Positions 1 through 64,000 of a stretch of 64,000 nucleotides of DNA are shown here, piece by piece. The stretch comes from Rhizobium sp. Pop5 (lineage in GTDB: Bacteria; Pseudomonadota; Alphaproteobacteria; Rhizobiales; Rhizobiaceae), in the NCBI RefSeq assembly GCF_024721175.1, contig NZ_CP099399.1, forward strand, positions 62,001-126,000, in the 5' to 3' direction. The stretch's first letter is position 1. Each line of letters starts with the position of its first letter. The position numbers and the translations under genes were made by a program. The notes under the pieces were generated by a model, which was not told where the DNA came from, did no database searches, and saw only the letters and a list, made by a program, of their open reading frames with translations.

Positions 1-2
1 TG

Positions 3-728
3 CAGGGAGCGCTCGAAGCAGCGGTGCTTTCGCTGACCGGCGAGACGGTATCGATCCGCGGTGCCGGACGCACCGATTCCGGCGTCCACGCCATGGGGCA
101 GGTGATCCATGCCGATCTTTCGAAGGATTGGTCGCCCTACAAGTTGCAGAATGCGTTGAACGCGCATCTGAGGCTTGCCGGCGAGCGCGTCTCCATTCTC
201 GACGTCGAGTTGGTTCCCGAATTCTTCGATGCCCGCTTCTCGGCGCTGAGACGTCACTACCTTTACCGTATCGTCAGCCGCCGGGCGCCGTTGGCGCTCG
301 AGGCTGGCAAGGCCTGGTGGGTGCCGAAGGCGCTCGACCACGAGGTCATGCATGCAGCAGCCCAGAAATTGGTCGGCCGGCACGATTTCTCCACCTTCCG
401 CTCCGCCCATTGCCAGGCGAACAGCCCTGTGCGCACGCTCGACCGGCTGGATGTGACCCGCAACGGCGAGTTGATCGAAATCCGCGCCACGGCGCAGAGC
501 TTCCTCCACAATCAGATCCGTTCTTTCGCCGGAACGCTGAAACTCGCCGGTGAGGGCAAATGGACGCCGGAAGATGTGCAGGCGGCGCTCGAAGCGCAGG
601 ACCGCAAGGCCTGCGGCCCGGTGGCACCGCCGGAAGGGCTCTATTTCATGCAGGTGGATTATCCCGAAGTGATCATCGACCGCCGCAGGCCGGCCGGCGA
701 TGCCGATGAGAGTGACGATCTGTCGTAA
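3..728 (+). CDS. truA: tRNA pseudouridine(38-40) synthase TruA, 5'-truncated
   Basis: TruA converts U38-U40 in the anticodon arm of tRNAs to pseudouridine. The reading frame is open from the first bases of the window, and 241 residues plus a TAA stop are visible. The family motif [10 protein letters not shown] lies at visible residues 21-30 with the catalytic Asp at residue 25. Judged against E. coli TruA, whose catalytic Asp is at 60, roughly 30 N-terminal residues lie outside the window. The RNA-binding core motif YLYRI and the C-terminal [13 protein letters not shown] segment are present. The gene ends 6 nt from the convergent membrane-protein gene. The start cannot be seen, so the gene is partial only because of the window edge. 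Confidence 0.95.
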
Positions 729-734
729 GCTCGA

Positions 735-1331
735 TCAGAGGGGATAGATGCCGAGGAAGTGCTGCAGATATTCCGAGAGGATCATCGATGGCACGAGCAG
801 CGCCAGCGTCAGAGCGCCGACCATCAGGGCATGGCCGTGGCAGATCATCCGGAGAATGCGCGCAAGCACGAAGACCTGCGCCAGCATGAAGACGAGGAGC
901 AGTATCGAGACGAGGCCGACGGCTCCGGGCAGAAAGAACACCAGCGCCAGCAGCAGTCCGTTGATATAAGAGAGCGGCACGCCGAGCCAATTGACGCTCA
1001 CGACGACGGGCGCGAAGCGCTCGCCCATGCGGAAGGCAAGCAGCAGTAGCCCGGCAAAGACCAGTGGCACGAACCAGTTGGCGACTTCGACGAGGCCGAG
1101 CCTGATATAGAAGGCGAAGTCGACATCGGCTTCCGGCGGCATCGATCGCAGAAAGGCCTGCCGCCACCAGAGCCAGGAAATACCCATCGGTGGCAGGCAC
1201 CAGACCATCGCCCAGAACGAGCGGTTGACACCGCGGTCCGACATGTCGAGGAAGCGGAAACCGCGCGGATCCAGCCGGATCAGCAGCCAGAGGCCGGCCA
1301 GATAATATTGAACTTCCCTAAGACCCGGCAT
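735..1331 (-). CDS. conserved integral membrane protein, unknown function
   Basis: A 198-residue protein with about five or six hydrophobic segments, roughly residues 40-57, 70-100, 107-127, 132-160 and 165-190, and no recognisable catalytic motif. Its ATG overlaps the last codons of dapE by 14 nt in another frame, so it is almost certainly translated from the dapD-dapE transcript. The coupling suggests co-expression with lysine/diaminopimelate synthesis but does not prove a shared job. I do not recognise the family; a small inner-membrane protein is all that can be supported. A shorter form starting at the internal Met of MSDRGVN is possible. Confidence 0.75.
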
Positions 1332-2511
1332 TGGCGAACCAGCGCGCGATGAAGGTTTCGTAGATCGCCGTCAGCGTTTCCAGGTCGGATACTGCGACGC
1401 GCTCGTCGACCATGTGCATCGTCTGGCCGACGAGGCCGAATTCGACGACCGGGCAATAATCCTTGATGAAGCGCGCATCCGACGTGCCGCCGGTGGTGGA
1501 AAGAGCCGGCGACTGGCCAGTCACGCTTTCGACTGCCGATGATAGCGAGGCGATCAGGCCGTTGTTGCGCGTGAGGAAGACATGGCTTGGCCGGTCGGCC
1601 CAGACGATGTCGTACCTCACCGGCTCCCGCCCCGGCCGCAGCCGGCCGTCAGTGGCCGCGGCATCGAGACGTCGCAGGATTTCGGCGCGAAGCGTCTCGG
1701 CCGTCCAGCTATCGTTGAAGCGGATGTTGAAGCTTGCCGATGCCTTGGCCGGAATGACGTTTGTCGCGGGATTGCCGACATCGACGGTGGTCACCTCAAG
1801 GTTCGACGGCTGGAAATCGTCGGTGCCGCCGTCGAAAGGCGGGTCCATCAGCGCCTGCGTCAGCTGCAGAATGCCGCGCACCGGATTGTCGGCAAGGTGG
1901 GGATAGGCCGCATGGCCCTGCACGCCATGAACCGTGATCTTGCCCGACAACGAGCCGCGCCGGCCGATCTTGATCATGTCGCCGAGCCTGTCCGGATTGG
2001 TAGGCTCGCCGACGAGGCAGGCGTCCCAGCGCTCGCCGCGTTCGGCCGCCCATTGCAGGAGCTTGATCGTGCCGTTGATCGCCGGACCTTCTTCGTCGCC
2101 GGTAATGAGGAAGGAAATCGAGCCTGCGGGCGGTCCGTTCTTTTCGATATGGCGGGCAATGGCGGCAGCGAAACAGGCGATGCCGCCCTTCATGTCGACG
2201 GCGCCCCGGCCGAAGAGTTCACCCTTCGAAATCTCTGCGGCGAAGGGCGGATGCGTCCAGGCGGCTTCGTCGCCGACCGGCACGACATCGGTATGGCCGG
2301 CAAACATCAGATGCGGGCCGTCGCTGCCGAGGCGCGCATAGAGGTTCTCGATGTCGGGCGTTCCCTCTTCGCTCGCCTTCACCCTGTCGATCTTGAAGCC
2401 GAGCGGCGCAAGCATCGCCTCCAGCGCCGTGAGCGCTCCGCCTTCGGCTGGTGTCACGGAGGGGCAGCGAATCAGCGCCTGCAGATTGACGACGGGATCG
2501 GTAGCGGTCAT
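1318..2511 (-). CDS. dapE: succinyl-diaminopimelate desuccinylase
   Basis: DapE hydrolyses N-succinyl-LL-diaminopimelate in the succinylase branch of lysine and peptidoglycan precursor synthesis. It is an M20-family di-zinc peptidase: AGHTDVVP (His73, Asp75), [10 protein letters not shown] (bridging Asp106) and TGDEEGP (catalytic Glu140/Glu141) are all present, and 397 residues is the usual length. I chose the ATG that gives [11 protein letters not shown] because family members begin just before the [15 protein letters not shown] segment; an in-frame ATG 12 codons upstream (2547) is the alternative. It follows dapD by about 100 nt on the same strand, so the two steps flanking the DapC transamination are probably co-transcribed. 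Confidence 0.95.
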
Positions 2512-2613
2512 GGCGGTCGAATTATCCGGCGGGAATGGCAAAGACATGGCAAGGCGAAGCCCGCCTCGCCTAAAAAGACGCCGTCTGTTTATCGGATCAA
2601 CGTCCCGATGTCA

Positions 2614-3474
2614 TCAATCTCGGAGCAGCTCGTTGATGCCCGTTTTGGAGCGGGTCTTTTCATCGACGCGCTTGACGATGACGGCGCAATAGAGATGCGG
2701 CGCCGGCTGCCCGTTCGCCATGGTCGCATTGCCCGACGGCATCGAGCCGGCGACGACGACGGAATAGGGCGGCACTTCGCCGTACATCACCTCGCCGGTG
2801 GCGCGGTCGACGATCTTGGTCGACTTGCCGATAAAGACGCCCATGCCGAGCACGGAGCCTTCGCGGATGATGCAGCCCTCGACGACTTCGGAACGGGCGC
2901 CGATGAAGCAATTGTCCTCGATGATTGTCGGGCCGGCCTGCATCGGCTCTAGCACGCCGCCGATGCCGACGCCGCCGGAGAGATGCACATGTTTGCCGAT
3001 TTGCGCGCAGGAGCCGACGGTCGCCCAGGTATCGACCATCGTGCCTTCGCCGACATAGGCGCCGAGATTGACGAAGGACGGCATCAGGATTGCGTTCGGC
3101 GCGATATAGGCCGAGCGACGCACGACGCAGTTCGGCACGGCGCGGAAGCCGGCGGCGCGGAAATGGTTCTCGCCCCAGCCCTCGAATTTAGAGGGCACCT
3201 TGTCCCACCAGGTCGAATTGCCCGAACCACCCTTGACCACGTCCATGTCGTTGAGGCGGAAGGACAACAGCACGGCCTTCTTCAGCCACTGGTTGACCGT
3301 CCAGGCGCCGTCGGTGCCCCGTTCGGCCACGCGGGCCTTGCCGGCATCGAGCAGATCGAGCGCTGCTTCGACCGCATCGCGAACCTCGCCCTTCGTCGAC
3401 GTGTTCACATTGTCGCGATTGTCGAAGGCGGCTTCGATGGTCTTTTCGAGGGATGCGAGGTCGATGGCGCTCAT
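2614..3474 (-). CDS. dapD: tetrahydrodipicolinate N-succinyltransferase
   Basis: DapD transfers succinate from succinyl-CoA to tetrahydrodipicolinate, the entry step of the succinylase branch of lysine synthesis. The protein has 286 residues, the family length, with an N-terminal helical part and then a left-handed beta-helix made of hexapeptide repeats, visible as [20 protein letters not shown] and as [11 protein letters not shown] further on. The start is supported by an AAGGAA ribosome-binding site 7 nt upstream. It is the first gene of the leftward dapD-dapE-membrane protein unit and is divergent from the LOG-family gene, with 193 nt between the two starts. Confidence 0.96.
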
Positions 3475-3667
3475 GAGAATTCCTTAAACTTCGATCTTTA
3501 TCGTCGAGACGGCGGAGTCTCAGAATTACGATCGGCGGCGGTGTGTCCTGCTCTACAGCATGCACCCGTAGAACGGAATGAATTTTCGGACAAGATCATA
3601 TCTGGATTCAAGGCGTTGTAGCGACATATCCGGTTTCACGGCCGGCAATACTGAAAGGCATTTCGAT

Positions 3668-4534
3668 ATGGCGAAGGGACGAAACGGCGGTTCGCGGCGC
3701 AAGGATGGTGTCTGGGATCCGCTGAAGAGCAGCTCGACCGACAGGCAGCGCGCCGAAGCGGTGCCGAAGACGCCGCAGACGCTGTCGCCCGCCTACCGTC
3801 TTGCCTATGTCGACGAGGATTTCCTCTGCCGCGAGGAACTGCGGCCGATCCGCTTGCAGCTGGAGCTGATGAAGACGGAAATGATGCTGACCGAACGCGG
3901 CATCAGGTCGACCGTCGTCATGTTCGGCGGCGCCCGCATTCCCGCCCCCGGCCAGAGCGCCTGGGCGGCGCGCAACGATATTCAACGCGCCAATCTGGAG
4001 GCTGCGTCCGTCTACTACGACGAGGCGCGCAAATTCGCCCGGCTCTGCTCGAAATATTCGGCCACTTTCGATTTCCACGAATACGTCATCGTCACTGGCG
4101 GAGGCCCCGGTGTGATGGAGGCGGGCAATCGCGGTGCGGCCGACGAGGGCGCGCCTTCGATCGGCCTCAACATCGTGCTGCCGCACGAGCAGGCACCGAA
4201 CGTTTATGTGACGCCGGAACTCAGCTTCAACTTTCACTATTTCGCCATCCGCAAGATGCATTTCATGGTGCGGGCCAAGGCAATCGCGGTCTTTCCCGGC
4301 GGCTTCGGAACGCTCGATGAATTCTTCGAATGCCTGACGCTGATCCAGACCGGCCGCATGGAGCGACTGCCGCTGATCCTCTTCGGGGAAGCGTTCTGGC
4401 GAAGCATCATCAATTTCGAGGCATTGGCCGAATTCGGCACGATTGCGCCCGACGACGTCAAGCTAATCAGCTTCGTCGAGACGGCCGAAGCTGCGTGGAA
4501 GATCGTGCAGGATTTTTACGAGCGCCGCGAATAA
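3668..4534 (+). CDS. LOG-family protein (TIGR00730-type, Rossmann-fold nucleotide-binding)
   Basis: The protein has 288 residues with the family signatures VTGGGPGVMEA (residues 142-152) and PGGFGTLDE (210-218), the nucleotide-binding and catalytic loops of lysine-decarboxylase-like/LOG proteins. Characterised LOG enzymes release cytokinin nucleobases from their ribotides or hydrolyse AMP to ribose 5-phosphate; despite older annotation they are not lysine decarboxylases. This version has a long N-terminal extension of about 75 residues typical of proteobacterial long-form members. The ATG giving MAKGRNGG has an AAAGG site about 8 nt upstream. An in-frame ATG at 3578 has no such site and would add a low-complexity leader. 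A function in a plant-associated bacterium could include cytokinin production, but that is inference. Confidence 0.88.
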   Translation: MAKGRNGGSRRKDGVWDPLKSSSTDRQRAEAVPKTPQTLSPAYRLAYVDEDFLCREELRPIRLQLELMKTEMMLTERGIRSTVVMFGGARIPAPGQSAWAARNDIQRANLEAASVYYDEARKFARLCSKYSATFDFHEYVIVTGGGPGVMEAGNRGAADEGAPSIGLNIVLPHEQAPNVYVTPELSFNFHYFAIRKMHFMVRAKAIAVFPGGFGTLDEFFECLTLIQTGRMERLPLILFGEAFWRSIINFEALAEFGTIAPDDVKLISFVETAEAAWKIVQDFYERRE

Positions 4535-4575
4535 GGCTCAAGCGCGGCGTTTCAATTGCATGAGGCATAAGAAAT

Positions 4576-4603
4576 CTCTTTCCCCGCGCGGGCAGGGAAA
4601 GAG
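4576..4603. terminator. inverted repeat between convergent genes
   Basis: CTCTTTCCC and GGGAAAGAG form a 9-bp stem, with CCCGCGCGGG inside it. It lies between the 3' ends of the rightward LOG gene and the leftward EF-hand gene, the right place for a bidirectional terminator. There is no clean T-run on either side, so termination is inferred. Confidence 0.4.
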
Positions 4604-4626
4604 TGGAGGCAATGGTTCGCGTAGCC

Positions 4627-5247
4627 TTACAGGAGTGGTCGGTCCGGCATGTCGTCGATTGAGATGACGCCGTCCTTGTTGCGGTCCATCCGCACAAACA
4701 GCTTGTCGATGGCGGCTTCGGCTTCCTGCTTGGAAATCTGGCCATTCTCGTCGGTGTCGATCCGCTCCATCATGATCGAAGCATGCATGATGTTGCTGCC
4801 GTGGTGCATCCAGCGGTGGCCGCCGTCGTGGTCATCGCGTGGCGGCGGTCCCTGGTCGCCATTGTCCGATGTCTCGGGCGCGGCATTCCCATCGCTGTTT
4901 TCGCCGGCATTCTGCTTCCGCTGATCTTTTATCGCCTTCATCTCAGCCTGCCGGTACTGACGGATTTCGCCTGGCGTCAGCGAGCCGTCATTGTTGGTGT
5001 CGATCGCGGCGAAGATCTTGTCGACGCCTTCGGTGGCCTCTTCCTTGGAGATCTTCCCGTCCTTATTGGTGTCAAACTGCTTGAGCATGCGGACATAGGT
5101 GATCTCAAAGAAGGCGTCGCGGCCCGGCCGGCCCATGCCGGCATGCTGGCGCGGCCCATCTCCGGGGGCGGCAAAGCTTGCCCCGGCGGCTGCGCCGAAA
5201 ACGAGGACGGAGGAAAGTGCTGCCAGTATCAGCTTGTTGCGGTACAT
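4627..5247 (-). CDS. secreted EF-hand calcium-binding protein
   Basis: A 206-residue protein with an N-terminal signal peptide (hydrophobic core about residues 6-24, likely cleavage after ASFA). It has four EF-hand loops: DTNKDGKISKEE (59-70), DTNNDGSLTPGE (83-94), DTDENGQISKQE (164-175) and DRNKDGVISIDD (188-199). All four have Asp at position 1 and Asp or Glu at position 12, so all are expected to bind Ca2+. A His/Asp/Pro-rich low-complexity linker (about 110-155) separates the two pairs. It is probably a periplasmic calcium sensor or buffer; no partner gene is adjacent. It is transcribed alone between a convergent LOG gene and the HAD gene. Confidence 0.88.
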   Translation of the reverse strand: MYRNKLILAALSSVLVFGAAAGASFAAPGDGPRQHAGMGRPGRDAFFEITYVRMLKQFDTNKDGKISKEEATEGVDKIFAAIDTNNDGSLTPGEIRQYRQAEMKAIKDQRKQNAGENSDGNAAPETSDNGDQGPPPRDDHDGGHRWMHHGSNIMHASIMMERIDTDENGQISKQEAEAAIDKLFVRMDRNKDGVISIDDMPDRPLL

Positions 5248-5358
5248 CGTGTATCCCTTTCGTAAGGTGTCCCCTCACGAAAAAGGTATGGCAACGCGGC
5301 AGGAAGACCCAGTTAAACATCGGTAAGCTGGGTGAAACTTTCGTAACGTGACGCCCCG

Positions 5359-6075
5359 TCAGCTGCCGGATCCGGTCACCTTGCCGAGAAAAGCAACGAG
5401 GTCGTCGGTGACGAAATCGATGTGATCTTCCTCACCGCTGGTTTTTTCCCACCATTCGACAACCGTTTCTTCCAGATTGCGCGGCACCAGCAGCACGGTC
5501 TGCATGCCGAGCGCTTTCGGTACAGTCAGGTTGCGCGGCAGATCCTCGAACATCGCCGCCTTGCTCGTTTCGACGCGCTTCAGCGCGGTGAATTTGTCGT
5601 AGGTCGCCTGCGCCGGTTTCGGCACGTAATCGGCGGCGACGATATCGAAGATGTCGTCGAAGTGCTCGAGAATGCCGAGCGCGCCGGCCGTCATTTCGGC
5701 ATGTTTGACGCTGCCGTTGGTGAAGATGAACTTGCGCCCCGGCAGCGCCTTGATCGCATCGCCGAGTTCCGGCTGCGGCGTCAGCGCCGAATAATCGATC
5801 GCATGCGCCTTTTCGAGAAAGTCGTTCGGATCGATGCCGTGATGGATCATCAAGCCCTGCAGCGTCGTGCCATGGTCGAGATAATACTTTTTCTGCAGCT
5901 TGCGTGCTTCCTCCCGCTCCATCTGTAAGAGCGCCGCGACATAAGCGGTCATGTTCTGGTCGATCTGCGCGAAGAGATTGACGTGATGAGGATAAAGCGT
6001 GTTGTCGAGGTCGAACACCCAATCGGTGACGTGTTCGAAATCGGCTCTTTCAGGCGTACGGTCGATCTTTGTCAT
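5359..6075 (-). CDS. HAD-superfamily pyrimidine 5'-nucleotidase
   Basis: A 238-residue HAD hydrolase. Motif I, FDLDNTLYP (residues 21-29), carries the nucleophile Asp and the acid/base Asp; motif II is FTNGSVKHA; motif III/IV is around the conserved Lys of YVPKPAQATYDKF and the FEDLPRN acidic loop. The DLDNTLYP form and the length match the pyrimidine 5'-nucleotidase (SDT1/TIGR01993-like) group, which dephosphorylates UMP/CMP-type monophosphates. Substrate is inferred from family resemblance only. The neighbouring gene on the other side, ada, is divergent, with 103 nt between the two starts. Confidence 0.85.
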   Translation of the reverse strand: MTKIDRTPERADFEHVTDWVFDLDNTLYPHHVNLFAQIDQNMTAYVAALLQMEREEARKLQKKYYLDHGTTLQGLMIHHGIDPNDFLEKAHAIDYSALTPQPELGDAIKALPGRKFIFTNGSVKHAEMTAGALGILEHFDDIFDIVAADYVPKPAQATYDKFTALKRVETSKAAMFEDLPRNLTVPKALGMQTVLLVPRNLEETVVEWWEKTSGEEDHIDFVTDDLVAFLGKVTGSGS

Positions 6076-6178
6076 GGCCGCCCTTATGGCACGGCTGCTG
6101 CAGCAAGGAAATCGACAAGAAAAAATAGACGCCCGATTTTCGGCGGACGCGGCATGCGCGGGATGCTAGAAAGTGGAC

Positions 6179-7252
6179 ATGCTCTTCGAACGCCCCGACG
6201 ATGATACGCTTTATGACGCCCTGATCGCGCGCAGCGCCGATTATGAAGGCCAGGCCTATGTCTGCGTGAAGACGACAGGCATCTTCTGCCGCCTGACCTG
6301 CCCGGCGCGCAAGCCGAAGCGGGAAAACACCGTCTTCTTTGATACGATCGCCGCCTGCATGCATTCGGGCTTTCGGCCGTGTCAGCGCTGCAGACCACTC
6401 GAGCAGCCGGGCCGCGAGCCGATCGTCGACGAGCTCGTGGCAAAGCTCGACCGCGAGGCGGAGGTGCGCTGGACCGAAGATGAACTGGTACGTCGCGGCT
6501 ACGATCCCTCGACCGTGCGGCGTGCCTTCAAACGGGCGCTCGGTATGACCTTCCATGATATCGTCCGCTACCGCCGTCTCGGGGAGGCGGCTCGGCAGCT
6601 CGCCGACGGGGCACGTGTCATTGATGCGCAAATGGAAGCCGGCTACGAGTCTCCGAGTGGTTTTCGCACAGCCTTTCAGCGGCTCGTCGGCAAGGCACCG
6701 GCGCTCTCGCAAAACCGCGAACTGCTCTTTGCCGACTGGTTCGACACGCCGCTCGGGCCGATGATTGCCGTTGCCGACAAGACGCATCTGCATCTCCTCG
6801 AATTCCATGATCGCAAGGCGTTGCCGACCGAGCTCGAAGCACTGCAGAAGCGCGTCCGTTCTTCTGTCGCGATCGGCCGCACGCCTGTCATCGACCAGAT
6901 CGAGGCGGAGATCCGGGATTACTTCGCCGGCCGGCTGACCTCCTTTAAAACGCCTCTGGCGCTCGGCGGCACACCCTTCGAAAAGCGTGTCTGGGCGAAG
7001 CTCCTGGATATCCCTGTCGGTGAGACGCGCGCCTATGGCGATCTTGCAAGGGAGATGGAGCGGCAGGAGGTCGTGCGTGCCGTCGGCCGCGCCAACGGCG
7101 CCAATCAGTTGGCCATTATCGTGCCCTGCCATCGCATCCTTGGCGCGGATGGCTCGTTGACCGGCTATGGCGGCGGGCTCTGGCGCAAGCAATGGCTGCT
7201 ACGGCATGAAGAGAATATCGCTATGCAGACGAAGATGGAGGAGACGGCATGA
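6179..7252 (+). CDS. ada: bifunctional Ada: methyl-DNA repair methyltransferase and transcriptional activator
   Basis: Ada repairs O6-alkylguanine and methylphosphotriesters in DNA by irreversible transfer to its own cysteines, and the methylated protein activates the adaptive response. Of 357 residues, the N-terminal zinc domain has Cys37, Cys41, Cys68 and Cys71 in FCRLTCPA and RPCQRC, matching E. coli Cys38/42/69/72, with Cys37 as the phosphotriester acceptor. An AraC-type HTH follows at about 85-175, then the Ogt domain with IIVPCHRI (acceptor Cys317). The start is the ATG after GTG-GAC; the GTG at 6173 is the alternative. Its stop overlaps the next gene by 4 nt (ATGA), so the two are translationally coupled. 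Confidence 0.95.
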   Translation: MLFERPDDDTLYDALIARSADYEGQAYVCVKTTGIFCRLTCPARKPKRENTVFFDTIAACMHSGFRPCQRCRPLEQPGREPIVDELVAKLDREAEVRWTEDELVRRGYDPSTVRRAFKRALGMTFHDIVRYRRLGEAARQLADGARVIDAQMEAGYESPSGFRTAFQRLVGKAPALSQNRELLFADWFDTPLGPMIAVADKTHLHLLEFHDRKALPTELEALQKRVRSSVAIGRTPVIDQIEAEIRDYFAGRLTSFKTPLALGGTPFEKRVWAKLLDIPVGETRAYGDLAREMERQEVVRAVGRANGANQLAIIVPCHRILGADGSLTGYGGGLWRKQWLLRHEENIAMQTKMEETA

Positions 7253-8019
7253 ACCAGATTGAAAAGGCCAAAGCATTCCACGCATTGCACCGGAAGGGCG
7301 ATCCGATCGTCCTCTATAATATCTGGGATGCGGGCACGGCGAAGGCCGTTGCCGATGCCGGGGCCAAGGCGCTTGCAACGGGAAGCTGGTCGGTCGCAGC
7401 AGCCCAAGGCTATGCGGACGGCGAGAAACTGCCGATGCCGGCGCTGGTCGAAACGGTGAAGGCGATCACCAATGTCATCGACCTGCCGCTTTCGGTCGAT
7501 TTTGAAGGCGCTTATTCGACCGAGCCCGCCGGTGCTGCCGCCAATGTCGCCAGGCTGGTGGAGGTCGGCGCCATCGGCATCAATTTCGAGGATCGGGTCG
7601 TCGACGGCAGCGGGCTCCATCCGGTCGAACGGCAGGCGGCGCGCATCCGCGCCATTCGCGAGATGGCGGAAGGAAAGGATATTCCCTTCTTCATCAACGC
7701 CCGCACCGACCTCTTCCTTGCCGAGAGCGATCTTTCCAAACATGCCGGTCTGGTAGACGAAGCGATTGAGCGGGGCAGGGCCTATGCGGCGGCCGGCGGC
7801 AGCGGCTTCTTCGTTCCGGGCTTGATCGACCCCGCATTGATCGAAAAGATCTGCGCGGCATCGTCGCTGCCGGTCAACGTGATGATGCGGGCAGGCGCTC
7901 CAGATCTGAAAGCGCTGGCAAGGCTCGGCGTCGGCCGCGTCAGCTACGGTCCCGGGCCTTACCGATCGATGATGGAAAAGCTGAAGCAGGACGCGGCGGC
8001 GATCTATAGCCAGCTTTGA
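7249..8019 (+). CDS. isocitrate lyase/PEP mutase-family enzyme
   Basis: A 256-residue TIM-barrel protein of the PEP mutase/isocitrate lyase superfamily: LYNIWDAGTAKAVADAG near the N-terminus, the metal-binding SVDFEGAYS strand (about residues 82-90), NFEDRVVDG and FFINARTDLF. The KKCGH lyase loop of true isocitrate lyase is absent and the chain is half the length of AceA, so it is not a glyoxylate-shunt enzyme. It resembles the short oxaloacetate/methylisocitrate-type or uncharacterised C-C lyases. It overlaps ada by 4 nt and so is probably co-expressed with it, an arrangement for which I see no metabolic reason. The substrate is unknown. Confidence 0.85.
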   Translation: MNQIEKAKAFHALHRKGDPIVLYNIWDAGTAKAVADAGAKALATGSWSVAAAQGYADGEKLPMPALVETVKAITNVIDLPLSVDFEGAYSTEPAGAAANVARLVEVGAIGINFEDRVVDGSGLHPVERQAARIRAIREMAEGKDIPFFINARTDLFLAESDLSKHAGLVDEAIERGRAYAAAGGSGFFVPGLIDPALIEKICAASSLPVNVMMRAGAPDLKALARLGVGRVSYGPGPYRSMMEKLKQDAAAIYSQL

Positions 8020-8052
8020 CGCCGATTATCTCGGCCGCCGCGTAAAAGGAGA

Positions 8053-8080
8053 TGCGCCCTTCGCATCGTTAAAGGGCGCA
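8053..8080. terminator. inverted repeat between convergent genes
   Basis: TGCGCCCTT and AAGGGCGCA form a 9-bp stem with a 10-nt loop in the 69-nt gap between the PEP-mutase-family gene and argB, which converge here. On the argB side the stem is followed by a T-rich stretch (CTCCTTTTAC), so it probably terminates argB and may act in both directions. Confidence 0.5.
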
Positions 8081-8088
8081 GCCTTCGA

Positions 8089-8976
8089 TCAGGGAACGAT
8101 CAGCGTGCCGATGCCGTGCTCGGTGAAGATCTCGAGCAGGACGGAATGGGCGGTCTTGCCGTTCAGGATGACGACACCCTGCACGCCGGCCTTGATCGCA
8201 TCGATGCAGGTTTCGACCTTCGGGATCATGCCGCCCGAGATCGTGCCGTCGGCGATCAAGGCACGCGCTTCGGCGACGGAAAGCTCCTTGATGAGCTGGC
8301 CGTTCTTGTCGAGAACGCCGGGAACATCGGTCAGGAAGAGCAGGCGAGTGGCGTTCAGCGCACCGGCAATGGCACCGGCGAAAGTATCGGCATTGATATT
8401 GTAGGTCGCGCCGTCACGGCCGGGTGCGACCGGCGCGATGACGGGGATCATCTCGGAGCGAGCGAGAAGATCGAGCAGCGTGCGGTCGACTTCGACCACT
8501 TCGCCGACGAAGCCGAGATCGAGCACCCGCTCGATGTTCGAATCCGGATCCTTCACGGTCTTGCGCGCTTTTTCGGCGAAGACCATGTTGCCGTCCTTGC
8601 CGCAAAGGCCGATTGCCCATTCGCCGGTCTGGTTGATGAGCGCGACGATCTCCTTGTTGATCGAGCCGGCGAGCACCATCTCGACGATCTCGACCGTCTT
8701 CTGGTCGGTGACGCGAAGCCCGCCCTCGAATTTCGATTCGATGCCCATCTTGTTGAGCATGGCGCCGATCTGCGGGCCGCCGCCATGAACGACGATCGGG
8801 TTGACGCCCGATTGCTTCAGGAGCGCGATGTCGCTGGCAAACGCCTTGCCGAGCTCGGGATTGCCCATGGCGTGGCCGCCGTATTTCACGACAATCGTCT
8901 TGTTCTCGTAGCGCTGCATGAAAGGCAGCGCCTTGGCCAGAAGCCGTGCCTGAATTTCGCTTTCGGACTCGTTCAT
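8089..8976 (-). CDS. argB: acetylglutamate kinase
   Basis: ArgB phosphorylates N-acetylglutamate, the second step of the arginine cycle and usually the arginine-inhibited step. From the chosen ATG (MNESESEIQ) the protein has 295 residues, the family length. [10 protein letters not shown] and [10 protein letters not shown] are the Gly-rich loops that bind ATP and substrate; LTDVPGVLD and SGGMIPKVE are the other amino-acid-kinase signatures. The N-terminal [19 protein letters not shown] helix is the type found in hexameric, arginine-sensitive enzymes. An in-frame ATG 22 codons upstream would add a non-conserved leader. The gene is divergent from the ECF sigma gene and is separated from engB by about 2 kb. 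Confidence 0.96.
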
Positions 8977-9119
8977 GGGAACCCCGCAGAATTGATCGCG
9001 GCCTTTTATCCCAAGTTTCTGACAGAGGGAATAATCCAGCATGCAATAGTTTTTCGTATGTGACGCGGGGCCGGTGGATTCCGCGGTCCGGCGCGGTGAA
9101 ACACGATATGAGGAACGGC

Positions 9120-9659
9120 ATGCAAGGCGATGGGATCGCAGACCTGATCGGCCGCGTCGCGCTCGGCGACCGCACGGCTTTCGTTGCCCTCTACAACCAG
9201 ACTGCGCCGAAACTTTTGTCGATCTGCCTGCGTATCTTGAAGGATCGCGCAGAAGCCGAGGAAGCCCTGCAGGAAGTCTATATCAGCATCTGGCAGCGCG
9301 CCCGGAGCTTCTCGACCGCTTCGGGCTCGCCCCCGGTCTGGCTCGCTGCGATTGCACGCAATCGTGCGATCGACGTGCTGCGGGCGCGCAAGCCCGTCGC
9401 CGACGAACTGGACAGCGCCTACGACCTTGCCGATTCCGCACCCGACCCGGAAAAGCAGACCATCACGAAGGATGAAGGAAGGCGGATTGACACCTGCATG
9501 GAAGAGTTGGAAGCTGATCGTGCGGTCGCGGTGAAACGGGCTTATGTCGAAGGGCTGAGCTATCAGGAACTGGCCGATCAGTTTGGCGTTCCGCTAAACA
9601 CGATGCGGACCTGGCTCAGGCGCAGCCTCTTGAAACTGAGAGAGTGCATGGAACGATGA
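9120..9659 (+). CDS. ECF-type RNA polymerase sigma factor
   Basis: About 179 residues containing only sigma regions 2 and 4. Region 2 runs through [32 protein letters not shown] and the [15 protein letters not shown] helix (about residues 15-90). Region 4 is at about 120-175, with the HTH in [20 protein letters not shown]. The ATG at 9120 has a GAGGAA site 5-6 nt upstream; an ATG at 9108 is the alternative. The stop overlaps the anti-sigma start (ATGA), a classical sigma/anti-sigma coupling. The layout and the downstream fasciclin gene resemble the SigK-RskA modules of other bacteria. The inducing signal cannot be read from the sequence. Confidence 0.93.
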
Positions 9660-10375
9660 CATCGCCCGACAAAAGCAAGGGAAACCGCTCCCGCGACGAG
9701 GTTCTCGCCGGTGAATATGTGCTTGGGGTCCTCTCACAGCAGGATCGCCGGGTGGTGGAAGAGCGCATGCGTCACGATCGCACGTTCGCAGCGATCGTCA
9801 GCCGCTGGGAAGCCAACCTCTCCTCGTTCAACGACGAATATGAAGGCGTCGCCCCGAATCGGGAAACCTTCAAGCAGATCGAGGCGCGGCTTTTCGGCGA
9901 TGGCGAAAAAAGCGCGTCCTTTTCGCATGGGCTCTGGAATTCCGCGGTCTTCTGGCGCTCGCTGGCCTTCGCCTGCATCGTCGTCGCCGTCAGCGCCGTC
10001 ATCTTCGCCTCCGGCGTGGTGCCGCAGCCGCAGGGGCCGACACCGCTGGTGGCCGAGCTTTCGGGTGAAAACAACGTCATCAATCTTCGTGCATCCTACG
10101 AAGTGCAGAGCGGCCGGCTGAAGATCGTGCCGGTCGCGGCCGGCAAGCCGGAGGAGAAGTCACTCGAACTCTGGCTGGTACCAGGCAGCGGCGTACCGAA
10201 ATCGCTCGGTATCTTCCAGCCGGGTGAGGGCGGTGAACTTCTCATTCCAGCCGATTTGCGCAGCCAAGTCGGCGATGGCGCCATACTTGCCGTCAGCCTC
10301 GAACCCTTCGGCGGCTCGCCGACCGGGCAGGCGACGGGCCCTATCGTTGCAAGCGGCACCGTCCGCCGGCCGTAA
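9656..10375 (+). CDS. membrane anti-sigma factor, RskA-like
   Basis: A 239-residue single-pass membrane protein. The cytoplasmic N-terminal part (about 1-95) has the LAGEYVLGVLSQQDRR helix characteristic of anti-sigma-K factors, with no HxxxCxxC zinc motif. One transmembrane segment lies at about 100-121, and the C-terminal periplasmic domain carries the SGVPKSLGIF and FGGSPTGQATGPIVASG features of RskA. It overlaps the sigma gene by 4 nt. The expected role is to hold the sigma factor at the membrane until its periplasmic domain senses a signal. The start at 9656 is set by this overlap; an in-frame GTG at 9644 is less likely. Confidence 0.9.
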   Translation: MTSPDKSKGNRSRDEVLAGEYVLGVLSQQDRRVVEERMRHDRTFAAIVSRWEANLSSFNDEYEGVAPNRETFKQIEARLFGDGEKSASFSHGLWNSAVFWRSLAFACIVVAVSAVIFASGVVPQPQGPTPLVAELSGENNVINLRASYEVQSGRLKIVPVAAGKPEEKSLELWLVPGSGVPKSLGIFQPGEGGELLIPADLRSQVGDGAILAVSLEPFGGSPTGQATGPIVASGTVRRP

Positions 10376-10397
10376 AACAATTTCTCCTTTTTGAAAC

Positions 10398-10424
10398 TCT
10401 TCGGCACGGCCCTCCGTAGATCGA
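10398..10424 (+). promoter_or_regulatory. candidate ECF-sigma promoter of the fasciclin gene
   Basis: TGAAAC followed after 17 nt by CGTA matches the general ECF pattern (an AAC-type -35 and a CGT-type -10) about 60 nt upstream of the fasciclin start and directly behind the sigma/anti-sigma pair. It would make the fasciclin gene a target of the adjacent sigma factor. The match is loose and I see no equally good copy before the sigma gene itself. Confidence 0.35.
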
Positions 10425-10486
10425 AATGTCCGGACGACGCTTGAGGCATAAAGCCGGCGGACGGTGCCCGGCCAGAGGAGAAAATC

Positions 10487-11044
10487 ATGATCAAGTCTGC
10501 ATTGTGCATCGCCGCGCTCGCCACTGCCATGTCGGCCGTCGCCTTCACCGCTTATGCGAAGAACCCGGTGGTCGGCGGCGCAGCGATGTTCGAAAAGAAG
10601 AACATCGTCGAAAACGCCATGAATTCCAAGGATCACACGACACTGGTCGCAGCCGTCAAGGCCGCCGGCCTCGTCGGCACGCTGGAGAGCAAAGGCCCCT
10701 TCACCGTCTTCGCGCCAACCAACGAAGCCTTCGCCGCCCTGCCGGACGGCACCGTCGACTCGCTGCTGAAACCTGAAAACAAGGCAAAGCTGACCAAGGT
10801 GCTGACCTGCCACGTCGTTGCGGCAGACGCGATGGCCAAGACCGTTGCCAAAATGATCAAGGATGACGGCGGTGAGCACGACATCAAGACCGTCGGCGGC
10901 TGCGTGCTGAAAGCCAGGGAAAGCATGGGCAAGATCACGCTGACCGATGAAAACGGCGATGTCGCCCATGTAACGATCGCCGACGTCAAGCAATCCAACG
11001 GCGTCATCCACGTCGTCGATGCGGTACTGCTGCCGAAGATGTAA
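10487..11044 (+). CDS. secreted fasciclin (FAS1)-domain protein
   Basis: A 185-residue protein with a signal peptide (about residues 1-24, ending AYA) and one FAS1 domain over the rest of the chain. The H1 box is recognisable as GPFTVFAPTNEAFAALP and the H2 box as SNGVIHVVDAVLLP. FAS1 proteins mediate adhesion; in alphaproteobacteria single-domain forms such as the rhizobial Nex18/Fas1 proteins are linked to symbiosis or stress. The ATG is preceded by AGAGGAGA about 6 nt upstream. Placement right after an ECF sigma/anti-sigma pair resembles MPT70/MPT83 under SigK in mycobacteria and suggests that this sigma factor controls it (inference). Confidence 0.92.
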   Translation: MIKSALCIAALATAMSAVAFTAYAKNPVVGGAAMFEKKNIVENAMNSKDHTTLVAAVKAAGLVGTLESKGPFTVFAPTNEAFAALPDGTVDSLLKPENKAKLTKVLTCHVVAADAMAKTVAKMIKDDGGEHDIKTVGGCVLKARESMGKITLTDENGDVAHVTIADVKQSNGVIHVVDAVLLPKM

Positions 11045-11068
11045 TCCACGCGTATCGGCAAGGACGAT

Positions 11069-11098
11069 GGGGCGCTCTTCGGGGCGCCCCTTCTATTT
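11069..11098 (+). terminator. rho-independent terminator of the fasciclin gene
   Basis: GGGGCGC and GCGCCCC form a stem with an 8-nt loop, followed by TTCTATTT, 25 nt after the stop codon. It overlaps the last codons of the convergent engB gene. Confidence 0.65.
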
Positions 11099-11746
11099 CC
11101 AGTTGGCGATGCCGACGGTTTCGGCGATCGCCTGCCGCAAGTCATTCAGCCCGTCGCCCTTTTCCGACGAGGTGGAAAGCACGGCGGGATAGGCGGCCGG
11201 GCGCTTGCGGATCTTTTCCGCCGTCTCGGCAAGCAGCTTCGGCACGGCGGGCGCCTTGATCTTGTCGGTCTTGGTCAGCACCACCTGATAGGAGACGGCG
11301 GCCTTGTCGAGCAAGGTCAGCACGTCCTCGTCGTTCTTCTTGATGCCGTGGCGGCTATCGATCAGCACATAGACACGTTTGAGCGTCGCGCGGCCGCGCA
11401 GATAATCGAAGACGAGCTTGGTCCATTTGTCGACCTGCTCCTTCGGCGCCTGCGCGTAACCGTAGCCCGGCATGTCGACGATCGCCATCGGCGGCAGGTC
11501 GTTGCCTTCACCCGAATAACCATCCGGAACGAAATAGTTGAGTTCTTGTGTGCGGCCCGGCGTGTTCGATGTGCGCGCCAGGCCTTTCTGGCCGACCAGT
11601 GCATTGATCAGCGACGATTTTCCGACATTCGAGCGCCCGGCAAAGGCCACTTCCAGAGGCCCTTCCGGCGGCAGGAAGTTGAGCGACGGGACGCCGCGGA
11701 TGAAGATCCAGGGGTGGCCGAAGAGCGGCTTTTCGGTATCGGGCAT
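11093..11746 (-). CDS. engB: ribosome biogenesis GTPase EngB (YsxC/YihA)
   Basis: EngB is an essential small GTPase needed for assembly of the 50S ribosomal subunit. It has 217 residues. The G1 motif GRSNVGKSS is at residues 37-45, the switch II/G3 motif is DMPGYGYA, G4 is LTKTDKI (TKxD), and the [12 protein letters not shown] switch I segment is typical of the family. It lies downstream of yidC on the same strand but a strong terminator separates them, so it probably has its own promoter within 11747-11828. The rpmH-rnpA-yidC-engB-argB order is the conserved rhizobial one. Confidence 0.96.
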
Positions 11747-11828
11747 GCGGCCTCGGCAATCTCTGGGTTCGGTCTTTTATCGGGCTTCGTGGTTTTGCGG
11801 ACAGATGTCAAGCTTCGGCGGCTGGAAA

Positions 11829-11854
11829 TGAAAAGCCCCGCCGGAGCGGGGCTT
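11829..11854 (-). terminator. rho-independent terminator of the rpmH-rnpA-yidC operon
   Basis: On the minus strand AAGCCCCG and CGGGGCTT form an 8-bp stem with a 6-nt loop, followed by TTCATTT, 10 nt after the yidC stop codon. Confidence 0.75.
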
Positions 11855-11863
11855 GGCAAAGGT

Positions 11864-13660
11864 TCATTTCGATGGCGCTTCTTTTCGTCGGAACAGGCCC
11901 TTCAGATTGTTGAAGAGCTCGATCTTGACGCCATGGCGCTTCATGATCACCGACTGCTGCAGCACCGAGAGCGTGTTGTTCCAGGCCCAGTAGATGACGA
12001 GGCCGGCCGGGAAGCTCGCCAGCATGAACATGAACACCAGCGGCATCCAGTTGAAGATCATCGCCTGCGTCGGATCGGGCGGCGTCGGGTTCATGCGCAT
12101 CTGGAAGAACATGGTGATGCCCATGATCAGCGGCCAGACGCCGAGATGCAGCATCGTCGGCGCGTCGAAGGGTAAAAGGCCGAACAGATTGACGATCGAC
12201 GTCGGATCGGGCGCCGAAAGATCCTTGATCCAGCCGAAGAAGGGCGCGTGCCGCATTTCGATGGTGATGTAGATCACCTTGTAGAGCGAGAAGAAGATCG
12301 GGATCTGCAGCGCCACAGGCCAGCAGCCGGCGATCGGATTGATCTTTTCTTCCTTGTAGAGCTGCATCGTCGCCTGCTGCAGCCCCATCCGGTCGTCGCC
12401 GAATTTCGCCTTCAGTTCCTCCATCTTCGGCTGCATGCGCTTCATGTTCGCCATTGAAGCGTATTGCTTGCTGGCGAGCGGGAAGAACAATGCCTTGACG
12501 ACGATGGTGGTGCACAGGATCGCCACGCCGAAATTGCCGAAGAAGCGGAAGAAGAAGTCCATCAGCTTGAACATCGGCTTGGTGATGAAATAGAACCAGC
12601 CCCAGTCGATCAGGCGGTCGAACTTCGGGATCGAGTAGGACACCTCGTAGCCGTCGATGACAGGCACTTCCTTGGCGCCGGCAAAGACGAGGTTCTTGAG
12701 CTCGATCGATTGGCCCGGCGCGACCGTGAAGGCATCGTCCTTATAGTCGGCCTGATAGCGCGGCTGGCCATCGCTGAAATGCGAGAAGCGGGCCTCATAG
12801 GCGGAGCTCTGCGGCGGAATGATCGTTGCAGCCCAGTATTTGTCGGTGATGCCGAGCCAGCCGCCGGTGGATTTCGCCGGCGTTACCGGCTCCTTCTCCG
12901 TAGCGGTATATTTGGTTTCGACGAGGCCATCGTCGCCGATGACGCCGATGAAGCCTTCATGCAGAACGTAGGCGGACGGCGTCGTCGGCTTGTTGTAACG
13001 TGTCACGCGGCCGTAGGAAGAGAGCGAGGCGGGAGCCTGCCCGGCATTCTCGATCTTGTCGACGACGGTGAACATGTAGCGTTCGTCGACGGAGATGGTG
13101 CGGGTGAACGTCAGGCCCTTGTCGTTGGTGTAGGAAAGCGTCACCGGAGTCTTTTCGGTGAGCTTGGCGCCTTCTGGCGCGGTCCAGAGCGTCGAGGGGC
13201 CGGGAACGGCACCCGTCGCGTCGCCGCCGATATAGCCGAGTTCGGTAAAGTAGCCGTCCTTGGTTTCTGCCGGGCTGAACAGCGTGATGGTCGGGCTCGA
13301 GTCGTCGACGGTCTCGTGATATGCCTTGAGCTTCAGGTCGTCGAGGCGAGCGCCGGCGAGGTTGATCGAGCCGGAAAGCGCAGACGTGTCGATGACAACG
13401 CGCGGGGTCTTCTCAAGCGCCTGCTCGCGCGTCGCCGTCGCTTCTGCCTGGCCGGAAGGTGCCGCGCCGCTCGTCTGGGCCGGTGCCTGGCCGCCTGCCG
13501 CGGGCTTCTGAACCTGTTCGGTCTGCTGCTGCGCCTTCTGGGCTTCTTGCGCCTTGCGCTGAGCCTCGATGCGCGGATTCATATAGAGAAACTGCCAGCC
13601 GAGGACGATCAGCACCGAGAGAGCGATCGCAATGAAGTAATTGCGGTTGTTTTCCATCAT
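11864..13660 (-). CDS. yidC: membrane protein insertase YidC/OxaI
   Basis: YidC inserts and folds inner-membrane proteins alone or with SecYEG. It has 598 residues, the Gram-negative length. An N-terminal membrane anchor is at about 8-26, a Gln/Ala-rich linker at 35-85, and a large periplasmic beta domain at about 90-350. The conserved five-helix insertase core begins near [12 protein letters not shown] and includes [18 protein letters not shown] (with the conserved hydrophilic-groove residue region), [18 protein letters not shown] and [15 protein letters not shown]. Its ATG overlaps the rnpA stop by 4 nt, so the two are translationally coupled. A second in-frame ATG one codon downstream is equally possible. 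Confidence 0.97.
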
Positions 13661-14058
13661 ACGTTCCTGGGGCGCCCGTCTCCGGAGCGCCGGTGTTTCG
13701 GCTTGGTTTCCACGCGAAATTTCAGTTCCGCAGCCAATTCTTTGAAGGACGCCTCAAGCACGTCCCTGCGCGCGACAACCACATAGTCGTGTCCGGGCTG
13801 CATTGCAAACCCCGCATGAAGCCGCACCGCCTCTTTCAGGCGGCGGCGCATGCGGTTGCGTTCGACCGCGTTGCCATGTTTCTTGGTGACTGTAAAACCG
13901 ACGCGGGCTTGGCTGTCGGGTTCCTTCCGGTCGAGGACTTCGAGAAGGAAGAGGCCGCCCCGGCGTTTTTCGCCTTCGCGGACAGCAAGAAACTGCGGGC
14001 GGCTCTTCAGCCGCCCGACAGCGTGTTTCTGATTTCTGGTCGTCAATTCGCCCGCCAT
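13657..14058 (-). CDS. rnpA: ribonuclease P protein component
   Basis: RnpA is the protein subunit of RNase P, which matures the 5' ends of tRNAs. It has 133 residues. The family RNR-type RNA-binding signature is [28 protein letters not shown] (read from about residue 52), and [10 protein letters not shown] precedes the C-terminal helix. The [15 protein letters not shown] leader is typical. The gene sits 21 nt after rpmH and overlaps yidC by 4 nt. The exact start is slightly uncertain: the first 14 residues ([14 protein letters not shown]) are poorly conserved. Confidence 0.93.
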
Positions 14059-14079
14059 CTCTTATCGGGCAACCCGGCC

Positions 14080-14214
14080 TTAAGCCGAAAGACGCTTGCG
14101 GCCCTGCGCGCGGCGGGCAGCGATGACCTTGCGGCCACCCTTCGTGGACATGCGCGCACGGAAGCCGTGGCGACGCTTGCGAACAAGCTTGGATGGTTGG
14201 TAAGTACGCTTCAT
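14080..14214 (-). CDS. rpmH: 50S ribosomal protein L34
   Basis: A 44-residue, strongly basic protein starting [19 protein letters not shown] and ending GRKRLSA, the near-invariant L34 sequence. L34 is one of the last proteins added to the large ribosomal subunit. The gene is followed after 21 nt by rnpA and is the first gene of the rpmH-rnpA-yidC operon, the arrangement found in almost all bacteria. No dnaA or replication-origin signature flanks it in this window, as is common in rhizobia, where the origin lies elsewhere. Confidence 0.98.
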
Positions 14215-14644
14215 TTATTTAAACACCGCGGAGTGCGGCCCTTCTTGAATTTGCAGAATGCAAGGAGCGTTGTTTTTCGAACGGGCGGGCCATGAAAGGC
14301 CTGAATGACCGGACGTGCGGCGGCTTATACGGATGAAGGCCGTGAAAGTCAATTATACCGGAGATTTTCAAGTAAAGTCCGCTCAAGTGCAATTTTTCGC
14401 ACGCTGGTGTTAAGAATTTTGATGCACTCTGCAGGGTTGTGCAACACAGTCGCGGGGGCAGAATTTTCGGCGCTGCCGCCTGCTTTTTCGGGGTTCTAAG
14501 GTCCGCGGAGCAGGCCTTAATGGCTAATTTTCGGTAGCCATAATCGTAAACATTAGAAATGTAACTTTAAGAAATTTAGCCGATATTCAGATCATCGGCT
14601 GGGAATTCGCTTTCCAGGCAAGGGTGTAGCGAGGAGGCATCGCA
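14215..14644. other. divergent intergenic region rpmH / chemoreceptor
   Basis: These 430 nt are AT-richer than their surroundings and carry no credible gene. On the minus strand a consensus TATAAT lies at 14357-14352, with GGACTT 17 nt upstream of it, a plausible promoter for rpmH with a leader of about 130 nt. On the plus-strand side ATGGCTA and TAGCCAT (14520-14541) form a perfect 7-bp inverted repeat 104 nt before the chemoreceptor start. GTGC-N8-GCAC at 14387-14402 is a second, weaker inverted repeat. The chemoreceptor ribosome-binding site GAGGAGG is at about 14629. Confidence 0.5.
14352..14357 (-). promoter_or_regulatory. candidate -10 box of the rpmH operon
   Basis: The minus strand reads TATAAT, with GGACTT 17 nt upstream as a poor -35. 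It lies 138 nt before the rpmH start codon. The -10 is perfect but the -35 is weak, so it is only a candidate. Confidence 0.35.
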
Positions 14645-16639
14645 TTGAAGATCCGCGGCAAGATTAACCTGCTGGTTTCCGTGATGGGCGCGGTAGCGCT
14701 TCTGATCGGGGCAACCGCATTGTCCGCCATGCACGAATACAGTAGCAACCTCACGGCTTATGAGCATGCCGCCGCCCGCGCCTACGCCGGCGAGCGCCTC
14801 AACCGTTTCGTCACGGCGGTGGTCATGGAATCGCGCGGCATTTATGCCGCCAAGGACATCAAGGATACTCCGAATTTCGCAAAGGGCCTGATGGCCGACC
14901 TCGACGAGATCGATAAGGTCGTCGCCGGCTGGGCGCCGCTCGTTCCCGAAGCGGAGAAGGACGATTTTGCCAAGCTCGTCGCCCGCGCCGCCGAATTCCG
15001 AAGCTTCCGCACGGAAACGGCTCGCCTCGGCACGGAAGTCGGCCCCGAGGCAGCCAGCAAACAGGGCAACAATGAGGCCAATCGCGCCAACCGCAAGGCC
15101 TTCCAGGCGGAAATCGACGCGGTCGTCGCCATCGACAAGGCCGCGCTTGAAGCCGTCGATGCCGAAATCGAGAGCTTCCGCACATGGGTGCTGATGCTCG
15201 TCCTCAGCATCACCGGCATCGGCATCGCGGTCGGCATCGGCATGGGATTCTATATCGGCACCAGCCATCTGAGCCGCCCGATCAAGCGTGTCACCCATGC
15301 GATCAAGCAGGTCGCGGACGGCAACTTCGAGGCCGATGTTCCCTTTGCCGGCCGTCGGGACGAAATCGGCGAAATGGCTGCGGCAGTTGCGGTCTTCAAG
15401 GAGAACGGCCTTGCCGTCAAGCGCCTGAACGCCCAGGAAACGGCCATGCGCGCCAAGAGCGACGACCTGCAGTCGAGCATGTCGGTGGTCGTGGCTGCGG
15501 CCGCTGCGGGCGATTTCAGCCATCGCATCAACAAGGATTATGAGGACGAGAGCCTCAACCAGTTCGCCGGCAACATCAACACGCTGCTGTCGAGCGTCGA
15601 CGCCGGCATCGGCGAGACCCGCCGCGTCGTCGCAAGCCTTGCCGAGGGCGATCTCACCCAGACGATGAACGGCAACTTCCAGGGCGCTTTCGCCGAATTG
15701 CAGCAGAACGTCAACAATACGTTCGCAACACTGCAGGCGACGATGCGCGAGGTGCGCGAGACGACGGAAGCGATGAACGGCAATACGGCTGAGCTGCGCA
15801 ATGCGAGTGACGACCTCTCGAAGCGCACCGAGCAGCAGGCGGCCGCCCTCGAACAGACCTCGGCGGCGCTCGATGAGATCACCGCTGTCGTGCAGAATTC
15901 CACCGAGCGGGCGCATGAAGCAACCATCATGGTGTCCGAAGCCAAGGAGAATGCCGGCCGCTCCGGCGTCGTCGTGGGCAATGCCGTCGAGGCCATGGGC
16001 CGCATCGAGCAGGCTTCGCGCGAAATCAGCCAGATCATCAACGTCATCGATGAGATCGCCTTCCAGACCAACCTCCTGGCGCTGAACGCAGGCGTCGAGG
16101 CGGCCCGTGCCGGTGAAGCCGGCAAGGGCTTCGCGGTGGTGGCGCAGGAGGTGCGGGAGCTGGCGCAGCGTTCGGCAACGGCCGCCAAGGACATCAAGGC
16201 GCTGATCACCAAGTCGGGCGATGAGGTGCAGGTCGGCGTCAAGCTCGTCCAGGCGACTGGCGAAGCGCTGTCCGAAATCGGCACCCGCGTCATCGCGATC
16301 AACGACCACATCCATTCGATCGCGACGGCGGCACGGGAGCAGGCGACCGGCCTCAAGGAGGTCAATACCGCCGTCAATCAGATGGACCAGGTGACGCAGC
16401 AGAACGCTGCGATGGTGGAGGAGACCTCCGCCGCCACCCACAAGCTGTCTGCCGAAGCCGACGGCCTGGTGCGCCTCATCGCACGCTTCAAGCTGTCGAA
16501 TGCGCAGGCACCCGTGGCGCTTGTTCGCAACGAGGCGCTGAGGCCCGTCGCTTCGCCCGCCCGCCGGGCGATCGGCAAGGTCGCCCGCGCCTTCGGCGGC
16601 AATACGGCCGCGGCCGAACAGAGCTGGGAAGAGTTCTGA
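14645..16639 (+). CDS. methyl-accepting chemotaxis protein
   Basis: A 664-residue transmembrane chemoreceptor. TM1 is at about 8-26, a mainly helical periplasmic sensor lies at about 27-178, and TM2 is at about 180-205. A HAMP domain is at about 206-258 and a second HAMP-like segment ([18 protein letters not shown]) at about 318-360. The coiled-coil signalling domain has the invariant hairpin tip [20 protein letters not shown]. The C-terminus ends in SWEEF, a CheR/CheB-docking pentapeptide like NWETF. Translation starts at TTG, supported by GAGGAGG about 8 nt upstream and by the typical positively charged start before TM1. No che genes are nearby. The ligand is unknown. Confidence 0.94.
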
Positions 16640-16665
16640 TCTCTCTCGCCCACGACATGTCTTCG

Positions 16666-16694
16666 AACGCCGCCTCCGGGCGGCGTTTTCTTTG
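16666..16694 (+). terminator. rho-independent terminator of the chemoreceptor gene
   Basis: AACGCCGCC and GGCGGCGTT form a 9-bp stem with a 4-nt loop, followed by TTCTTT, 27 nt after the stop codon. Confidence 0.8.
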
Positions 16695-16800
16695 TGACCA
16701 CGTGACACCGCTCGCAAAGATTTGAAAGCGGAGCGTATTGGTCTAATATAGAGCTCCAATGGTGAGGGCGGCCGCGCGCTGCCGATCGGGCGAGACCAGA

Positions 16801-18321
16801 ATGCCGATTAAAGACCAGGGCGATAATCCTTCGGCGGAAATCCCGGCGGCCGGTGAGGCCGCAAGGGCGCGGTGCCCGTCTGCGGGCATGTTCGGCGGCC
16901 TATCCGGCAAGCTGCTCTGGCTCACGGTCTTCTTCATCATGCTCGCCGAAGTGCTGATCTTTTTCCCGTCGGTCGCCAGCATGCGGCTGCGCTGGCTGCA
17001 GGAGAGGCTGAACACGGCCGCTGCCGCCGCCATCGTCATCGACGGGCTGCAACCGATCGAGTTGCCGCGCGCGCTGCAGAAGGAGACGCTGGAGGCGACG
17101 GGCACCAAGGCGATCGTGCTTCGCAAAGAGGGCACCTCGCGGCTTCTGGCGACCACCGACATGCCGACGTCGGTCGACGAATCCTACGATCTGACCGATG
17201 TGCCGCCGCTGACGGCGATAGGAGATGCGCTCGACACCTTGGTCTTCGGCGGCAACAGGATGATCCGCGTCTACGGGCCCGTCGGCGATACCAACACCGG
17301 CGTCGAGGTGGTGATGAAGGATAGGCCGTTGCGCACGGCGATGTTCTTCTATTCCCGCAACGTCCTTCTCTTGTCGGTGCTGATCTCGCTGTTCACGGCG
17401 ACGCTGATCTTTTTTTCGATCAACCGCATCCTCATCGGCCCGATCCGCCGGCTGACCGGCAGCATGCAGCAATTCTCCTCCGATCCGGAGAATCCGGCTC
17501 ATGTCTATATCGGCGACGGTGGCCGCGACGAACTGGCGGTGGCTGGGCGCAACCTGACGTCGATGCAGATGGAGCTGCAGAAGACGCTGAAACAGCAGAA
17601 GAACCTTGCCGCGCTCGGGCTTGCCGTTTCCAAAATCAATCACGACATGCGCAACATCCTGGCTTCCGCACAGCTGATGTCGGACCGGCTGGTCGACGTC
17701 GACGATCCCATGGTCAAGAGTTTCGCCCCGAAGCTCCTGCGCACCATCGACCGCGCCGTCGGCTACACCACAGAGGTCCTGTCCTACGGCAAGGCGAGCG
17801 AATCGGCGCCGCGCCGCCGCCGCATGCACCTGTTGGAGTTGACCCAGGAGGTCAAAGATATTCTAGCGATCGAGCCGCAGACCGGTATCGAATTCGTCGA
17901 GCAGATCGGCGCCGACCTCGAAGTCGATGCCGACGCCGAGCAGCTTTTCCGTGTCATCCACAACCTCTGCCGCAATGCGCTGCAGGCACTGACGTCGCCG
18001 GGCGAGGGCGGTCCGGGTTCTATCAGGCGCATCACGGTGTCGGCCCAGCGCGTCGGCAGCGTCGTCAGCATCACCGTGGACGATACCGGTCCCGGCATGC
18101 CGCTGAAGGCGCGCCAGAACCTCTTTGCCGCCTTCCGAGGCTCCGCCCGCTCGGGCGGCACAGGCCTCGGCCTGACGATTGCCCGTGAACTGGTGCTCGC
18201 CCATGGCGGCACGATCGCGCTTGTGGAAAAGCCGACGGTCGGTACGCAGTTCCGCATCGAGATCCCCGACCGCCCGGTTTCGCTGGAGGACTACCGCAGC
18301 CGGGCACACCTGGAAAAGTGA
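16801..18321 (+). CDS. membrane sensor histidine kinase, orphan
   Basis: From the chosen ATG (MPIKDQGD) the protein has 506 residues; an in-frame ATG at 16759 would add 14. TM1 is at about 37-59, a periplasmic sensor at 60-187, TM2 at 188-209, then HAMP (IGPIRRLTGSMQQF). The dimerisation/phosphoacceptor helix has His281 in SKINHDMRNILASA. The ATPase domain has N-box LCRNALQAL, G1 box VDDTGPGMP and G2 box GGTGLGLTIARELV. No response-regulator gene is adjacent, so the partner must be encoded elsewhere. The signal is unknown. Confidence 0.92.
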   Translation: MPIKDQGDNPSAEIPAAGEAARARCPSAGMFGGLSGKLLWLTVFFIMLAEVLIFFPSVASMRLRWLQERLNTAAAAAIVIDGLQPIELPRALQKETLEATGTKAIVLRKEGTSRLLATTDMPTSVDESYDLTDVPPLTAIGDALDTLVFGGNRMIRVYGPVGDTNTGVEVVMKDRPLRTAMFFYSRNVLLLSVLISLFTATLIFFSINRILIGPIRRLTGSMQQFSSDPENPAHVYIGDGGRDELAVAGRNLTSMQMELQKTLKQQKNLAALGLAVSKINHDMRNILASAQLMSDRLVDVDDPMVKSFAPKLLRTIDRAVGYTTEVLSYGKASESAPRRRRMHLLELTQEVKDILAIEPQTGIEFVEQIGADLEVDADAEQLFRVIHNLCRNALQALTSPGEGGPGSIRRITVSAQRVGSVVSITVDDTGPGMPLKARQNLFAAFRGSARSGGTGLGLTIARELVLAHGGTIALVEKPTVGTQFRIEIPDRPVSLEDYRSRAHLEK

Positions 18322-18446
18322 GGTGGTTTCGCAACGCGCCAGCCGCCAGCAGACAAACACGCGATTTTTTCAGAAATGCTCTTGCATTGTCCGAAAGGAC
18401 CCTTTAGAGAACCGCCCACGCAAGCGGCACGGCCGCTTCTGCAAGC

Positions 18447-18523
18447 GCACCCGTAGCTCAGCTGGATAGAGCACCAGACTACGAATCTGGGGGTCAGGAG
18501 TTCGAATCTCTTCGGGTGCGCCA
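18447..18523 (+). tRNA. tRNA-Arg (anticodon ACG)
   Basis: A complete 77-nt cloverleaf. The acceptor stem GCACCCG pairs with CGGGTGC, with discriminator G and an encoded CCA. The anticodon arm is CCAGA-CTACGAA-TCTGG, giving ACG at the wobble-to-third positions, and TTCGAATC is present in the T arm. ACG is normally edited to ICG and reads CGU/CGC/CGA. I looked for a copy of the 3' end downstream as an attachment site and found none within the next 3 kb. Confidence 0.97.
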
Positions 18524-18587
18524 TTTCTTTCAATGCCTTAAATGATTGTTCGTGCATCCGGGAAACCGGGCGCCGTTGGCCGTTTTC

Positions 18588-19130
18588 CTAACGCGTGCGC
18601 AGCAGCGCCTGGAAATCGCTCTGCGTCTCGCCATAGGTCTCGTTGTAGGTCATGACCACGGACGCCTTCAGATGCTCGATATCGACTTCCGCAGCGCTTC
18701 GCGGCGATGTCGTCTGGTACTCATAGGTCCCGACGAGGGTGTCTATTGTGATGGGCCGGACAAGACGCTTACCGTCCAGCAACTTTAAAAGCGCCTCCCC
18801 AATGAAGGGGTAAGGGCTGTATTCATTGTTGAGCCAATCCGGCTGAATAGTGCCACGGCTGATCCCTGCCGCCTCCAATGCCTGCAGCTTGTTGTTGGAA
18901 TCGCCCGATGGCAGCGGTGTGTCCGGCCGGCTGTCGGTCGGCGATTGCGTGTCGTGTATCTCGGAACAGGAAAGTACGGAGCAGACGGCATCGCGGCCCG
19001 TCTTGGTGAGGCTTGGAATTTGTGTGAGCAGTGCGGTTACGGCGATGAGCAGCGCGGTGATCTGGGCGGTCGTGCCCGTCATGCGCTCCAGAAACGATTT
19101 CTTCGGTGCCGGGCTTTCGTCTTTGCTCAT
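18588..19130 (-). CDS. hypothetical membrane-anchored protein
   Basis: A 180-residue protein with a short charged N-terminus, one hydrophobic segment at about 20-40 (TAQITALLIAVTALLTQI) and a hydrophilic C-terminal domain that begins after a Ser/Pro/Asp-rich linker containing two cysteines. I recognise no domain. The ATG at 19130 is preceded by a GTG codon; the ribosome-binding site is weak. Base composition is lower in GC than in the neighbours, and the gene lies just behind a tRNA gene, convergent with it, which fits an accessory gene gained by transfer. Confidence 0.6.
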   Translation of the reverse strand: MSKDESPAPKKSFLERMTGTTAQITALLIAVTALLTQIPSLTKTGRDAVCSVLSCSEIHDTQSPTDSRPDTPLPSGDSNNKLQALEAAGISRGTIQPDWLNNEYSPYPFIGEALLKLLDGKRLVRPITIDTLVGTYEYQTTSPRSAAEVDIEHLKASVVMTYNETYGETQSDFQALLRTR

Positions 19131-19348
19131 CACAATACCCTTGATGATGATGCTGGTCCCTTCGATCAGGTCAGTGGTGGAACTCTAGACGCTTCCCTCC
19201 GTTATGCAACTCATTGTTGTTTTGCCGGGCGCGCCGTTCCGAACTCCCCTTGGCGGCGCTGCGGCTCTGCGGCCAGCCTAGTTTCGCGCAACCTTCCTGA
19301 TGTATCTGCGGGTCTGGTGATCTGTGAGGCGTATGGCCGGAGGAATGC

Positions 19349-19669
19349 ATGGTGGTGGGAATTTTTCGGGCTTTGGGTGCGGTGGCCATGATGATGGCTC
19401 TTGCCGGCTGCATCGACCATGCGAACGAGCCCGTGCTCCTGGCGATCGGCGTGCCGGTCAATCCGGCCGCTGTCGCGAACAGCATTTGCGTGACTGATGG
19501 CAACGCCATGTATGACGAGGCGAGGAAACAGTATGAGTTGCGCGCGCAGCTGACGGGGTACGCGCAGGCCGATGATCTGGAAGCGGAAACGATCGCGCGT
19601 GCCGCAGCTCACCGGCAATATGTCGCCTGCATCTCCGGCCAGGGTTATCGGCCATTATACGCGAATTGA
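19349..19669 (+). CDS. small putative lipoprotein
   Basis: A 106-residue protein with a typical lipoprotein signal: a hydrophobic stretch at about 8-19, then lipobox LAGC with the acylated Cys near residue 21. The mature part is mostly helical (about 50-90) with two further cysteines. A GGAGGA ribosome-binding site lies 6-7 nt before the ATG. I recognise no family; it is probably an envelope lipoprotein of rhizobia. It belongs to the pocket of small poorly conserved genes behind tRNA-Arg. Confidence 0.65.
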   Translation: MVVGIFRALGAVAMMMALAGCIDHANEPVLLAIGVPVNPAAVANSICVTDGNAMYDEARKQYELRAQLTGYAQADDLEAETIARAAAHRQYVACISGQGYRPLYAN

Positions 19670-19868
19670 GAACAGAGAATTCACGTTTCGTCACGGCGCT
19701 GTCCAAGCATCCCCTGAGCTATTCCCGTAATCGCGCCTTTTCACATTTTTAGGTGATTTGGTCACGCCGGATCGCCTGCAATCACGAGTTTTGGAAGCTA
19801 CGTTGCGCGGCGGAACTCCGCATGGAGAAGGCATTTTTCCGAGATAAATTCAGTAAGGAGGGTTTATC

Positions 19869-20224
19869 GTGAAAATGCTCAATCTTGCCTCTTCGATCGT
19901 TGCGCTCGGCGCTCTTCTTGCTCTCGTACCGATGGTTCCCGTGCAAGCCGCGCCTTCCGATCTCCGCCGTATCGGACGTAATGGTGCAAAATGAAGCGCA
20001 TGCCGGCTACTTGCATGGTTTCGTGGTTTCCGCACCGAGCGCTCGGGCACCCGCGGCCATTCCGATGGCCACTGGTATCCCCTTGTCGCATTCGGCGTCG
20101 AGGCTGGCACCAAGGCTCCATCGTCCGCCAGCCGGTGAATAGCCCGGCACCCGCGACAATATGCAACTCTACGTTTTCGGGATCGATCGAGCCCGGAAGC
20201 ATGCCGTGTGATAACGGCTATTGA
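19869..20224 (+). pseudogene. decayed small secreted-protein gene
   Basis: The first 41 codons (GTG or ATG at 19875) encode a clean signal peptide, MLNLASSIVALGALLALVP, then VQA-APSDL, and stop at TGA 19992. The same frame continues past that stop with protein-like sequence (FRTERSGTRGHSDGHWYPL) to a second stop near 20140. A +2 frame then carries a plausible C-terminus, ending SMPCDNGY at the TGA at about 20224. A terminator hairpin follows at 20240. The simplest reading is one nonsense mutation plus one frameshift in a gene for a secreted protein of about 115 residues. The HWYPL motif resembles small rhizobial secreted proteins of the BA14K type, but I cannot assign it. Confidence 0.45.
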
Positions 20225-20239
20225 GCCGGCAAATGAACG

Positions 20240-20262
20240 AGGCGGTGACCGGCCGCCTTTTC
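20240..20262 (+). terminator. rho-independent terminator after the decayed gene
   Basis: AGGCGG and CCGCCT pair around a 7-nt loop, followed by TTTC, 16 nt after the last stop of the decayed reading frame. Confidence 0.5.
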
Positions 20263-20377
20263 ATGATCGGGGCGTCGCTCACATGTTTGTGACCTCTCTT
20301 GCGGCGCCGTGGAATGTGACAGATCCGCTTCCTAACTCCTCGGCGTAAATTCCACAAATCCTCCCAAGGAGACCACA

Positions 20378-20683
20378 ATGATCACTTCCTTCAAGACTGG
20401 CCTGATGGCTGCTGCTGCCGGCGCAATTCTCGGCCTCTCGGCTTTCTCTGCCGGGGCCGCCCCCCTTCAGTCGAGCGCTGTCGAGCAGCCCGCAGCCGAG
20501 CGTCCGGTTGTCCAGGACGGAACCAGAATACAGCACGACAGGCGCACGACCGGTTCCATCGGCCAGCGCAGCACGGACACCACGGGTTCGACCATGCCTT
20601 ATATGATGAGGCCGACGAAGCCGCTGAACATGGATTGCAAGCTCGGCTTCAACCCGACGAGCAGTTCCAGCTGCAACTACTGA
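20378..20683 (+). CDS. small secreted protein, unknown
   Basis: A 101-residue protein with a signal peptide of about 28 residues (core LMAAAAGAILGLSAFSAG, cleavage after GAA or APL) and a short polar mature part of about 70 residues, with a QHDRRTTGSIGQ segment and two cysteines near the C-terminus (MDCKLG and SSSCNY) that could form a disulphide. An AAGGAGA ribosome-binding site lies 6 nt before the ATG, and a clean terminator follows. It is probably periplasmic or extracellular. I do not recognise the family. Confidence 0.7.
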   Translation: MITSFKTGLMAAAAGAILGLSAFSAGAAPLQSSAVEQPAAERPVVQDGTRIQHDRRTTGSIGQRSTDTTGSTMPYMMRPTKPLNMDCKLGFNPTSSSSCNY

Positions 20684-20702
20684 GGACGCCGCGGCGTTCG
20701 TG

Positions 20703-20727
20703 AAAGGCGGCTCAGGGCCGCCTTTTT
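20703..20727 (+). terminator. rho-independent terminator of the small secreted-protein gene
   Basis: GGCGGC and GCCGCC, extended by AAA/TTT, form a stem with a short loop and run into TTTTT, 20 nt after the stop codon. Confidence 0.8.
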
Positions 20728-20968
20728 CGTTTCAACTAAGCTCGGGGGAGGGGTCTTTGCAAGTTCGGCGAGCCCTTCGCCTTCAGGAAAGTCCGCCGCA
20801 TTGCGGCATGATTCTGTATAATATTGCACTAGATGCAAAAATACACTAAATGCTGACAAGGAAAGTACGTGGAAACAGATGCGCAGAGCGCTGTCTGCCT
20901 TGGAATTGCCATGCTAGCCACGATGGTCGCATTCATAATCAATCGAATTTCAGACAGGTGGGACAATC

Positions 20969-21640
20969 ATGATCGCAAAGACTGCATGCTCCGATTTCCT
21001 GCATTTTTTCCGCTCCTGGATCAGCAATCCCCTTCGGGTCGCCGCCATCGCGCCGTCGGGCGATCCGCTTGCCAGGATTATGACGAGTGAAATTGCAGCG
21101 CTAGACGGGCCGATCATCGAGCTCGGCCCGGGAACGGGCGTATTTACCCGTGCGCTTTTGGCGCGGGGGGTCAGTGAGGCCGATCTGACGCTGATTGAGT
21201 ACGGCCCGGAATTCATCAGTGCGCTGCAGTCGCGTTTCCCGACGGCACGCCTTCTGCAGATGGATGCAGCCCATCTCGCCGAGGCCGATATTTTCGAGGG
21301 TGAGCCGGTCGGGGCCGTTGTCAGCGGCCTGCCGCTGCTGTCCATGTCGCCGGATAAGATCGCCGCGATCATGGCCGGCGTCTTCACCTATATGCGGCCG
21401 GGCGGGGCCGTCTATCAGTTTACCTATGGGCCGCGTTGTCCGGTGCCTCGGCCGATACTCGATCGTCTCGGATTGGAGGCGGTGCGCATCGGCGGCACGG
21501 TGCGCAATCTGCCGCCGGCCTCGGTCTACAGGATTTCACGCCGCGAGCCGCTGGAGCTTTCGCGCGAGCGTCTGAGGTATCGGAAGAGCGAAGCCGAGAT
21601 CGACGATATCACCGCCTTCTCCAATGACGCGGGCGGCTGA
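20969..21640 (+). CDS. PmtA-like phospholipid N-methyltransferase
   Basis: A 223-residue SAM-dependent methyltransferase. The SAM-binding motif I is IELGPGTGVFTRALLARG (about residues 50-67); LIEYGPEF is post I. VVSGLPLLSM and YQFTYGPRCPV match the layout of rhizobial PmtA, which methylates phosphatidylethanolamine three times to phosphatidylcholine. Rhizobia often carry several paralogues, so whether this is the main PmtA or a paralogue cannot be settled here. GGTGGGAC precedes the ATG. A TetR regulator follows 19 nt downstream on the same strand and is probably co-transcribed. Confidence 0.82.
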   Translation: MIAKTACSDFLHFFRSWISNPLRVAAIAPSGDPLARIMTSEIAALDGPIIELGPGTGVFTRALLARGVSEADLTLIEYGPEFISALQSRFPTARLLQMDAAHLAEADIFEGEPVGAVVSGLPLLSMSPDKIAAIMAGVFTYMRPGGAVYQFTYGPRCPVPRPILDRLGLEAVRIGGTVRNLPPASVYRISRREPLELSRERLRYRKSEAEIDDITAFSNDAGG

Positions 21641-21659
21641 ATAATATCGTCGGGCGGGA

Positions 21660-22292
21660 ATGACTGAGAACAAGCAGACGAAGACGACGGAAGGCAGGCG
21701 GGAACGCAAACGGCGGCAGACGCGCGAGCGCATCGAGCAGGCCGCCATGGCTCTCTTCTTGGGGCGCGGCTTTGAAGCCACGACGATCGAGGACATCACC
21801 GAGGCTGCCGATGTCTCCAAGCGCAGTTTCTTCGATTATTTCCCGTCGAAGGAAGAGGTCGTTTTCGCCTGGCAGGATTCCTTTGCCGATCGCCTGATGG
21901 CGGCGGTCGCGGCGAGACCTGTGGAAGAATCGTCCGTCAAGGCTGTGGAGGCGGCGATCACGGCAACCGTTGCCGAGTCGATAGATGAGAGCGGCTTGGC
22001 GCTTCATGAGCTCATTCATCGCACCCCAGCGCTTAAGGCTCGCGATCAGCTGAAATATGCCAAGCTCGAGCAGAAGCTCACCGAGGCGCTGCTTTTGCGC
22101 AAGGGAAACGATCCGCAGGAGCAGCCCCGCATGCGCATGCTCGCCGCGATCATCATCGGCGCGATGCGCGTCGGCGGCGAACTCTGGCAGCAGCGCCCGC
22201 CGGGCGCCTCGCTGCAGGATTTTGCTCACGAGACTTTCGCCGAACTCTGGAAGATGCTGGCGGAGTTCGGCGATGAGGCGAAGAACAGGTGA
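21660..22292 (+). CDS. TetR-family transcriptional regulator
   Basis: A 210-residue regulator. The N-terminal TetR HTH spans about residues 20-66 with RIEQAAMALFLGRGFEATTIEDI, then ADVSKRSFFDYFPSKEEVV, the family's recognition helix and linker. The C-terminal ligand domain (about 70-205) is helical and not assignable to a ligand. It follows the PmtA-like gene by 19 nt and precedes an aldo/keto reductase by 305 nt. Either unit could be its target; no clear palindrome marks a site. Confidence 0.9.
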   Translation: MTENKQTKTTEGRRERKRRQTRERIEQAAMALFLGRGFEATTIEDITEAADVSKRSFFDYFPSKEEVVFAWQDSFADRLMAAVAARPVEESSVKAVEAAITATVAESIDESGLALHELIHRTPALKARDQLKYAKLEQKLTEALLLRKGNDPQEQPRMRMLAAIIIGAMRVGGELWQQRPPGASLQDFAHETFAELWKMLAEFGDEAKNR

Positions 22293-22597
22293 GGCACGTC
22301 AGCTGAGTATCGGCACGATCTCGTGCGGCGCCGCCGGCTGCAGATGAAGTTCGCTATCCGGTTTCGCTGCAACCAAGCCGTGAGTTCGATGGCAATTTTC
22401 AGCGTCATCTCTGTTATCCGGTCGACGCCGTACTATATGTGCAGGAGTTACAGCCACATTTCTCGATAGCCCTGACAGGCGGATGATCACCAGCCGGCGT
22501 CGCCGCCGATCATGGGAAATTCGAACGCGGGGGCGTTTCCCGCTTTCGGCAGTTCCATCGATTTTGAACGATTTCATTGACCGAGAGAGGAAAGACC
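22293..22597. other. intergenic region without a clear gene
   Basis: These 305 nt separate the TetR gene and the aldo/keto reductase. The minus strand has a stretch that reads like a protein C-terminus (SELHLQPAAPHEIVPILS, ending at 22299) but has no start or ribosome-binding site, so it may be a decayed remnant. GAGAGAGGAAAG directly before 22598 is the ribosome-binding site of the reductase. I see no convincing promoter or palindrome. Confidence 0.3.
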
Positions 22598-23479
22598 ATG
22601 TCCAGCTACATCGCGGCAAAGTCAGGCACCTTCAAGATCGGCGGCGATATCGAGATTAACCGTCTCGGTTTCGGCGCCATGCGCGTCACCGGCAAGGGTA
22701 TCTGGGGTGAACCCGACGATCACGACGAATCCATCCGCACGCTGAAGCGCCTGCCAGAACTCGGCGTCAACTTCATCGATACCGCCGATTCCTACGGCCC
22801 CGATGTCTCGGAATGGCTGATCAGGGAAGCGTTGCATCCCTATGGCGCCAAATCCGTCATCGCCACCAAAGGCGGCCTGACCCGTCACGGCCCGAATATC
22901 TGGCTGCCGGTCGGCCGGCCCGAATATCTGATCCAGCAGGTGCATAAGAGCCTGCGCAATCTCGGCGTCGAACAGATCGACCTCTGGCAGCTTCATCGCA
23001 TCGATCCGAAGGTGCCGGCCAAGGAGCAATTCGATGCGATCAAATCGCTGCTCGACGCCGGCCTCATCCGTCATGCGGGTCTCAGCGAAGTTTCCGTTGC
23101 CGACATCGAGGCGGCCTCGAAGCACTTCAAGGTCGCAACCGTCCAGAACCGCTATAATCTCGTCGATCGCACCAGCGAGGACGTGCTCGATTATTGCGCC
23201 AAGCATGATATCGGCTTCATCCCGTGGTATCCGCTTGCCGCCGGCGATCTCGCCAAGCCGGGCTCGCTGCTCGATACGATCGCCAGAAAGCATGGCGCAG
23301 CGCCGAGCCAGGTCGCGCTTGCCTGGGTGCTGAAGCGCAGCCCGGTAATGCTGCCGATTCCCGGCACCTCCAAGGTCAAGCATCTCGAGGAAAACGTAGC
23401 CGCCGTGGATATCACGCTCTCCGACGAGGAATTTTCGGCCCTCGATGCCGAAGGCAGGAAGGTGTTCAAGGCTGCTTGA
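22598..23479 (+). CDS. aldo/keto reductase
   Basis: A 293-residue NADP(H)-dependent (alpha/beta)8 oxidoreductase. The catalytic Asp and Tyr lie in [15 protein letters not shown] (about residues 56-70), the catalytic Lys in IATKGGL, and the His in LWQLHRID. The cofactor-binding end is [18 protein letters not shown] (about 258-275). The ATG giving [10 protein letters not shown] is preceded by a strong GAGAGAGGAAAG site. The substrate is unknown; members of this class reduce aldehydes, ketones or pyridoxal. It may be controlled by the upstream TetR protein, an inference from position only. Confidence 0.9.
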
Positions 23480-23719
23480 TTTACGCTGACCGCTGCCCTC
23501 GTCCTAACCCTTTCCAAGAAAACAGAGAGAAGGTGCCGACAGGCGGATGAGGGCTGCAACCGGGGAGGCCTCATTTTTCGGCGAAATTTTGACCACTTGA
23601 TCAAATATGCCGCAAAATGAGGCGTCACTCTGCCCTTTAGAAGGCAAGCCTTGCGCCCAATGCATTGCTGCATTGCGGTATTTTCGCTATTCCCGATCAA
23701 ATGAATTGGGTATTTATAT
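23480..23719. other. intergenic region upstream of the small RNA
   Basis: No gene is visible here. A perfect inverted repeat CAATGCA-TTGC-TGCATTG lies at 23658-23675, and an AT-rich TATTTATAT (about 23711) lies a few bases before the first sRNA hairpin. Together they look like an operator and -10 region for the sRNA. Confidence 0.4.
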
Positions 23720-23843
23720 CTCCGTAAGCAGCGCACTCCTCCTCCCAGCGCTCTTACATCGGACTGACAACACTCCTCCTCCCAGTTGTCAGTCAGGATC
23801 GAGAGCCTGGCGCACCTCCTCCCGCGCCGGGCTCTTTTCTTTT
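23720..23843 (+). ncRNA. trans-acting small RNA, alpha-r14 (NfeR1) type
   Basis: Three consecutive hairpins each expose an anti-Shine-Dalgarno CCTCCTCCC loop. Hairpin 1 is GTAAGCAGCGC with GCGCTCTTAC (23724-23757); hairpin 2 is GACTGACAAC with GTTGTCAGTC (23762-23794); hairpin 3 is GAGCCTGGCGC with GCGCCGGGCTC (23803-23834), followed by TTTTCTTTT as a terminator. The length of about 120 nt and three redundant aSD loops match the rhizobial alpha-r14 family, whose S. meliloti member NfeR1 is a stress-induced Hfq-independent regulator affecting nodulation. Such RNAs bind ribosome-binding sites of transporter mRNAs. The 5' end is estimated from TATTTATAT; the 3' end is clear. Confidence 0.88.
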
Positions 23844-23941
23844 CCGCGCAAGCTTTCCCCTTCATCCGGTTTGACTCGGCAAGCGCCGTCGGACTATTTG
23901 GACGTGTGCCGCCTGTCCGGCGCGTGAACCGGAGATTGGTC

Positions 23942-25219
23942 ATGATCGGCAAATGGCGCGCGCCCCGCTCGGCTATGGGAGTGCTTCTGGTTGCAACGCT
24001 TGTGCTCGCCAGCTGCGGCGGCAGGCCGATCGGCGTGATGCAGGCGGCTGGCTCCGTGCCTCCGGGCACGTCGAAAGTCGATCTTCTCGTGGCGACGACG
24101 CGCGCTGCCGACGACAATCCGGCGGTGCTTTTCTCCGGCGAACGCGGCACCGGGCTGACCGTCAATGCCGTCGATGTTTCCATCCCGCCGGAAGCCAACC
24201 GCAAAGTCGGCCAGGTGCAGTGGCCAAAACGGCTGCCGGCCGATCCGCTCAAGGATTTCGTCACCGTATCCGTCGATCCGCTGGAAGGTGAGCGGGCGGG
24301 CGAGACCTGGTTGAAGGGTCATATGCCTAAAAGCCGCCGCGTGCTGGTTTTCGTGCACGGCTTCAACAATCGCTACGAAGACGCCGTCTACCGCTTCGCG
24401 CAGATCGTCCACGATTCGCATGCCGACGTCGCCCCGGTCGTCTTCACCTGGCCTTCGCGTGCCAGCATCTTCGATTATAATTACGACAAGGAAAGCACCA
24501 ACTATTCCCGCGACGCGCTGGAGGAATTGCTGACCCGGACGGCTGCCAATCCCGCCATCGACGACATCACCGTCATGGCCCATTCGATGGGCACCTGGCT
24601 GACTGTCGAAGCACTCAGGCAGATGGCCATCCGCAACGGACATGTTGCCGCCAAGATCAACAATGTCATCCTTGCCTCGCCGGATCTCGACGTCGATGTC
24701 TTCGGCCGCCAGTTCGTCAGCCTTGGCAAGGATAAGCCGCACTTCACCATCTTCGTCTCCAGGGATGACCGGGCTCTTGCCCTGTCACGGCGCATTTCAG
24801 GCAACGTCGACCGGCTCGGTCAGATCGATCCCTCTGCCGAACCCTACCGTAGCAAGCTGGAGGCCGCGGGCATCACCGTGCTCGATCTCACCAAGCTCAA
24901 GACCGGCGACCGGCTGAATCATGGCAAGTTCGCCGAAAGCCCCGAGGTGGTGAAGCTGATCGGCGATCGGTTGATCGCCGGCCAGACCATCACCGATTCC
25001 AATGTCGGCCTCGGCGAGGCCGTCGGTGCGGTGGCGATGGGGGCTGCCCAGACGGCCGGAAGTGCCGTCAGTGTCGCCGTCAGCACGCCGATCGCGATCT
25101 TCGATCCGCGCACCCGGCGCAATTACGACGCACAGCTGAAGCGTCTCGGCCAGTCGATGGACAATACCGTCGGTTCGGTCGGCGACAGTGTCGGCGCAAG
25201 CCTTCCCGAAAGTCAGTAA
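23942..25219 (+). CDS. DUF900-type alpha/beta-hydrolase lipoprotein
   Basis: A 425-residue protein with a lipoprotein signal ending in lipobox LASC (Cys25). The alpha/beta-hydrolase domain (about 110-320) has the oxyanion-loop motif VFVHGFNNRYEDAVYRF and nucleophile elbow VMAHSMGTW, so the catalytic Ser is in AHSMG. Together with FTWPSRASIFDYNYD this identifies the DUF900/COG4782 esterase-like family. The C-terminal tail is Gly/Ala/Val-rich. The ATG at 23942 has GGAG 7 nt upstream and opens directly into the signal. It is likely anchored to the periplasmic face of a membrane; the substrate is unknown. The sRNA lies just upstream on the same strand. Confidence 0.87.
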   Translation: MIGKWRAPRSAMGVLLVATLVLASCGGRPIGVMQAAGSVPPGTSKVDLLVATTRAADDNPAVLFSGERGTGLTVNAVDVSIPPEANRKVGQVQWPKRLPADPLKDFVTVSVDPLEGERAGETWLKGHMPKSRRVLVFVHGFNNRYEDAVYRFAQIVHDSHADVAPVVFTWPSRASIFDYNYDKESTNYSRDALEELLTRTAANPAIDDITVMAHSMGTWLTVEALRQMAIRNGHVAAKINNVILASPDLDVDVFGRQFVSLGKDKPHFTIFVSRDDRALALSRRISGNVDRLGQIDPSAEPYRSKLEAAGITVLDLTKLKTGDRLNHGKFAESPEVVKLIGDRLIAGQTITDSNVGLGEAVGAVAMGAAQTAGSAVSVAVSTPIAIFDPRTRRNYDAQLKRLGQSMDNTVGSVGDSVGASLPESQ

Positions 25220-25298
25220 AAATCCGTAGGCATGACCGCCGATGTGATATATCAGTTTCGCTGCGGCGATCTTGTCTGCCGTGTGATGGGTTGATGAC

Positions 25299-26549
25299 AT
25301 GGCGGATGAGATGAAGAACAGCGTAATTGTCGTCGGCGCGGGGGTGGTCGGCGCGTCGATCGCCTTCGAACTGCAGCGGCGCGGCCTGCAGGTAACGCTG
25401 ATCGACAAAGGCGAACCGGGACGCGGCGCCTCCTACGGCAATATGGCGAGCATCGCGCTCGATTTTGCTGCCGGTTCCGGCCCTTTGACATGGAAGAAGA
25501 TTCCCGGCTGGCTGCTCGATCCCGAAGGTCCGGTCTGGCTGCGGCCCTCCTATGCGGCAAAGATGCTGCCCTGGTTCCTGCGCTTCCTCGCCGCCGGCCG
25601 CCCCTCGCGTCTCAGAGAAATCGAGGATGCCGGCATGGGCCTGTCTCACCGGGCGCTCGGCGATTTCAAGGAAATGCTTCAGGCGATTGGCGCGCCCGAA
25701 TTGTTAACGGAGGAGGGGTGTCTGGCGATCTACGAGACGGAGGCGGAGTTCGCCGCTGATCGCGCCCATCTCGCCCTGATGCAACGCTACGGTCTCGAAT
25801 TCGATGTGTTGAGCAACGGCGCCATCCAATATTACGAGCCCGCGCTGTCACCGGCGATCGCCCGCGCTGTGCTGCTGGCGGACAACAAATCGGTCCGCGA
25901 TCCTCACAAGCTGGTGGTGAAGCTGGCCGACGCGGCTTTCGAAGGAGGTGCGGTCTTCGTCTCCGGCACTGCGAGGAATATCGAGCGCAGCGGCGACGGC
26001 ACAGCCGTCGTTCTCCTCGAGGATGGCAGGCGCATTGAGGCCGGTTCGGTGGTGCTGGCCGCCGGCGTGCACACCCGGTTTCTTGCTGCAAAACTCGGAG
26101 AGCCGATCCCGCTTGAAACCGAGCGCGGCTATCACACGCAGATCATGAAGCCGGGTATCTCCATGCGCTACTCGGTGATCTGGCCGCATCGTGCCTTCAT
26201 GGTGACGCCGACGGCAGGCGGCATCCGCGTCGGCGGCAATGTCGAACTGGCCGGTCTTCACGCCGCTCCCGATTTTCGTCGTCCGCGGGTGCTGGTGCGC
26301 CATGCCCAGCGCGCCCTGCCGGGGCTGAAGGTCGAGGAGGCGTCGGAATGGATGGGGCATCGCCCGGCGTTGCCCGATACGATCCCGATCATTTCGCCTT
26401 CGTCGAAGATGCCAGGTGTTTTCTATGCGACCGGCCATGGCCATCTCGGCCTGACCTATTCGGCGACGACAGCGCGGCTGATCGCCGATATGGTAATCGG
26501 AGCGAAGCCGGCGGTCGACATGAGCCCGTTCCGCATAGACCGGTACTAG
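25299..26549 (+). CDS. FAD-dependent D-amino-acid dehydrogenase-like oxidoreductase
   Basis: A 416-residue DAO-family flavoprotein with an N-terminal FAD-binding Rossmann motif VIVVGAGVVGASIA (about residues 8-21), LIDKGEPGRGASYGN, and a C-terminal FYATGHGHLGLTYSATTA FAD loop. It resembles DadA and D-hydroxyproline dehydrogenases. The next gene, 51 nt downstream, is a proline-racemase-family epimerase. In rhizobia such a pair degrades trans-4-hydroxy-L-proline: epimerisation to cis-4-hydroxy-D-proline, then oxidation to the pyrroline carboxylate. That role is inferred from the pair; a synthase and dehydrogenase for the later steps are not in the window. Confidence 0.85.
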   Translation: MADEMKNSVIVVGAGVVGASIAFELQRRGLQVTLIDKGEPGRGASYGNMASIALDFAAGSGPLTWKKIPGWLLDPEGPVWLRPSYAAKMLPWFLRFLAAGRPSRLREIEDAGMGLSHRALGDFKEMLQAIGAPELLTEEGCLAIYETEAEFAADRAHLALMQRYGLEFDVLSNGAIQYYEPALSPAIARAVLLADNKSVRDPHKLVVKLADAAFEGGAVFVSGTARNIERSGDGTAVVLLEDGRRIEAGSVVLAAGVHTRFLAAKLGEPIPLETERGYHTQIMKPGISMRYSVIWPHRAFMVTPTAGGIRVGGNVELAGLHAAPDFRRPRVLVRHAQRALPGLKVEEASEWMGHRPALPDTIPIISPSSKMPGVFYATGHGHLGLTYSATTARLIADMVIGAKPAVDMSPFRIDRY

Positions 26550-26600
26550 ACAAGCAGCGCTGATGGCCTCACTTGCCGCCTCTGAACTGGAGTTTTCGAT

Positions 26601-27638
26601 ATGAGATGGAAGCGCACGATCCAGTTGCTGGATGTTCACGCCGAAGGCGAGATCGGACGCGTCGCGATCGGCGGCGTTCCGAAGATCCCCGGCGATACCA
26701 TCGCCGCTCAGCTGCACTGGCTGAATACCGATCCGAAGGGCGATGAGCTTCGCCGCTTCCTTTGCCTGGAGCCGCGCGGCGCCCCGATCGGTTCCGTCAA
26801 TCTGCTGCTGCCGGCGCGCCACCCGCAAGCGGACGCCGCCTTCATCATCCTGCAGCCCGACCAGGCGCATGCGAGTTCCGGCTCGAATTCGATCTGCGTG
26901 ACCACGGCCCTGCTCGAAGCGGGCATCGTCGAGATGAAGGAGCCGGAGACAATAGTGACCCTCGAAACCGCTGCCGGCCTCGTCAAGGCGACGGCGACCT
27001 GCCGGGATGGGCGCTGCGAGAAGGTCAGGCTCACAATGGTGCCTTCCTTCGTGCATGAACTCGACGTCGAATTCGACACGCCGCATTGGGGGAAGATCAA
27101 GGCCGATATCTGCTACGGCGGCATCTTCTATGCCCTGGTCGACGTCGGCCAGATCAACCTGACGATCGAGAAGGCCAATGCCGCCGCCCTCGTCCAGGCC
27201 GGCATGATCCTCAAGGAACTGATCAACCGCGACATCAAGGTCGTCCATCCCGAGATCCCGGCCATATCGGGCATCGCCTATGTGATGTTCCGCGATACGG
27301 AAGCGGACGGCACCGTGCGCACCTGCACCACCATGTGGCCGGGCCGGGCCGACCGCTCGCCCTGCGGCACCGGCAATTCCGCCAATCTCGCAACCCTCCA
27401 TGCCCGCGGCAAAGCCAAGGTCGGTGACGTCTTCAGGTCGAAGTCGATCATCGGCTCGGAATTCGAGGTCGGCCTGCAGGCGGTGACCGAGGTGGCCGGC
27501 CGCCCGGCCGTCATCCCCACCATCACCGGCCGCGGCTTCACCTTCGGCCTGACCCAGGTGGCGCTCGACCCCTTCGACCCGCATCCCGGTGGTTTCGCGC
27601 TGACCGATGTCTGGGGACCATCAGCCGGGGAGATTTGA
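26601..27638 (+). CDS. proline racemase-family protein, probable 4-hydroxyproline 2-epimerase (Ser/Cys type)
   Basis: A 345-residue protein of the proline racemase/hydroxyproline epimerase superfamily. The second catalytic motif is intact, DRSPCGTGNSAN with Cys255. The first catalytic position, Cys in the classical MCGHG motif, is Ser93 here (ASSGSNSIC), and the following His is also replaced by Ser. Family members with a Ser/Cys pair are known and include hydroxyproline epimerases, so activity is expected. The Cys/Thr pattern of trans-3-hydroxyproline dehydratases is excluded because Cys255 is present. It is co-directional with the FAD oxidoreductase and ends 3 nt from the convergent FucU-like gene. 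Confidence 0.85.
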   Translation: MRWKRTIQLLDVHAEGEIGRVAIGGVPKIPGDTIAAQLHWLNTDPKGDELRRFLCLEPRGAPIGSVNLLLPARHPQADAAFIILQPDQAHASSGSNSICVTTALLEAGIVEMKEPETIVTLETAAGLVKATATCRDGRCEKVRLTMVPSFVHELDVEFDTPHWGKIKADICYGGIFYALVDVGQINLTIEKANAAALVQAGMILKELINRDIKVVHPEIPAISGIAYVMFRDTEADGTVRTCTTMWPGRADRSPCGTGNSANLATLHARGKAKVGDVFRSKSIIGSEFEVGLQAVTEVAGRPAVIPTITGRGFTFGLTQVALDPFDPHPGGFALTDVWGPSAGEI

Positions 27639-27641
27639 GCG

Positions 27642-28109
27642 TCAATAGACGAAGGGATCGACCTCGGTGTGGGTGTTCTCCTTCGGATAGATCACGCCCT
27701 TGCGCAGAATGATGTTGGCGTAGAGCCGGGGCTCGCTGGTCTGGATCAGCGCGTGGGCGGCCTTGACGCGGCCGTAGAAATCCTGGCCGACGAGAGGCAC
27801 CACCTGCCGATGCGGTTCGTGCTTCGCGCAGCAGGCGATCATCTCTTCGTGCACGGGGTCGAGCTTGTCGCGCTCGGCCTTGACGGTCGAGCGGAAGATC
27901 GCCTCGGGCACGAAATCGTCGATCGGCAGCACGCTGAGCACGGCGTTCAGAACCGGGATGAGGTGATGGCCGTCAAGCCGGATCAGCCGGCGTGCATGCT
28001 CGACGCCGGGATAGTTACCGTCGACGATGGCGATCTCGTCGCCGTGGCCCATGGCGCGAAGCGTGAAAAGCAATTCCGGGCTCAAGAGCGGATCAAGTTC
28101 CTTCAGCAT
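27642..28109 (-). CDS. RbsD/FucU-family sugar mutarotase
   Basis: A 155-residue protein with the RbsD/FucU core: LRAMGHGDEIAIVDGNYPG near the N-terminus, the catalytic His in GHGD, and LYANIILRKGVIYP at the C-terminus with the family Tyr/Asn pair. These proteins interconvert pyranose anomers (fucose, ribose). The ATG at 28109 follows a perfect AAGGAGG site; a TTG two codons upstream is not needed. The start overlaps the end of frcR by 17 nt, so the two are co-transcribed. This places a mutarotase with the regulator of fructose/mannose/ribose uptake. It is paralogous to the FucU gene at 61.6 kb. Confidence 0.85.
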   Translation of the reverse strand: MLKELDPLLSPELLFTLRAMGHGDEIAIVDGNYPGVEHARRLIRLDGHHLIPVLNAVLSVLPIDDFVPEAIFRSTVKAERDKLDPVHEEMIACCAKHEPHRQVVPLVGQDFYGRVKAAHALIQTSEPRLYANIILRKGVIYPKENTHTEVDPFVY

Positions 28110-29340
28110 GGTCAACCTCCTTGAAGAGTACGTTTTGGTCGGTGAGGTAGCGCGCGAAGATCGGCAGGCTGGCGCCGCCGATGGCGCGCGCCTGGGCGCC
28201 GACCGCGCCCTCGATGATATCGGGCATGACGACGCCCTGCAGGTCGAGCTTGGCGGCTTCCGTGATCGTCGCCTGTACGACGCGGCTGCGCACCCAGTTG
28301 GGAAAGCCGCCGTCGATCACCGCTGCGCTGAAATCGACGATCGAGGCGGCCGCCACGATCGCCTGCGCCAGCGCCTTGGCGGTATCCTGAATCCACGTTT
28401 CCATAGGCTCGCCGAAATCCACCCAGTCGTCGGCGGAATACCAGAGCGGCTGCGGATCGATGCCACGTTCGCGCAGCATGTTTTCGAGTACGAAGATCGA
28501 AGCGATTTCAAGCAGCTGTTTCGTTTCGCCGTTCTTGCCGCGGACGGGTAGCGGCCCGATCGCGCCCGCCGTGCCGGTGCGGCCGGAAAAGATCGCTGAA
28601 TTCAGCACGATGCCGCCGCCGATGAAGGAGCCGATGAAGAAATAGACGAAATCCGGGTAGGACGGCCCGACGCCGAAGACGAGTTCGGCTCCGCAGGCGC
28701 TGGTCGCATCGTTCTGCAGGAAGACTGGATGGGAGACACGCGTGGCGACCTCCGCCTGTAGGTCGACGTCCCGCCAGACCTCCATCGCGCCCGCCGGCGC
28801 GCCCACTTCGTCCGCCCAGTTCCAGAGCTCGAAAGGCGCGGCGATACCGAGACCGGCGATGCGGCTGCGCTGCTTTTGATCGAGTCGGTCCTCGATCTCC
28901 CGAATGCCCGAGGTGACGAAGGCCAGGATCTCGTTCGGCAGCGGGTAGGCATAGGTCCGGTGGAGCTGCATGCGGATGCGGCCGACGAAATCCATCAGCA
29001 CCAGATCGGCGCTGCGCCGGCCCATCTTTAGGCCGAAGGAATAGACGGCGTCCGGGTTGAGATGCATCGGGATCGACGGCTGGCCCACCCGGCCGCGCAC
29101 CGGCGCGCCGCGCGAAAGCAGCCCTTCCTTTTCCAGGACCCGCATGATGACGGAGACGGTCTGCGCCGAGAGCCCGCTGCGGCGCGCGATATCGGCCTTC
29201 GACAGCGCGCCGTAAAGGCGCACCAGCGACAGCACGAGCCGCTCGTTATACGCCCGCACCCTGACCTGGTTCGCGCCTCCGGCCGGATTTAGAATTGGCG
29301 GCGGGCCCGGTGTGTTCTCCGGTCCATCCAAGGACGACAT
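28093..29340 (-). CDS. frcR: ROK-family transcriptional regulator of the frc operon
   Basis: A 415-residue ROK-type regulator. The N-terminal winged HTH (about residues 30-90) is NERLVLSLVRLYGALSKADIARRSGLSAQTVSVIMR, and the C-terminal part has a sugar-kinase-like fold. The CxCGxxGCxE zinc motif of classic ROK kinases and repressors is missing (the segment reads GAIGPLPVRGKNGETKQ), as in many rhizobial sugar-operon regulators. It is divergent from frcBCAK, as FrcR is in Sinorhizobium meliloti. GGGAGGAG precedes the ATG. A perfect GAATTA-A-TAATTC palindrome in the shared promoter region is its likely operator. Confidence 0.85.
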   Translation of the reverse strand: MSSLDGPENTPGPPPILNPAGGANQVRVRAYNERLVLSLVRLYGALSKADIARRSGLSAQTVSVIMRVLEKEGLLSRGAPVRGRVGQPSIPMHLNPDAVYSFGLKMGRRSADLVLMDFVGRIRMQLHRTYAYPLPNEILAFVTSGIREIEDRLDQKQRSRIAGLGIAAPFELWNWADEVGAPAGAMEVWRDVDLQAEVATRVSHPVFLQNDATSACGAELVFGVGPSYPDFVYFFIGSFIGGGIVLNSAIFSGRTGTAGAIGPLPVRGKNGETKQLLEIASIFVLENMLRERGIDPQPLWYSADDWVDFGEPMETWIQDTAKALAQAIVAAASIVDFSAAVIDGGFPNWVRSRVVQATITEAAKLDLQGVVMPDIIEGAVGAQARAIGGASLPIFARYLTDQNVLFKEVDHAEGT

Positions 29341-29395
29341 GGCCGCTCCTCCCGATCGTTGGCCTATGCCTGATTTGCGCCGAGCATGCCATATC

Positions 29396-29408
29396 GAATT
29401 AATAATTC
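29396..29408. promoter_or_regulatory. candidate FrcR operator
   Basis: GAATTA-A-TAATTC is a perfect 13-nt palindrome in the 228-nt frcR/frcB divergent region. It lies 16 nt upstream of a TTGACA -35 box, between the two starts, and is AT-rich like known ROK-family sites. Confidence 0.5.
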
Positions 29409-29423
29409 AATCGGATTTATTTA

Positions 29424-29452
29424 TTGACAAGCCGATTTCTTTTCGCTCTTAA
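29424..29452 (+). promoter_or_regulatory. candidate frcB promoter
   Basis: A consensus TTGACA (29424-29429) is followed after 17 nt by TCTTAA (29447-29452). That would give a leader of about 110 nt before frcB. The -35 is perfect and the -10 weak, consistent with a regulated sigma-70 promoter. Confidence 0.5.
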
Positions 29453-29568
29453 TTGCCATCGTCAAGGGCACGGGACAGTTTGTGGGGGCCTTGGGCGCTC
29501 CACGGCGAAGTGTCATTTTAGCAGTTCCGGACCGCAGGGGCGGTGCCGGCAAACTCTGGGAGGAGTCC

Positions 29569-30588
29569 ATGAAGAAATCAGTTCTCGCTTTCGGCGCGCT
29601 CGCGCTTGGTGTCGCTTTTTCCGCTCCGGCGATGGCGGCTAATGTTTCCGCCTGCCTGATCACCAAGACCGACACCAACCCCTTCTTCGTCAAGATGAAG
29701 GAAGGCGCGACGGCCAAGGCCAAGGAACTCGGCGTTTCGCTGAAGTCCTATGCCGGCAAGGTCGACGGTGACAGCGAAAGCCAGGTCGCGGCGATCGAAA
29801 GCTGCATTGCCGACGGCGCAAAGGGCATCCTGCTCACCGCTTCCGACACCAAGGGCATCGTCTCTTCGGTCAAGAAGGCGCGTGATGCCGGCTTGCTGGT
29901 CATCGCGCTCGACACGCCGCTCGAGCCGGCCGATGCCGCCGACGCCACCTTCGCCACCGACAACCTGCTCGCCGGCAAGCTGATCGGCCAGTGGGCCAAG
30001 GAAACGATGGGCGACAAGGCCAAGGACGCCAAGGTCGGCTTCCTCGACCTGACGCCGTCGCAGCCGACGGTCGACGTTCTGCGCGACCAGGGCTTCATGA
30101 TCGGCTTCGGCATCGACCCGAAGAACCCGAACAAGATCGGCGACGAAGACGACAAGCGCATCGTCGGCCATGACGTGACGAACGGCAACGAGGAAGGCGG
30201 CCGTAAGGCCATGGAAAACCTTCTGCAGAAGGATCCGAGCATCAACGTCATCCACACGATCAACGAGCCGGCCGCTGTCGGTGCCTATCAGGCGCTGAAG
30301 GCCGTCGGCATGGAAAAGAACGTGCTGATCGTCTCGGTCGACGGCGGCTGCCCCGGCGTCAAGTCGGTCAAGGACGGCGTCATCGGCGCCACCTCGCAGC
30401 AATATCCGCTGCTGATGGCGTCGCTTGGTATCGAGGCGATCAAGAAGTTCGCCGACAGTGGTGAAAAGCCGAAGCCGACGGAAGGCAAGTCCTTCTTCGA
30501 CACCGGTGTCTCGCTCGTCACTGACAAGCCGGTCTCCGGCGTCAAGTCGATCGACACCAAGGAAGGCACTGCCAAGTGCTGGGGCTGA
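29569..30588 (+). CDS. frcB: fructose/mannose/ribose ABC transporter, periplasmic binding protein
   Basis: A 339-residue ribose-class (type I) binding protein with a signal peptide ([19 protein letters not shown], cleavage after PAMA). The mature start [24 protein letters not shown] has the ligand-contacting NPFF motif of sugar-binding proteins, and [20 protein letters not shown] and VSVDGGCPG belong to the second lobe. GGGAGGAG precedes the ATG. It is the first gene of frcBCAK and the gene order matches S. meliloti, where the system imports fructose, mannose and ribose. A stem-loop after it (30609-30639) probably keeps frcB expression above that of frcCAK. Confidence 0.92.
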
Positions 30589-30608
30589 GCCCGATCTTTT
30601 GAAAGAGA

Positions 30609-30639
30609 AAACGGCCGGGGCTTGATCCCCGGCCGTTTT
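30609..30639 (+). terminator. intercistronic stem-loop/attenuator frcB-frcC
   Basis: ACGGCCGGGG and CCCCGGCCGT form a 10-bp GC-rich stem with a 6-nt loop, followed by TTT. It lies 21 nt after frcB and 100 nt before frcC, the usual position for a partial terminator that also protects the binding-protein mRNA. Confidence 0.8.
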
Positions 30640-30739
30640 GGACGGACGATGTGCCGTCGCCCACCGGCTAAGCAATGAACGGATCAACAAGGGTGACGGC
30701 CTCCGCGCGAGTTCGGCGCGCGGATGCGGAGGAGGAACA

Positions 30740-31804
30740 ATGACCGGAGCACAGGAATTCGAACGCGTCCTCGACGGCAGCGACAAGAACGTCGCCGCCT
30801 TCGAGCACCAGAATGTTTCGCTGATCAAGCGCGCCCAGCATTTTCTGCACTCGACGCCGGCCGCCGTGCCGCTGATCGTGCTGGTGTTGGCGATCATCAT
30901 CTTCGGGATCGCCCTCGGCGGACGGTTCTTCTCGTCCTACACGCTGACGCTGATCCTGCAACAGATCGCCATCGTCGGCATTCTCGGCGCGGCCCAGACG
31001 CTGGTCATCTTGACTGCCGGCATCGATCTTTCGATCGGCGTCATCATGGTGATTTCGGCCGTGATCATGGGCAATGTCGCCATCTCCTACGGCATACCGA
31101 CGCCGATTGCGGTGGCAGCCGGCCTCCTTGTCGGCGGCCTGTGTGGATTGCTGAACGGCTTCCTCGTCGCCTATATGAAGCTGCCGCCCTTCATCGTGAC
31201 ACTCGGCACGTGGAATATCGTCATGGCGACGAATTTCATCTATTCCGCCAATGAGACGATCCGCGACACCGATGTCGACGAACAGGCGCCGCTGCTGCAT
31301 CTTTTCGCCGCGAGTTTCAAGCTTGGCAGCGCCGTGCTGACCCTCGGCGTCGTCGCCATGGTGCTGCTCGTCCTGGTGCTCTGGTATGTGCTCAATCACA
31401 CGGCCTGGGGCCGGCATGTCTATGCGGTCGGCGACGATCCGGAGGCGGCCAAGCTTTCTGGTATTCAAGCCAAGAAGGTGCTGCTGACCGTCTACACCAT
31501 ATCGGGCGTCATCGCCGCTTTCGCCGCCTGGGTTTCGATCGGCCGCAACGGCTCGATCTCACCGTCCTCGGCCGTCACCGATTATAACCTCCAGGCGATC
31601 ACCGCGACCGTGATCGGCGGCATCTCGCTCTTCGGCGGCCGCGGTTCCATTCTCGGTACGCTCTTCGGTGCGATGATCGTCGGCGTCGTTTCGATGGGCC
31701 TCAACATGCTCGGCGCCGACCCGCAATGGAAAGTCCTTTTGACGGGCGTGCTGATCATCGCCGCCGTCGGCATCGATCAGTGGATCAGAAAGGTTTCGGT
31801 GTAA
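30740..31804 (+). CDS. frcC: fructose/mannose/ribose ABC transporter, permease
   Basis: A 354-residue RbsC-class inner-membrane permease with about eight to ten membrane segments. The family motif LTAGIDLSIGVIMVISAV lies at about residues 90-110, and WGRHVYAVGDDPEAAKLSG, the cytoplasmic loop that contacts the ATPase, at about 220-240. The ATG giving MTGAQEFERV has GGAGGAGGAACA upstream. It lies 2 nt from frcA. The N-terminal cytoplasmic extension of about 40 residues is longer than in E. coli RbsC. Confidence 0.93.
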   Translation: MTGAQEFERVLDGSDKNVAAFEHQNVSLIKRAQHFLHSTPAAVPLIVLVLAIIIFGIALGGRFFSSYTLTLILQQIAIVGILGAAQTLVILTAGIDLSIGVIMVISAVIMGNVAISYGIPTPIAVAAGLLVGGLCGLLNGFLVAYMKLPPFIVTLGTWNIVMATNFIYSANETIRDTDVDEQAPLLHLFAASFKLGSAVLTLGVVAMVLLVLVLWYVLNHTAWGRHVYAVGDDPEAAKLSGIQAKKVLLTVYTISGVIAAFAAWVSIGRNGSISPSSAVTDYNLQAITATVIGGISLFGGRGSILGTLFGAMIVGVVSMGLNMLGADPQWKVLLTGVLIIAAVGIDQWIRKVSV

Positions 31805-31806
31805 CC

Positions 31807-32589
31807 ATGGCTCGCGAACCTCTTCTCACCGCGCGCGGTCTCGTCAAGCGTTATGGCCGGGTGACCGCGCTCGACAATGCCGATTTTGACCTCTATCCCG
31901 GTGAAATCCTCGCCGTCATCGGCGACAACGGCGCTGGCAAGTCCTCGCTCATCAAGGCGATCTCCGGCGCCGTCACTCCTGACGAGGGGGTGATCACGCT
32001 GGAAGGCCGACAGGTCCAGTTCCGCTCGCCGATGGAGGCCCGCGAAGCTGGCATCGAAACGGTCTATCAGAACCTCGCTCTGTCACCGGCGCTGTCGATC
32101 GCCGACAACATGTTCCTCGGCCGTGAGATCCGCAAACCCGGTATGCTCGGCTCCATGTTCCGCATGCTCGACCGGCCGGCCATGGAAAAGCTGGCGCGTG
32201 ATAAGCTTACCGAACTCGGCCTGATGACCATCCAGAACATCAACCAGGCCGTGGAGACGCTCTCGGGCGGTCAGCGTCAGGGCGTTGCGGTAGCCCGCGC
32301 CGCCGCCTTCGGCTCCAAGGTCATCATCATGGATGAGCCGACGGCCGCGCTTGGCGTCAAGGAAAGCCGCCGCGTGCTGGAACTGATCCTCGACGTGCGC
32401 GCCCGCGGCCTGCCGATCGTGCTGATCTCCCACAACATGCCGCATGTTTTCGAGGTGGCCGACCGGATCCATATCCACCGACTCGGCCGGCGGCTGACGG
32501 TGATCGATCCGAAGGAATACACCATGTCCGACGCCGTCGCCTTCATGACCGGCGCCAAGGCGGTGCCGACGGAGCCCGTCGCTGCATGA
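31807..32589 (+). CDS. frcA: fructose/mannose/ribose ABC transporter, ATP-binding subunit
   Basis: A 260-residue single-domain ATPase, unlike the double-domain RbsA of enteric bacteria. It has Walker A GDNGAGKSS (residues 39-47), Q-loop VYQNLALSP, signature LSGGQRQGVAVARA, Walker B VIIMDEPTAAL and the H-loop LISHNMPHV. Two copies are expected per transporter. It starts 2 nt after frcC and its end overlaps frcK by 4 nt, so translation is coupled through the operon. The chain stops after one domain without sign of truncation, as in the S. meliloti FrcA. Confidence 0.93.
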   Translation: MAREPLLTARGLVKRYGRVTALDNADFDLYPGEILAVIGDNGAGKSSLIKAISGAVTPDEGVITLEGRQVQFRSPMEAREAGIETVYQNLALSPALSIADNMFLGREIRKPGMLGSMFRMLDRPAMEKLARDKLTELGLMTIQNINQAVETLSGGQRQGVAVARAAAFGSKVIIMDEPTAALGVKESRRVLELILDVRARGLPIVLISHNMPHVFEVADRIHIHRLGRRLTVIDPKEYTMSDAVAFMTGAKAVPTEPVAA

Positions 32590-33218
32590 GCGTAGGCATC
32601 GACGAAATCGCCGGCGAGGTGCTTGACCGCGCCGGCGATGCCAGGCGTTTCCTGATTGCCATCGCCGGACCGCCGGGCTCCGGCAAATCGACCATGGCCG
32701 ATAACCTGGCGGCAGCGCTGAAGGAGAAGGGCGAGACCGCCGCCGTGTTGCCGATGGATGGCTTCCACATGGACAACGCCATCCTGATCGAACGCGGCCT
32801 GCTTGCCCGCAAGGGTATTCCGGAGACCTTCGACGTCCGCGGCTTTCTCGATATCGTCCGCGCCGTCCGTCCTGCAGACCAGGAAGTCCTCGTTCCGGTC
32901 TTCGACCGGTCCCGCGAGCTTGCGATCGCCTCGGCCCGGCCGATCGATCCCAGGGATCGCTTCATCATCATCGAGGGTAATTACCTGCTCTTCACCCAGG
33001 GCAAATGGGCAGAACTCGACGGCATCTTCGATTACACGATCATGCTTGCCCCGCCGATAGAGGTGCTGGAAGAGCGTCTTTGGGATCGCTGGCGCGGCTA
33101 TAAGCTCAGCGAGGAAGAGGCGAGCGCCAAGGTCTACGGCAACGATCTGCCGAATGGCCGTCTGATCCTCGAAAACCGCCGCCCGGCCGATGTGACGCTG
33201 GAGATCGCGCTGGCGTGA
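32586..33218 (+). CDS. frcK: P-loop kinase of the frc operon
   Basis: A 210-residue kinase of the uridine kinase/phosphoribulokinase-like P-loop family. It has Walker A GPPGSGKS (residues 28-35), PMDGFHMDNAIL after it and IIIEGNYLLF (Walker B-like), with a C-terminal WRGYKLSEEEA helix. FrcK is the fourth gene of the frc operon in S. meliloti; it is assumed to phosphorylate an imported sugar or a related metabolite, but its substrate is not firmly known. It overlaps frcA by 4 nt. It is not needed for transport in the described system, and a separate PfkB fructokinase gene lies 6 kb downstream. Confidence 0.88.
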   Translation: MSVGIDEIAGEVLDRAGDARRFLIAIAGPPGSGKSTMADNLAAALKEKGETAAVLPMDGFHMDNAILIERGLLARKGIPETFDVRGFLDIVRAVRPADQEVLVPVFDRSRELAIASARPIDPRDRFIIIEGNYLLFTQGKWAELDGIFDYTIMLAPPIEVLEERLWDRWRGYKLSEEEASAKVYGNDLPNGRLILENRRPADVTLEIALA

Positions 33219-33279
33219 TGCCGCGGCATGTCGCCCGGAAGTGTGCCGCCTTTCCCAACGACCTCCATGAAAAACGACG

Positions 33280-33320
33280 AAAGCGCGCCGCATGAATCAA
33301 GTTCTATGCGACGCGCTTTA
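33280..33320. repeat. palindromic element AAAGCGCG...CGCGCTTTA, copy 1
   Basis: AAAGCGCG-C-CGCAT and ATGCG-A-CGCGCTTT form a near-perfect inverted repeat around a 12-nt spacer, 40 nt upstream of pyrC. A second element with the same outer arms lies at 57687-57729. This looks like a dispersed intergenic palindrome and may also terminate frcK transcription. Confidence 0.55.
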
Positions 33321-33360
33321 GTGTTATCGAGACCTCGACGCATACTTTCGGAGGTCCGCC

Positions 33361-34401
33361 ATGCAATCGATCACCATCCGCCGTCCTGATGACTGGCACC
33401 TGCATCTGCGCGACGGCGCCATGTTGGAAGGCGTGATCGCCGATACGAGTCGCACCTTCGCCCGCGCGATCATCATGCCCAATCTGGTGCCGCCCGTTGT
33501 CACTACTGCCGACGCCACGGCCTATCGCGAACGTATCCTCAAGGCCCTGCCGGAGGGCCACCGGTTTCAGCCGCTGATGACGCTTTATCTCACCGAGCAT
33601 ACGAGCCCCGACGATGTCGAGCAGGGCGCCAGGAGCGGCCTGATCACCGCCGTCAAGCTCTATCCTGCCGGCGCCACCACCAATTCGCATGGCGGGGTGC
33701 GGGATATGGAAAAGGCGATGCCGGTGCTGGAGCGCATGGCTGAGATTGGCCTGCCGCTCTGCGTTCACGGCGAAGTGACGACCCCGGAGGTCGATATCTT
33801 CGACCGCGAGGCCGTCTTCATCGAGACGGTGCTCGATCCGCTGCGGCATCGGCTGCCGGAGCTCAAGGTGACGATGGAGCATGTGACGACATCTGATGGT
33901 ATCGATTACATCAAGGCGGCCAAAGCCAATCTCGCCGGCTCGATCACCACCCACCACCTGATCATCAACCGCAACTCCATCCTCGTCGGCGGCATCCGCC
34001 CGCATTATTACTGTCTGCCAGTCGCCAAGCGCGAGAACCACCGGCTGGCCTTGCGCGCAGCCGCGACCAGCGGCGATCCACGCTTTTTCCTCGGCACGGA
34101 TTCCGCTCCGCATGTCGATCCGCTCAAGGAATGCGCCTGTGGCTGCGCCGGCATCTACACCTCGATCAATACGATGAGCTGCCTCGCCCACGTGTTTGAA
34201 CAGGAGGACGCTCTGGATAGGCTCGAAGCCTTCGCTTCGCTGAACGGGCCGGCCTGGTACGGCATGCCCGCGAACGAGGATAGCATCACGTTGACCAGAC
34301 AGGCCGAGCCGGTCTCCTTTCCCGCCAAGATAGAAACCGGAGCCGGTCCGGTGACGGTCTTCGATCCGATGTTTCCCTTGCATTGGCGGGTGATGACCTA
34401 G
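33361..34401 (+). CDS. pyrC: dihydroorotase (class II)
   Basis: PyrC cyclises carbamoyl-aspartate to dihydroorotate in pyrimidine synthesis. It has 346 residues, the E. coli-type length. The metal-binding HxH is His13/His15 in [10 protein letters not shown], the carboxylated Lys lies in [12 protein letters not shown], and further ligands are His in MEHVTTSDG and HHLIINRN, with the substrate/catalytic Asp in FLGTDSAPH. The ATG has CGGAGG 6 nt upstream. A palindromic element precedes it. pyrE is 4.3 kb downstream, so the two pyrimidine genes are linked but not in one operon. Confidence 0.95.
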
Positions 34402-34636
34402 ATATCGATTCAGCGTTTTCAATTTTAAATAGAATATTCATCTTATCCCTCGGCGTGACGTTAAACGCGTAACATTTGCTTTGTGCGGTGCATCATTTTT
34501 TAACGGATGCATAAGACATTTCTCGTCACGGGCCCTATAAGCTGCCAGCATTCGGCGCGATACCACAGCGCCGCGCATCTTTTCAGACGCGCAAAGGATG
34601 CTGCAGCACTTTGAATTGCTGCGGAGACTGAAGAGC

Positions 34637-35815
34637 ATGATGCTTGACTATAACTCCCTCCTCTTGGCGCTCGGCGTTTCGGCGGCATGTCTCGCCGTGA
34701 CGCTGATGGGCAGTTGGCTGGTCCGCCGCTCTGAAACGGTGCTGCTGACCGCCACCATCGGTCTTGTCCTCGTCGTCAGTGGTATTTTCGTTTACAGCGC
34801 CTATGTGAATAGCCCGCAGACATGGTTTTGCGTGGCCAGTTTCGCGCTGTTTCATGCCGGCTTTGCCACCATCTGGGGCGCCGGCAAGCAATTCCTCACC
34901 GGCCGCCTGTCCATCCCGGCCATCACGGTCCGCGCGCTCGCGGCGATGGTTTTCTCCATCGTACCGATGTTGTCAGGTTATGACGGTCTGGCCTTCATCG
35001 CAGACAATCTCGCTATCGCTCTTCTGCTCTTTGCCACCGCCCGGCAATATTGGCTCGCCCGCGCCGAGGCGCCGGCGCCGCTCCTCGGCCTCACCGCGCT
35101 ATATACCCTGACCGCGATCTCCTTTGTCTTGTGTGCCGCCGTGCTGATATCGGACGGCAAGCTCGTGCTCGGAAAGGCGCCGAGCAACTGGGCGGAGGAT
35201 CTAAGCCTCGCCGTCTGCATCGCCGGCATGACGGGGATCGGCGCATTGTCGCTGGCGTTGCATCAGTGGCGGCTTGCGGCCCGCCATCGTCTTGAAGCGA
35301 TCACCGATCCGCTCACCGGCCTGCTCAACCGCCGCGCCCTGTTCGACGAGCACGGCACGCGCCCGATGGGCACGACGACTGCCGTCATCCTCTTTGACAT
35401 CGATCATTTCAAATCCGTCAACGACCGCTTCGGCCATGCCGCCGGCGACCGCGTGCTCAAGGTCTTCGCCGGCGAGCTTGCCGCCCATTGCCGCAACGGC
35501 GATACTGCCGCGCGGCTCGGCGGCGAGGAATTCGCACTGGTGCTGAAGGAGATCATGCCCGGCCGCGCCGAACTTGCGGCGGAGCGCATCCGCAGGGCGT
35601 TCGAATCGCGCGAAATCCATATCGACGACGAGGTGCTGAAATGCACGGTCAGCGTCGGCGTGGCGCCCGGCCGCTCGAAATCTTGGGATTTCGACGCGAT
35701 GTTGAGCGCCGCCGACAAGGCGCTCTACGCCGCCAAGCGTGCGGGCCGCAACCGGGTCGAGCTTGCCGGCCACCTGCAGGCGATCCCGGCAGGCGTGTCG
35801 CGCACGGCATCTTGA
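34637..35815 (+). CDS. membrane diguanylate cyclase (GGDEF)
   Basis: A 392-residue protein. The N-terminal half has about six hydrophobic segments (about residues 5-25, 35-55, 60-75, 88-105, 110-130, 140-165, 185-200). The GGDEF domain follows at about 215-380, with the active-site motif GGEEF at residues 295-299, the ITDPLTGLLNRRALFDE entry helix and FDIDHFKSVNDRFGHAAGD. An RxxD inhibitory site is not obvious. It should make cyclic di-GMP from two GTP. The start is one of two adjacent ATGs (34637 or 34640); an upstream ATG at 34598 lacks a site. It is a single gene between pyrC and a glyoxalase-like gene. Confidence 0.9.
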   Translation: MMLDYNSLLLALGVSAACLAVTLMGSWLVRRSETVLLTATIGLVLVVSGIFVYSAYVNSPQTWFCVASFALFHAGFATIWGAGKQFLTGRLSIPAITVRALAAMVFSIVPMLSGYDGLAFIADNLAIALLLFATARQYWLARAEAPAPLLGLTALYTLTAISFVLCAAVLISDGKLVLGKAPSNWAEDLSLAVCIAGMTGIGALSLALHQWRLAARHRLEAITDPLTGLLNRRALFDEHGTRPMGTTTAVILFDIDHFKSVNDRFGHAAGDRVLKVFAGELAAHCRNGDTAARLGGEEFALVLKEIMPGRAELAAERIRRAFESREIHIDDEVLKCTVSVGVAPGRSKSWDFDAMLSAADKALYAAKRAGRNRVELAGHLQAIPAGVSRTAS

Positions 35816-36005
35816 TTCCCGCCCGATCCTCTCCTAACGTCGTCATCGGCCGGATGCGGCCAGCCGCCCCGCGACGCCCAGGCGTTATGGTGAATGCATC
35901 CAGGTAACATCCTTCACATCCCTTGCCGTTTGGCGATTGATGGCGAACGGGTCAGCAGACGCGGGCACTGATCTTCCTGTTTGCCGCCAACGGAAGGATG
36001 ACATC

Positions 36006-36542
36006 ATGCGCAATTTTCGCGACGCCAAGCTCATGGCAAAGACATTGCGGCAGGCTCTCGCCGACCGCGATATTTCCCTCACCCACAGCGAGACGCTTGA
36101 AATCGTCGCCAGGCAGTTCGGGTTCGATCAATGGAATATCCTCTCGGCGAAGATCGGCGAGGCAGGCGCCTCTCGCTCGGCGATCGGCATCGAGCCGCCG
36201 ACGCCGATCTTCCGCATCTTCTCGGTGGAAAAGGCCATGGAGTTCTATTGCGGCTTTCTCGGCTTCACCCTCGATTGGGAACACCGCTTCGGGGAAAACT
36301 TCCCGCTCTATTGCCAGGTCTCCCGCGACGGCATGACGCTGCATCTGAGTGAACATTCCGGCGACGCCAGCCCCGGTGCCAAGGCCTTCGTCCGCGTCGC
36401 CAATATCCGGGCCTATCACGCCGAACTCTCAGGCAAGGACTATCGCTACATGAAGCCCGGTGTGGAGGAAGCGCCGTGGGGGCTCGAAATGACTGTCATC
36501 GACCCCTTCAGCAACCGCATCGCCTTCTGCGAGCAGACGTAA
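36006..36542 (+). CDS. glyoxalase-superfamily protein with N-terminal helical domain
   Basis: A 178-residue protein in two parts. A short helical domain (about 1-55, MRNFRDAKLMAKTLRQALAD to QFGFDQWNILSAKI) is often found fused to glyoxalase/bleomycin-resistance proteins. A single VOC domain (about 65-177) has FRIFSVEKAMEFYCGFLGFTLDW and ends TVIDPFSNRIAFCE. Substrate and metal are unknown; such proteins are often annotated as bleomycin-resistance-like. A GGAAGGA ribosome-binding site precedes the ATG at 36006. Confidence 0.82.
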   Translation: MRNFRDAKLMAKTLRQALADRDISLTHSETLEIVARQFGFDQWNILSAKIGEAGASRSAIGIEPPTPIFRIFSVEKAMEFYCGFLGFTLDWEHRFGENFPLYCQVSRDGMTLHLSEHSGDASPGAKAFVRVANIRAYHAELSGKDYRYMKPGVEEAPWGLEMTVIDPFSNRIAFCEQT

Positions 36543-36577
36543 TCAAGCGGCGGAGGGGCACCTCCCCTCCGTCTTTA

Positions 36578-37060
36578 TTACGCGATCATCAGCGCGCGGA
36601 TGAAGGCGACCGAGGCGAGTAGGGATGCGATGGTTCTCACGTGGTTCCACCACGTCCAGTCCCTGAGATAGGTGGCCCACAGCGCCGTCGCCTCCGGCGA
36701 GTTGCCGCTCACCCTCGCGAGTGCATCGTTCATCGGCACGTTGAAGACGATGGTCGAGAGGAACGAGGCGACGAGATAGAATGCTGCGCCGGACAGCATC
36801 AGCGAGGATAGCCCGCCGCGCCAGTCGATCATCGCCAGCACCGCGATGACGATGCAGAGGATCGCCGTCGGCACGAAGAGCGCCATGAAGGGCGAGCGGA
36901 CGATCGTGACGTTGATCGAGTTCATAGCGGCAATGCCCTGTTCCGCCGGGATGCGCGAGAAGGCGGTCATGACGAAAGTCGAGAAGGCGAAGAAGATGCC
37001 GGCGACGAGACCGCTGCCGATAGCGGCAGCGACAAGGCATAGGACGAGAAGGATCTGCAT
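36578..37060 (-). CDS. DUF1772-type integral membrane protein
   Basis: A 160-residue membrane protein with four hydrophobic segments (about residues 1-25, 48-72, 78-102, 135-158). The DUF1772 pattern is recognisable in GSGLVAGIFFAFSTFVM and, towards the C-terminus, WNHVRTIASLLASVAFI. The ATG at 37060 has GGAG about 10 nt upstream and lies 2 nt after the stop of the NmrA-like gene; an ATG at 37075 is the alternative. The function is unknown. Genes of this type are commonly placed beside NmrA or MmsAB-like reductases under a TetR regulator, as here. Confidence 0.8.
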   Translation of the reverse strand: MQILLVLCLVAAAIGSGLVAGIFFAFSTFVMTAFSRIPAEQGIAAMNSINVTIVRSPFMALFVPTAILCIVIAVLAMIDWRGGLSSLMLSGAAFYLVASFLSTIVFNVPMNDALARVSGNSPEATALWATYLRDWTWWNHVRTIASLLASVAFIRALMIA

Positions 37061-37062
37061 CG

Positions 37063-37887
37063 TCAGGCGCTCCATATTCCGGTTGCCGCGGCGCGGCGGG
37101 CATAGTGGCTGAAATCGGTTGCGGGACGGCCGAGAATATCGGTGACGCCGCTCATGACCTGTGAGTTACGCCCGTCGAGCACCTGGCCGAAGAGCTCTTC
37201 GAGAAGCGCGATGACAGGCTGAGGCGTTCCAGCGGCCGAAAGCCCCGCGGCGAAATCCGCCATCGATACTTCTTCATACGCGATGGGACGCCCCGCGGCG
37301 GCAGCGATCTCACGGACGGCTTCGCGGAAGGTCAGGGCGCGAGGGCCTGTCAGCTCATAGATTCTGTTGCGGTGCCTGGCATCGGTAAGCGCCGCCACCG
37401 CTGCATCGGCAATGTCGCCGGCATCGATGAAGGGTTCACTGATGTCGCCCGCCGGAAGCTGCAGCTTGCCGGCGATGAGCGGCTCCAGGAAGGCGCCTTC
37501 GCTGAAATTCTGGCAGAACCAGGAGGCGCGCAGAATCGTGCAGTCGATCCCGGATGCCTTGACGGCCTCTTCGCTACGCTGGGCTCCCTCTTCGCCGCGG
37601 CCGGAGAGCAGTGCGATGTGCTGCAGACCGCATTCCAGTGCAATCCTGGAAAGTTCGCCGATAGACCCGGCCGCCCAGGAGACGGCGAGATCCGGCTGGA
37701 AGGCGACATAGGCGCTTGCCGCGCCCTCGAGCGCACCACGCCAGGTCGAGCGGTCCTCCCAGTCGAAAGCAGGTGTCGTGGAGCGGGATGCCTTGCGCAC
37801 GGGCAGGCCAAGCTCTTCCAGTCTTGCTGCGATGCGCCCGCCGGTTTTCCCCGATCCGCCGATCAGAACGATTTCGGAATTTTGCAT
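37063..37887 (-). CDS. NmrA-like NAD(P)-binding protein
   Basis: A 274-residue atypical short-chain dehydrogenase/NmrA-family protein with N-terminal dinucleotide-binding motif VLIGGSGKTGGRIA (about residues 7-20). Further family features are LLSGRGEEGAQRSEEAVKASG and ILRASWFCQNFSEG. The Tyr-x-x-x-Lys catalytic pair of classical SDRs is not seen, so it may sense NADP(H) or reduce quinone-like compounds. The start is 99 nt from the divergent TetR gene, with a repeat-rich operator between. The downstream DUF1772 gene is coupled to it. Confidence 0.82.
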   Translation of the reverse strand: MQNSEIVLIGGSGKTGGRIAARLEELGLPVRKASRSTTPAFDWEDRSTWRGALEGAASAYVAFQPDLAVSWAAGSIGELSRIALECGLQHIALLSGRGEEGAQRSEEAVKASGIDCTILRASWFCQNFSEGAFLEPLIAGKLQLPAGDISEPFIDAGDIADAAVAALTDARHRNRIYELTGPRALTFREAVREIAAAAGRPIAYEEVSMADFAAGLSAAGTPQPVIALLEELFGQVLDGRNSQVMSGVTDILGRPATDFSHYARRAAATGIWSA

Positions 37888-37917
37888 GTCGAAACTCCTC
37901 CTTGGTTAAAACAAGAG

Positions 37918-37957
37918 AAACTCTCTCATTTGCAAAATGAGATAAACTCTCTTATTT
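37918..37957. promoter_or_regulatory. candidate TetR operator, TetR/NmrA divergent promoter
   Basis: Two direct repeats AAACTCTCTCATTT (37918-37931) and AAACTCTCTTATTT (37944-37957) flank a palindrome CTCATT-TGCAA-AATGAG (37925-37941). This lies between the divergent NmrA-like and TetR genes, so it is the most likely binding site of that TetR protein, controlling both genes. Confidence 0.6.
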
Positions 37958-37986
37958 TGTTTGTCAACGGTCGAAAGGATGGAAAG

Positions 37987-38640
37987 ATGGCGGAAGAAAT
38001 GGTCGCAAAGCGTAGACGTCAGCAGGAACCGACCGGCCAGCCGCGCCGCATTCCGAGCCAGCAGCGCGGCCGTGATCGCTTCGAAAAAATTCTCGCGGTC
38101 GCCTCCGAGCTCATCGAAAAGAACGGCAGTGATGCCCTGAAGATGAGCGAAATCGTTGAAAAAGCTGAGCTTTCCTTCGGTGCCCTCTATCAGTATTTTC
38201 CGGATAAGACCTCGATCATCCGTACGCTTGCCGAGCGTTTCAACGAGCAGGGCCGCCAATGCGTGGCCGACGAGCTGGCCAAGGTGAGGGACGCTGATAA
38301 TTTGCGCACTGCGCTCTGCGTCATCGCCGATGAATATTACGCCTTCTTCCGCCGCGAACCCGTCATGCGCGATATCTGGCATGCGACCCATACGGACAAG
38401 CTGCTTCAGGAGGTCGATGCCGAGGACATGGAATTCCATGCACAGGCCCTGTTTTCGGTGTTACAACGGCTGTGGCCGGAGCGGACGGAAGCCGAGCTTC
38501 TGGCCGTCGCCAGGCTGACGATGCAGCTGCTCGCAGCCGCGGTGCGTTATGCGGTTTCGCTGGACGGGGAAAAGGGTGCGCAGGCAATCGCGCTTTTCAA
38601 GCGGATGCAGGTTGCCGATATCGATCGGCTGCTTGGCTGA
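37987..38640 (+). CDS. TetR-family transcriptional regulator
   Basis: A 217-residue regulator with a basic N-terminal tail (VAKRRRQQEP). The TetR HTH is at about 35-80: GRDRFEKILAVASELIEKNG and SEIVEKAELSFGALYQYFPDK. A helical ligand domain follows, with FFRREPVMRDIWHAT. The ATG at 37987 has AAAGGA 8 nt upstream. Its divergent partner is the NmrA-like gene; the shared operator with direct repeats suggests that it represses itself and the NmrA-like/DUF1772 pair. Confidence 0.88.
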   Translation: MAEEMVAKRRRQQEPTGQPRRIPSQQRGRDRFEKILAVASELIEKNGSDALKMSEIVEKAELSFGALYQYFPDKTSIIRTLAERFNEQGRQCVADELAKVRDADNLRTALCVIADEYYAFFRREPVMRDIWHATHTDKLLQEVDAEDMEFHAQALFSVLQRLWPERTEAELLAVARLTMQLLAAAVRYAVSLDGEKGAQAIALFKRMQVADIDRLLG

Positions 38641-38715
38641 CGGCAGTCTTCCGTCTGGAAACCGGGCGCTCTTGCTGCTATTGCCGCTTGAGTGTCAGCC
38701 GAAGGAGAGAGCCGC

Positions 38716-39411
38716 ATGATCCAGACCACGTTCCCCGACCGCGCCGTCATGGCAGAGCTGCTGGCAAAGATGCTGTGGGAAATCAAGGCGGTGCACTTCA
38801 ACGCCGAGACGCCCTACAAATACGCCTCCGGCATCATGAGCCCGGTCTATATCGATTGCCGCAAGCTCCTGTCCTTCCCCCGCATCCGCTCGACCGTGAT
38901 GGATTTTGCTGCGAGCATCCTGCTGCGCGACGCAGGCTTCGAGCAGTTCGATTGCATCGCTGGCGGCGAAACCGCGGGTATTCCCTTCGCCGCACTGCTA
39001 GCCGATCGCCTCGGCCTGCCGATGATCTATGTCCGCAAGAAGCCGAAGGGCCATGGCCGCAACGCGCAGATCGAGGGCGAGATGAAGGAAGGCGCCCGCG
39101 TGCTTGTTATCGAGGATCTGACGACGGCGGGCGGCAGCATGTTCACCTTCATCGATGCCATCCGCGCGGCCGGCGGCATCGTCGATCACGGCATCGCGCT
39201 TTTCTCCTACGGTATTTTCCCGGAAGCCGAACGGCGTTTCGCCAATGGCAAGGTTCAGTTCCATCATATCGCCACCTGGCGCGAGGTTCTGGCGATTGCC
39301 AAGCAGCAGAGGCTCTTCGATCACAAGACGCTGTCGGAAGTCGAAGCCTTCCTCGATGCGCCGCTTGCCTGGTCGCAAAGGAATGGTGGCGTAAGTGAGC
39401 TTCCGCTCTAG
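38716..39411 (+). CDS. pyrE: orotate phosphoribosyltransferase
   Basis: PyrE makes OMP from orotate and PRPP, the fifth step of pyrimidine synthesis. It has 231 residues. The PRPP-binding motif is [13 protein letters not shown] (about residues 130-142), the substrate-side motif is [19 protein letters not shown], and the flexible catalytic loop includes [17 protein letters not shown] precedes the ATG. It follows the TetR gene by 75 nt and precedes the fructokinase by 62 nt on the same strand. Confidence 0.95.
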
Positions 39412-39473
39412 CCTTTTGACAAAAGCTCGCTTAATCGATTGAAGAACACGTACGTCCTGTTGGGAGGAATCCG

Positions 39474-40400
39474 ATGATTTTGTGCTGCGGCGAAGCCCTG
39501 ATCGACATGTTGCCGAGGGACACGACCCTGGGTGAAAAGGGCTTTGCGCCCTATGCCGGCGGCGCGATCTTCAACACCGCGATCGCGCTCGGCCGTCTCG
39601 GCATTCCCACTGCCTTCTTCACCGGCATTGCCGATGACATGATGGGGGAAATCCTGCTTGAGACCCTGAAGGCAAGCAATGTCGATTACAGCCTCTGCGC
39701 CATCACGCTGCGTCCTTCGACGATTGCTTTCGTCAAGCTCGTCAACGGCCAGGCTACCTATGCCTTCTACGACGAGGGCACGGCCGGCCGGATGATCACC
39801 GAGGCGGACCTGCCAGTTCTCGGCGACGATTGCGAAGCGCTGCATTTCGGCGCGATCAGCCTGATCCCTAGCCCCTGCGGCGAAACCTACGAAGCGCTCC
39901 TCCATCGCGAAGCGGCGACCCGCGTTATATCGCTCGATCCCAACATCCGCCCCGGCTTCATCAAGGACAAGCCGGCGCATATGGCCCGGATCAAGAGGAT
40001 GGCGGCCAAATCAGACATCGTGAAGTTCTCCGACGAGGATCTCGATTGGTTCGGGCTGCAAGGCGATCATGATGCGCTCGCCGCCCACTGGCTGAACCAC
40101 GGCGCCAAACTCGTCGTCATCACCAAGGGCGCCGAAGGCGCTTCCGGCTATACGAAAGACCGCAAGGTGACGGTGCCGAGCGAACGTGTCGCGGTCGTCG
40201 ACACGGTCGGCGCCGGCGACACTTTCGATGCCGGCGTTCTCGCCTCGCTGAAGATGGATAACCTGCTGACCAAAGCGCAGGTCGCCAATCTCGACGAACA
40301 AGCGCTCCGCAACGCCCTGGCGCTTGGCGCCAAGGCGGCGGCCGTCACGGTCTCCCGCGCCGGCGCAAATCCGCCCTGGGCGCGCGAAATCGGCCTCTAA
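39474..40400 (+). CDS. frk: PfkB-family sugar kinase, probable fructokinase
   Basis: A 308-residue ribokinase/PfkB kinase. The N-terminal signature is GGAIFNTAIALGRLG (about residues 28-42) and the C-terminal signature is DTVGAGDTFDAGVL, with the catalytic base Asp in GAGD. The length and the ILCCGEALIDMLPR start match group I rhizobial fructokinases such as R. leguminosarum Frk. Together with frcBCAK and pgi in the same window it would complete fructose uptake, phosphorylation and isomerisation to glucose 6-phosphate. GGGAGGAA precedes the ATG. Other hexose substrates are not excluded. Confidence 0.8.
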   Translation: MILCCGEALIDMLPRDTTLGEKGFAPYAGGAIFNTAIALGRLGIPTAFFTGIADDMMGEILLETLKASNVDYSLCAITLRPSTIAFVKLVNGQATYAFYDEGTAGRMITEADLPVLGDDCEALHFGAISLIPSPCGETYEALLHREAATRVISLDPNIRPGFIKDKPAHMARIKRMAAKSDIVKFSDEDLDWFGLQGDHDALAAHWLNHGAKLVVITKGAEGASGYTKDRKVTVPSERVAVVDTVGAGDTFDAGVLASLKMDNLLTKAQVANLDEQALRNALALGAKAAAVTVSRAGANPPWAREIGL

Positions 40401-40403
40401 GTC

Positions 40404-41207
40404 TCATTCGATCCGGTCGAGAAAGGCCCGGACCTCGCGGTTGAAGAGGTCCGGTTGCTGCAGCGGCGCGAAATGGCTGACACCGGGCATGAGCACGAAT
40501 TCCGCATTCGGGATCGTCCTTGCCAGATAATCGATATGTTCAGGCATGATGAATTCGTCGTGCTCCCCAAGCACGACGGAAACTGGCACCCTGATGGCGG
40601 CTAGCTCACCGGCCGTATAATTCGGCTCCGTCGCCATCATCTTGGAGACATCGCCGACGAAGGCCTCGAACTGGTCAGGCGTCGCCGATAGCGCCTGATA
40701 ATCTTTCCGGTGGCGGCTGAAGCAGCGGTCGATGACTGGCGTCGCCTTGAATTCCTTGGTGCCGCTGGGGTCCATGTTGCAGGCGAAGAAGAAGACGCCG
40801 GAGACCCGCTCCGGGTTCTGGTCGGCAAGGATGAGCGACGTGCAGGCGCCATCGCTCCAGCCGACAAAGGCCGCTTCCTCGATCCCGGCATGGTTCATCA
40901 CGGCCAGCACATCTGAGGCCATCAGGTGATAGGTATAGGGACGGTTGTCGCGCGTGCTGCGGCCATGCCCTCGGCTGTCGATCACCACGACCCGGTGGCC
41001 GGCTTCGACAAGATCGGGAACCTGATAACCCCAGTTGCCGCTATTGCCGAGCCCGCCATGCAGCAGGATGACATCAGGGCCTGCGCCATAACTCGCATAC
41101 CAGATGCGCGCGCCTTCATTCTCGACGAAGCCCTGGTCGTTGGAGGGCGGCAATGCCTGCGCCCCCTCGGCTTCGAATTTCACCAGCTCATCATCTGTTG
41201 CAGTCAT
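40404..41207 (-). CDS. alpha/beta-hydrolase
   Basis: A 267-residue alpha/beta-hydrolase fold protein. The oxyanion loop is LLHGGLGNSGNW, the nucleophile elbow GWSDGA (Ser), the acid is in LGEHDEFI and the His in GVSHFAPLQQP, so the catalytic triad appears complete. The ATG (MTATDDELV) follows AGAGGAGAAG at the right distance; an ATG six codons upstream (41225) is less likely because it lies over that site. It resembles esterases, haloperoxidase-like or C-C hydrolases; the substrate is unknown. The group II intron ends 59 nt upstream of this start and may have displaced its original promoter. Confidence 0.85.
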   Translation of the reverse strand: MTATDDELVKFEAEGAQALPPSNDQGFVENEGARIWYASYGAGPDVILLHGGLGNSGNWGYQVPDLVEAGHRVVVIDSRGHGRSTRDNRPYTYHLMASDVLAVMNHAGIEEAAFVGWSDGACTSLILADQNPERVSGVFFFACNMDPSGTKEFKATPVIDRCFSRHRKDYQALSATPDQFEAFVGDVSKMMATEPNYTAGELAAIRVPVSVVLGEHDEFIMPEHIDYLARTIPNAEFVLMPGVSHFAPLQQPDLFNREVRAFLDRIE

Positions 41208-41303
41208 CGGCTTCTCCTCTGTCACTCTATAGACGACGAGATGCCCCGCATTTCGACAGGGTCAAATCGGGTAGGAGGGAGCCTTGCGGCACCCTCCTCC
41301 CAC

Positions 41304-41335
41304 ACCACCGTGCGAACGGTTCCGTACACGGCGGT
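41304..41335 (-). other. group II intron domain V
   Basis: The helix ACCGCCGTG / CACGGTGGT is capped by a short inner helix with a GAAC loop and a 2-nt bulge, the form of the catalytic domain V. It begins directly at the stop codon of the reverse transcriptase gene. Confidence 0.8.
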
Positions 41336-42742
41336 TCATCGAGTGTGGTTTAGGCGTCGGAGTTCCTGTTGGAGTGAGACTAGCCCCAGCTGTTCGAAGA
41401 AGGCTTTTCGGAAGGCGTCGTTCATGTGGCTGGCCCCGGCATTCCACCAAGGGCCGTGGCCGTTCCCCGCCGAGTCACGGGCACGCTGTTCCGTCAGTCC
41501 TCGTTGCCTCAACCGCATAGCGCGCGTGGCCGGTTTCTTCCATTGCCGCCACAGGATGCAGCGCAACCTGCGCCGCAGCCAGCCATCAAGGTCCTCGAGA
41601 ATCCCCTTACTGTCGGTCAGCCGGAAGTAAGCAATCCAGCCATGCAGGATCGGGGTAAGGTCTTTGATGGTGGCGCCAAGGGCGCGACCGCGCCCGGCAC
41701 GGAAGGCAGCCTTCAGCTTGCCCCTGAACCGCGCCACGCTCGACGCCGCGATCCGCAGACGCGGCGCCTTGTGGGCGGTCATGGTGTAGCCGAGGAAGGT
41801 ACGCTTCCATGGACGGTCCACGGCACTCTTCGCGCCATTGACCGTTAGCTTCAGCCGTTCGGTAAGGAAGCAGGTGAGCGAGGCCATGACCCGCTCGCCG
41901 GCATGCTGCGAACGTACATAGACGTTGCAGTCGTCGGCGTAGCGGCAGAAGGCATGACCGCGCCGCTCCAATTCCTTGTCGAGATCGTCGAGCAGGATAT
42001 TTGACAGCAGCGGCGAGAGTGGACCGCCTTGCGGCGTGCCTTCGCTGCGTGCCGTTACGATCCCGCCCGTCATCAGCCCAGCCTGCAGGTAACGGCGGAT
42101 CAACCGCAGCACCTGCGTGTCTCCGATTTTGCGTGCCACGCGTGCCATCAAGACATCGTGGTTCACTCGGTCGAAGAACTTCTCCAAATCAAGATCGACC
42201 ACAAAGCGACGGCCGCCGGCCACATAAGACCGGGCGGCAAGAACCGCGTCGTGGGCGCTCCGCCCCGGCCGGAAGCCGTAGGAGGAAGCAGAGAAGTCCG
42301 GGTCGAAGATCGGCATCAGCACCTGATGCATCGCCTGCTGGATGAGTCGGTCCAGGACCGTCGGGATGCCCAATTGCCGCATCCCTTTGCCGCCAGGCTT
42401 GGGGATTTCCACCCCACGCACCGGCGTCGGTCTGTAGCGGTCCGCCAGCAGGTCTTCTCTGATGCGCGGCCAATGCTCCGCAAGGTATGCCTTCAATTGC
42501 TCGACAGACATCTTATCGATACCCGGCGCACCCTTGTTCGCCACCACCCGGCGGTAAGCCGCCATCATGTTCTCGCGGCTGAGGATCGCCTCCATCAGTC
42601 GCTCATTCGCCTCCGGTCGAGAGGATCCCGGCCCTGCCGTGGTGTCTGATGCACCCAATGCCTGCCCTCGCGGCTTCCGGCCGCTGCTCTCAGCATGGGC
42701 ACGGGGCGTCTCAGCCCCGTCTTCTGCGTCTGTCCTCACCAT
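41336..42742 (-). CDS. ltrA: group II intron reverse transcriptase/maturase
   Basis: A 468-residue protein from the ATG at 42742, which has GGAGG 11 nt upstream; the frame stays open to 42919 without support. The RT domain starts near AYRRVVANKGAPGIDKMSV. It has GFRPGRSAHDAVLAA, the FFDRVNHDVLM motif, TPQGGPLSPLLSNILLDDLD, and the catalytic CRYADDCNVYV with YADD intact. The maturase domain X is at about 330-400 (HGWIAYFRLTDSKG). The GNGHGPWWNAGASHMNDAF tail is of the short C-terminal type without an H-N-H endonuclease, as in class C. The protein assists splicing and target-primed reverse transcription. Confidence 0.92.
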   Translation of the reverse strand: MVRTDAEDGAETPRAHAESSGRKPRGQALGASDTTAGPGSSRPEANERLMEAILSRENMMAAYRRVVANKGAPGIDKMSVEQLKAYLAEHWPRIREDLLADRYRPTPVRGVEIPKPGGKGMRQLGIPTVLDRLIQQAMHQVLMPIFDPDFSASSYGFRPGRSAHDAVLAARSYVAGGRRFVVDLDLEKFFDRVNHDVLMARVARKIGDTQVLRLIRRYLQAGLMTGGIVTARSEGTPQGGPLSPLLSNILLDDLDKELERRGHAFCRYADDCNVYVRSQHAGERVMASLTCFLTERLKLTVNGAKSAVDRPWKRTFLGYTMTAHKAPRLRIAASSVARFRGKLKAAFRAGRGRALGATIKDLTPILHGWIAYFRLTDSKGILEDLDGWLRRRLRCILWRQWKKPATRAMRLRQRGLTEQRARDSAGNGHGPWWNAGASHMNDAFRKAFFEQLGLVSLQQELRRLNHTR

Positions 42743-43199
42743 CGAAAGACCGGCCTCCGTCCGGCACTCAATGTTCGGCCCTTCACCGCTTGGTCGGCTA
42801 ATACGGCTTCTGCTGACCCCTGCCGCCCCATCCCGACGCCTCGCGACGCCGGTAGCACACCTGAAACCAGGGGCAGGTCGGCAGGTCTCCCAGGGTAAGA
42901 CGCGTGACCTTCGTGCCATATACCTGTCGCATCTACGGCCGCATCCTCCGGGTGATATTGGACTTCAGGCATTTGTGCACCTTCGTCCGGATGCGGTCGC
43001 CTCATATGCGTTTCCTGTTCGTCAGGCCGGCACTTTGCTTACAACTTCCTTCAGACCTCGCCTTGCAACGACGCCCTTGTTGTTCGGCTAGCAGTTCCCA
43101 TCACCAGGGCCTGCAGAGGACTTTCACCTCCAAGTCATCAACCGGATACCATCCCGGTCAAACGGTGCTCTCGCACCACGCGCCATGCCTGGCGCACAC

Positions 43200-43230
43200 A
43201 AAAAAGCCCACCCGCATCGCGGATGGGCTT
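43200..43230 (-). terminator. rho-independent terminator of pgi
   Basis: On the minus strand AAGCCCATCCGC and GCGGGTGGGCTT pair with one mismatch around a 3-nt loop and run into TTTTTT, 24 nt after the pgi stop codon. The group II intron begins directly behind the T-run. Confidence 0.85.
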
Positions 43231-43253
43231 CGATAGTAGCGTGATCGCCGATA

Positions 43254-44879
43254 TTACTTGGCGAGCTTTGCCAGCGTGGCAACGAGACCTTGCGTCGAGG
43301 AATCGTGGCCGGCAGCGCTTTCCTTGCCTTCGACCACGGGCAGCAGGCCGGTCGCCAGTTCCTTGCCGAGCTCCACGCCCCACTGATCGAAGGAGTTGAT
43401 GCGGAAGAGCACCCCTTCGACGAAGACGCGGTGCTCATAAAGCGCGATCAGGCGGCCGAGCGCATAGGGTGTCAGCTTGTCGTAGACGAAGGTGATCGAC
43501 GGCCGGTTGCCCTGGAAGACGCGGTGCGGCGCGATGAAATCGGCTTTCTTGTCGTCCATGCCCTTGTCGGTCAGCTGCTTCTTGGCCTCAGCGAAGGTGC
43601 GGCCCTTCATCAGCGCTTCCGATTGGGCGAGAACGTTCGAAATCAAAAGCTGGTGCTGGTGGCGCAGCTCCGGTTCGAAGGCGTTGGCGGCGATCATGAA
43701 TTCGGCCGGGATGATGCTCGTGCCCTGATGGATGAGCTGATAGAAGGCATGCTGGCCGTTGGTGCCGGGCTCGCCCCAGACGACGGGACCGGAATTGCCC
43801 TCGACCGGCGTGCCGTCGATGGTGACGCCCTTGCCATTCGATTCCATGTCGAGCTGCTGCAGATAGGCCGGGAAGCGCGACAGCCGCTGGTCGTAGGGCA
43901 GGATGGCGCGCGTGGGATAGCCCAGCACATTGCGGTGGTAGAAGCCGATCAGCCCGAGCAGCATCGGCAGATTTTCGGTAATCGGCGCCTGACGGAAGTG
44001 ATTGTCGATGGCATGGGCGCCATCGAGGAACTTGCCGAAATTCTCCGGCCCTATCGCGATCATCAGCGGCAGGCCGATCGCCGACCAGATCGAGTAGCGG
44101 CCGCCGACCCAATCCCAGAAGCCGAAGACGCGGGCGCTGTCGATGCCGAAGGCGGCGACCTTGTCGAGCGCCGTCGAGACGGCGGCGAAGTGGTGCTGCA
44201 CGGCTGCCTCACCAAGTGCGCTGGCAATGAATTTGCGCGCCGTTTGCGCATTGGTCATCGTCTCGACAGTCGTGAAGGTCTTCGAGGCAACGATGAAAAG
44301 TGTCGTCTCCGGCTGAACGAGCTTCAGGATGTCGGCGATATGGGCGCCGTCGATATTGGAGACGAAATGCGCGCGCGGACCGTCATGGAAGGGGGCAAGC
44401 GCCAGCGTCGCCATAACGGGGCCGAGATCCGAGCCGCCGATACCGATATTGATGACATCGGTAATTGCCTTGCCGGTCGCACCCTTCAGCGCGCCGGAGC
44501 GGATATCGTCGGCAAACTTGCCCATGGCGACAAGCACGGCGTTGACGTCAGGCATGACATCCTTGCCGTCGACCAGAACCGGTGTATTTGAGCGGTTGCG
44601 CAGCGCTGTGTGCAGAACGGCGCGGTCTTCGGTGAAGTTGATCGCCTTGCCGGAGAACATCTCCTCGCGCTTGTTCTCGACGCCGCCTTCTTCGGCAAGC
44701 TTCACCAGAAGCTTGAGGATGTCGTCATTCACGGCCGTCTTGGAATAATCCATCAGCAGGTCGTCAAGCGAGACGGAAAAACGCGAGAAGCGCTGCGGAT
44801 CGGCGGCGAAGGCGGCACGGATATCGGTCGCCTTGGTGGCATCAGCGGTGCTTTTCAGCTGTTCGACGATGGCGTTCAT
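43254..44879 (-). CDS. pgi: glucose-6-phosphate isomerase
   Basis: Pgi interconverts glucose 6-phosphate and fructose 6-phosphate. It has 541 residues, the usual length. The substrate-phosphate loop is [15 protein letters not shown] (about residues 145-160), signature 1 and catalytic Glu lie in [19 protein letters not shown], and the C-terminal [13 protein letters not shown] signature is present as [18 protein letters not shown]. The ATG at 44879 has GGAGCTTCC upstream. It is leftward with its own terminator. With the fructokinase and frc genes it links fructose use to the Entner-Doudoroff and pentose routes. Confidence 0.96.
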
Positions 44880-44965
44880 GGGAAGCTCCTCTGAAGGCGG
44901 AAAGGGTTGCGGAAACTATTCGCTTTATCGGGCGCAAATCAAGTTCAGCCACCGTTCGAAATATG

Positions 44966-44994
44966 AAAAAAGCCACCCGCGGCAAGCGGATGGC
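44966..44994 (-). terminator. rho-independent terminator of the acyl-CoA ligase gene
   Basis: On the minus strand GCCATCCGC and GCGGGTGGC pair around a 5-nt loop and are followed by TTTTTT, about 25 nt after the stop codon. The stem sequence is close to that of the pgi terminator. Confidence 0.8.
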
Positions 44995-45019
44995 CGTCAA
45001 TTTCATGAGATCGTCAAAT

Positions 45020-46720
45020 TCAGCCGCGCAGGTCCTTGCGCAGGATCTTACCGACCGGCGACTTCGGCAGTTCGGTGCGGAACTCGATGAAGCGCGGGCG
45101 CTTGTAGTTCGTGAGGTTGGCGATGCAATGGGCCTTCACCTCAGCCTCCGTCAGGTTCGGGTCCTTCCTGACCACGAAGAGCTTCACCGCCTCGCCGGAA
45201 TGCCCGTCCGGCACGCCGATCGCGGCGGCCTCGAGGATGCCGGCATGCATGGCGGCGACCTCCTCGATCTCGTTCGGATAGACGTTGAAGCCCGAGACGA
45301 GGATCATGTCCTTCTTGCGGTCGACGATCTTGGTATAGCCGCGTTCGTCCATGAAACCCATGTCGCCCGAGCGAAAGTAGCCGTCGGCTGTCATCACCCG
45401 CGCCGTTTCCTCCGGCTTCTGCCAATAGCCGGCCATCACCTGCGGCCCCCGGATGCAGATCTCGCCGACTTCGCCTGATGGCAGCGATTGGCCCGCCTCG
45501 TCGCGGATATCGAGGTCGGTGGAGGGCATCGGCAGGCCGATCGATCCGGTGAATTCGGGCGAATCGAAACGATTGGCGGTGGCAACAGGCGATGTCTCGG
45601 ATAGGCCATAGCCCTCCGTTATCGACGTGCCGGTTATCTTGAGCCAGCGTTCGGCGACCGGGCGCTGGACGGCCATGCCGCCGCCGAGCGACATGATCAG
45701 CGGGGAGAAGTCGAGCTTGGCGAAGTCGGCATTGTTCATCAGCGCGTTGAACAGCGTGTTGAGACCGGGGAAGATATGCACCTTCGACTTTTCGAATTCC
45801 TTGACGAGACCGGGAATGTCGCGCGGGTTGGCGATCAGGATATTATGGGCGCCGAGCGACATGCCCATCAGCGAATTCACCGTCAGCGCGAAGATATGAT
45901 AGAGCGGCAGGGCGCACAGGAAATTCAGCACTTCTGGCTGCTTCTTGCGCTCGAAGGCGGATCGGAGCCAGAGAGAGAGCTGCATCTTGTTGGCGAGCAG
46001 GTTTCGATGCGTCAGTACCGCGCCCTTGGCAACGCCTGTCGTGCCGCCGGTATATTGCAGGAAGGCGATGTCGCCGCCTGCAAGCGTGACCGGCTGGAGC
46101 TTTTTTGCAGAACCTTCGCGCAACACCTGGCCGAAACTCTTGTGTTGAGGAATGGACCATGAGGGGACCAGCTTCTTCACCTTACGCACGGCGAAATTGA
46201 CGATCAGCCCCTTCGGCCCGAGCATTTCGCCGAGTGAGGTGACGACGACATGGTGCAGATCGGTCTTGTTGAGCACTTGTTCCACGGTGCGGGCGAAATT
46301 CTCCAGCACGAAGATCGCTTTGGCGCCGGAGTCCCGCAACTGGTGTTCGAGTTCGCGCGGCGTGTAGAGCGGGTTGACGTTAACAACGACGAGGCCGGCG
46401 CGCAGGATGGCGTAGGTGGCGACCGGGTTCTGCAGCACGTTCGGCATCATCACTGCGACGCGGTCGCCCTTTTCAAGGCCAATGCTCTGCAGCCAGGCGC
46501 CGACCTTGCGCGTCTGGCTCTCCAGTTCGCGGTAGCTCATTTTCTTGCCCATGCTGGAAAAGGCGATGCGGTCAGCGTAACGGGCGCAGGATTTATCGAG
46601 CAGTTCGGCAAGCGAGGCGTGTTCCAGCGGCGGGAGTTCGGCCGGAATGATATCGGGATAGCTGGCAAGCCAGGGCTTTCCGGGCTTTTCTCCGTGCGGA
46701 TGGACGGAAATGCTGTTCAT
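45020..46720 (-). CDS. fadD: long-chain fatty acid-CoA ligase
   Basis: A 566-residue AMP-forming acyl-CoA synthetase. The ATP/AMP motif is FLQYTGGTTGVAKGAVLTH (about residues 215-233), motif II is EGYGLSETSPVA, the hinge is DRKKDMILVSGFNVYPNEIEE, and the C-terminal catalytic Lys lies in LPKSPVGKILRKDL. It activates long-chain fatty acids with ATP and CoA for beta-oxidation. GGGAGAGAGGACACG precedes the ATG giving MNSISVHPHG. A TTGACGT-AA-ACGTCAA palindrome 133 nt upstream is a likely control site. Chain-length preference cannot be read. Confidence 0.92.
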   Translation of the reverse strand: MNSISVHPHGEKPGKPWLASYPDIIPAELPPLEHASLAELLDKSCARYADRIAFSSMGKKMSYRELESQTRKVGAWLQSIGLEKGDRVAVMMPNVLQNPVATYAILRAGLVVVNVNPLYTPRELEHQLRDSGAKAIFVLENFARTVEQVLNKTDLHHVVVTSLGEMLGPKGLIVNFAVRKVKKLVPSWSIPQHKSFGQVLREGSAKKLQPVTLAGGDIAFLQYTGGTTGVAKGAVLTHRNLLANKMQLSLWLRSAFERKKQPEVLNFLCALPLYHIFALTVNSLMGMSLGAHNILIANPRDIPGLVKEFEKSKVHIFPGLNTLFNALMNNADFAKLDFSPLIMSLGGGMAVQRPVAERWLKITGTSITEGYGLSETSPVATANRFDSPEFTGSIGLPMPSTDLDIRDEAGQSLPSGEVGEICIRGPQVMAGYWQKPEETARVMTADGYFRSGDMGFMDERGYTKIVDRKKDMILVSGFNVYPNEIEEVAAMHAGILEAAAIGVPDGHSGEAVKLFVVRKDPNLTEAEVKAHCIANLTNYKRPRFIEFRTELPKSPVGKILRKDLRG

Positions 46721-46852
46721 CGTGTCCTCTCTCCCTTGAGGCCGCCGCACCGGCGCGTTGCCGGGAATCGACTGAAGGATCCTCCATCTTTCAGTCCGGC
46801 AGCTTATGCCATTGCCTGAACGGTTCAAGCCGAGATTGAAGCTATACTAACC

Positions 46853-46868
46853 TTGACGTAAACGTCAA
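46853..46868. promoter_or_regulatory. ACGT palindrome upstream of fadD
   Basis: TTGACGT-AA-ACGTCAA is a perfect 7+7 inverted repeat in the 253-nt region between the divergent fadD and PRC-barrel genes. Palindromes with ACGT half-sites are typical of MerR-type LiuR-like regulators of fatty-acid and branched-chain amino-acid breakdown in proteobacteria, which fits fadD. The binding protein is not in the window. Confidence 0.5.
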
Positions 46869-46973
46869 CATTTCGCCGTAGCACGATAATGGCGAGGCCG
46901 GGGAACTTTGAGTCTGCGGTGGAGTTTGATCATCCATACTCGCCATGAGGAACACCAAAAAAGGAGGTGCACA

Positions 46974-47366
46974 ATGCTGAACGAGGATACCGACGCCACC
47001 CGCCGTGACCCGAATGTCAAGGACACGCACTCGCTGATCGCCAGCGACCGTGTCGAGGGCACCCGCGTCTATGGCCCGGATGGCCGGCATATCGGTTCCA
47101 TCGAACGCCTGATCATCGGGAAACGCGACGGCCGCGTCGCCTATGCCGTACTGAGCTTCGGCGGCTTCCTTGGCATCGGTCACGATCATTATCCGCTTCC
47201 CTGGGAAAAGCTGAACTACGACACCAAGCTGGATGGCTATCGCATCGACCTGACCAAGGAGCAGATCGAGGGCGCACCAAGCTATTCGGACGATGACGAC
47301 ACCTGGTACAACGATAATGGCCGCCGGGTCTACGATTACTACGGCGTGCCGCCCTACTGGATGTAA
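46974..47366 (+). CDS. PRC-barrel domain protein
   Basis: A 130-residue protein with one PRC-barrel (about residues 18-95: LIASDRVEGTRVYGPDGRHIGSIERLIIGKRDGRVAYAVLSFGG) and an acidic/aromatic tail DDDDTWYNDNGRRVYDYYGV. PRC-barrels occur in photosystem reaction-centre subunits, RimM and many stress-related small proteins; this stand-alone form is probably cytoplasmic. AAAGGAGGTGC precedes the ATG, a very strong ribosome-binding site, suggesting high expression. A terminator follows. Confidence 0.88.
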   Translation: MLNEDTDATRRDPNVKDTHSLIASDRVEGTRVYGPDGRHIGSIERLIIGKRDGRVAYAVLSFGGFLGIGHDHYPLPWEKLNYDTKLDGYRIDLTKEQIEGAPSYSDDDDTWYNDNGRRVYDYYGVPPYWM

Positions 47367-47391
47367 TCTCGTCCGATGGACCGAGCTGGAA

Positions 47392-47418
47392 GGGCCCCGT
47401 GGAACGCGGGGCCTTTTT
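47392..47418 (+). terminator. rho-independent terminator of the PRC-barrel gene
   Basis: GGCCCCG and CGGGGCC form a 7-bp stem with a 7-nt loop, followed by TTTTT, 26 nt after the stop codon. Confidence 0.85.
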
Positions 47419-47442
47419 CATGTGCTGTAGCCGATGGCCCCT

Positions 47443-49896
47443 CTACCACCGCGCGATAAGATCATTGGCCGACCGCAACACGGTGCCGATAGTAATATCC
47501 TCGGCCCGGATCATCTTTGACGTCTTCACCGCAAACACATGGCTCTCGCCCGGCAGCAACGTCACCAGCATCGTGTCGACAATTGCATCGGGGGCCAGCC
47601 GATCCGCCATCAGGCAGAGGTCCTTGAGGAAGTTTTGCGCAGTGACCGTCACCGCATAACCGCCGTCGATCTCCCTGACATCAACGCTCAGCCGCGGCGC
47701 CAGCAGATTGAGTTCGATATCCTCGACGAAATAATGGAAGGCCCGTCTGTCGAGCATGTCGACGACGATCACTTCGTCTTTCGGTAAGTCGGGGCTGACG
47801 ATATCCTCCGGCAGCGGAAATTCCTTGGCCTCGAAGCGGTCGCAGAGCAGCCGCCAGAATTCGAACTCGGCAAGCACGGTGCCATCGAGCTTCATGCGCC
47901 TGCCGCTGATCCTGGCCCGCCAGAACAGCGTTCGTTCGTTGACCGCCACCGCCGCAAGCCCGCCGTTGCGCGGCTGGATCGTCAGCAGGCGGGGATCATA
48001 GGCCGCCTTCAGCGCATACCAGAGCGGCTTGCGGCGCCCAGCCGAATCGAGTGCAGCCCATGAGGTCACCGGCCAGCAGTCGTTGAACTGCCAGACCACC
48101 GCGCCCTTGCAGATATTTCGGTACGAGCGCATGTGCTCCACGCCGAAGCGGATGGCGCGCGCCTGGTTGAGCTGGGTGGCGAAGTGCCAGTCGTCCATCG
48201 TCTTCGGTTCCGGCAGGTGGCCGGAAAGGCCGCGGATCAGCTTGTCGTTTCCCTGGGTCGCCTTCTGATGGTGGAAGACGCCATTCGATTGCGGCGTCAG
48301 CGGCGCGTCGTGCACGCTTTCCTCGATCGTCGCCCAGTTGGCCGGAGCCTGCCAGCCGAATTCGGAGCAGAAGCGCGGGATGTAATTGCGGTAGACCTCG
48401 TAGCCGACGTCGTTCCACACGTCCCAGATATGTTTGCAGCCATGCGCGTCGGCATTGGGCTCGATCTCCATCGAGCCGGAATAGGGACTGCCGGGATAAT
48501 AGGGGCGGTCGGGGTCGAGTTCGGCTGAGAGTTTCGGCAGCAGGTCGAGATAGTAGCCAAGCCCCCAGCTTTCACCCGCCTTGATAATCGGCCGCCAGCC
48601 CCATTCGTCGAAGCCCCAGATATTCTCGTTGTTGCCGTTCCAGAGGATGAGAGAGGCATGCGGCATCAGCCGCACGACATTATCGCGCACCTCCGCCTCG
48701 ACTTCACTCTTGAGCGGCTCCTCCTCCGGATAGGCGGCGCAGGCAAAGAGGAAATCCTGCCAGACCAGCATGCCCATGCGGTCACAGGCTTCGTAGAATT
48801 CGTCGCGCTCGAAGATGCCGCCGCCCCAGACGCGCAGCATATGGATATTGGCGCCCTTCGCCTCCTCGATCCGCGCCGCATAACGCTCGGCCGTCACCCG
48901 GGACGGGAAGCAATCGTCGGGGATCCAGTTCGCCCCGCAGATGAAGAGCGGTACGTCGTTGATGATAAAGGTGAAGGCCGAGCCGTGTTCGTCCGGGGAG
49001 GTGTCGAGCCGCAGCGAGCGAAAGCCGAGCTCCCGCTCGTAAGTATCAAGCAGATCGCTGCTGGTCTCGTCGATCAGCTTCACCGTCAGGGGATAGAGCG
49101 GTTGCGCGCCCAGATGATGCGGCCACCACAGCTGCGGCGAGGGCAGGCGAAGTTCGAAGGCGACTTCGTCTTGATCGGCCGCAACCGAGATCGTCGTGGT
49201 CACACCGCCGATCTCGCCGACGAGGCTGCATGGGGTATGGTCACCTTGCCGCGCCAGCTTCGCATGCACCTTCACCAGCCCGTCCCCACCGGCAAGCGTC
49301 GCCGACACCCGCGTTTGTCCAAGTCGCGCCCGATCCCAGCTTTCCAGCCGCACGGACTTCCAGAGGCCCGCCGTCACCAGCGTCGGTCCCCAGTCCCAGC
49401 CGAAATTGCAGGCCATCTTGCGCATCAGATTGCCCGGCCCCGGATAGTTGTTGGGCCGGTAGCCGTAGTGCCTCTCCATCTCGGCGCCATAGGCGTAGGC
49501 CGACTGGAAGGTGACCGCGAGTTCGTTCGCGCCGGCTTTCAATAGCTCCGAGACATCGAAGCGGTAGGTGCGGTGCATGTTGAAGGTACGGCCGATCTCC
49601 TGGCCGTTCAGTACGATAGTCGCGATCGTATCGAGTCCGTCGAAGACGAGCTCCTGTATCCTGCCATCATTCGGCGTCGCCTCGAAGGTGCAGCGATAGG
49701 TCCAGTCCGCCTCGGCGATCCAATCATTGGTGATCTCATTGACGTCGATATAGGGATCGGGGATCAGCCGGTTGGCGAGGAGGTCGAGATGCACACATCC
49801 CGGCACCGTTGCGGGGATCGCGTCTGGTAGGCTGACCCTTTCTGTATCGTTGCAGGAAAGCGTCCAACCGGAATTGAGCGTCGTTTTTTCGATCAT
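47443..49896 (-). CDS. glycoside hydrolase family 2 beta-mannosidase
   Basis: An 817-residue GH2 enzyme. The N-terminal sugar-binding/jelly-roll part (1-185) includes WTYRCTFEATPNDGRI, and NYPGPGNLMRKMACNFGWDWGP is characteristic of beta-mannosidases. The TIM barrel (about 285-620) has the catalytic acid/base Glu in LILWNGNNENIWGFDEWG and the nucleophile Glu in FCSEFGWQAP. It removes beta-linked mannose from the non-reducing end of oligosaccharides. No signal peptide is visible, so it acts on imported sugars or in the cytoplasm. It follows gloA by 9 nt on the same strand and is probably in one transcript with it. Confidence 0.92.
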   Translation of the reverse strand: MIEKTTLNSGWTLSCNDTERVSLPDAIPATVPGCVHLDLLANRLIPDPYIDVNEITNDWIAEADWTYRCTFEATPNDGRIQELVFDGLDTIATIVLNGQEIGRTFNMHRTYRFDVSELLKAGANELAVTFQSAYAYGAEMERHYGYRPNNYPGPGNLMRKMACNFGWDWGPTLVTAGLWKSVRLESWDRARLGQTRVSATLAGGDGLVKVHAKLARQGDHTPCSLVGEIGGVTTTISVAADQDEVAFELRLPSPQLWWPHHLGAQPLYPLTVKLIDETSSDLLDTYERELGFRSLRLDTSPDEHGSAFTFIINDVPLFICGANWIPDDCFPSRVTAERYAARIEEAKGANIHMLRVWGGGIFERDEFYEACDRMGMLVWQDFLFACAAYPEEEPLKSEVEAEVRDNVVRLMPHASLILWNGNNENIWGFDEWGWRPIIKAGESWGLGYYLDLLPKLSAELDPDRPYYPGSPYSGSMEIEPNADAHGCKHIWDVWNDVGYEVYRNYIPRFCSEFGWQAPANWATIEESVHDAPLTPQSNGVFHHQKATQGNDKLIRGLSGHLPEPKTMDDWHFATQLNQARAIRFGVEHMRSYRNICKGAVVWQFNDCWPVTSWAALDSAGRRKPLWYALKAAYDPRLLTIQPRNGGLAAVAVNERTLFWRARISGRRMKLDGTVLAEFEFWRLLCDRFEAKEFPLPEDIVSPDLPKDEVIVVDMLDRRAFHYFVEDIELNLLAPRLSVDVREIDGGYAVTVTAQNFLKDLCLMADRLAPDAIVDTMLVTLLPGESHVFAVKTSKMIRAEDITIGTVLRSANDLIARW

Positions 49897-49905
49897 CAGC
49901 CTGCC

Positions 49906-50301
49906 TTACAGAAAGCGGCCGTGGCGCTGCAGCACCTCGATCTTGTAACCGTCGGGATCGCTGATGAAGAAGAACAGGCCGAAGAGCCTGCCGTCGCGAT
50001 TGAGCTCGACCAGCTCGCCCGGCTTCAGCCCGAGTTTCGCCAGCCGTTCGCGCTCGACGGCAACCTCTTCGACGGAGAGGGCGAGATGCCCGTAGGCATT
50101 GCCGAGATTGTATGGCTCGGTCCGCCCCTTGTTGACGGTCAGTTCCAGCTCGAAGCCGGTCTCGGCATTGCTCATGTAGATCAGAGTGAAAGTGTCGAAA
50201 TCGACGCGGTCGGCGACCGAGAGGCCGAAGGCCTTGCTGTAGAATTCGACGGAGCGCGCCTCGTCGAGAACGCGGATCATGGAGTGGATCATCTTCGCCA
50301 A
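49906..50301 (-). CDS. gloA: lactoylglutathione lyase (glyoxalase I)
   Basis: A 131-residue VOC-superfamily protein. Glyoxalase I converts the hemithioacetal of methylglyoxal and glutathione to S-lactoylglutathione. The metal ligands His (in MIHSMIRV), Glu (ELELT), His (YGHLALSV) and Glu (YKIEVLQ) are all present, and the length is that of the bacterial Ni-type enzyme. The start is TTG at 50301, 5 nt after AGGGAGG; the ATG at 50292 is the alternative. It lies 47 nt behind the osmoprotectant transporter and 9 nt before the beta-mannosidase gene, so it may share their transcript. Confidence 0.87.
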   Translation of the reverse strand: MAKMIHSMIRVLDEARSVEFYSKAFGLSVADRVDFDTFTLIYMSNAETGFELELTVNKGRTEPYNLGNAYGHLALSVEEVAVERERLAKLGLKPGELVELNRDGRLFGLFFFISDPDGYKIEVLQRHGRFL

Positions 50302-50348
50302 GGCGGCCTCCCTTTGAATCGATCACCGCAGCCTTGGTAGCGGTCCTC

Positions 50349-51098
50349 TTACGCCGCACGCAAGCCGATTCTTCGCGTGATCGCGCCTTCGATGAGACCC
50401 ATGGCATCATAGATCAGCACTGCCATCAGGCCGACGATCAGGCCGCCCTGCAGGATGAAGGCGGTATTGTCGGAGATCAGCCCGGCGATGATCACTTCGC
50501 CGAGACCCTTTGCCGCAACCGTCGAGCCGATCGTCGCCGTGCCGATGTTGATGACGGTCGCGACCTTCAATCCTTCGAGGATCAGCGGCAGGGCGAGCGG
50601 CAGCTCGACGCGAAACAGCCGCTGCATGCCGTTCATGCCCATGCCGTCGGCGGCGTCGAGCACCTGCGGCGAAACTTGCTTCAGGCCGGCGACGGTGTTT
50701 TCGAAGATCGGCAGCAGGCCGTAGAGAAAGAGCGCGATCAGCGTCGGCATGGCGCCGAAGCCGGTGGCGGGAACGGCGAGCGCCAGCACCGCGACCGGCG
50801 GGAAGGTCTGCCCTGCATTGGCGATGGCGCGCGACAGCGGCAGAAAATCCGCCCCGCTTTCCCGTGTCACGAAGATGCCGCCGAGCACGGCGAGCGCGGC
50901 GCTGCAGGCGATCGATCCGATGACGAGCTGCAGGTGCCCCGCGGCAAGCGAGGCAAGACTGTTTTGGGTATAGACCGCGGGCGCATTGTTGTTCGTCAGC
51001 GGCACGAGCAGGAAGGAAAGCCACTCCGTCCTGAACAGCAGGATCAACAGCAGGGCGAGCGCCGCCAGGCGGAAGAGATTGGCGACAAGGAGTTTCAT
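50349..51098 (-). CDS. osmoprotectant ABC transporter, permease 2 (YehW/OpuCD-like)
   Basis: A 249-residue inner-membrane permease with about five membrane segments. The EAA-type loop at LDAADGMGMNGMQRLFRVELPLALPLILEG (about residues 135-165) contacts the ATPase. It is the last gene of a four-gene leftward unit with the order binding protein, large permease, ATPase, small permease, the order of E. coli yehZ-yehY-yehX-yehW (OsmU). Such transporters import glycine betaine, choline-O-sulphate or related compounds. Its start overlaps the ATPase stop by 4 nt. Confidence 0.88.
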   Translation of the reverse strand: MKLLVANLFRLAALALLLILLFRTEWLSFLLVPLTNNNAPAVYTQNSLASLAAGHLQLVIGSIACSAALAVLGGIFVTRESGADFLPLSRAIANAGQTFPPVAVLALAVPATGFGAMPTLIALFLYGLLPIFENTVAGLKQVSPQVLDAADGMGMNGMQRLFRVELPLALPLILEGLKVATVINIGTATIGSTVAAKGLGEVIIAGLISDNTAFILQGGLIVGLMAVLIYDAMGLIEGAITRRIGLRAA

Positions 51099-52039
51099 GC
51101 CTTGCGGCCTAGCTTGAGAAGCCGGCTCATCGAGATCGATCCCACCGGCGCCTTCTCGCCATCCTGCACGGCCGCCTCCTCGACCCCCTGCCAGATCATT
51201 TCGGCGAGCGCATCACGCAGGCTGAGCGACTGCGGGAGCGCATAGGCGAGACCGTTCTTGGCCGGCTCCATGCTGTCCTTCAGCGGGAGCAGCGACATCA
51301 GCTTCAGCGCCCGGTCGGAGGTGCCGGTCAATTGTTGGACGAAGGGATCGGCGGGTTCGGTGAGAATCTTTTCCGGCGTCGAGCATTGTAGCAATCTGCC
51401 CTGGCTCATCACCGCGATCTGATTGCCGAGATGGAAGGCCTCGTCCATGTCGTGTGTGACGAGGATGACGGTCGTGCCGAACTGCTTCTGGATCGCCAAG
51501 AGGTCGTCTTGCGCCTTGCCGCGGATGACAGGGTCGAGCGCCCCGAAGGGCTCGTCCATCAATAGCAGCTCCGGTTCGGCCGCAAGTGCGCGGGCGACAC
51601 CGACACGCTGCTGCTGGCCGCCGGAGAGCTGATGCGGATATTTGTCGGCGAAATCAGCCGGATCGAGGTTGAAAAGCCCGAGCAGTTCCTCGACCCGTTT
51701 GGCGATGCGGGTGGAATCCCAGTCGAGGAGTTGGGGGACCGTCGCGATATTCTGCGCCACGGTCCGGTGCGGGAAGAGGCCGTGTCCCTGGATCGCATAA
51801 CCGATCCTGCGGCGAAGCTCGGTCACCTCAACGTCCATTATGTTCTGTCCGCCGACGAAGATCTGACCCTCGGTGATCGGCACCAGCCGGTTGATCATCC
51901 GCATCAGCGTCGATTTGCCCGAGCCTGATGTGCCGACGATGACGGTGATCTCACCCTTCTCGACGCTCATCGAGACCTTGTCGACAACGGGGGCGGCGCC
52001 ATAGCGCTTGGTGACGTTCCTGATCTCGATCATGCTCAT
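51095..52039 (-). CDS. osmoprotectant ABC transporter, ATP-binding subunit (YehX/OpuCA-like)
   Basis: A 314-residue ATPase: Walker A VGTSGSGKSTLMRM (about residues 34-47), signature LSGGQQQRVGVARALA, Walker B LLLMDEPFGALDP and H-loop LVTHDMDEAFHLG. A C-terminal extension of about 70 residues follows the nucleotide-binding domain in place of the paired CBS domains of OpuCA. That matches the E. coli YehX length (308). It overlaps both permease genes by 4 nt, so the operon is tightly coupled. Confidence 0.9.
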   Translation of the reverse strand: MSMIEIRNVTKRYGAAPVVDKVSMSVEKGEITVIVGTSGSGKSTLMRMINRLVPITEGQIFVGGQNIMDVEVTELRRRIGYAIQGHGLFPHRTVAQNIATVPQLLDWDSTRIAKRVEELLGLFNLDPADFADKYPHQLSGGQQQRVGVARALAAEPELLLMDEPFGALDPVIRGKAQDDLLAIQKQFGTTVILVTHDMDEAFHLGNQIAVMSQGRLLQCSTPEKILTEPADPFVQQLTGTSDRALKLMSLLPLKDSMEPAKNGLAYALPQSLSLRDALAEMIWQGVEEAAVQDGEKAPVGSISMSRLLKLGRKA

Positions 52040-53202
52040 GCGGCGGATCCCCGGATGCTGTCGATGACCGCATCGAGGATGACGGCCGATGAGAAGGCGA
52101 AGAAGACGGTCGGCACGGCCCCAAGGAGGACGAGGTCCATCGCCGTCTGGCCGAGCCCCTGGAAGATGAAGATGCCGAAGCCGCCGCCGCCGATCAGCGC
52201 AGCGATCGTCACCATGCCGATCGCCTGCACCAGCACAATGCGGATGCCGGTGAGGATGACGGGAAAGGCAAGGGGCATGTCGATACCGGTCAGGATCTGC
52301 CGGCGGGTCAGCCCCATGCCGGCGGCGGCATCGCGTACCGAAGGGTCGACGCCCTGAAGGCCAACGACCGTGTTGGCGACGATCGGCAGCAGCGAATAAA
52401 GTACCAGCGCGATCAGCGCCGGCGCCGTGCCGATACCGCGGATGCCGATGGCGGCGGCCAGTGGCACATGGGTGGCGAGATAGCCGAGCGGCAGCATCAG
52501 CAGACCGAAGAGCGCCAGACTGGGGATTGTCTGGATGAGGCTCAGGCCCTGCAGCACGACGGCGCGCAGCTTCGGCACCCAGAAGCAGAGGATGCCGAGC
52601 GGCAGGCCGAGAACGATGGCGATCGCAAGCGAGCCGAATGCCAGCAGCAAATGCGAGATCGCTTCAGTCTCGAATTGCGCCGACCGTGTGGAAAATTCCT
52701 TCATGATCGACAGACTGTCGAGCAGGCCTGAGGAGAGCGAGACGAAGAGCAGCGCCGCATACGCCGCAAGGGCTGCGACCCGCATCCAGGGCGCCAGCCG
52801 GATTTTGACAAGCGCATCCGAGATGACGAGCCCGATGACGGCAAACAGAACCCAGAAGCCGCCGCCGGGCGTCATGCGCGCGACCGTGCTGCCCGGCGGC
52901 GTTGCCGCCGCCGAGACGAGGCCGATCGCGACGATCAGCGCGGCAAGGCAGAGTGTGGCGATGACAAGCCGCGCGACGGCCTGCTTCAGGAACAGCGTGG
53001 CGAAGGCGGTAAGGACAAGGAGGATCGTCAGGAAGATGACGGAAGGCTGAGGAAGAAGCTGCAGCAGTAACATCGGCTTGCCGGCCGCGATGCGGTTCGC
53101 CTTCACATAGATGAAGGGCATCAGCGCCGTCGCCGCGATACCGCACGTCACCAGGACCACGCCGAGCCGGTCCAGCCGGCGGACCGCTGAGGTCTCTTCC
53201 AT
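52036..53202 (-). CDS. osmoprotectant ABC transporter, permease 1 (YehY-like)
   Basis: A 388-residue permease, much larger than the second one because of an N-terminal membrane extension of about 170 residues with four or five added segments, as in E. coli YehY (385). The core permease (about 190-385) contains the loop DAAAGMGLTRRQILTGIDMPLAFPVILTG. I chose the ATG giving MEETSAVRRL because the homologous N-terminus begins there. An in-frame TTG at 53247 with GGAG upstream would add 15 residues and cannot be excluded. It lies between the binding protein and the ATPase. Confidence 0.87.
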   Translation of the reverse strand: MEETSAVRRLDRLGVVLVTCGIAATALMPFIYVKANRIAAGKPMLLLQLLPQPSVIFLTILLVLTAFATLFLKQAVARLVIATLCLAALIVAIGLVSAAATPPGSTVARMTPGGGFWVLFAVIGLVISDALVKIRLAPWMRVAALAAYAALLFVSLSSGLLDSLSIMKEFSTRSAQFETEAISHLLLAFGSLAIAIVLGLPLGILCFWVPKLRAVVLQGLSLIQTIPSLALFGLLMLPLGYLATHVPLAAAIGIRGIGTAPALIALVLYSLLPIVANTVVGLQGVDPSVRDAAAGMGLTRRQILTGIDMPLAFPVILTGIRIVLVQAIGMVTIAALIGGGGFGIFIFQGLGQTAMDLVLLGAVPTVFFAFSSAVILDAVIDSIRGSAA

Positions 53203-53286
53203 CAATTCAACTGTGTCTGCCAACCCGTCTGCCCAACCTATCAGCAATGGGAGGCTCCGCCCGCAATCGGGCGGAGCGAGCGATGA

Positions 53287-54195
53287 CTACTTCAGGAAGC
53301 CCTTTTCCTTGAGATAGGCCTCGGCGACGGACTTCGCCGGCTCGCCGTCGACCTGGATCTTGGCGTTGAGCTTGCGCAACTCGTCGGCGGTCAGGCTCTT
53401 GAAGATCGGCGAGAGCACTTCCTCGATCTTCGGATTGGCCTTCAGCACCTCTTCGCGGATGATCGGGGTGGGCGCATAGACCTGCTGCACGTTCTTGTCG
53501 TCCTCGAGAACGGTGAGTTCGGCCGCTTCGATCGCGCCGTCCGTGCCGTAGACCATGGCGGTGTTGACGCCGTTCGTCTGGTCGGCCGCCGCCTTGATCG
53601 TCGCCGCCGTATCGCCGCCGGAGAGAACGACCGTCTGGTCGGGCTTCAGCTGAAAGCCATAGGTCGTCTGGAACGCGGGAAGCGCGCCGGCCGAATTGAC
53701 GAATTCGGCCGAAGCCGCAAGCTTGACCGCACCGCCGCCGGCAACCCATTTGCCGAAATCCGTCAGGCTCTTCAGCTTGTTCGGGCCGGCGACATCGTTG
53801 CGCACGGCAAGCGCCCAGGTGTTGTTGGCGGGCGACGGCGTCAGCCAGACGATCTTGTTGGCGTCGTAATCGAGCTTCTTCGCCAGTTCATAGCCCTGGT
53901 CGATGTTCTTCCACGCGGCGTCGTCCGCCTTGTTGAAGAAGAAGCCGGCATTGCCGGTATATTCGGGATAGATGTCGATTTCGCCAGCGGTAATCGCCTT
54001 GCGCACGACGGGGGTCGCGCCGAGCGCGATGCGGTCCTGCGTCTTGATGCCGTTGGCCTCGAGGGCGAGCGCGATGACGTTGCCAAGCAGCGTACCTTCG
54101 GTGTCGATCTTCGACGATACGACGACGTCTGCGGCCTGGGCGGCACCCGCCGCGAAGGCGGAGAGCGAAACGGCAAGTGCAAGTTTCTTCAGCAT
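53287..54195 (-). CDS. osmoprotectant ABC transporter, binding protein (YehZ/OsmF-like)
   Basis: A 302-residue periplasmic binding protein with a signal peptide (LKKLALAVSLSAFAAGAAQA, cleavage before ADVVV). The chain has the quaternary-amine-binding (OpuAC) family features VVSSKIDTEGTLLGNVIALAL and IYPEYTGNAG, where an aromatic residue contacts the methylammonium head. It is the first gene of the leftward transporter operon and is divergent from the tandem-HTH LysR regulator, which probably controls it. Confidence 0.9.
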   Translation of the reverse strand: MLKKLALAVSLSAFAAGAAQAADVVVSSKIDTEGTLLGNVIALALEANGIKTQDRIALGATPVVRKAITAGEIDIYPEYTGNAGFFFNKADDAAWKNIDQGYELAKKLDYDANKIVWLTPSPANNTWALAVRNDVAGPNKLKSLTDFGKWVAGGGAVKLAASAEFVNSAGALPAFQTTYGFQLKPDQTVVLSGGDTAATIKAAADQTNGVNTAMVYGTDGAIEAAELTVLEDDKNVQQVYAPTPIIREEVLKANPKIEEVLSPIFKSLTADELRKLNAKIQVDGEPAKSVAEAYLKEKGFLK

Positions 54196-54616
54196 GGAAA
54201 GTCCCCTTGTTTGACACCGTTAAATATAGCGTGAGCCCCGACGGGAGGCCTGCGCATATGAAAATCCGCCGGCGAGGGCGACGAGGCCGCCATCATGCCG
54301 GAATTGCGTGCGTCATGGAAATAGCGTGCATGCTCGAAAAATCGATGCAAGCCCCCTCCAGTATTTGCGGTCGCGGCACGATTATGGCGGCGAATGCATC
54401 TCCGCGCGCGGAAACGCATTCCCTTTTCCAAGGGCGGCGCGATTTGTTTTTGTCCCCTTGCGTGTTTCCACGATATTCCCCGGCTCTTTTGCGGTTTTCC
54501 GCCGCCCGGGTTTTTTATGACGGAAACGATAGCCCGCCTCCGCCGGGGCAGGGATATCTTTTTTCGTGAACACATCATATCGTCCGGATTTTCCAGCGCT
54601 TTCCGGAGGTAGCCGT
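54196..54616. other. divergent intergenic region, transporter / LysR regulator
   Basis: These 421 nt contain no convincing gene. Their notable content is a 30-nt nested palindrome at 54392-54421, centred almost exactly midway between the two start codons. GGAGG at 54605-54609 is the ribosome-binding site that supports the TTG start of the LysR gene. No clear sigma-70 promoter could be set by eye. Confidence 0.5.
54392..54421. promoter_or_regulatory. nested double palindrome, candidate LysR operator
   Basis: The outer arms GAATGC and GCATTC and the inner palindrome TCCGCGCGCGGA share one centre, separated by 3-nt spacers on both sides. The arrangement gives four half-sites in 30 nt in the divergent region before a LysR protein with two HTH domains. 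Confidence 0.5.
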
Positions 54617-55837
54617 TTGCATCTCGGTGCCCTGTTCATTGCAAACCATGTCCTGATCTCCGGTTCTGTCCGCGAGACGGCGCGGCGCTTCCAGCTGTCG
54701 CCCTCCACTGTCTCCACCGCAATCCATAATCTTGAGTCCGAACTGGCGTTGAAGCTGACGGAACGCGCCTCCGGCGAGCTGGTGACGCTGCTCGCAAGCG
54801 ACAGGGTGCTGGAAGGGCTGGGGCCGATCGCGGCTGCCACCTCTGAGTTCGGGCAATTGACCGGTCATGACAATGCGGACGGCGGTGCCTACGAGGCCTG
54901 GGCATCCCGCATTCCCGTCAAGATCGTCACCATGGAGCGTTTTCTCGAAGTCGCCGACCAAGGCAGCATCAACCGCGCCGCCCGCCGGCTTCGCCTCGGT
55001 CAGCCGCAGCTTTCGCTTCAGCTTGCCAATCTCGAGAAGTTTCTGGGCCACCGCCTCTTCGAGCGGCAGGCCCAGGGCTCCGTGCTGACGGAGGAGGGCA
55101 GGCGCGCCTATCAGATCTTCACGGCGATCAGCCAGGCATGGAACGATCTCAAATCGTCCGCCGACGAGCGCTATCGGCGCACCGCCCGGTCGCTGCGCAT
55201 CGGCTCGATCATTCCGACCGGATCGGAAAGCTGGGTGGCGCGCTGCCTCGGCGCGCTGGTTTCCGAATGGAATGCCCGCCGCAACAACAATGCGATTTCG
55301 CTGGTTTCGATGACTGCCGATGATCTGCGCGAGGCGCTGAAGAGCGGCCGCATCGATGTCGCGATCCTGGATTCGGTCTTTGGCCTCGAAAGCTTCCGGC
55401 ATCGCGAACTGCTCGAGACCGACATGGTGGTAATCGCGCCGCCGCAAAGTACGGAAACCACGGTCGCTGATCTCGTCGCCCGCCACGCGATCTGCATGCC
55501 GAGCCCACGCACCGGCCTCGGGCACGCGGCCATGGCCTTCAGCTATGAGGGCGCCTCCAACCGGCGTCTGCGCAATCGGGATATCACCGCAGCGGATTCG
55601 CTGCCCGTGATCGTCGACCTCGTCGCCAATCACGGCTACGTCTCTTTTCTCGGCCGGGTCAGCGCCATGCCGATCGCCGACAAGGTGCGCATCGTCGATC
55701 TCGACGAGCATTTGCCGATGTCCTATCACGTTGCTTTCAATCACCGTCGAGCCGCGGCCGATGCCTGCGCTGTCATCATCGAGGCGGCGGCGAGGATTAC
55801 GTCGCAACCTGTCGCCCAAGCAGGAGCTTTGATCTAA
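54617..55837 (+). CDS. LysR-type regulator with two tandem N-terminal HTH domains
   Basis: From the TTG at 54617, 7 nt after GGAGG, the protein has 406 residues; an in-frame GTG at 54566 would add 17 but lacks a site. The first LysR-type HTH (about residues 1-65) has SVRETARRFQLSPSTVSTAI. The second (about 100-160) has SINRAARRLRLGQPQLSLQL then HRLFERQAQG. The effector-binding domain follows, with SLRIGSIIPTG and MPSPRTGLGHA. Ordinary LysR proteins have one HTH and about 300 residues; the extra HTH explains the length. It is divergent from the osmoprotectant transporter and 32 nt before cutC. The effector is unknown. Confidence 0.87.
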   Translation: MHLGALFIANHVLISGSVRETARRFQLSPSTVSTAIHNLESELALKLTERASGELVTLLASDRVLEGLGPIAAATSEFGQLTGHDNADGGAYEAWASRIPVKIVTMERFLEVADQGSINRAARRLRLGQPQLSLQLANLEKFLGHRLFERQAQGSVLTEEGRRAYQIFTAISQAWNDLKSSADERYRRTARSLRIGSIIPTGSESWVARCLGALVSEWNARRNNNAISLVSMTADDLREALKSGRIDVAILDSVFGLESFRHRELLETDMVVIAPPQSTETTVADLVARHAICMPSPRTGLGHAAMAFSYEGASNRRLRNRDITAADSLPVIVDLVANHGYVSFLGRVSAMPIADKVRIVDLDEHLPMSYHVAFNHRRAAADACAVIIEAAARITSQPVAQAGALI

Positions 55838-55869
55838 GGCATGCGCAGCCGGAACGAGGGAGACTGCAA

Positions 55870-56595
55870 GTGACCATTCTGCTGGAAGTGTGCGTGGATA
55901 GCGCCGAAGGCCTTGCCGCGGCGATTGCGGGCGGCGCCGGGCGCATCGAGCTCTGCTCGGCGCTGGAGCTCGGTGGCCTCACGCCGCTGCCGGGCCTGAT
56001 GAGAATCGCCGCCAGAGCGCCCATTCCGGTCTATGCGATGATCCGTCCGCACGCCGGCCCCTTCGTCTTCGACAGCATCGATGAGGAAGCGATGATGATG
56101 GATATCGATGCGGTGCGCGCCGCCGGCCTCGCCGGTGTCGTCATCGGCGCCAACCAACTGGACGGCACGCTCGACATGCCGCTCATTCACCGCCTGAAGG
56201 CGCATGCCGCCGGCCTCGGTTCGACGCTGCATCGCGCTTTCGATCTGGTGCCGGATGCCGATCAGGCGCTGGAGCAGGCTGTCGAGCTCGGCTGCGAACG
56301 CATTCTCACCTCCGGCTGCGCGCTGAAGGCGACCGACGGTCTGCAAACGTTGAAACGCATTTCGGCAAGGGCGGCCGGCCGCATTTCGATCATGCCGGGC
56401 AGCGGCATCCGTCCGGCAAATGTCGGCGAAATATTGCGGGCGACCGGCGTCCGCGAGGTTCACGGCTCCTGCAGTTCGCCAGTTGAGAGCGCCGACCCGC
56501 GCGCAGTCGCGTTCGGCTTCGAGGCGAAAAGTATGAACCGGACGGATGTCGCCGTGGTCGGTGAGATGCGCCGCGCGATTGCGGCAGCCTTTTAA
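55870..56595 (+). CDS. cutC: CutC-family protein
   Basis: A 241-residue TIM-barrel protein with the family features [39 protein letters not shown] and MPGSGIRPANV. CutC was named for copper tolerance in E. coli, but that link is disputed and its activity is unknown. No copper genes are nearby. It starts at GTG and follows the tandem-HTH LysR gene by 32 nt, so the two are probably co-transcribed. Its stop overlaps the convergent alcohol dehydrogenase gene by 4 nt. Confidence 0.92.
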   Translation: MTILLEVCVDSAEGLAAAIAGGAGRIELCSALELGGLTPLPGLMRIAARAPIPVYAMIRPHAGPFVFDSIDEEAMMMDIDAVRAAGLAGVVIGANQLDGTLDMPLIHRLKAHAAGLGSTLHRAFDLVPDADQALEQAVELGCERILTSGCALKATDGLQTLKRISARAAGRISIMPGSGIRPANVGEILRATGVREVHGSCSSPVESADPRAVAFGFEAKSMNRTDVAVVGEMRRAIAAAF

Positions 56596-57608
56596 GCGAC
56601 GCGGATCACGGCCTTGATCAGCCCGTTCTTCTGATGCGCCCAGCGTGCGAGGTCGCGCGGCGCGTCGGCAAGCGTCGTGCGGTGGGTGATGAGTTTCTCC
56701 ACCGGAACCAGGCCTTTGGCGATCGAATCGGCAACATGCTCGAAATCGACGCGGGTGGCGTTGCGGCTGCCGATCGCCATCATCTCGCGCTTATGGAATT
56801 CGGGATCGGAGAAGCGGATCTCGTCCTTGACAACGCTGACCAGAACCAGCGCGCCGCCATGGGCGACGAAGGAAAAGGCCTTCTCCATCGATGGCCCGTA
56901 GCCGGTCGCGTCAAAGACGACGTCGAAACCGTCGCCATTGGTTTTTTCGCGTACCGCGTCCGCCGTCGCCTCATTGGCGACGATGCCAGACGTGAAGCCG
57001 AAGCGCTCTGAGGCCATCTGCAGCCGCTCGGTGCTGGTATCGAGCAGCGTCACCTCATGGCCGGCAATGCGCGAGAAGATCGCCGTCCCGAGCCCGATCG
57101 GCCCAGCGCCGATGACAAGCGCCCGCGCCCCCGCGCCCGTTATCGAGCGACGCACCGCATGGGCGCCGATCGCCAGAAATTCGGTCGTTGCCGCCGCTTC
57201 GAGGCTCAGGCCCTCGGCAGGGTAGAGATTGCCTGATGGAACCGAGATTTCCTCGCAGAAGGCCCCGTCCGTATGGACGCCGAGGACCTTGATGTTGGTG
57301 CAGCAGTTCGGCTTGCCCTGGCGGCAGGCGACGCATTGCCCGCATGAGAGATAGGGATTGACGATGACAGGCGTGCCGGCCGCCAGGCTCACGCCCTCGC
57401 CGGCCTCCAGCACCGTCGCTGAGATCTCGTGTCCCATCACCCGGGGGTATTCGAGGAAAGGATGCTTGCCTTCGAAGATGTGGTAATCCGTGCCGCAAAT
57501 GCCGACGTGGCTGACGGCAAGGCGCACCCAGCCTGCAGGGGGAGCGGCAGGTGAAGGACGCTCGATAATATCGAGCACGCCGGGCTCCCGGCAAAGAACT
57601 GCTTTCAT
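56592..57608 (-). CDS. zinc-dependent alcohol/polyol dehydrogenase
   Basis: A 338-residue medium-chain dehydrogenase. The catalytic zinc site has Cys and Asp in GICGTDYHIF and His-Glu in VMGHEISA. The structural zinc site is a four-Cys cluster, CGQCVACRQGKPNC, and the NAD-binding motif is ALVIGAGPIGLGTA. It resembles sorbitol, galactitol or L-threonine-type dehydrogenases. It is the last gene of the leftward sugar cluster, 165 nt behind the ABC permease, and probably oxidises an intermediate of that sugar. Two palindromes lie in the gap. Confidence 0.87.
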   Translation of the reverse strand: MKAVLCREPGVLDIIERPSPAAPPAGWVRLAVSHVGICGTDYHIFEGKHPFLEYPRVMGHEISATVLEAGEGVSLAAGTPVIVNPYLSCGQCVACRQGKPNCCTNIKVLGVHTDGAFCEEISVPSGNLYPAEGLSLEAAATTEFLAIGAHAVRRSITGAGARALVIGAGPIGLGTAIFSRIAGHEVTLLDTSTERLQMASERFGFTSGIVANEATADAVREKTNGDGFDVVFDATGYGPSMEKAFSFVAHGGALVLVSVVKDEIRFSDPEFHKREMMAIGSRNATRVDFEHVADSIAKGLVPVEKLITHRTTLADAPRDLARWAHQKNGLIKAVIRVA

Positions 57609-57686
57609 GGCGGGTCTCGCATTGTTAAAGCATGCGCGCAAAACTGTGAGCGGTTTGCGGTAACGACATGCGTAAAAACAAAGACC

Positions 57687-57729
57687 TAAAGCGCGGGCGA
57701 GCCAATCTGAAAGATTCGGGCGCGCTTTA
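57687..57729. repeat. palindromic element AAAGCGCG...CGCGCTTTA, copy 2
   Basis: TAAAGCGCG and CGCGCTTTA form a perfect 9-bp inverted repeat around a 25-nt spacer. The outer arms equal those at 33280-33320, though the spacers differ, so the two look like members of one repeat type. Confidence 0.55.
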
Positions 57730-57739
57730 GAATGGAGGA

Positions 57740-57760
57740 AGCCGGCCCGTCAGGCCGGCT
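57740..57760 (-). terminator. stem-loop after the sugar ABC permease gene
   Basis: AGCCGGC and GCCGGCT form a 7-bp stem with a 7-nt loop, 14 nt after the permease stop codon. Only TTCC follows on the minus strand, so it may be a weak terminator or an mRNA-stabilising stem. Confidence 0.4.
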
Positions 57761-57773
57761 GTCCTTTTGTCGC

Positions 57774-58748
57774 TCAATTGCTCTTGCGGCGGCGCAGTTG
57801 ATCGAAGAACACGATCACGATGATCAGCAGACCGGTGATGATGCGCTGCCAGAAGGAGTTGACGTTCAGAAGGTTCGCGCCGTTGTTGATGGTGGCGAGA
57901 ATGAAGGCGCCGATCAGCGGGCCATGCACCGAACCCACCGCGCCGAACAGGCTGGTGCCGCCGATGACGGAGGAGGCGATCGCCTGCAGTTCCCAGCCGT
58001 CGGCCTGTGTCGCGTTGCCGATCGCGATGCGCGAGGCGAGCAGCACGCCGACGAAAGCCGCGAACGAAGCCGAAAGAATATAGGCGAGATAGATCATTCC
58101 CTTGACGTTGACGCCGGAAAGGCGCGCGGCTTCGGCATTCGAACCGACGGCGAAGAGATAGCGGCCCCAGCGGCTGAGATGCAGGAAGACGAAGGATGGG
58201 ACCGCCACCAGGATGACCATCCAGAACAGGCTCGGAACACCGAGGAAGTCGGCGCGGGCGAAATTGCTGAACGTCTCGTCGGTGATGCTGATCGTTGAGC
58301 CGTTGGTGATCAACAGACCGATGCCGCGCAGCGATGTCAGCGTCGCCAGCGTGATGATGAAGGGCGGCAGGCCCATATGGACGATGCCGAAGCCGTGGAA
58401 GGCGCCGATCGCGACACCGATTGCCAGCGTCAGCACGATCGCCGCCCAGAGCGGTATGCCCGCCTGCAGCAGCCAGGCGATGATGACGGTGCAGAAGCCG
58501 ACGATGGCGCCGACCGACAGGTCGATGCCGGCGGTGATGATGACGAAAGTCTGGCCGAGCGCGAGGATCGCCGTCATCGCCCCCTGGCGCAGCAGGTTCG
58601 AGATGTTGAGCGGCGTCCAGAAGCTATCCGTCTTGATGGCGAGCGCGAGCCAGAGGAGCAGCAGCAGGCCAATCAGGGTCAGGCCGAACAAGATGTTCAT
58701 TGTCCGGCGCGGCGGCGGCGCGACGATTTCGGTGGGGGTGACAGTCAT
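57774..58748 (-). CDS. sugar ABC transporter, permease (RbsC class)
   Basis: A 324-residue RbsC-class permease with eight to ten membrane segments. The family motif ITAGIDLSVGAIVGFCTV is at about residues 70-87, and WGRYLFAVGSNAEAARLSGVNV is the cytoplasmic loop that contacts the ATPase. It belongs with the double ATPase (27 nt upstream) and a binding protein. The gene order in transcription is binding protein, ATPase, permease. The transported sugar is most likely the one processed by the FucU-like mutarotase and aldo/keto reductase upstream. Confidence 0.92.
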   Translation of the reverse strand: MTVTPTEIVAPPPRRTMNILFGLTLIGLLLLLWLALAIKTDSFWTPLNISNLLRQGAMTAILALGQTFVIITAGIDLSVGAIVGFCTVIIAWLLQAGIPLWAAIVLTLAIGVAIGAFHGFGIVHMGLPPFIITLATLTSLRGIGLLITNGSTISITDETFSNFARADFLGVPSLFWMVILVAVPSFVFLHLSRWGRYLFAVGSNAEAARLSGVNVKGMIYLAYILSASFAAFVGVLLASRIAIGNATQADGWELQAIASSVIGGTSLFGAVGSVHGPLIGAFILATINNGANLLNVNSFWQRIITGLLIIVIVFFDQLRRRKSN

Positions 58749-58775
58749 GAATTTTCTCCCTCTTATTCTTCTGGC

Positions 58776-60329
58776 TCAGACGCCGATCGCTTCGCTGAGC
58801 ACTTGTTCATGCGTCGCCGCGTGGAAATCATGGCTGGCGACGAGCTTGCCGCCACGGAAGACGTGCAGCCGGTCGGCCAGTTCATAGACCTCGGGCAGGT
58901 AGGAAGAGATCAGAATGATGCCTGCCCCTTCCTTCAGAAGCTTGGCGAAGAGCCGGTAGATTTCCGCCTTTGTGCCGACGTCGACACCGACGGTCGGCTC
59001 ATCGAATATGAACAGCCTCGCGCCATGGCTCAGCCACTTGCCGATCACGATCTTCTGCTGGTTGCCGCCCGACATGCTGGAGGCCGGAACGCGCCGGCTC
59101 GGCGTCTTGATGCTGAGATCGCGGATCTGCCTGTCGGCATTCGTCGATTCGCGTGCGTGATTGATGACCGGCCCGTGGCTGAGGCGTCCGAACACTGGCA
59201 GGTTGATGTTGAGGCCGATCGGCAGGTTGAGGCATAGCCCCTGGTCGCGCCGGCTTTCGGGCGCCAGCGCAATGCCGAGCTCCATCGCCGCGCGCTCGTT
59301 CCTGATGTTGACAGGTTTGCCTCTCCACGCGATTTCGCCCGATGTTATCGGCTGGCGTCCGTAGAGTCCGAGTGCGAATTCGCTGCGCCCGGCGCCGATC
59401 AGCCCGTAAAGCCCGACGATCTGCCCCGCCTTGACGCTCAGCGACACGTTCTCGAAGCCCGGCCCTGAAAGGTCGCGGACCTCGACGATCGTCTCGCCAA
59501 TCGCAATCTCTTCCTTGTGGTAGATCTGCTCGATCGAGCGGTTGATCATCAGCGCGATCAGTTCGGCGTCGTTGGTCTCGCCGATGAGGCGCGTGCCGAC
59601 ATGCGTGCCGTCGCGCAGCACCGAGACACGGTCGGCAAGCTCGAAGACCTCCTCCATGCGGTGGCTGATATAGACGATGGTGACACCTTCGCCCTGCAGG
59701 CGGCGGATCAGCTTGAAGAGCTGCGCCGATTCCTGGCGCGTCAGATAGGCTGTGGGTTCGTCGAAGATCAGGAACTGTGTGCCGCGCATGGCCGCGCGCG
59801 CGGTGGCGACGAGCTGCTGCTGGCCGATCGTCAGCGAGCTCAGAAGCGCACCGGCCGGCAGGCCGAAGCCGAGATCGTCGAGAACGGCCTGCGCCATCTT
59901 CTCCATCTGCTTCTTGCGCATGAGCCCGTAACGGTTGACCTCGTCGCCGAGGAAGAGATTGGCGGCTACCGTCAGGTGCCGGCAGAGCACGACTTCCTGG
60001 TGAACGGCGTTGATGCCGCGGGCGATTGCCTCGTTCGGCGTCGACAGGCCCACCGGATGGCCGCACCACAATACCTCGCCGGCCGTACGGGTGATGACGC
60101 CGGTGAGCAATTTGATGAGAGTGGATTTGCCGGCGCCGTTTTCGCCGACGATGGCGTGGATTTCACCGGCCAGGAAGGTCAGCGTCGCCGGTTTCAGCGC
60201 CTGCACATGACCGTAATTCTTCTGCAGGCCTTTCAGTTCGAGGATGGGCGATCCGGCGGGAACTCGATTGGCTTCTCTCAGCGTCGCGCTGTCATCGTGG
60301 CGATGACTGACCTCTTCCAGTCCGATCAT
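58776..60329 (-). CDS. sugar ABC transporter, double ATP-binding subunit (RbsA class)
   Basis: A 517-residue protein with two fused ATPase domains. The first has an intact Walker A (GENGAGKST), Q-loop VHQEVVLCRH, signature-like SLTIGQQQLVATA and Walker B FLIFDEPTAYL. The second has the degenerate P-loop GLIGAGRSE typical of RbsA/MglA, and a good signature MSGGNQQKIVIGKWL with Walker B LFIFDEPTVGVD. The ATG giving MIGLEEVSHR has AGAGAGGAGAGG upstream. This is the double-domain form, in contrast to single-domain FrcA in the frc operon. Confidence 0.93.
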   Translation of the reverse strand: MIGLEEVSHRHDDSATLREANRVPAGSPILELKGLQKNYGHVQALKPATLTFLAGEIHAIVGENGAGKSTLIKLLTGVITRTAGEVLWCGHPVGLSTPNEAIARGINAVHQEVVLCRHLTVAANLFLGDEVNRYGLMRKKQMEKMAQAVLDDLGFGLPAGALLSSLTIGQQQLVATARAAMRGTQFLIFDEPTAYLTRQESAQLFKLIRRLQGEGVTIVYISHRMEEVFELADRVSVLRDGTHVGTRLIGETNDAELIALMINRSIEQIYHKEEIAIGETIVEVRDLSGPGFENVSLSVKAGQIVGLYGLIGAGRSEFALGLYGRQPITSGEIAWRGKPVNIRNERAAMELGIALAPESRRDQGLCLNLPIGLNINLPVFGRLSHGPVINHARESTNADRQIRDLSIKTPSRRVPASSMSGGNQQKIVIGKWLSHGARLFIFDEPTVGVDVGTKAEIYRLFAKLLKEGAGIILISSYLPEVYELADRLHVFRGGKLVASHDFHAATHEQVLSEAIGV

Positions 60330-60387
60330 GGACCTCTCCTCTCTTGTCACGTCTGCTCTATCCCTGGTGAACCATACCATGGATGAG

Positions 60388-60421
60388 AAAGGCCGCGCCG
60401 GTTTTTGAAGCCGGCGCGGCC
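60388..60421 (-). terminator. intercistronic stem-loop behind the sugar-binding protein gene
   Basis: On the minus strand GGCCGCGCCGG and CCGGCGCGGCC form an 11-bp stem with a 9-nt loop, followed by TTTC. It lies 12 nt after the binding-protein stop and before the ATPase gene, the same plan as the frcB-frcC stem-loop. Confidence 0.7.
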
Positions 60422-60432
60422 CGTCCGTCGTT

Positions 60433-61422
60433 TTACTTGATCTTCGGGTTCAGCAGTGCGTCGATCTTCGGATCGGCCATATTCGCCTTGGTGACGAGGT
60501 TTGCGCCGGTGTCGACGTTGGCTTCAACCTTTTCGCCCTTGGAGACGGCAAGCGCGGTCTTGATGCCGTCATAACCCATGCGATAGGGGTCCTGAACGAC
60601 GAGGCCGGCGATGGCGCCATCCTTGAGGAAGCCGACCGTCTTGTCGTCGCTGTCGAAGCCGATGACCTTGATCTTGTCGCCGAGCTTGTTTTCGGCGATC
60701 GCCTGGCCAACGCCCTGCGCCAGGATGAGGTTCGAGGCGAAGACGCCAACGAGCTTCGGGTTGGCGGTGATCAGGTCGGTCATCATGTTGAGGCCGGTCG
60801 TCGCCTGGCCGTCGCCATACTTGTCGGCGATGACTTTCAGACCGGGATGCTTGGTCTTGATCTGATCCAGGAAGCCTTCGCGGCGCTGTTCCAGCGAGCC
60901 GACGCCGGGAAGGTTGGTCAGGATAACGATTTCGCCTTCTTCCTTGCCCGTCATCCCCTTGATGGCGGCGGCAAGACCGTCAGCGGCGATGCGGCCGCCC
61001 TGGACGTTGTCGGTCGTCAGGAACGACTTGAATGCCTTGGAGTCGGCGCCGGAGTCGATGCCGATGATCGGAACCGACTTGGCGGCTTCGTCGATCGGCT
61101 TGCCGAGCGCCTTGAACTCGGTCGGCGAGATGACGACGGCGGCTGGCTTGCCGGCAACGGCGTTCTCAAGAATGCTGATCTGGCCGTTGACGTCGGATTC
61201 GGCCTGGGCACCGAGTTCCGGCACCTTGACACCGAGATCCTTGCCTGCCTTGCGAGCGCCGGCCAGAACGATCTGCCAGTAGAAGGACGTCGTGTCCTTG
61301 ACGATGATCGGGATCGTCACCTCGGCGGCAAACGAGGTGACCGGCATCGCCGTGGCGATGACGGCAGCGCCTGCGAGCGCCGTAAAGGCGCGGCGGGACA
61401 GAAGGGATTTCACGATAGTCAT
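60433..61422 (-). CDS. sugar ABC transporter, periplasmic binding protein (RbsB class)
   Basis: A 329-residue binding protein with a signal peptide (core FTALAGAAVIATAMPVTSF, cleavage after FAA). The mature chain has FYWQIVLAGARKAGKDLGV, VISPTEFKALGKPIDEA, IIGIDSGAD and VIGFDSDDKTVGFLKDG, the pentose/hexose contact strands of RbsB-type proteins. The ATG has GAGAGGAGAA upstream. It begins the transport part of the cluster. A TTTTTATCGATAAAAA palindrome 65-80 nt upstream is a likely operator, and its promoter may be separate from that of the upstream catabolic genes. Confidence 0.92.
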   Translation of the reverse strand: MTIVKSLLSRRAFTALAGAAVIATAMPVTSFAAEVTIPIIVKDTTSFYWQIVLAGARKAGKDLGVKVPELGAQAESDVNGQISILENAVAGKPAAVVISPTEFKALGKPIDEAAKSVPIIGIDSGADSKAFKSFLTTDNVQGGRIAADGLAAAIKGMTGKEEGEIVILTNLPGVGSLEQRREGFLDQIKTKHPGLKVIADKYGDGQATTGLNMMTDLITANPKLVGVFASNLILAQGVGQAIAENKLGDKIKVIGFDSDDKTVGFLKDGAIAGLVVQDPYRMGYDGIKTALAVSKGEKVEANVDTGANLVTKANMADPKIDALLNPKIK

Positions 61423-61486
61423 AAGGGTTCTCCTCTCAGGATGCGTTCTCCTCCGAATAAACCGGCCGCTGAACGCAGGCGGACGA

Positions 61487-61502
61487 TTTTTATCGATAAA
61501 AA
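61487..61502. promoter_or_regulatory. candidate operator of the sugar-transport operon
   Basis: TTTTTATCGATAAAAA is a perfect 16-nt palindrome 65 nt upstream of the binding-protein start. It is AT-rich with an ATCGAT core, as in several sugar-operon regulators. No regulator gene of this cluster lies in the window, so the binding protein is unknown. Confidence 0.5.
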
Positions 61503-61612
61503 ACATTTGCCAGGTGAAGCTAGCCGAGGCGCAATCAAATTGCAAGAGCGCCGAATAGGCTTTTTTGCTTTGGTAAACTCCTGCCAAGCAACTGATTTTA
61601 TTTCAATACAAC

Positions 61613-61632
61613 GATACCCTAATATAGGTATC
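61613..61632. promoter_or_regulatory. inverted repeat at the 3' end of fucU
   Basis: GATACC and GGTATC form a 6-bp inverted repeat with an 8-nt AT-rich spacer, overlapping the fucU stop codon. It may be an operator of the GGTAT/ATACC type or part of a weak terminator. Confidence 0.3.
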
Positions 61633-62077
61633 AGGTCATGTCGACCTCGTGCGGATGCACGACGCCCTTTTTCAGAATAAGGTTGCCGTACAGCCGGAAT
61701 TCCGTTGTCGCGACGATATAGGCAGCCTTGCGGGCCATGGCGTAGAAGGCGAAGCGTTCAACGGGCACGATGCGGAAATCGCCGCCGCGTTTGGAAACGA
61801 TCTGCTGGAACTCGGCGCAGACTTCGGGCACGGCTTGCGGGTCGCCGACCACCTCCATCCGCCAGGCCGTCTCAGGCACGAAGGTGTCGAGCGGCATATG
61901 CGTGAGGATCGCCTCGGCCATCGCTGTGGCGCTGACGCCGTCGGCGCGAATGACAGGCGGGCCCATCGAGCCTGAGGGGAAATTGGCGTCTGATATGACG
62001 ATGTCGTCGCCATGTCCCATGGTCTTCAAAGCATGGAGCAGGTCGGGGCCGAGCAGTGGATGGATACCCTTGAGCAT
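61631..62077 (-). CDS. fucU: L-fucose mutarotase-type protein (FucU)
   Basis: A 148-residue RbsD/FucU-family mutarotase with LKTMGHGDDIVISDANFP (catalytic His in GHGD) and LYGNLILKKGVVHP at the C-terminus. FucU interconverts alpha- and beta-L-fucose and also acts on ribose and other sugars. It lies 9 nt downstream of the aldo/keto reductase, which fits an L-fucose-like route: mutarotation, then oxidation of the beta-anomer. It is paralogous to the gene at 27.6 kb. Confidence 0.85.
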   Translation of the reverse strand: MLKGIHPLLGPDLLHALKTMGHGDDIVISDANFPSGSMGPPVIRADGVSATAMAEAILTHMPLDTFVPETAWRMEVVGDPQAVPEVCAEFQQIVSKRGGDFRIVPVERFAFYAMARKAAYIVATTEFRLYGNLILKKGVVHPHEVDMT

Positions 62078-62086
62078 GTTTTCTCC

Positions 62087-63106
62087 TCAGACCCGGACAG
62101 CTTCGGCGCCGAGCGGCGGCGCAACCAGCGTATAAGGTTCGAATTCGGCATAGATGCCGTCGTCAAGCTGCTGCGCGACGATCTCCATGTTGCGCGTCAG
62201 GCTCGAAGGCTTCGCCGTGCCGATCAGCACCGATGCGACGATCTCCTCACGCAACGGAAACTTCATCGCGGGAGCAGCAAGAGGCACCCCGTGCCGTTTG
62301 GAGATCGCCTCCATCGCACCCACTTTGGCGAGCACGTCGTCGTTTGCCGGCATATAGTCGAAATGCGAGCCCGGCACCGGCCCGGTCGCGAGAATGCCGG
62401 AGTTGAAGACGCCGCCGACGACGAGCGACGTGCCCTTCTGCCGGCAGAGCGGCAGGAGTTCGTCGACGGCGGAGCGGTCGAGCAGCGTATAGCGGCCGGC
62501 AAGCAGGATACAGTCGAGATCGGCATGGCGCATGACATCGAGGCAGACCGGCACTTCATTGACGCCGAGGCCGAAGGCGGAGATCGCTCCGGAAGCACGC
62601 AGTTCTTCCAGCGCCTTCACACCGGAATCGAGGAACTGCTTCAGGTGGACCGCGTTCTTGGCCGCGCCATGCGTATAGCCGCCGATGTCGTGCACGTAGA
62701 GAATGTCGATGCGGTTGAGGCCGAGGCGCGCATAGCTGAACTCGACCGAGCGCATGATGCCGTCATAGGAATAATCGTAATCCGCATCGAAGGAGAGCGG
62801 ATTGACATAGCCGTATTCGGGCACGGTGCCGGTCGGTACCGGCTTGAGCAGCCGGCCGACCTTGGTCGACAGCACGTAGTCGCCTTCGGGCTTGTCGCGC
62901 AGGAAGTCGCCGACCCGCCGTTCGGCAAGGCCGAGTCCGTACCAGGGCGCGACGTCGAAATAGCGGATGTCGCTGTCCCAGGCCGCCTGCAGCGTGTCCA
63001 TCGCCTGCTCGCGCGGGCATTCCCGATAGAGGCCGCCGAGGGCGGCAGCACCGAAACTGATTTCGGTCACCTGCAGCCCGGTCTTGCCGATCCTTCTGGT
63101 TTTCAT
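62087..63106 (-). CDS. aldo/keto reductase, probable L-fucose/D-threo-aldose 1-dehydrogenase
   Basis: A 339-residue aldo/keto reductase with the catalytic Asp/Tyr in YFDVAPWYGLGLAERRVG, Lys in LSTKVGRL and His in ILYVHDIGGYTHG. The long ALGGLYRECPREQA insertion near the N-terminus and the length match the D-threo-aldose/L-fucose 1-dehydrogenase group (e.g. Pra1-type) that makes aldonolactones. The ATG at 63106 follows AGGAGGA; the ATG immediately before it is less well spaced. With FucU downstream and a UxaA dehydratase upstream this suggests non-phosphorylating sugar breakdown. The substrate assignment is inferred. Confidence 0.85.
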   Translation of the reverse strand: MKTRRIGKTGLQVTEISFGAAALGGLYRECPREQAMDTLQAAWDSDIRYFDVAPWYGLGLAERRVGDFLRDKPEGDYVLSTKVGRLLKPVPTGTVPEYGYVNPLSFDADYDYSYDGIMRSVEFSYARLGLNRIDILYVHDIGGYTHGAAKNAVHLKQFLDSGVKALEELRASGAISAFGLGVNEVPVCLDVMRHADLDCILLAGRYTLLDRSAVDELLPLCRQKGTSLVVGGVFNSGILATGPVPGSHFDYMPANDDVLAKVGAMEAISKRHGVPLAAPAMKFPLREEIVASVLIGTAKPSSLTRNMEIVAQQLDDGIYAEFEPYTLVAPPLGAEAVRV

Positions 63107-63196
63107 CATTCCTCCTCGGAAGACTTGATCTTGTCTGTCGTGAGCAGTTCTGAAAAACCGCGCGAAGCTGTTTTCCAGGGATTGCAGACAAAAAGC

Positions 63197-64000
63197 TTAG
63201 AGCGTCGCGCCGAGATGCCAAGGCACGAATTCGTTGTCGCCGTAGCCGAAGATTTCGCTCTTCGTCTTCTTGCCGGACGCCGTATCGACGATGAGATCGA
63301 AGATCTCGCGGCCCTTGCCGCTGATTGTCGCGTCACCGGTGGCGATGGTGCCACAATCGATATCCATGTCCTCTTCCATCGAGGCATAGAGCGCCGAATT
63401 GCTGGAAAGCTTGAGCGACGGCGCCGGCCGGCAGCCGAAGCAGCTGCCGCGGCCCGTGGTGAACGCGATCATGTTCGCCCCGCCGGCAACCTGGCCGGTC
63501 GCCGAGACCGGATCGTAGCCTGGCGTGTCCATGAAGACGAGGCCGGGTGCCGTGACCCGTTCGGCATAACCATAGACCGCCGTCAGCGGCGAGCGTCCGC
63601 CCTTGGCGACCGCGCCGAGCGACTTTTCCAGGATGGTGGTGAGCCCGCCGCGCTTGTTGCCTGGCGAAGGGTTATTGTCGAGCGAGGCGCCGTGCAGGGC
63701 GACGTACTCCTCCCACCAGGCGATCTTCTCGTCGAGCTTCTTTGCCACCTCGTCGCTGACGGCGCGGCTGCGCAGCAGGTGTTCCGCACCGTAAATTTCC
63801 GAGGTTTCCGAAAGGATCGCCGTGCCGCCGGCCGCAGCCAGCAGATCGGCAGCGACACCGAGCGCCGGATTGGCGGTGATGCCGGAAAAGCCGTCCGAGC
63901 CGCCGCATTGCAGGCCGATGATGATCTCGCCGATCGAGATCGGCACGCGTTTTTCCTTACCGACATCGGCGGCGATTTCGCGCAGAACGCCCATGGCGCG
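63197..64000 (-). CDS. UxaA-family altronate/galactarate-type dehydratase, 5'-truncated
   Basis: About 267 C-terminal residues of a UxaA/GarD-family dehydratase are visible; the start lies beyond the window end. The conserved signatures are LQCGGSDGFSGITANPALG, AGLVFMDTPGYDPVSATG (read from VTAPGLVFM) and FTTGRGSCFGC, the last supplying cysteines and polar residues of the Fe/Mn site. Family members remove water from altronate or galactarate to give 2-keto-3-deoxy acids. Next to a FucU mutarotase and an aldose dehydrogenase it may use L-fuconate or a related aldonate, which is inference. It is the first visible gene of the leftward cluster. Confidence 0.87.
   Translation of the reverse strand, partial: RAMGVLREIAADVGKEKRVPISIGEIIIGLQCGGSDGFSGITANPALGVAADLLAAAGGTAILSETSEIYGAEHLLRSRAVSDEVAKKLDEKIAWWEEYVALHGASLDNNPSPGNKRGGLTTILEKSLGAVAKGGRSPLTAVYGYAERVTAPGLVFMDTPGYDPVSATGQVAGGANMIAFTTGRGSCFGCRPAPSLKLSSNSALYASMEEDMDIDCGTIATGDATISGKGREIFDLIVDTASGKKTKSEIFGYGDNEFVPWHLGATL

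Follow-up and report, generated by a model that had tools for sequence, protein, structure and literature searches.

A conserved αr14 small RNA of Rhizobium with three anti-Shine-Dalgarno loops, at a locus other than that of NfeR1

Introduction

A small RNA gene lies on the forward strand of a 64-kb stretch of DNA from Rhizobium sp. Pop5 (64,000 nucleotides, called the window in what follows), between an aldo/keto reductase gene and a gene for a DUF900 alpha/beta hydrolase. An earlier note, made from the sequence alone, took it for an RNA with three anti-Shine-Dalgarno (anti-SD) hairpin loops of the αr14/NfeR1 type. In Sinorhizobium meliloti the loss of NfeR1 impairs osmoadaptation and nodulation, and the locus raises the question of whether the window gene is NfeR1 or another member of the same family, and of which mRNAs it might pair with. 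The first part bears on a tempting transfer of function, against which our results warn in that NfeR1-type promoters precede αr14 copies at other loci as well; which Rhizobium copy does the job of NfeR1 thereby becomes a testable assignment.

Results

A search of the Rfam models with cmscan placed a match to RF02344 (ar14) at positions 23718..23839 (+), with a score of 116.4 bits (E = 7.2e-21) against a gathering cut-off of 58.8 bits. The match spans model positions 1-123 of 123 and gives a gene of about 120-122 nt, the 5′ end of which is taken from the family model and is to that extent presumptive. The family named in the earlier note was therefore right, and the bounds it gave (23720-23843) are better set at 23718-23839. 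The predicted fold has an energy of -55.1 kcal/mol compared with a mean of -29.0 kcal/mol for shuffled sequences (z = -7.9), a value that none of 200 shuffles equalled. All three stems form in this fold, and all three hairpins expose CCUCCUCCC in the loop: hairpin 1 at 23724..23757 (+; loop ACUCCUCCUCCCA at 23735-23747), hairpin 2 at 23762..23794 (+; loop ACUCCUCCUCCCA at 23772-23784, on a 10-bp stem) and hairpin 3, the presumed terminator, at 23801..23836 (+). The three consecutive stems had been called perfect, which holds for stem 2 with its uninterrupted Watson-Crick pairing; stem 1 has one unpaired A (23729) and stem 3 includes a U-G pair. The reading of the third hairpin as a terminator is borne out by the sequence, in which hairpin 3 runs into the U-tract TTTTCTTTT (23835..23843, +) of a presumed intrinsic terminator. 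Hairpin 3 is absent from the list returned by a terminator scan that admits loops of up to 8 nt, its own loop having 10. Taken together, the Rfam match, the fold and the sequence confirm a three-hairpin anti-SD RNA, and the window gene is a real, well-conserved member of the known αr14 or 'cuckoo' (RFMSmelA075) family of small RNAs, the name 'cuckoo' coming from papers that cite the original description.

The sequence CCTCCTCCC occurs four times on the two strands of the window: its starts at 23738, 23775 and 23815 are the three αr14 loops, and the fourth lies at 41293. Parts of a group II intron (RF02001, RF01998 and RF00029) extend over 41266-43072 on the reverse strand, and a reading frame of 527 aa lies at 41336-42919.

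Compensating changes in the stems among related rhizobia were what the earlier note had made its reading depend on, and they are present. Among the fetched loci a search by pattern turned up 110 distinct αr14 copies, and the alignment comprises 53 rows, namely the window copy and 52 others picked for diversity, with copies that matched a four-hairpin pattern left out. Two-sided compensating changes occur in 27 of the 30 pairs (7 of 7 in helix 1, 10 of 10 in helix 2 and 10 of 13 in helix 3), and none of 500 shuffles reached any of five covariation measures. On the consensus structure 94.3% of cells pair, as against 32.7-42.7% when one side is slid by 1-3 columns; as the consensus comes from this very alignment, it has an advantage over the slid versions, yet the difference is wide and the two-sided changes are numerous. 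None of the 53 rows departs from CCUCCUCCC in loop 1 or loop 2, and in loop 3 only CCUCCC is constant, so that the stems vary with compensation and the loop seeds hardly change.

The genome of this strain contains six αr14 copies over the cut-off and one match below it. At least one copy over the cut-off was found in 60 of 60 genomes sampled from the genus. A match was present in 116 of 121 genomes of the family sample (over the cut-off in 108) and in 15 of 289 genomes of the class sample, our own included, which was the only one over the cut-off; these three surveys used stricter filters, by which weak matches may be lost. The search with the αr14 model gave no match in any of 14 control genomes. 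Two other copies of our genome, L003 and L005 on contigs C3 and C1, have an extra seed or seed-like hairpin in front, making four in a row, and resemble in this the published RFMSmelA099 type. In a genome from another family of the class (G081, loci L038 and L052) there are eight consecutive CUCCUCCC loops.

The seventh match, on contig C2 and outside the window (G000:C2:4163872-4163984, +; L167:9873-9985), was considered as a possible αr14 relic and rejected as such, being a separate conserved three-hairpin RNA without the seed. It scores 33 bits to ar14 and has the loops CCCCUCAC and CUCCCCUCAA where αr14 has the seed. It lies between the genes for a penicillin-binding protein and an M20 peptidase, where blastn finds it in all 30 of the genus loci fetched (of 60), and it shows compensating changes in stem 1. 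The sequence GGAACC-N16-GTTT upstream of it resembles an EcfG stress promoter. In other genera (loci L169, L175, L177 and L180) a canonical αr14 adjoins the same type of penicillin-binding-protein gene. Since the predicted GsrN homologue of R. etli lies near the stress-regulator locus (PMC5869019), the C2 RNA need not be GsrN.

The upstream neighbour of the window copy, an aldo/keto reductase gene at 22577..23479 (+; PF00248), defines the syntenic locus. Its product is 91-96% identical to those of the seven nearest named records, that of R. vallis being the highest, which places the window in Rhizobium. The pattern of the small RNA was found within 500 nt downstream of the reductase in 27 of 28 fetched loci, L062 being without a pattern match; some of these loci are one genome fetched twice, and 24 distinct sequences are represented. 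Downstream follows the DUF900 gene at 23942..25219 (+; PF05990; likely ATG at 23942). The two are on the same strand, the 3′ end of the RNA is 103 nt from the ATG, and the gene is kept in the fetched flank of 25 of the 27 syntenic loci, a constancy that would suit a 5′ leader or attenuator of the DUF900 gene. We consider such a role extremely unlikely and rejected it as the main reading, because hairpin 3 and its U-tract would end transcription, two loci (L008 and L028) contain the small RNA and the reductase with no DUF900 match in the 1.5-kb flank, in a third (L035) the match begins about 500 nt further on, and the αr14 paralogues elsewhere have different neighbours.

Two motifs mark the published promoter of NfeR1 (PMC10746234): an LsrB box, TGCA-N6-GCAT, which spans about -72 to -57, and an NtrC box, TGC-N11-GCA, which spans about -116 to -101. 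An exact form of either motif is missing from the 150 nt before the window copy, where each occurs with one mismatch. The LsrB-like box TGCGCCCAATGCAT (23652..23665, +) lies at about -69, the distance seen for NfeR1, and all 27 syntenic loci have a box with at most one mismatch at -70 to -69, which is exact in 7 of them; by chance such a box fits 188 of 20000 random window slots. It is overlapped by the most conserved stretch of the upstream region, AATGCATTGCTGCATTGCGG (23659..23678, +). Conservation per 10 nt is 0.88 at 23659-23668 and 0.98 at 23669-23678, the rest of the upstream region has 0.70-0.82, and the columns of the RNA itself have 0.86-1.00, these values coming from the window and the 24 distinct orthologous sequences, one of which has the same letters as the window. 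On this evidence the window copy is likely to be under LsrB-type control. A possible NtrC-like site, TGCCGCAAAATGAGGCG (23608..23624, +), lies at about -112, and TGC-N11-GC[AG] is present in 21 of 27 syntenic loci, a weak indication given that 4614 of 20000 random slots (23%) match when one mismatch is allowed. A scan for consensus promoters gave no sigma-70-like site beside the presumed start of the RNA.

In S. meliloti one of the six αr14 copies was reliably detected by Northern blot under the conditions tested (PMC7143759), and the window copy, as one of several duplicates in a multi-copy family, could accordingly be silent or dying. We regard this as very unlikely given the conservation of the RNA columns over 24 distinct orthologous sequences, the LsrB-like box in all 27 loci and the formation of all three stems in the predicted fold.

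In S. meliloti the gene for NfeR1 (SmrC14) is flanked by SMc02051 and tig (PMC2780559), and a second small RNA, sm7′, was also predicted in this intergenic region (PMC2573895). In our genome this position is held by a different αr14 copy, G000:C2:1449227-1449346, between a GidA-type gene and the DUF2157 and trigger-factor genes. Strict orthology of the window copy to NfeR1 was for this reason rejected, on locus only; the window copy counts as a paralogue located elsewhere. The label 'NfeR1 type' thus stands for the family and for the promoter with its LsrB-like box, and falls for the gene; the nodulation and osmoadaptation phenotypes cannot simply be transferred to the window copy. The interpretation in the earlier note was to this extent partly supported, its family and compensating changes holding and its NfeR1 gene identity not.

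At the tig locus our genome has a single αr14 copy, and the element upstream of it, TATTGCACTGCAAAAT, is similar to the one before the first copy of a tandem pair in a related genome (G417). The second G417 copy carries TGCACAGATCGCAT, an exact LsrB box. Among the best 30 of 59 tig loci of the genus, 28 have one αr14 copy, L204 has a degenerate copy, L211 has none by pattern, and two full tandem copies were found in none. Near tig, L195, L201 and L204 also show a short DUF1127-like gene (by eye), followed by one hairpin whose loop is CUUCCUCCC or CUCCUCCC and by another that resembles a terminator. In a distant member of the family, L181 has two clusters on the reverse strand (9957-10037 and 9571-9608) in which αr14-type hairpins directly follow short DUF1127-like frames (by eye); these clusters adjoin a GidA-type gene and thus show the CIN1 arrangement at a locus that may be that of NfeR1.

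A shift of locus might still have left the window copy as the working NfeR1 counterpart of the group, activated by LsrB, repressed by NtrC and silencing ntrB, a sharper version of the explanation that we prefer and not exclusive of it. NfeR1 represses ntrB through its seeds, as shown with a triple-seed mutant (PMC10746234). The window copy shares family and seeds with NfeR1, has the LsrB-like box at the published distance throughout the syntenic loci and the one-mismatch NtrC-like site, and the start of our own ntrB (CCGGGAGGCGG) would pair with the loop at -15.6 kcal/mol; the tig-locus copy, moreover, is single, with an upstream element of the first-tandem type and an LsrB-like box that stands at -142 relative to the αr14 part. 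Against this the locus is the wrong one, neither published motif is exact in the window copy, NtrC-like matches are common by chance, and another copy of our genome, C2:3938209-3938329 (-; L002), has the two motifs in exact form, at -68 and -113. We consider the role of NfeR1 counterpart possible for the window copy, though somewhat unlikely, and C2:3938209 is the better candidate because both published promoter motifs are exact there.

The complement of the αr14 loop is CTGGGAGGAGGAGT, and perfect matches to parts of it precede genes of the nearby frc cluster. The predicted site before frcB (ATG at 29569) is CTGGGAGGAG at 29556..29565 (+), a 10-nt perfect complement that is kept in full in 17 of 21 recovered loci, our own included, and over at least 9 nt in 19 of 21. 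The one before frcC (ATG at 30740) is GGAGGAGGA at 30728..30736 (+), a 9-nt perfect complement found in 11 of 16 recovered starts, our own included; four of the other five starts are upstream ATGs picked by the pattern, and one has 7 nt. These counts come from 30 loci fetched of 59 found, with frcB not recovered by the pattern in 9 and 14 without an frcC start. A weaker predicted target is the gene for a ROK-family regulator (frcR-like) at 28093..29340 (-; PF00480), with the 8-nt complement GGGAGGAG before its start.

A 583-kb sample of our genome, window included, yielded 1829 candidate starts (a number of starts and not of genes, as nested ones enter separately), 14 of which have a perfect complement of at least 8 nt; only two starts, frcB among them, reach 10 nt, and three, frcC among them, have 9. 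Six of the 14 lie in the window, which supplies 231 of the 1829 starts: those of frcB, frcC, an NmrA-like gene at 37887 (-), a start at 63106 (-), the ROK regulator and a PfkB kinase gene. Among 62 window starts, 4 have duplex energies below the 1% background level and 12 below the 5% level, a share that is no evidence by itself, since these starts were chosen for good SD sequences. The earlier note had proposed a FucU-like gene, a PRC-barrel gene, frcB and frcC as targets, and the two frc genes hold as predictions with their 10 and 9 nt. At their likely starts the PRC-barrel gene and both RbsD/FucU genes match the loop over 6 nt, and the duplex energies are -15.1 (RbsD/FucU at 61631), -10.4 (RbsD/FucU at 27642) and -10.8 kcal/mol (PRC-barrel). 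The first of these ranks fifth of the 62, so that the gene at 61631 may still be a target. This RbsD/FucU gene (61631-62077, -), the second in the window, adjoins a second set of monosaccharide-type ABC transporter genes (binding protein, ATPase and permease; 57774-61587, -), all under the equivalog cut-offs. The window also contains glycine-betaine/choline-type ABC uptake genes at 51095-54195 (-), with an OsmF-type binding protein (NF049931, over the cut-off).

Over the whole genome, TGGGAGGA-N2-9-ATG has 55 matches and its reversed control 2. Ten of the first 30 of the 55 sites precede genes for solute-binding proteins (24 ORFs scanned, with six under 40 aa left out); nine of the ten proteins have a periplasmic or extracellular solute-binding domain, and the tenth is a TctC. 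The related search with AAGGAGGA-N2-9-ATG gave 70 matches, of which the first 30 (19 ORFs scanned) include one solute-binding protein, and the difference, 10 of 30 vs 1 of 30, has a Fisher p of 0.0056 when counted by sites. The enrichment agrees with what has been published for NfeR1, the two earlier validated targets of which are mRNAs of solute-binding proteins, one being common to AbcR (PMC8844928). It is not to be credited to αr14 alone because AbcR, of which our genome has four copies (ar15, RF02345), fits the same sites; at six of the ten solute-binding-protein sites the next base is an A, which suits AbcR better.

The same overlap is seen at the frc genes. Calculated without a site-accessibility term, the duplex energies with the αr14 loop, AbcR and the 16S tail are -20.1, -20.5 and -11.3 kcal/mol for frcB, -19.6, -17.3 and -12.1 for frcC, -18.3, -23.8 and -12.5 for the frcR-like gene, and -15.8, -18.4 and -10.5 for PfkB. 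AbcR is thus equal or better for frcB, frcR-like and PfkB, and the αr14 loop is better for frcC only. In Agrobacterium frcC is controlled by AbcR1 (PMC4211561). Neither frcB, frcC nor fructose occurs in the main text of PMC8844928, frcB and fructose are absent from the main text of PMC10746234, and a term search of the R. etli tiling-array paper (PMC2881028) gave no mention of the locus of the window copy.

Discussion

Our results suggest that the window gene very probably encodes a stand-alone, trans-acting αr14 RNA with a promoter of its own and a triple anti-SD seed that blocks SD sequences, mainly those of uptake mRNAs. The RNA would be transcribed from its own promoter under the conserved LsrB-like (LysR-type) box. 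Any of its three equivalent loops could then pair with an extended SD of the type (CU)GGGAGGAG(GA), and such pairing would block ribosome loading and thus repress translation. The targets would be mainly mRNAs of nutrient-uptake systems. Judged by their complementarity, frcB and frcC are the likeliest nearby ones and are well supported as predictions. As one of six copies over the cut-off, the window copy is probably redundant with some of its five paralogues and with the AbcR RNAs. It could also be argued that the window copy regulates the frc fructose-uptake genes to which its locus is linked, acting jointly with AbcR via overlapping seeds, given that frcB and frcC keep matches of 10 and 9 nt, beyond what an SD needs, and that six of the 14 strongest matches in the 583-kb sample fall within the window, the source of 231 of the 1829 starts; we put this forward tentatively and think it unlikely. 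Three points are new here: the window copy is not the positional NfeR1, a conserved LsrB-like box nevertheless precedes it at the same distance as in NfeR1, and frcB and frcC emerge as conserved candidate targets.

In comparison with known systems, the closest is the family itself. RF02344 ar14, or RFMSmelA075 (PMC3927594), has three hairpins with CCUCCUCCC in each loop, variable stems, a terminator hairpin and multiple copies, as does the window copy, and we found no difference between the two. NfeR1 of S. meliloti (Smr14C2, SmelC397; PMC10746234, PMC7143759, PMC2780559) has the same family, length and three redundant seeds. It differs in lying beside tig, with sm7′ predicted in the same intergenic region, and in its promoter, to both published motifs of which the window copy has one mismatch each.

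A further likeness is to the CcsR RNAs of Rhodobacter sphaeroides, to which RS0680a corresponds. RS0680a has an aSD motif in each of two loops (PMC3927594), and CcsR1-4 and ccaF1 (CIN1) are multi-copy stress RNAs that, in contrast to the window copy, which follows an aldo/keto reductase gene, are cut from the 3′ UTR of a DUF1127 mRNA (PMC10253847, PMC8625941). Inspected by eye, the region upstream of the window copy (23380-23760) has no DUF1127-like frame of at least 20 aa, unlike the two copies in L181, which have such frames directly upstream.

Finally, AbcR1 and AbcR2 (RF02345, ar15) have an anti-SD seed that overlaps that of αr14, and uptake genes as targets. They form a separate family and are Hfq-bound, whereas NfeR1 is Hfq-independent (PMC10746234). 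The αr14 and AbcR seeds would compete for the same type of SD, which bears on the selectivity of anti-SD small RNAs.
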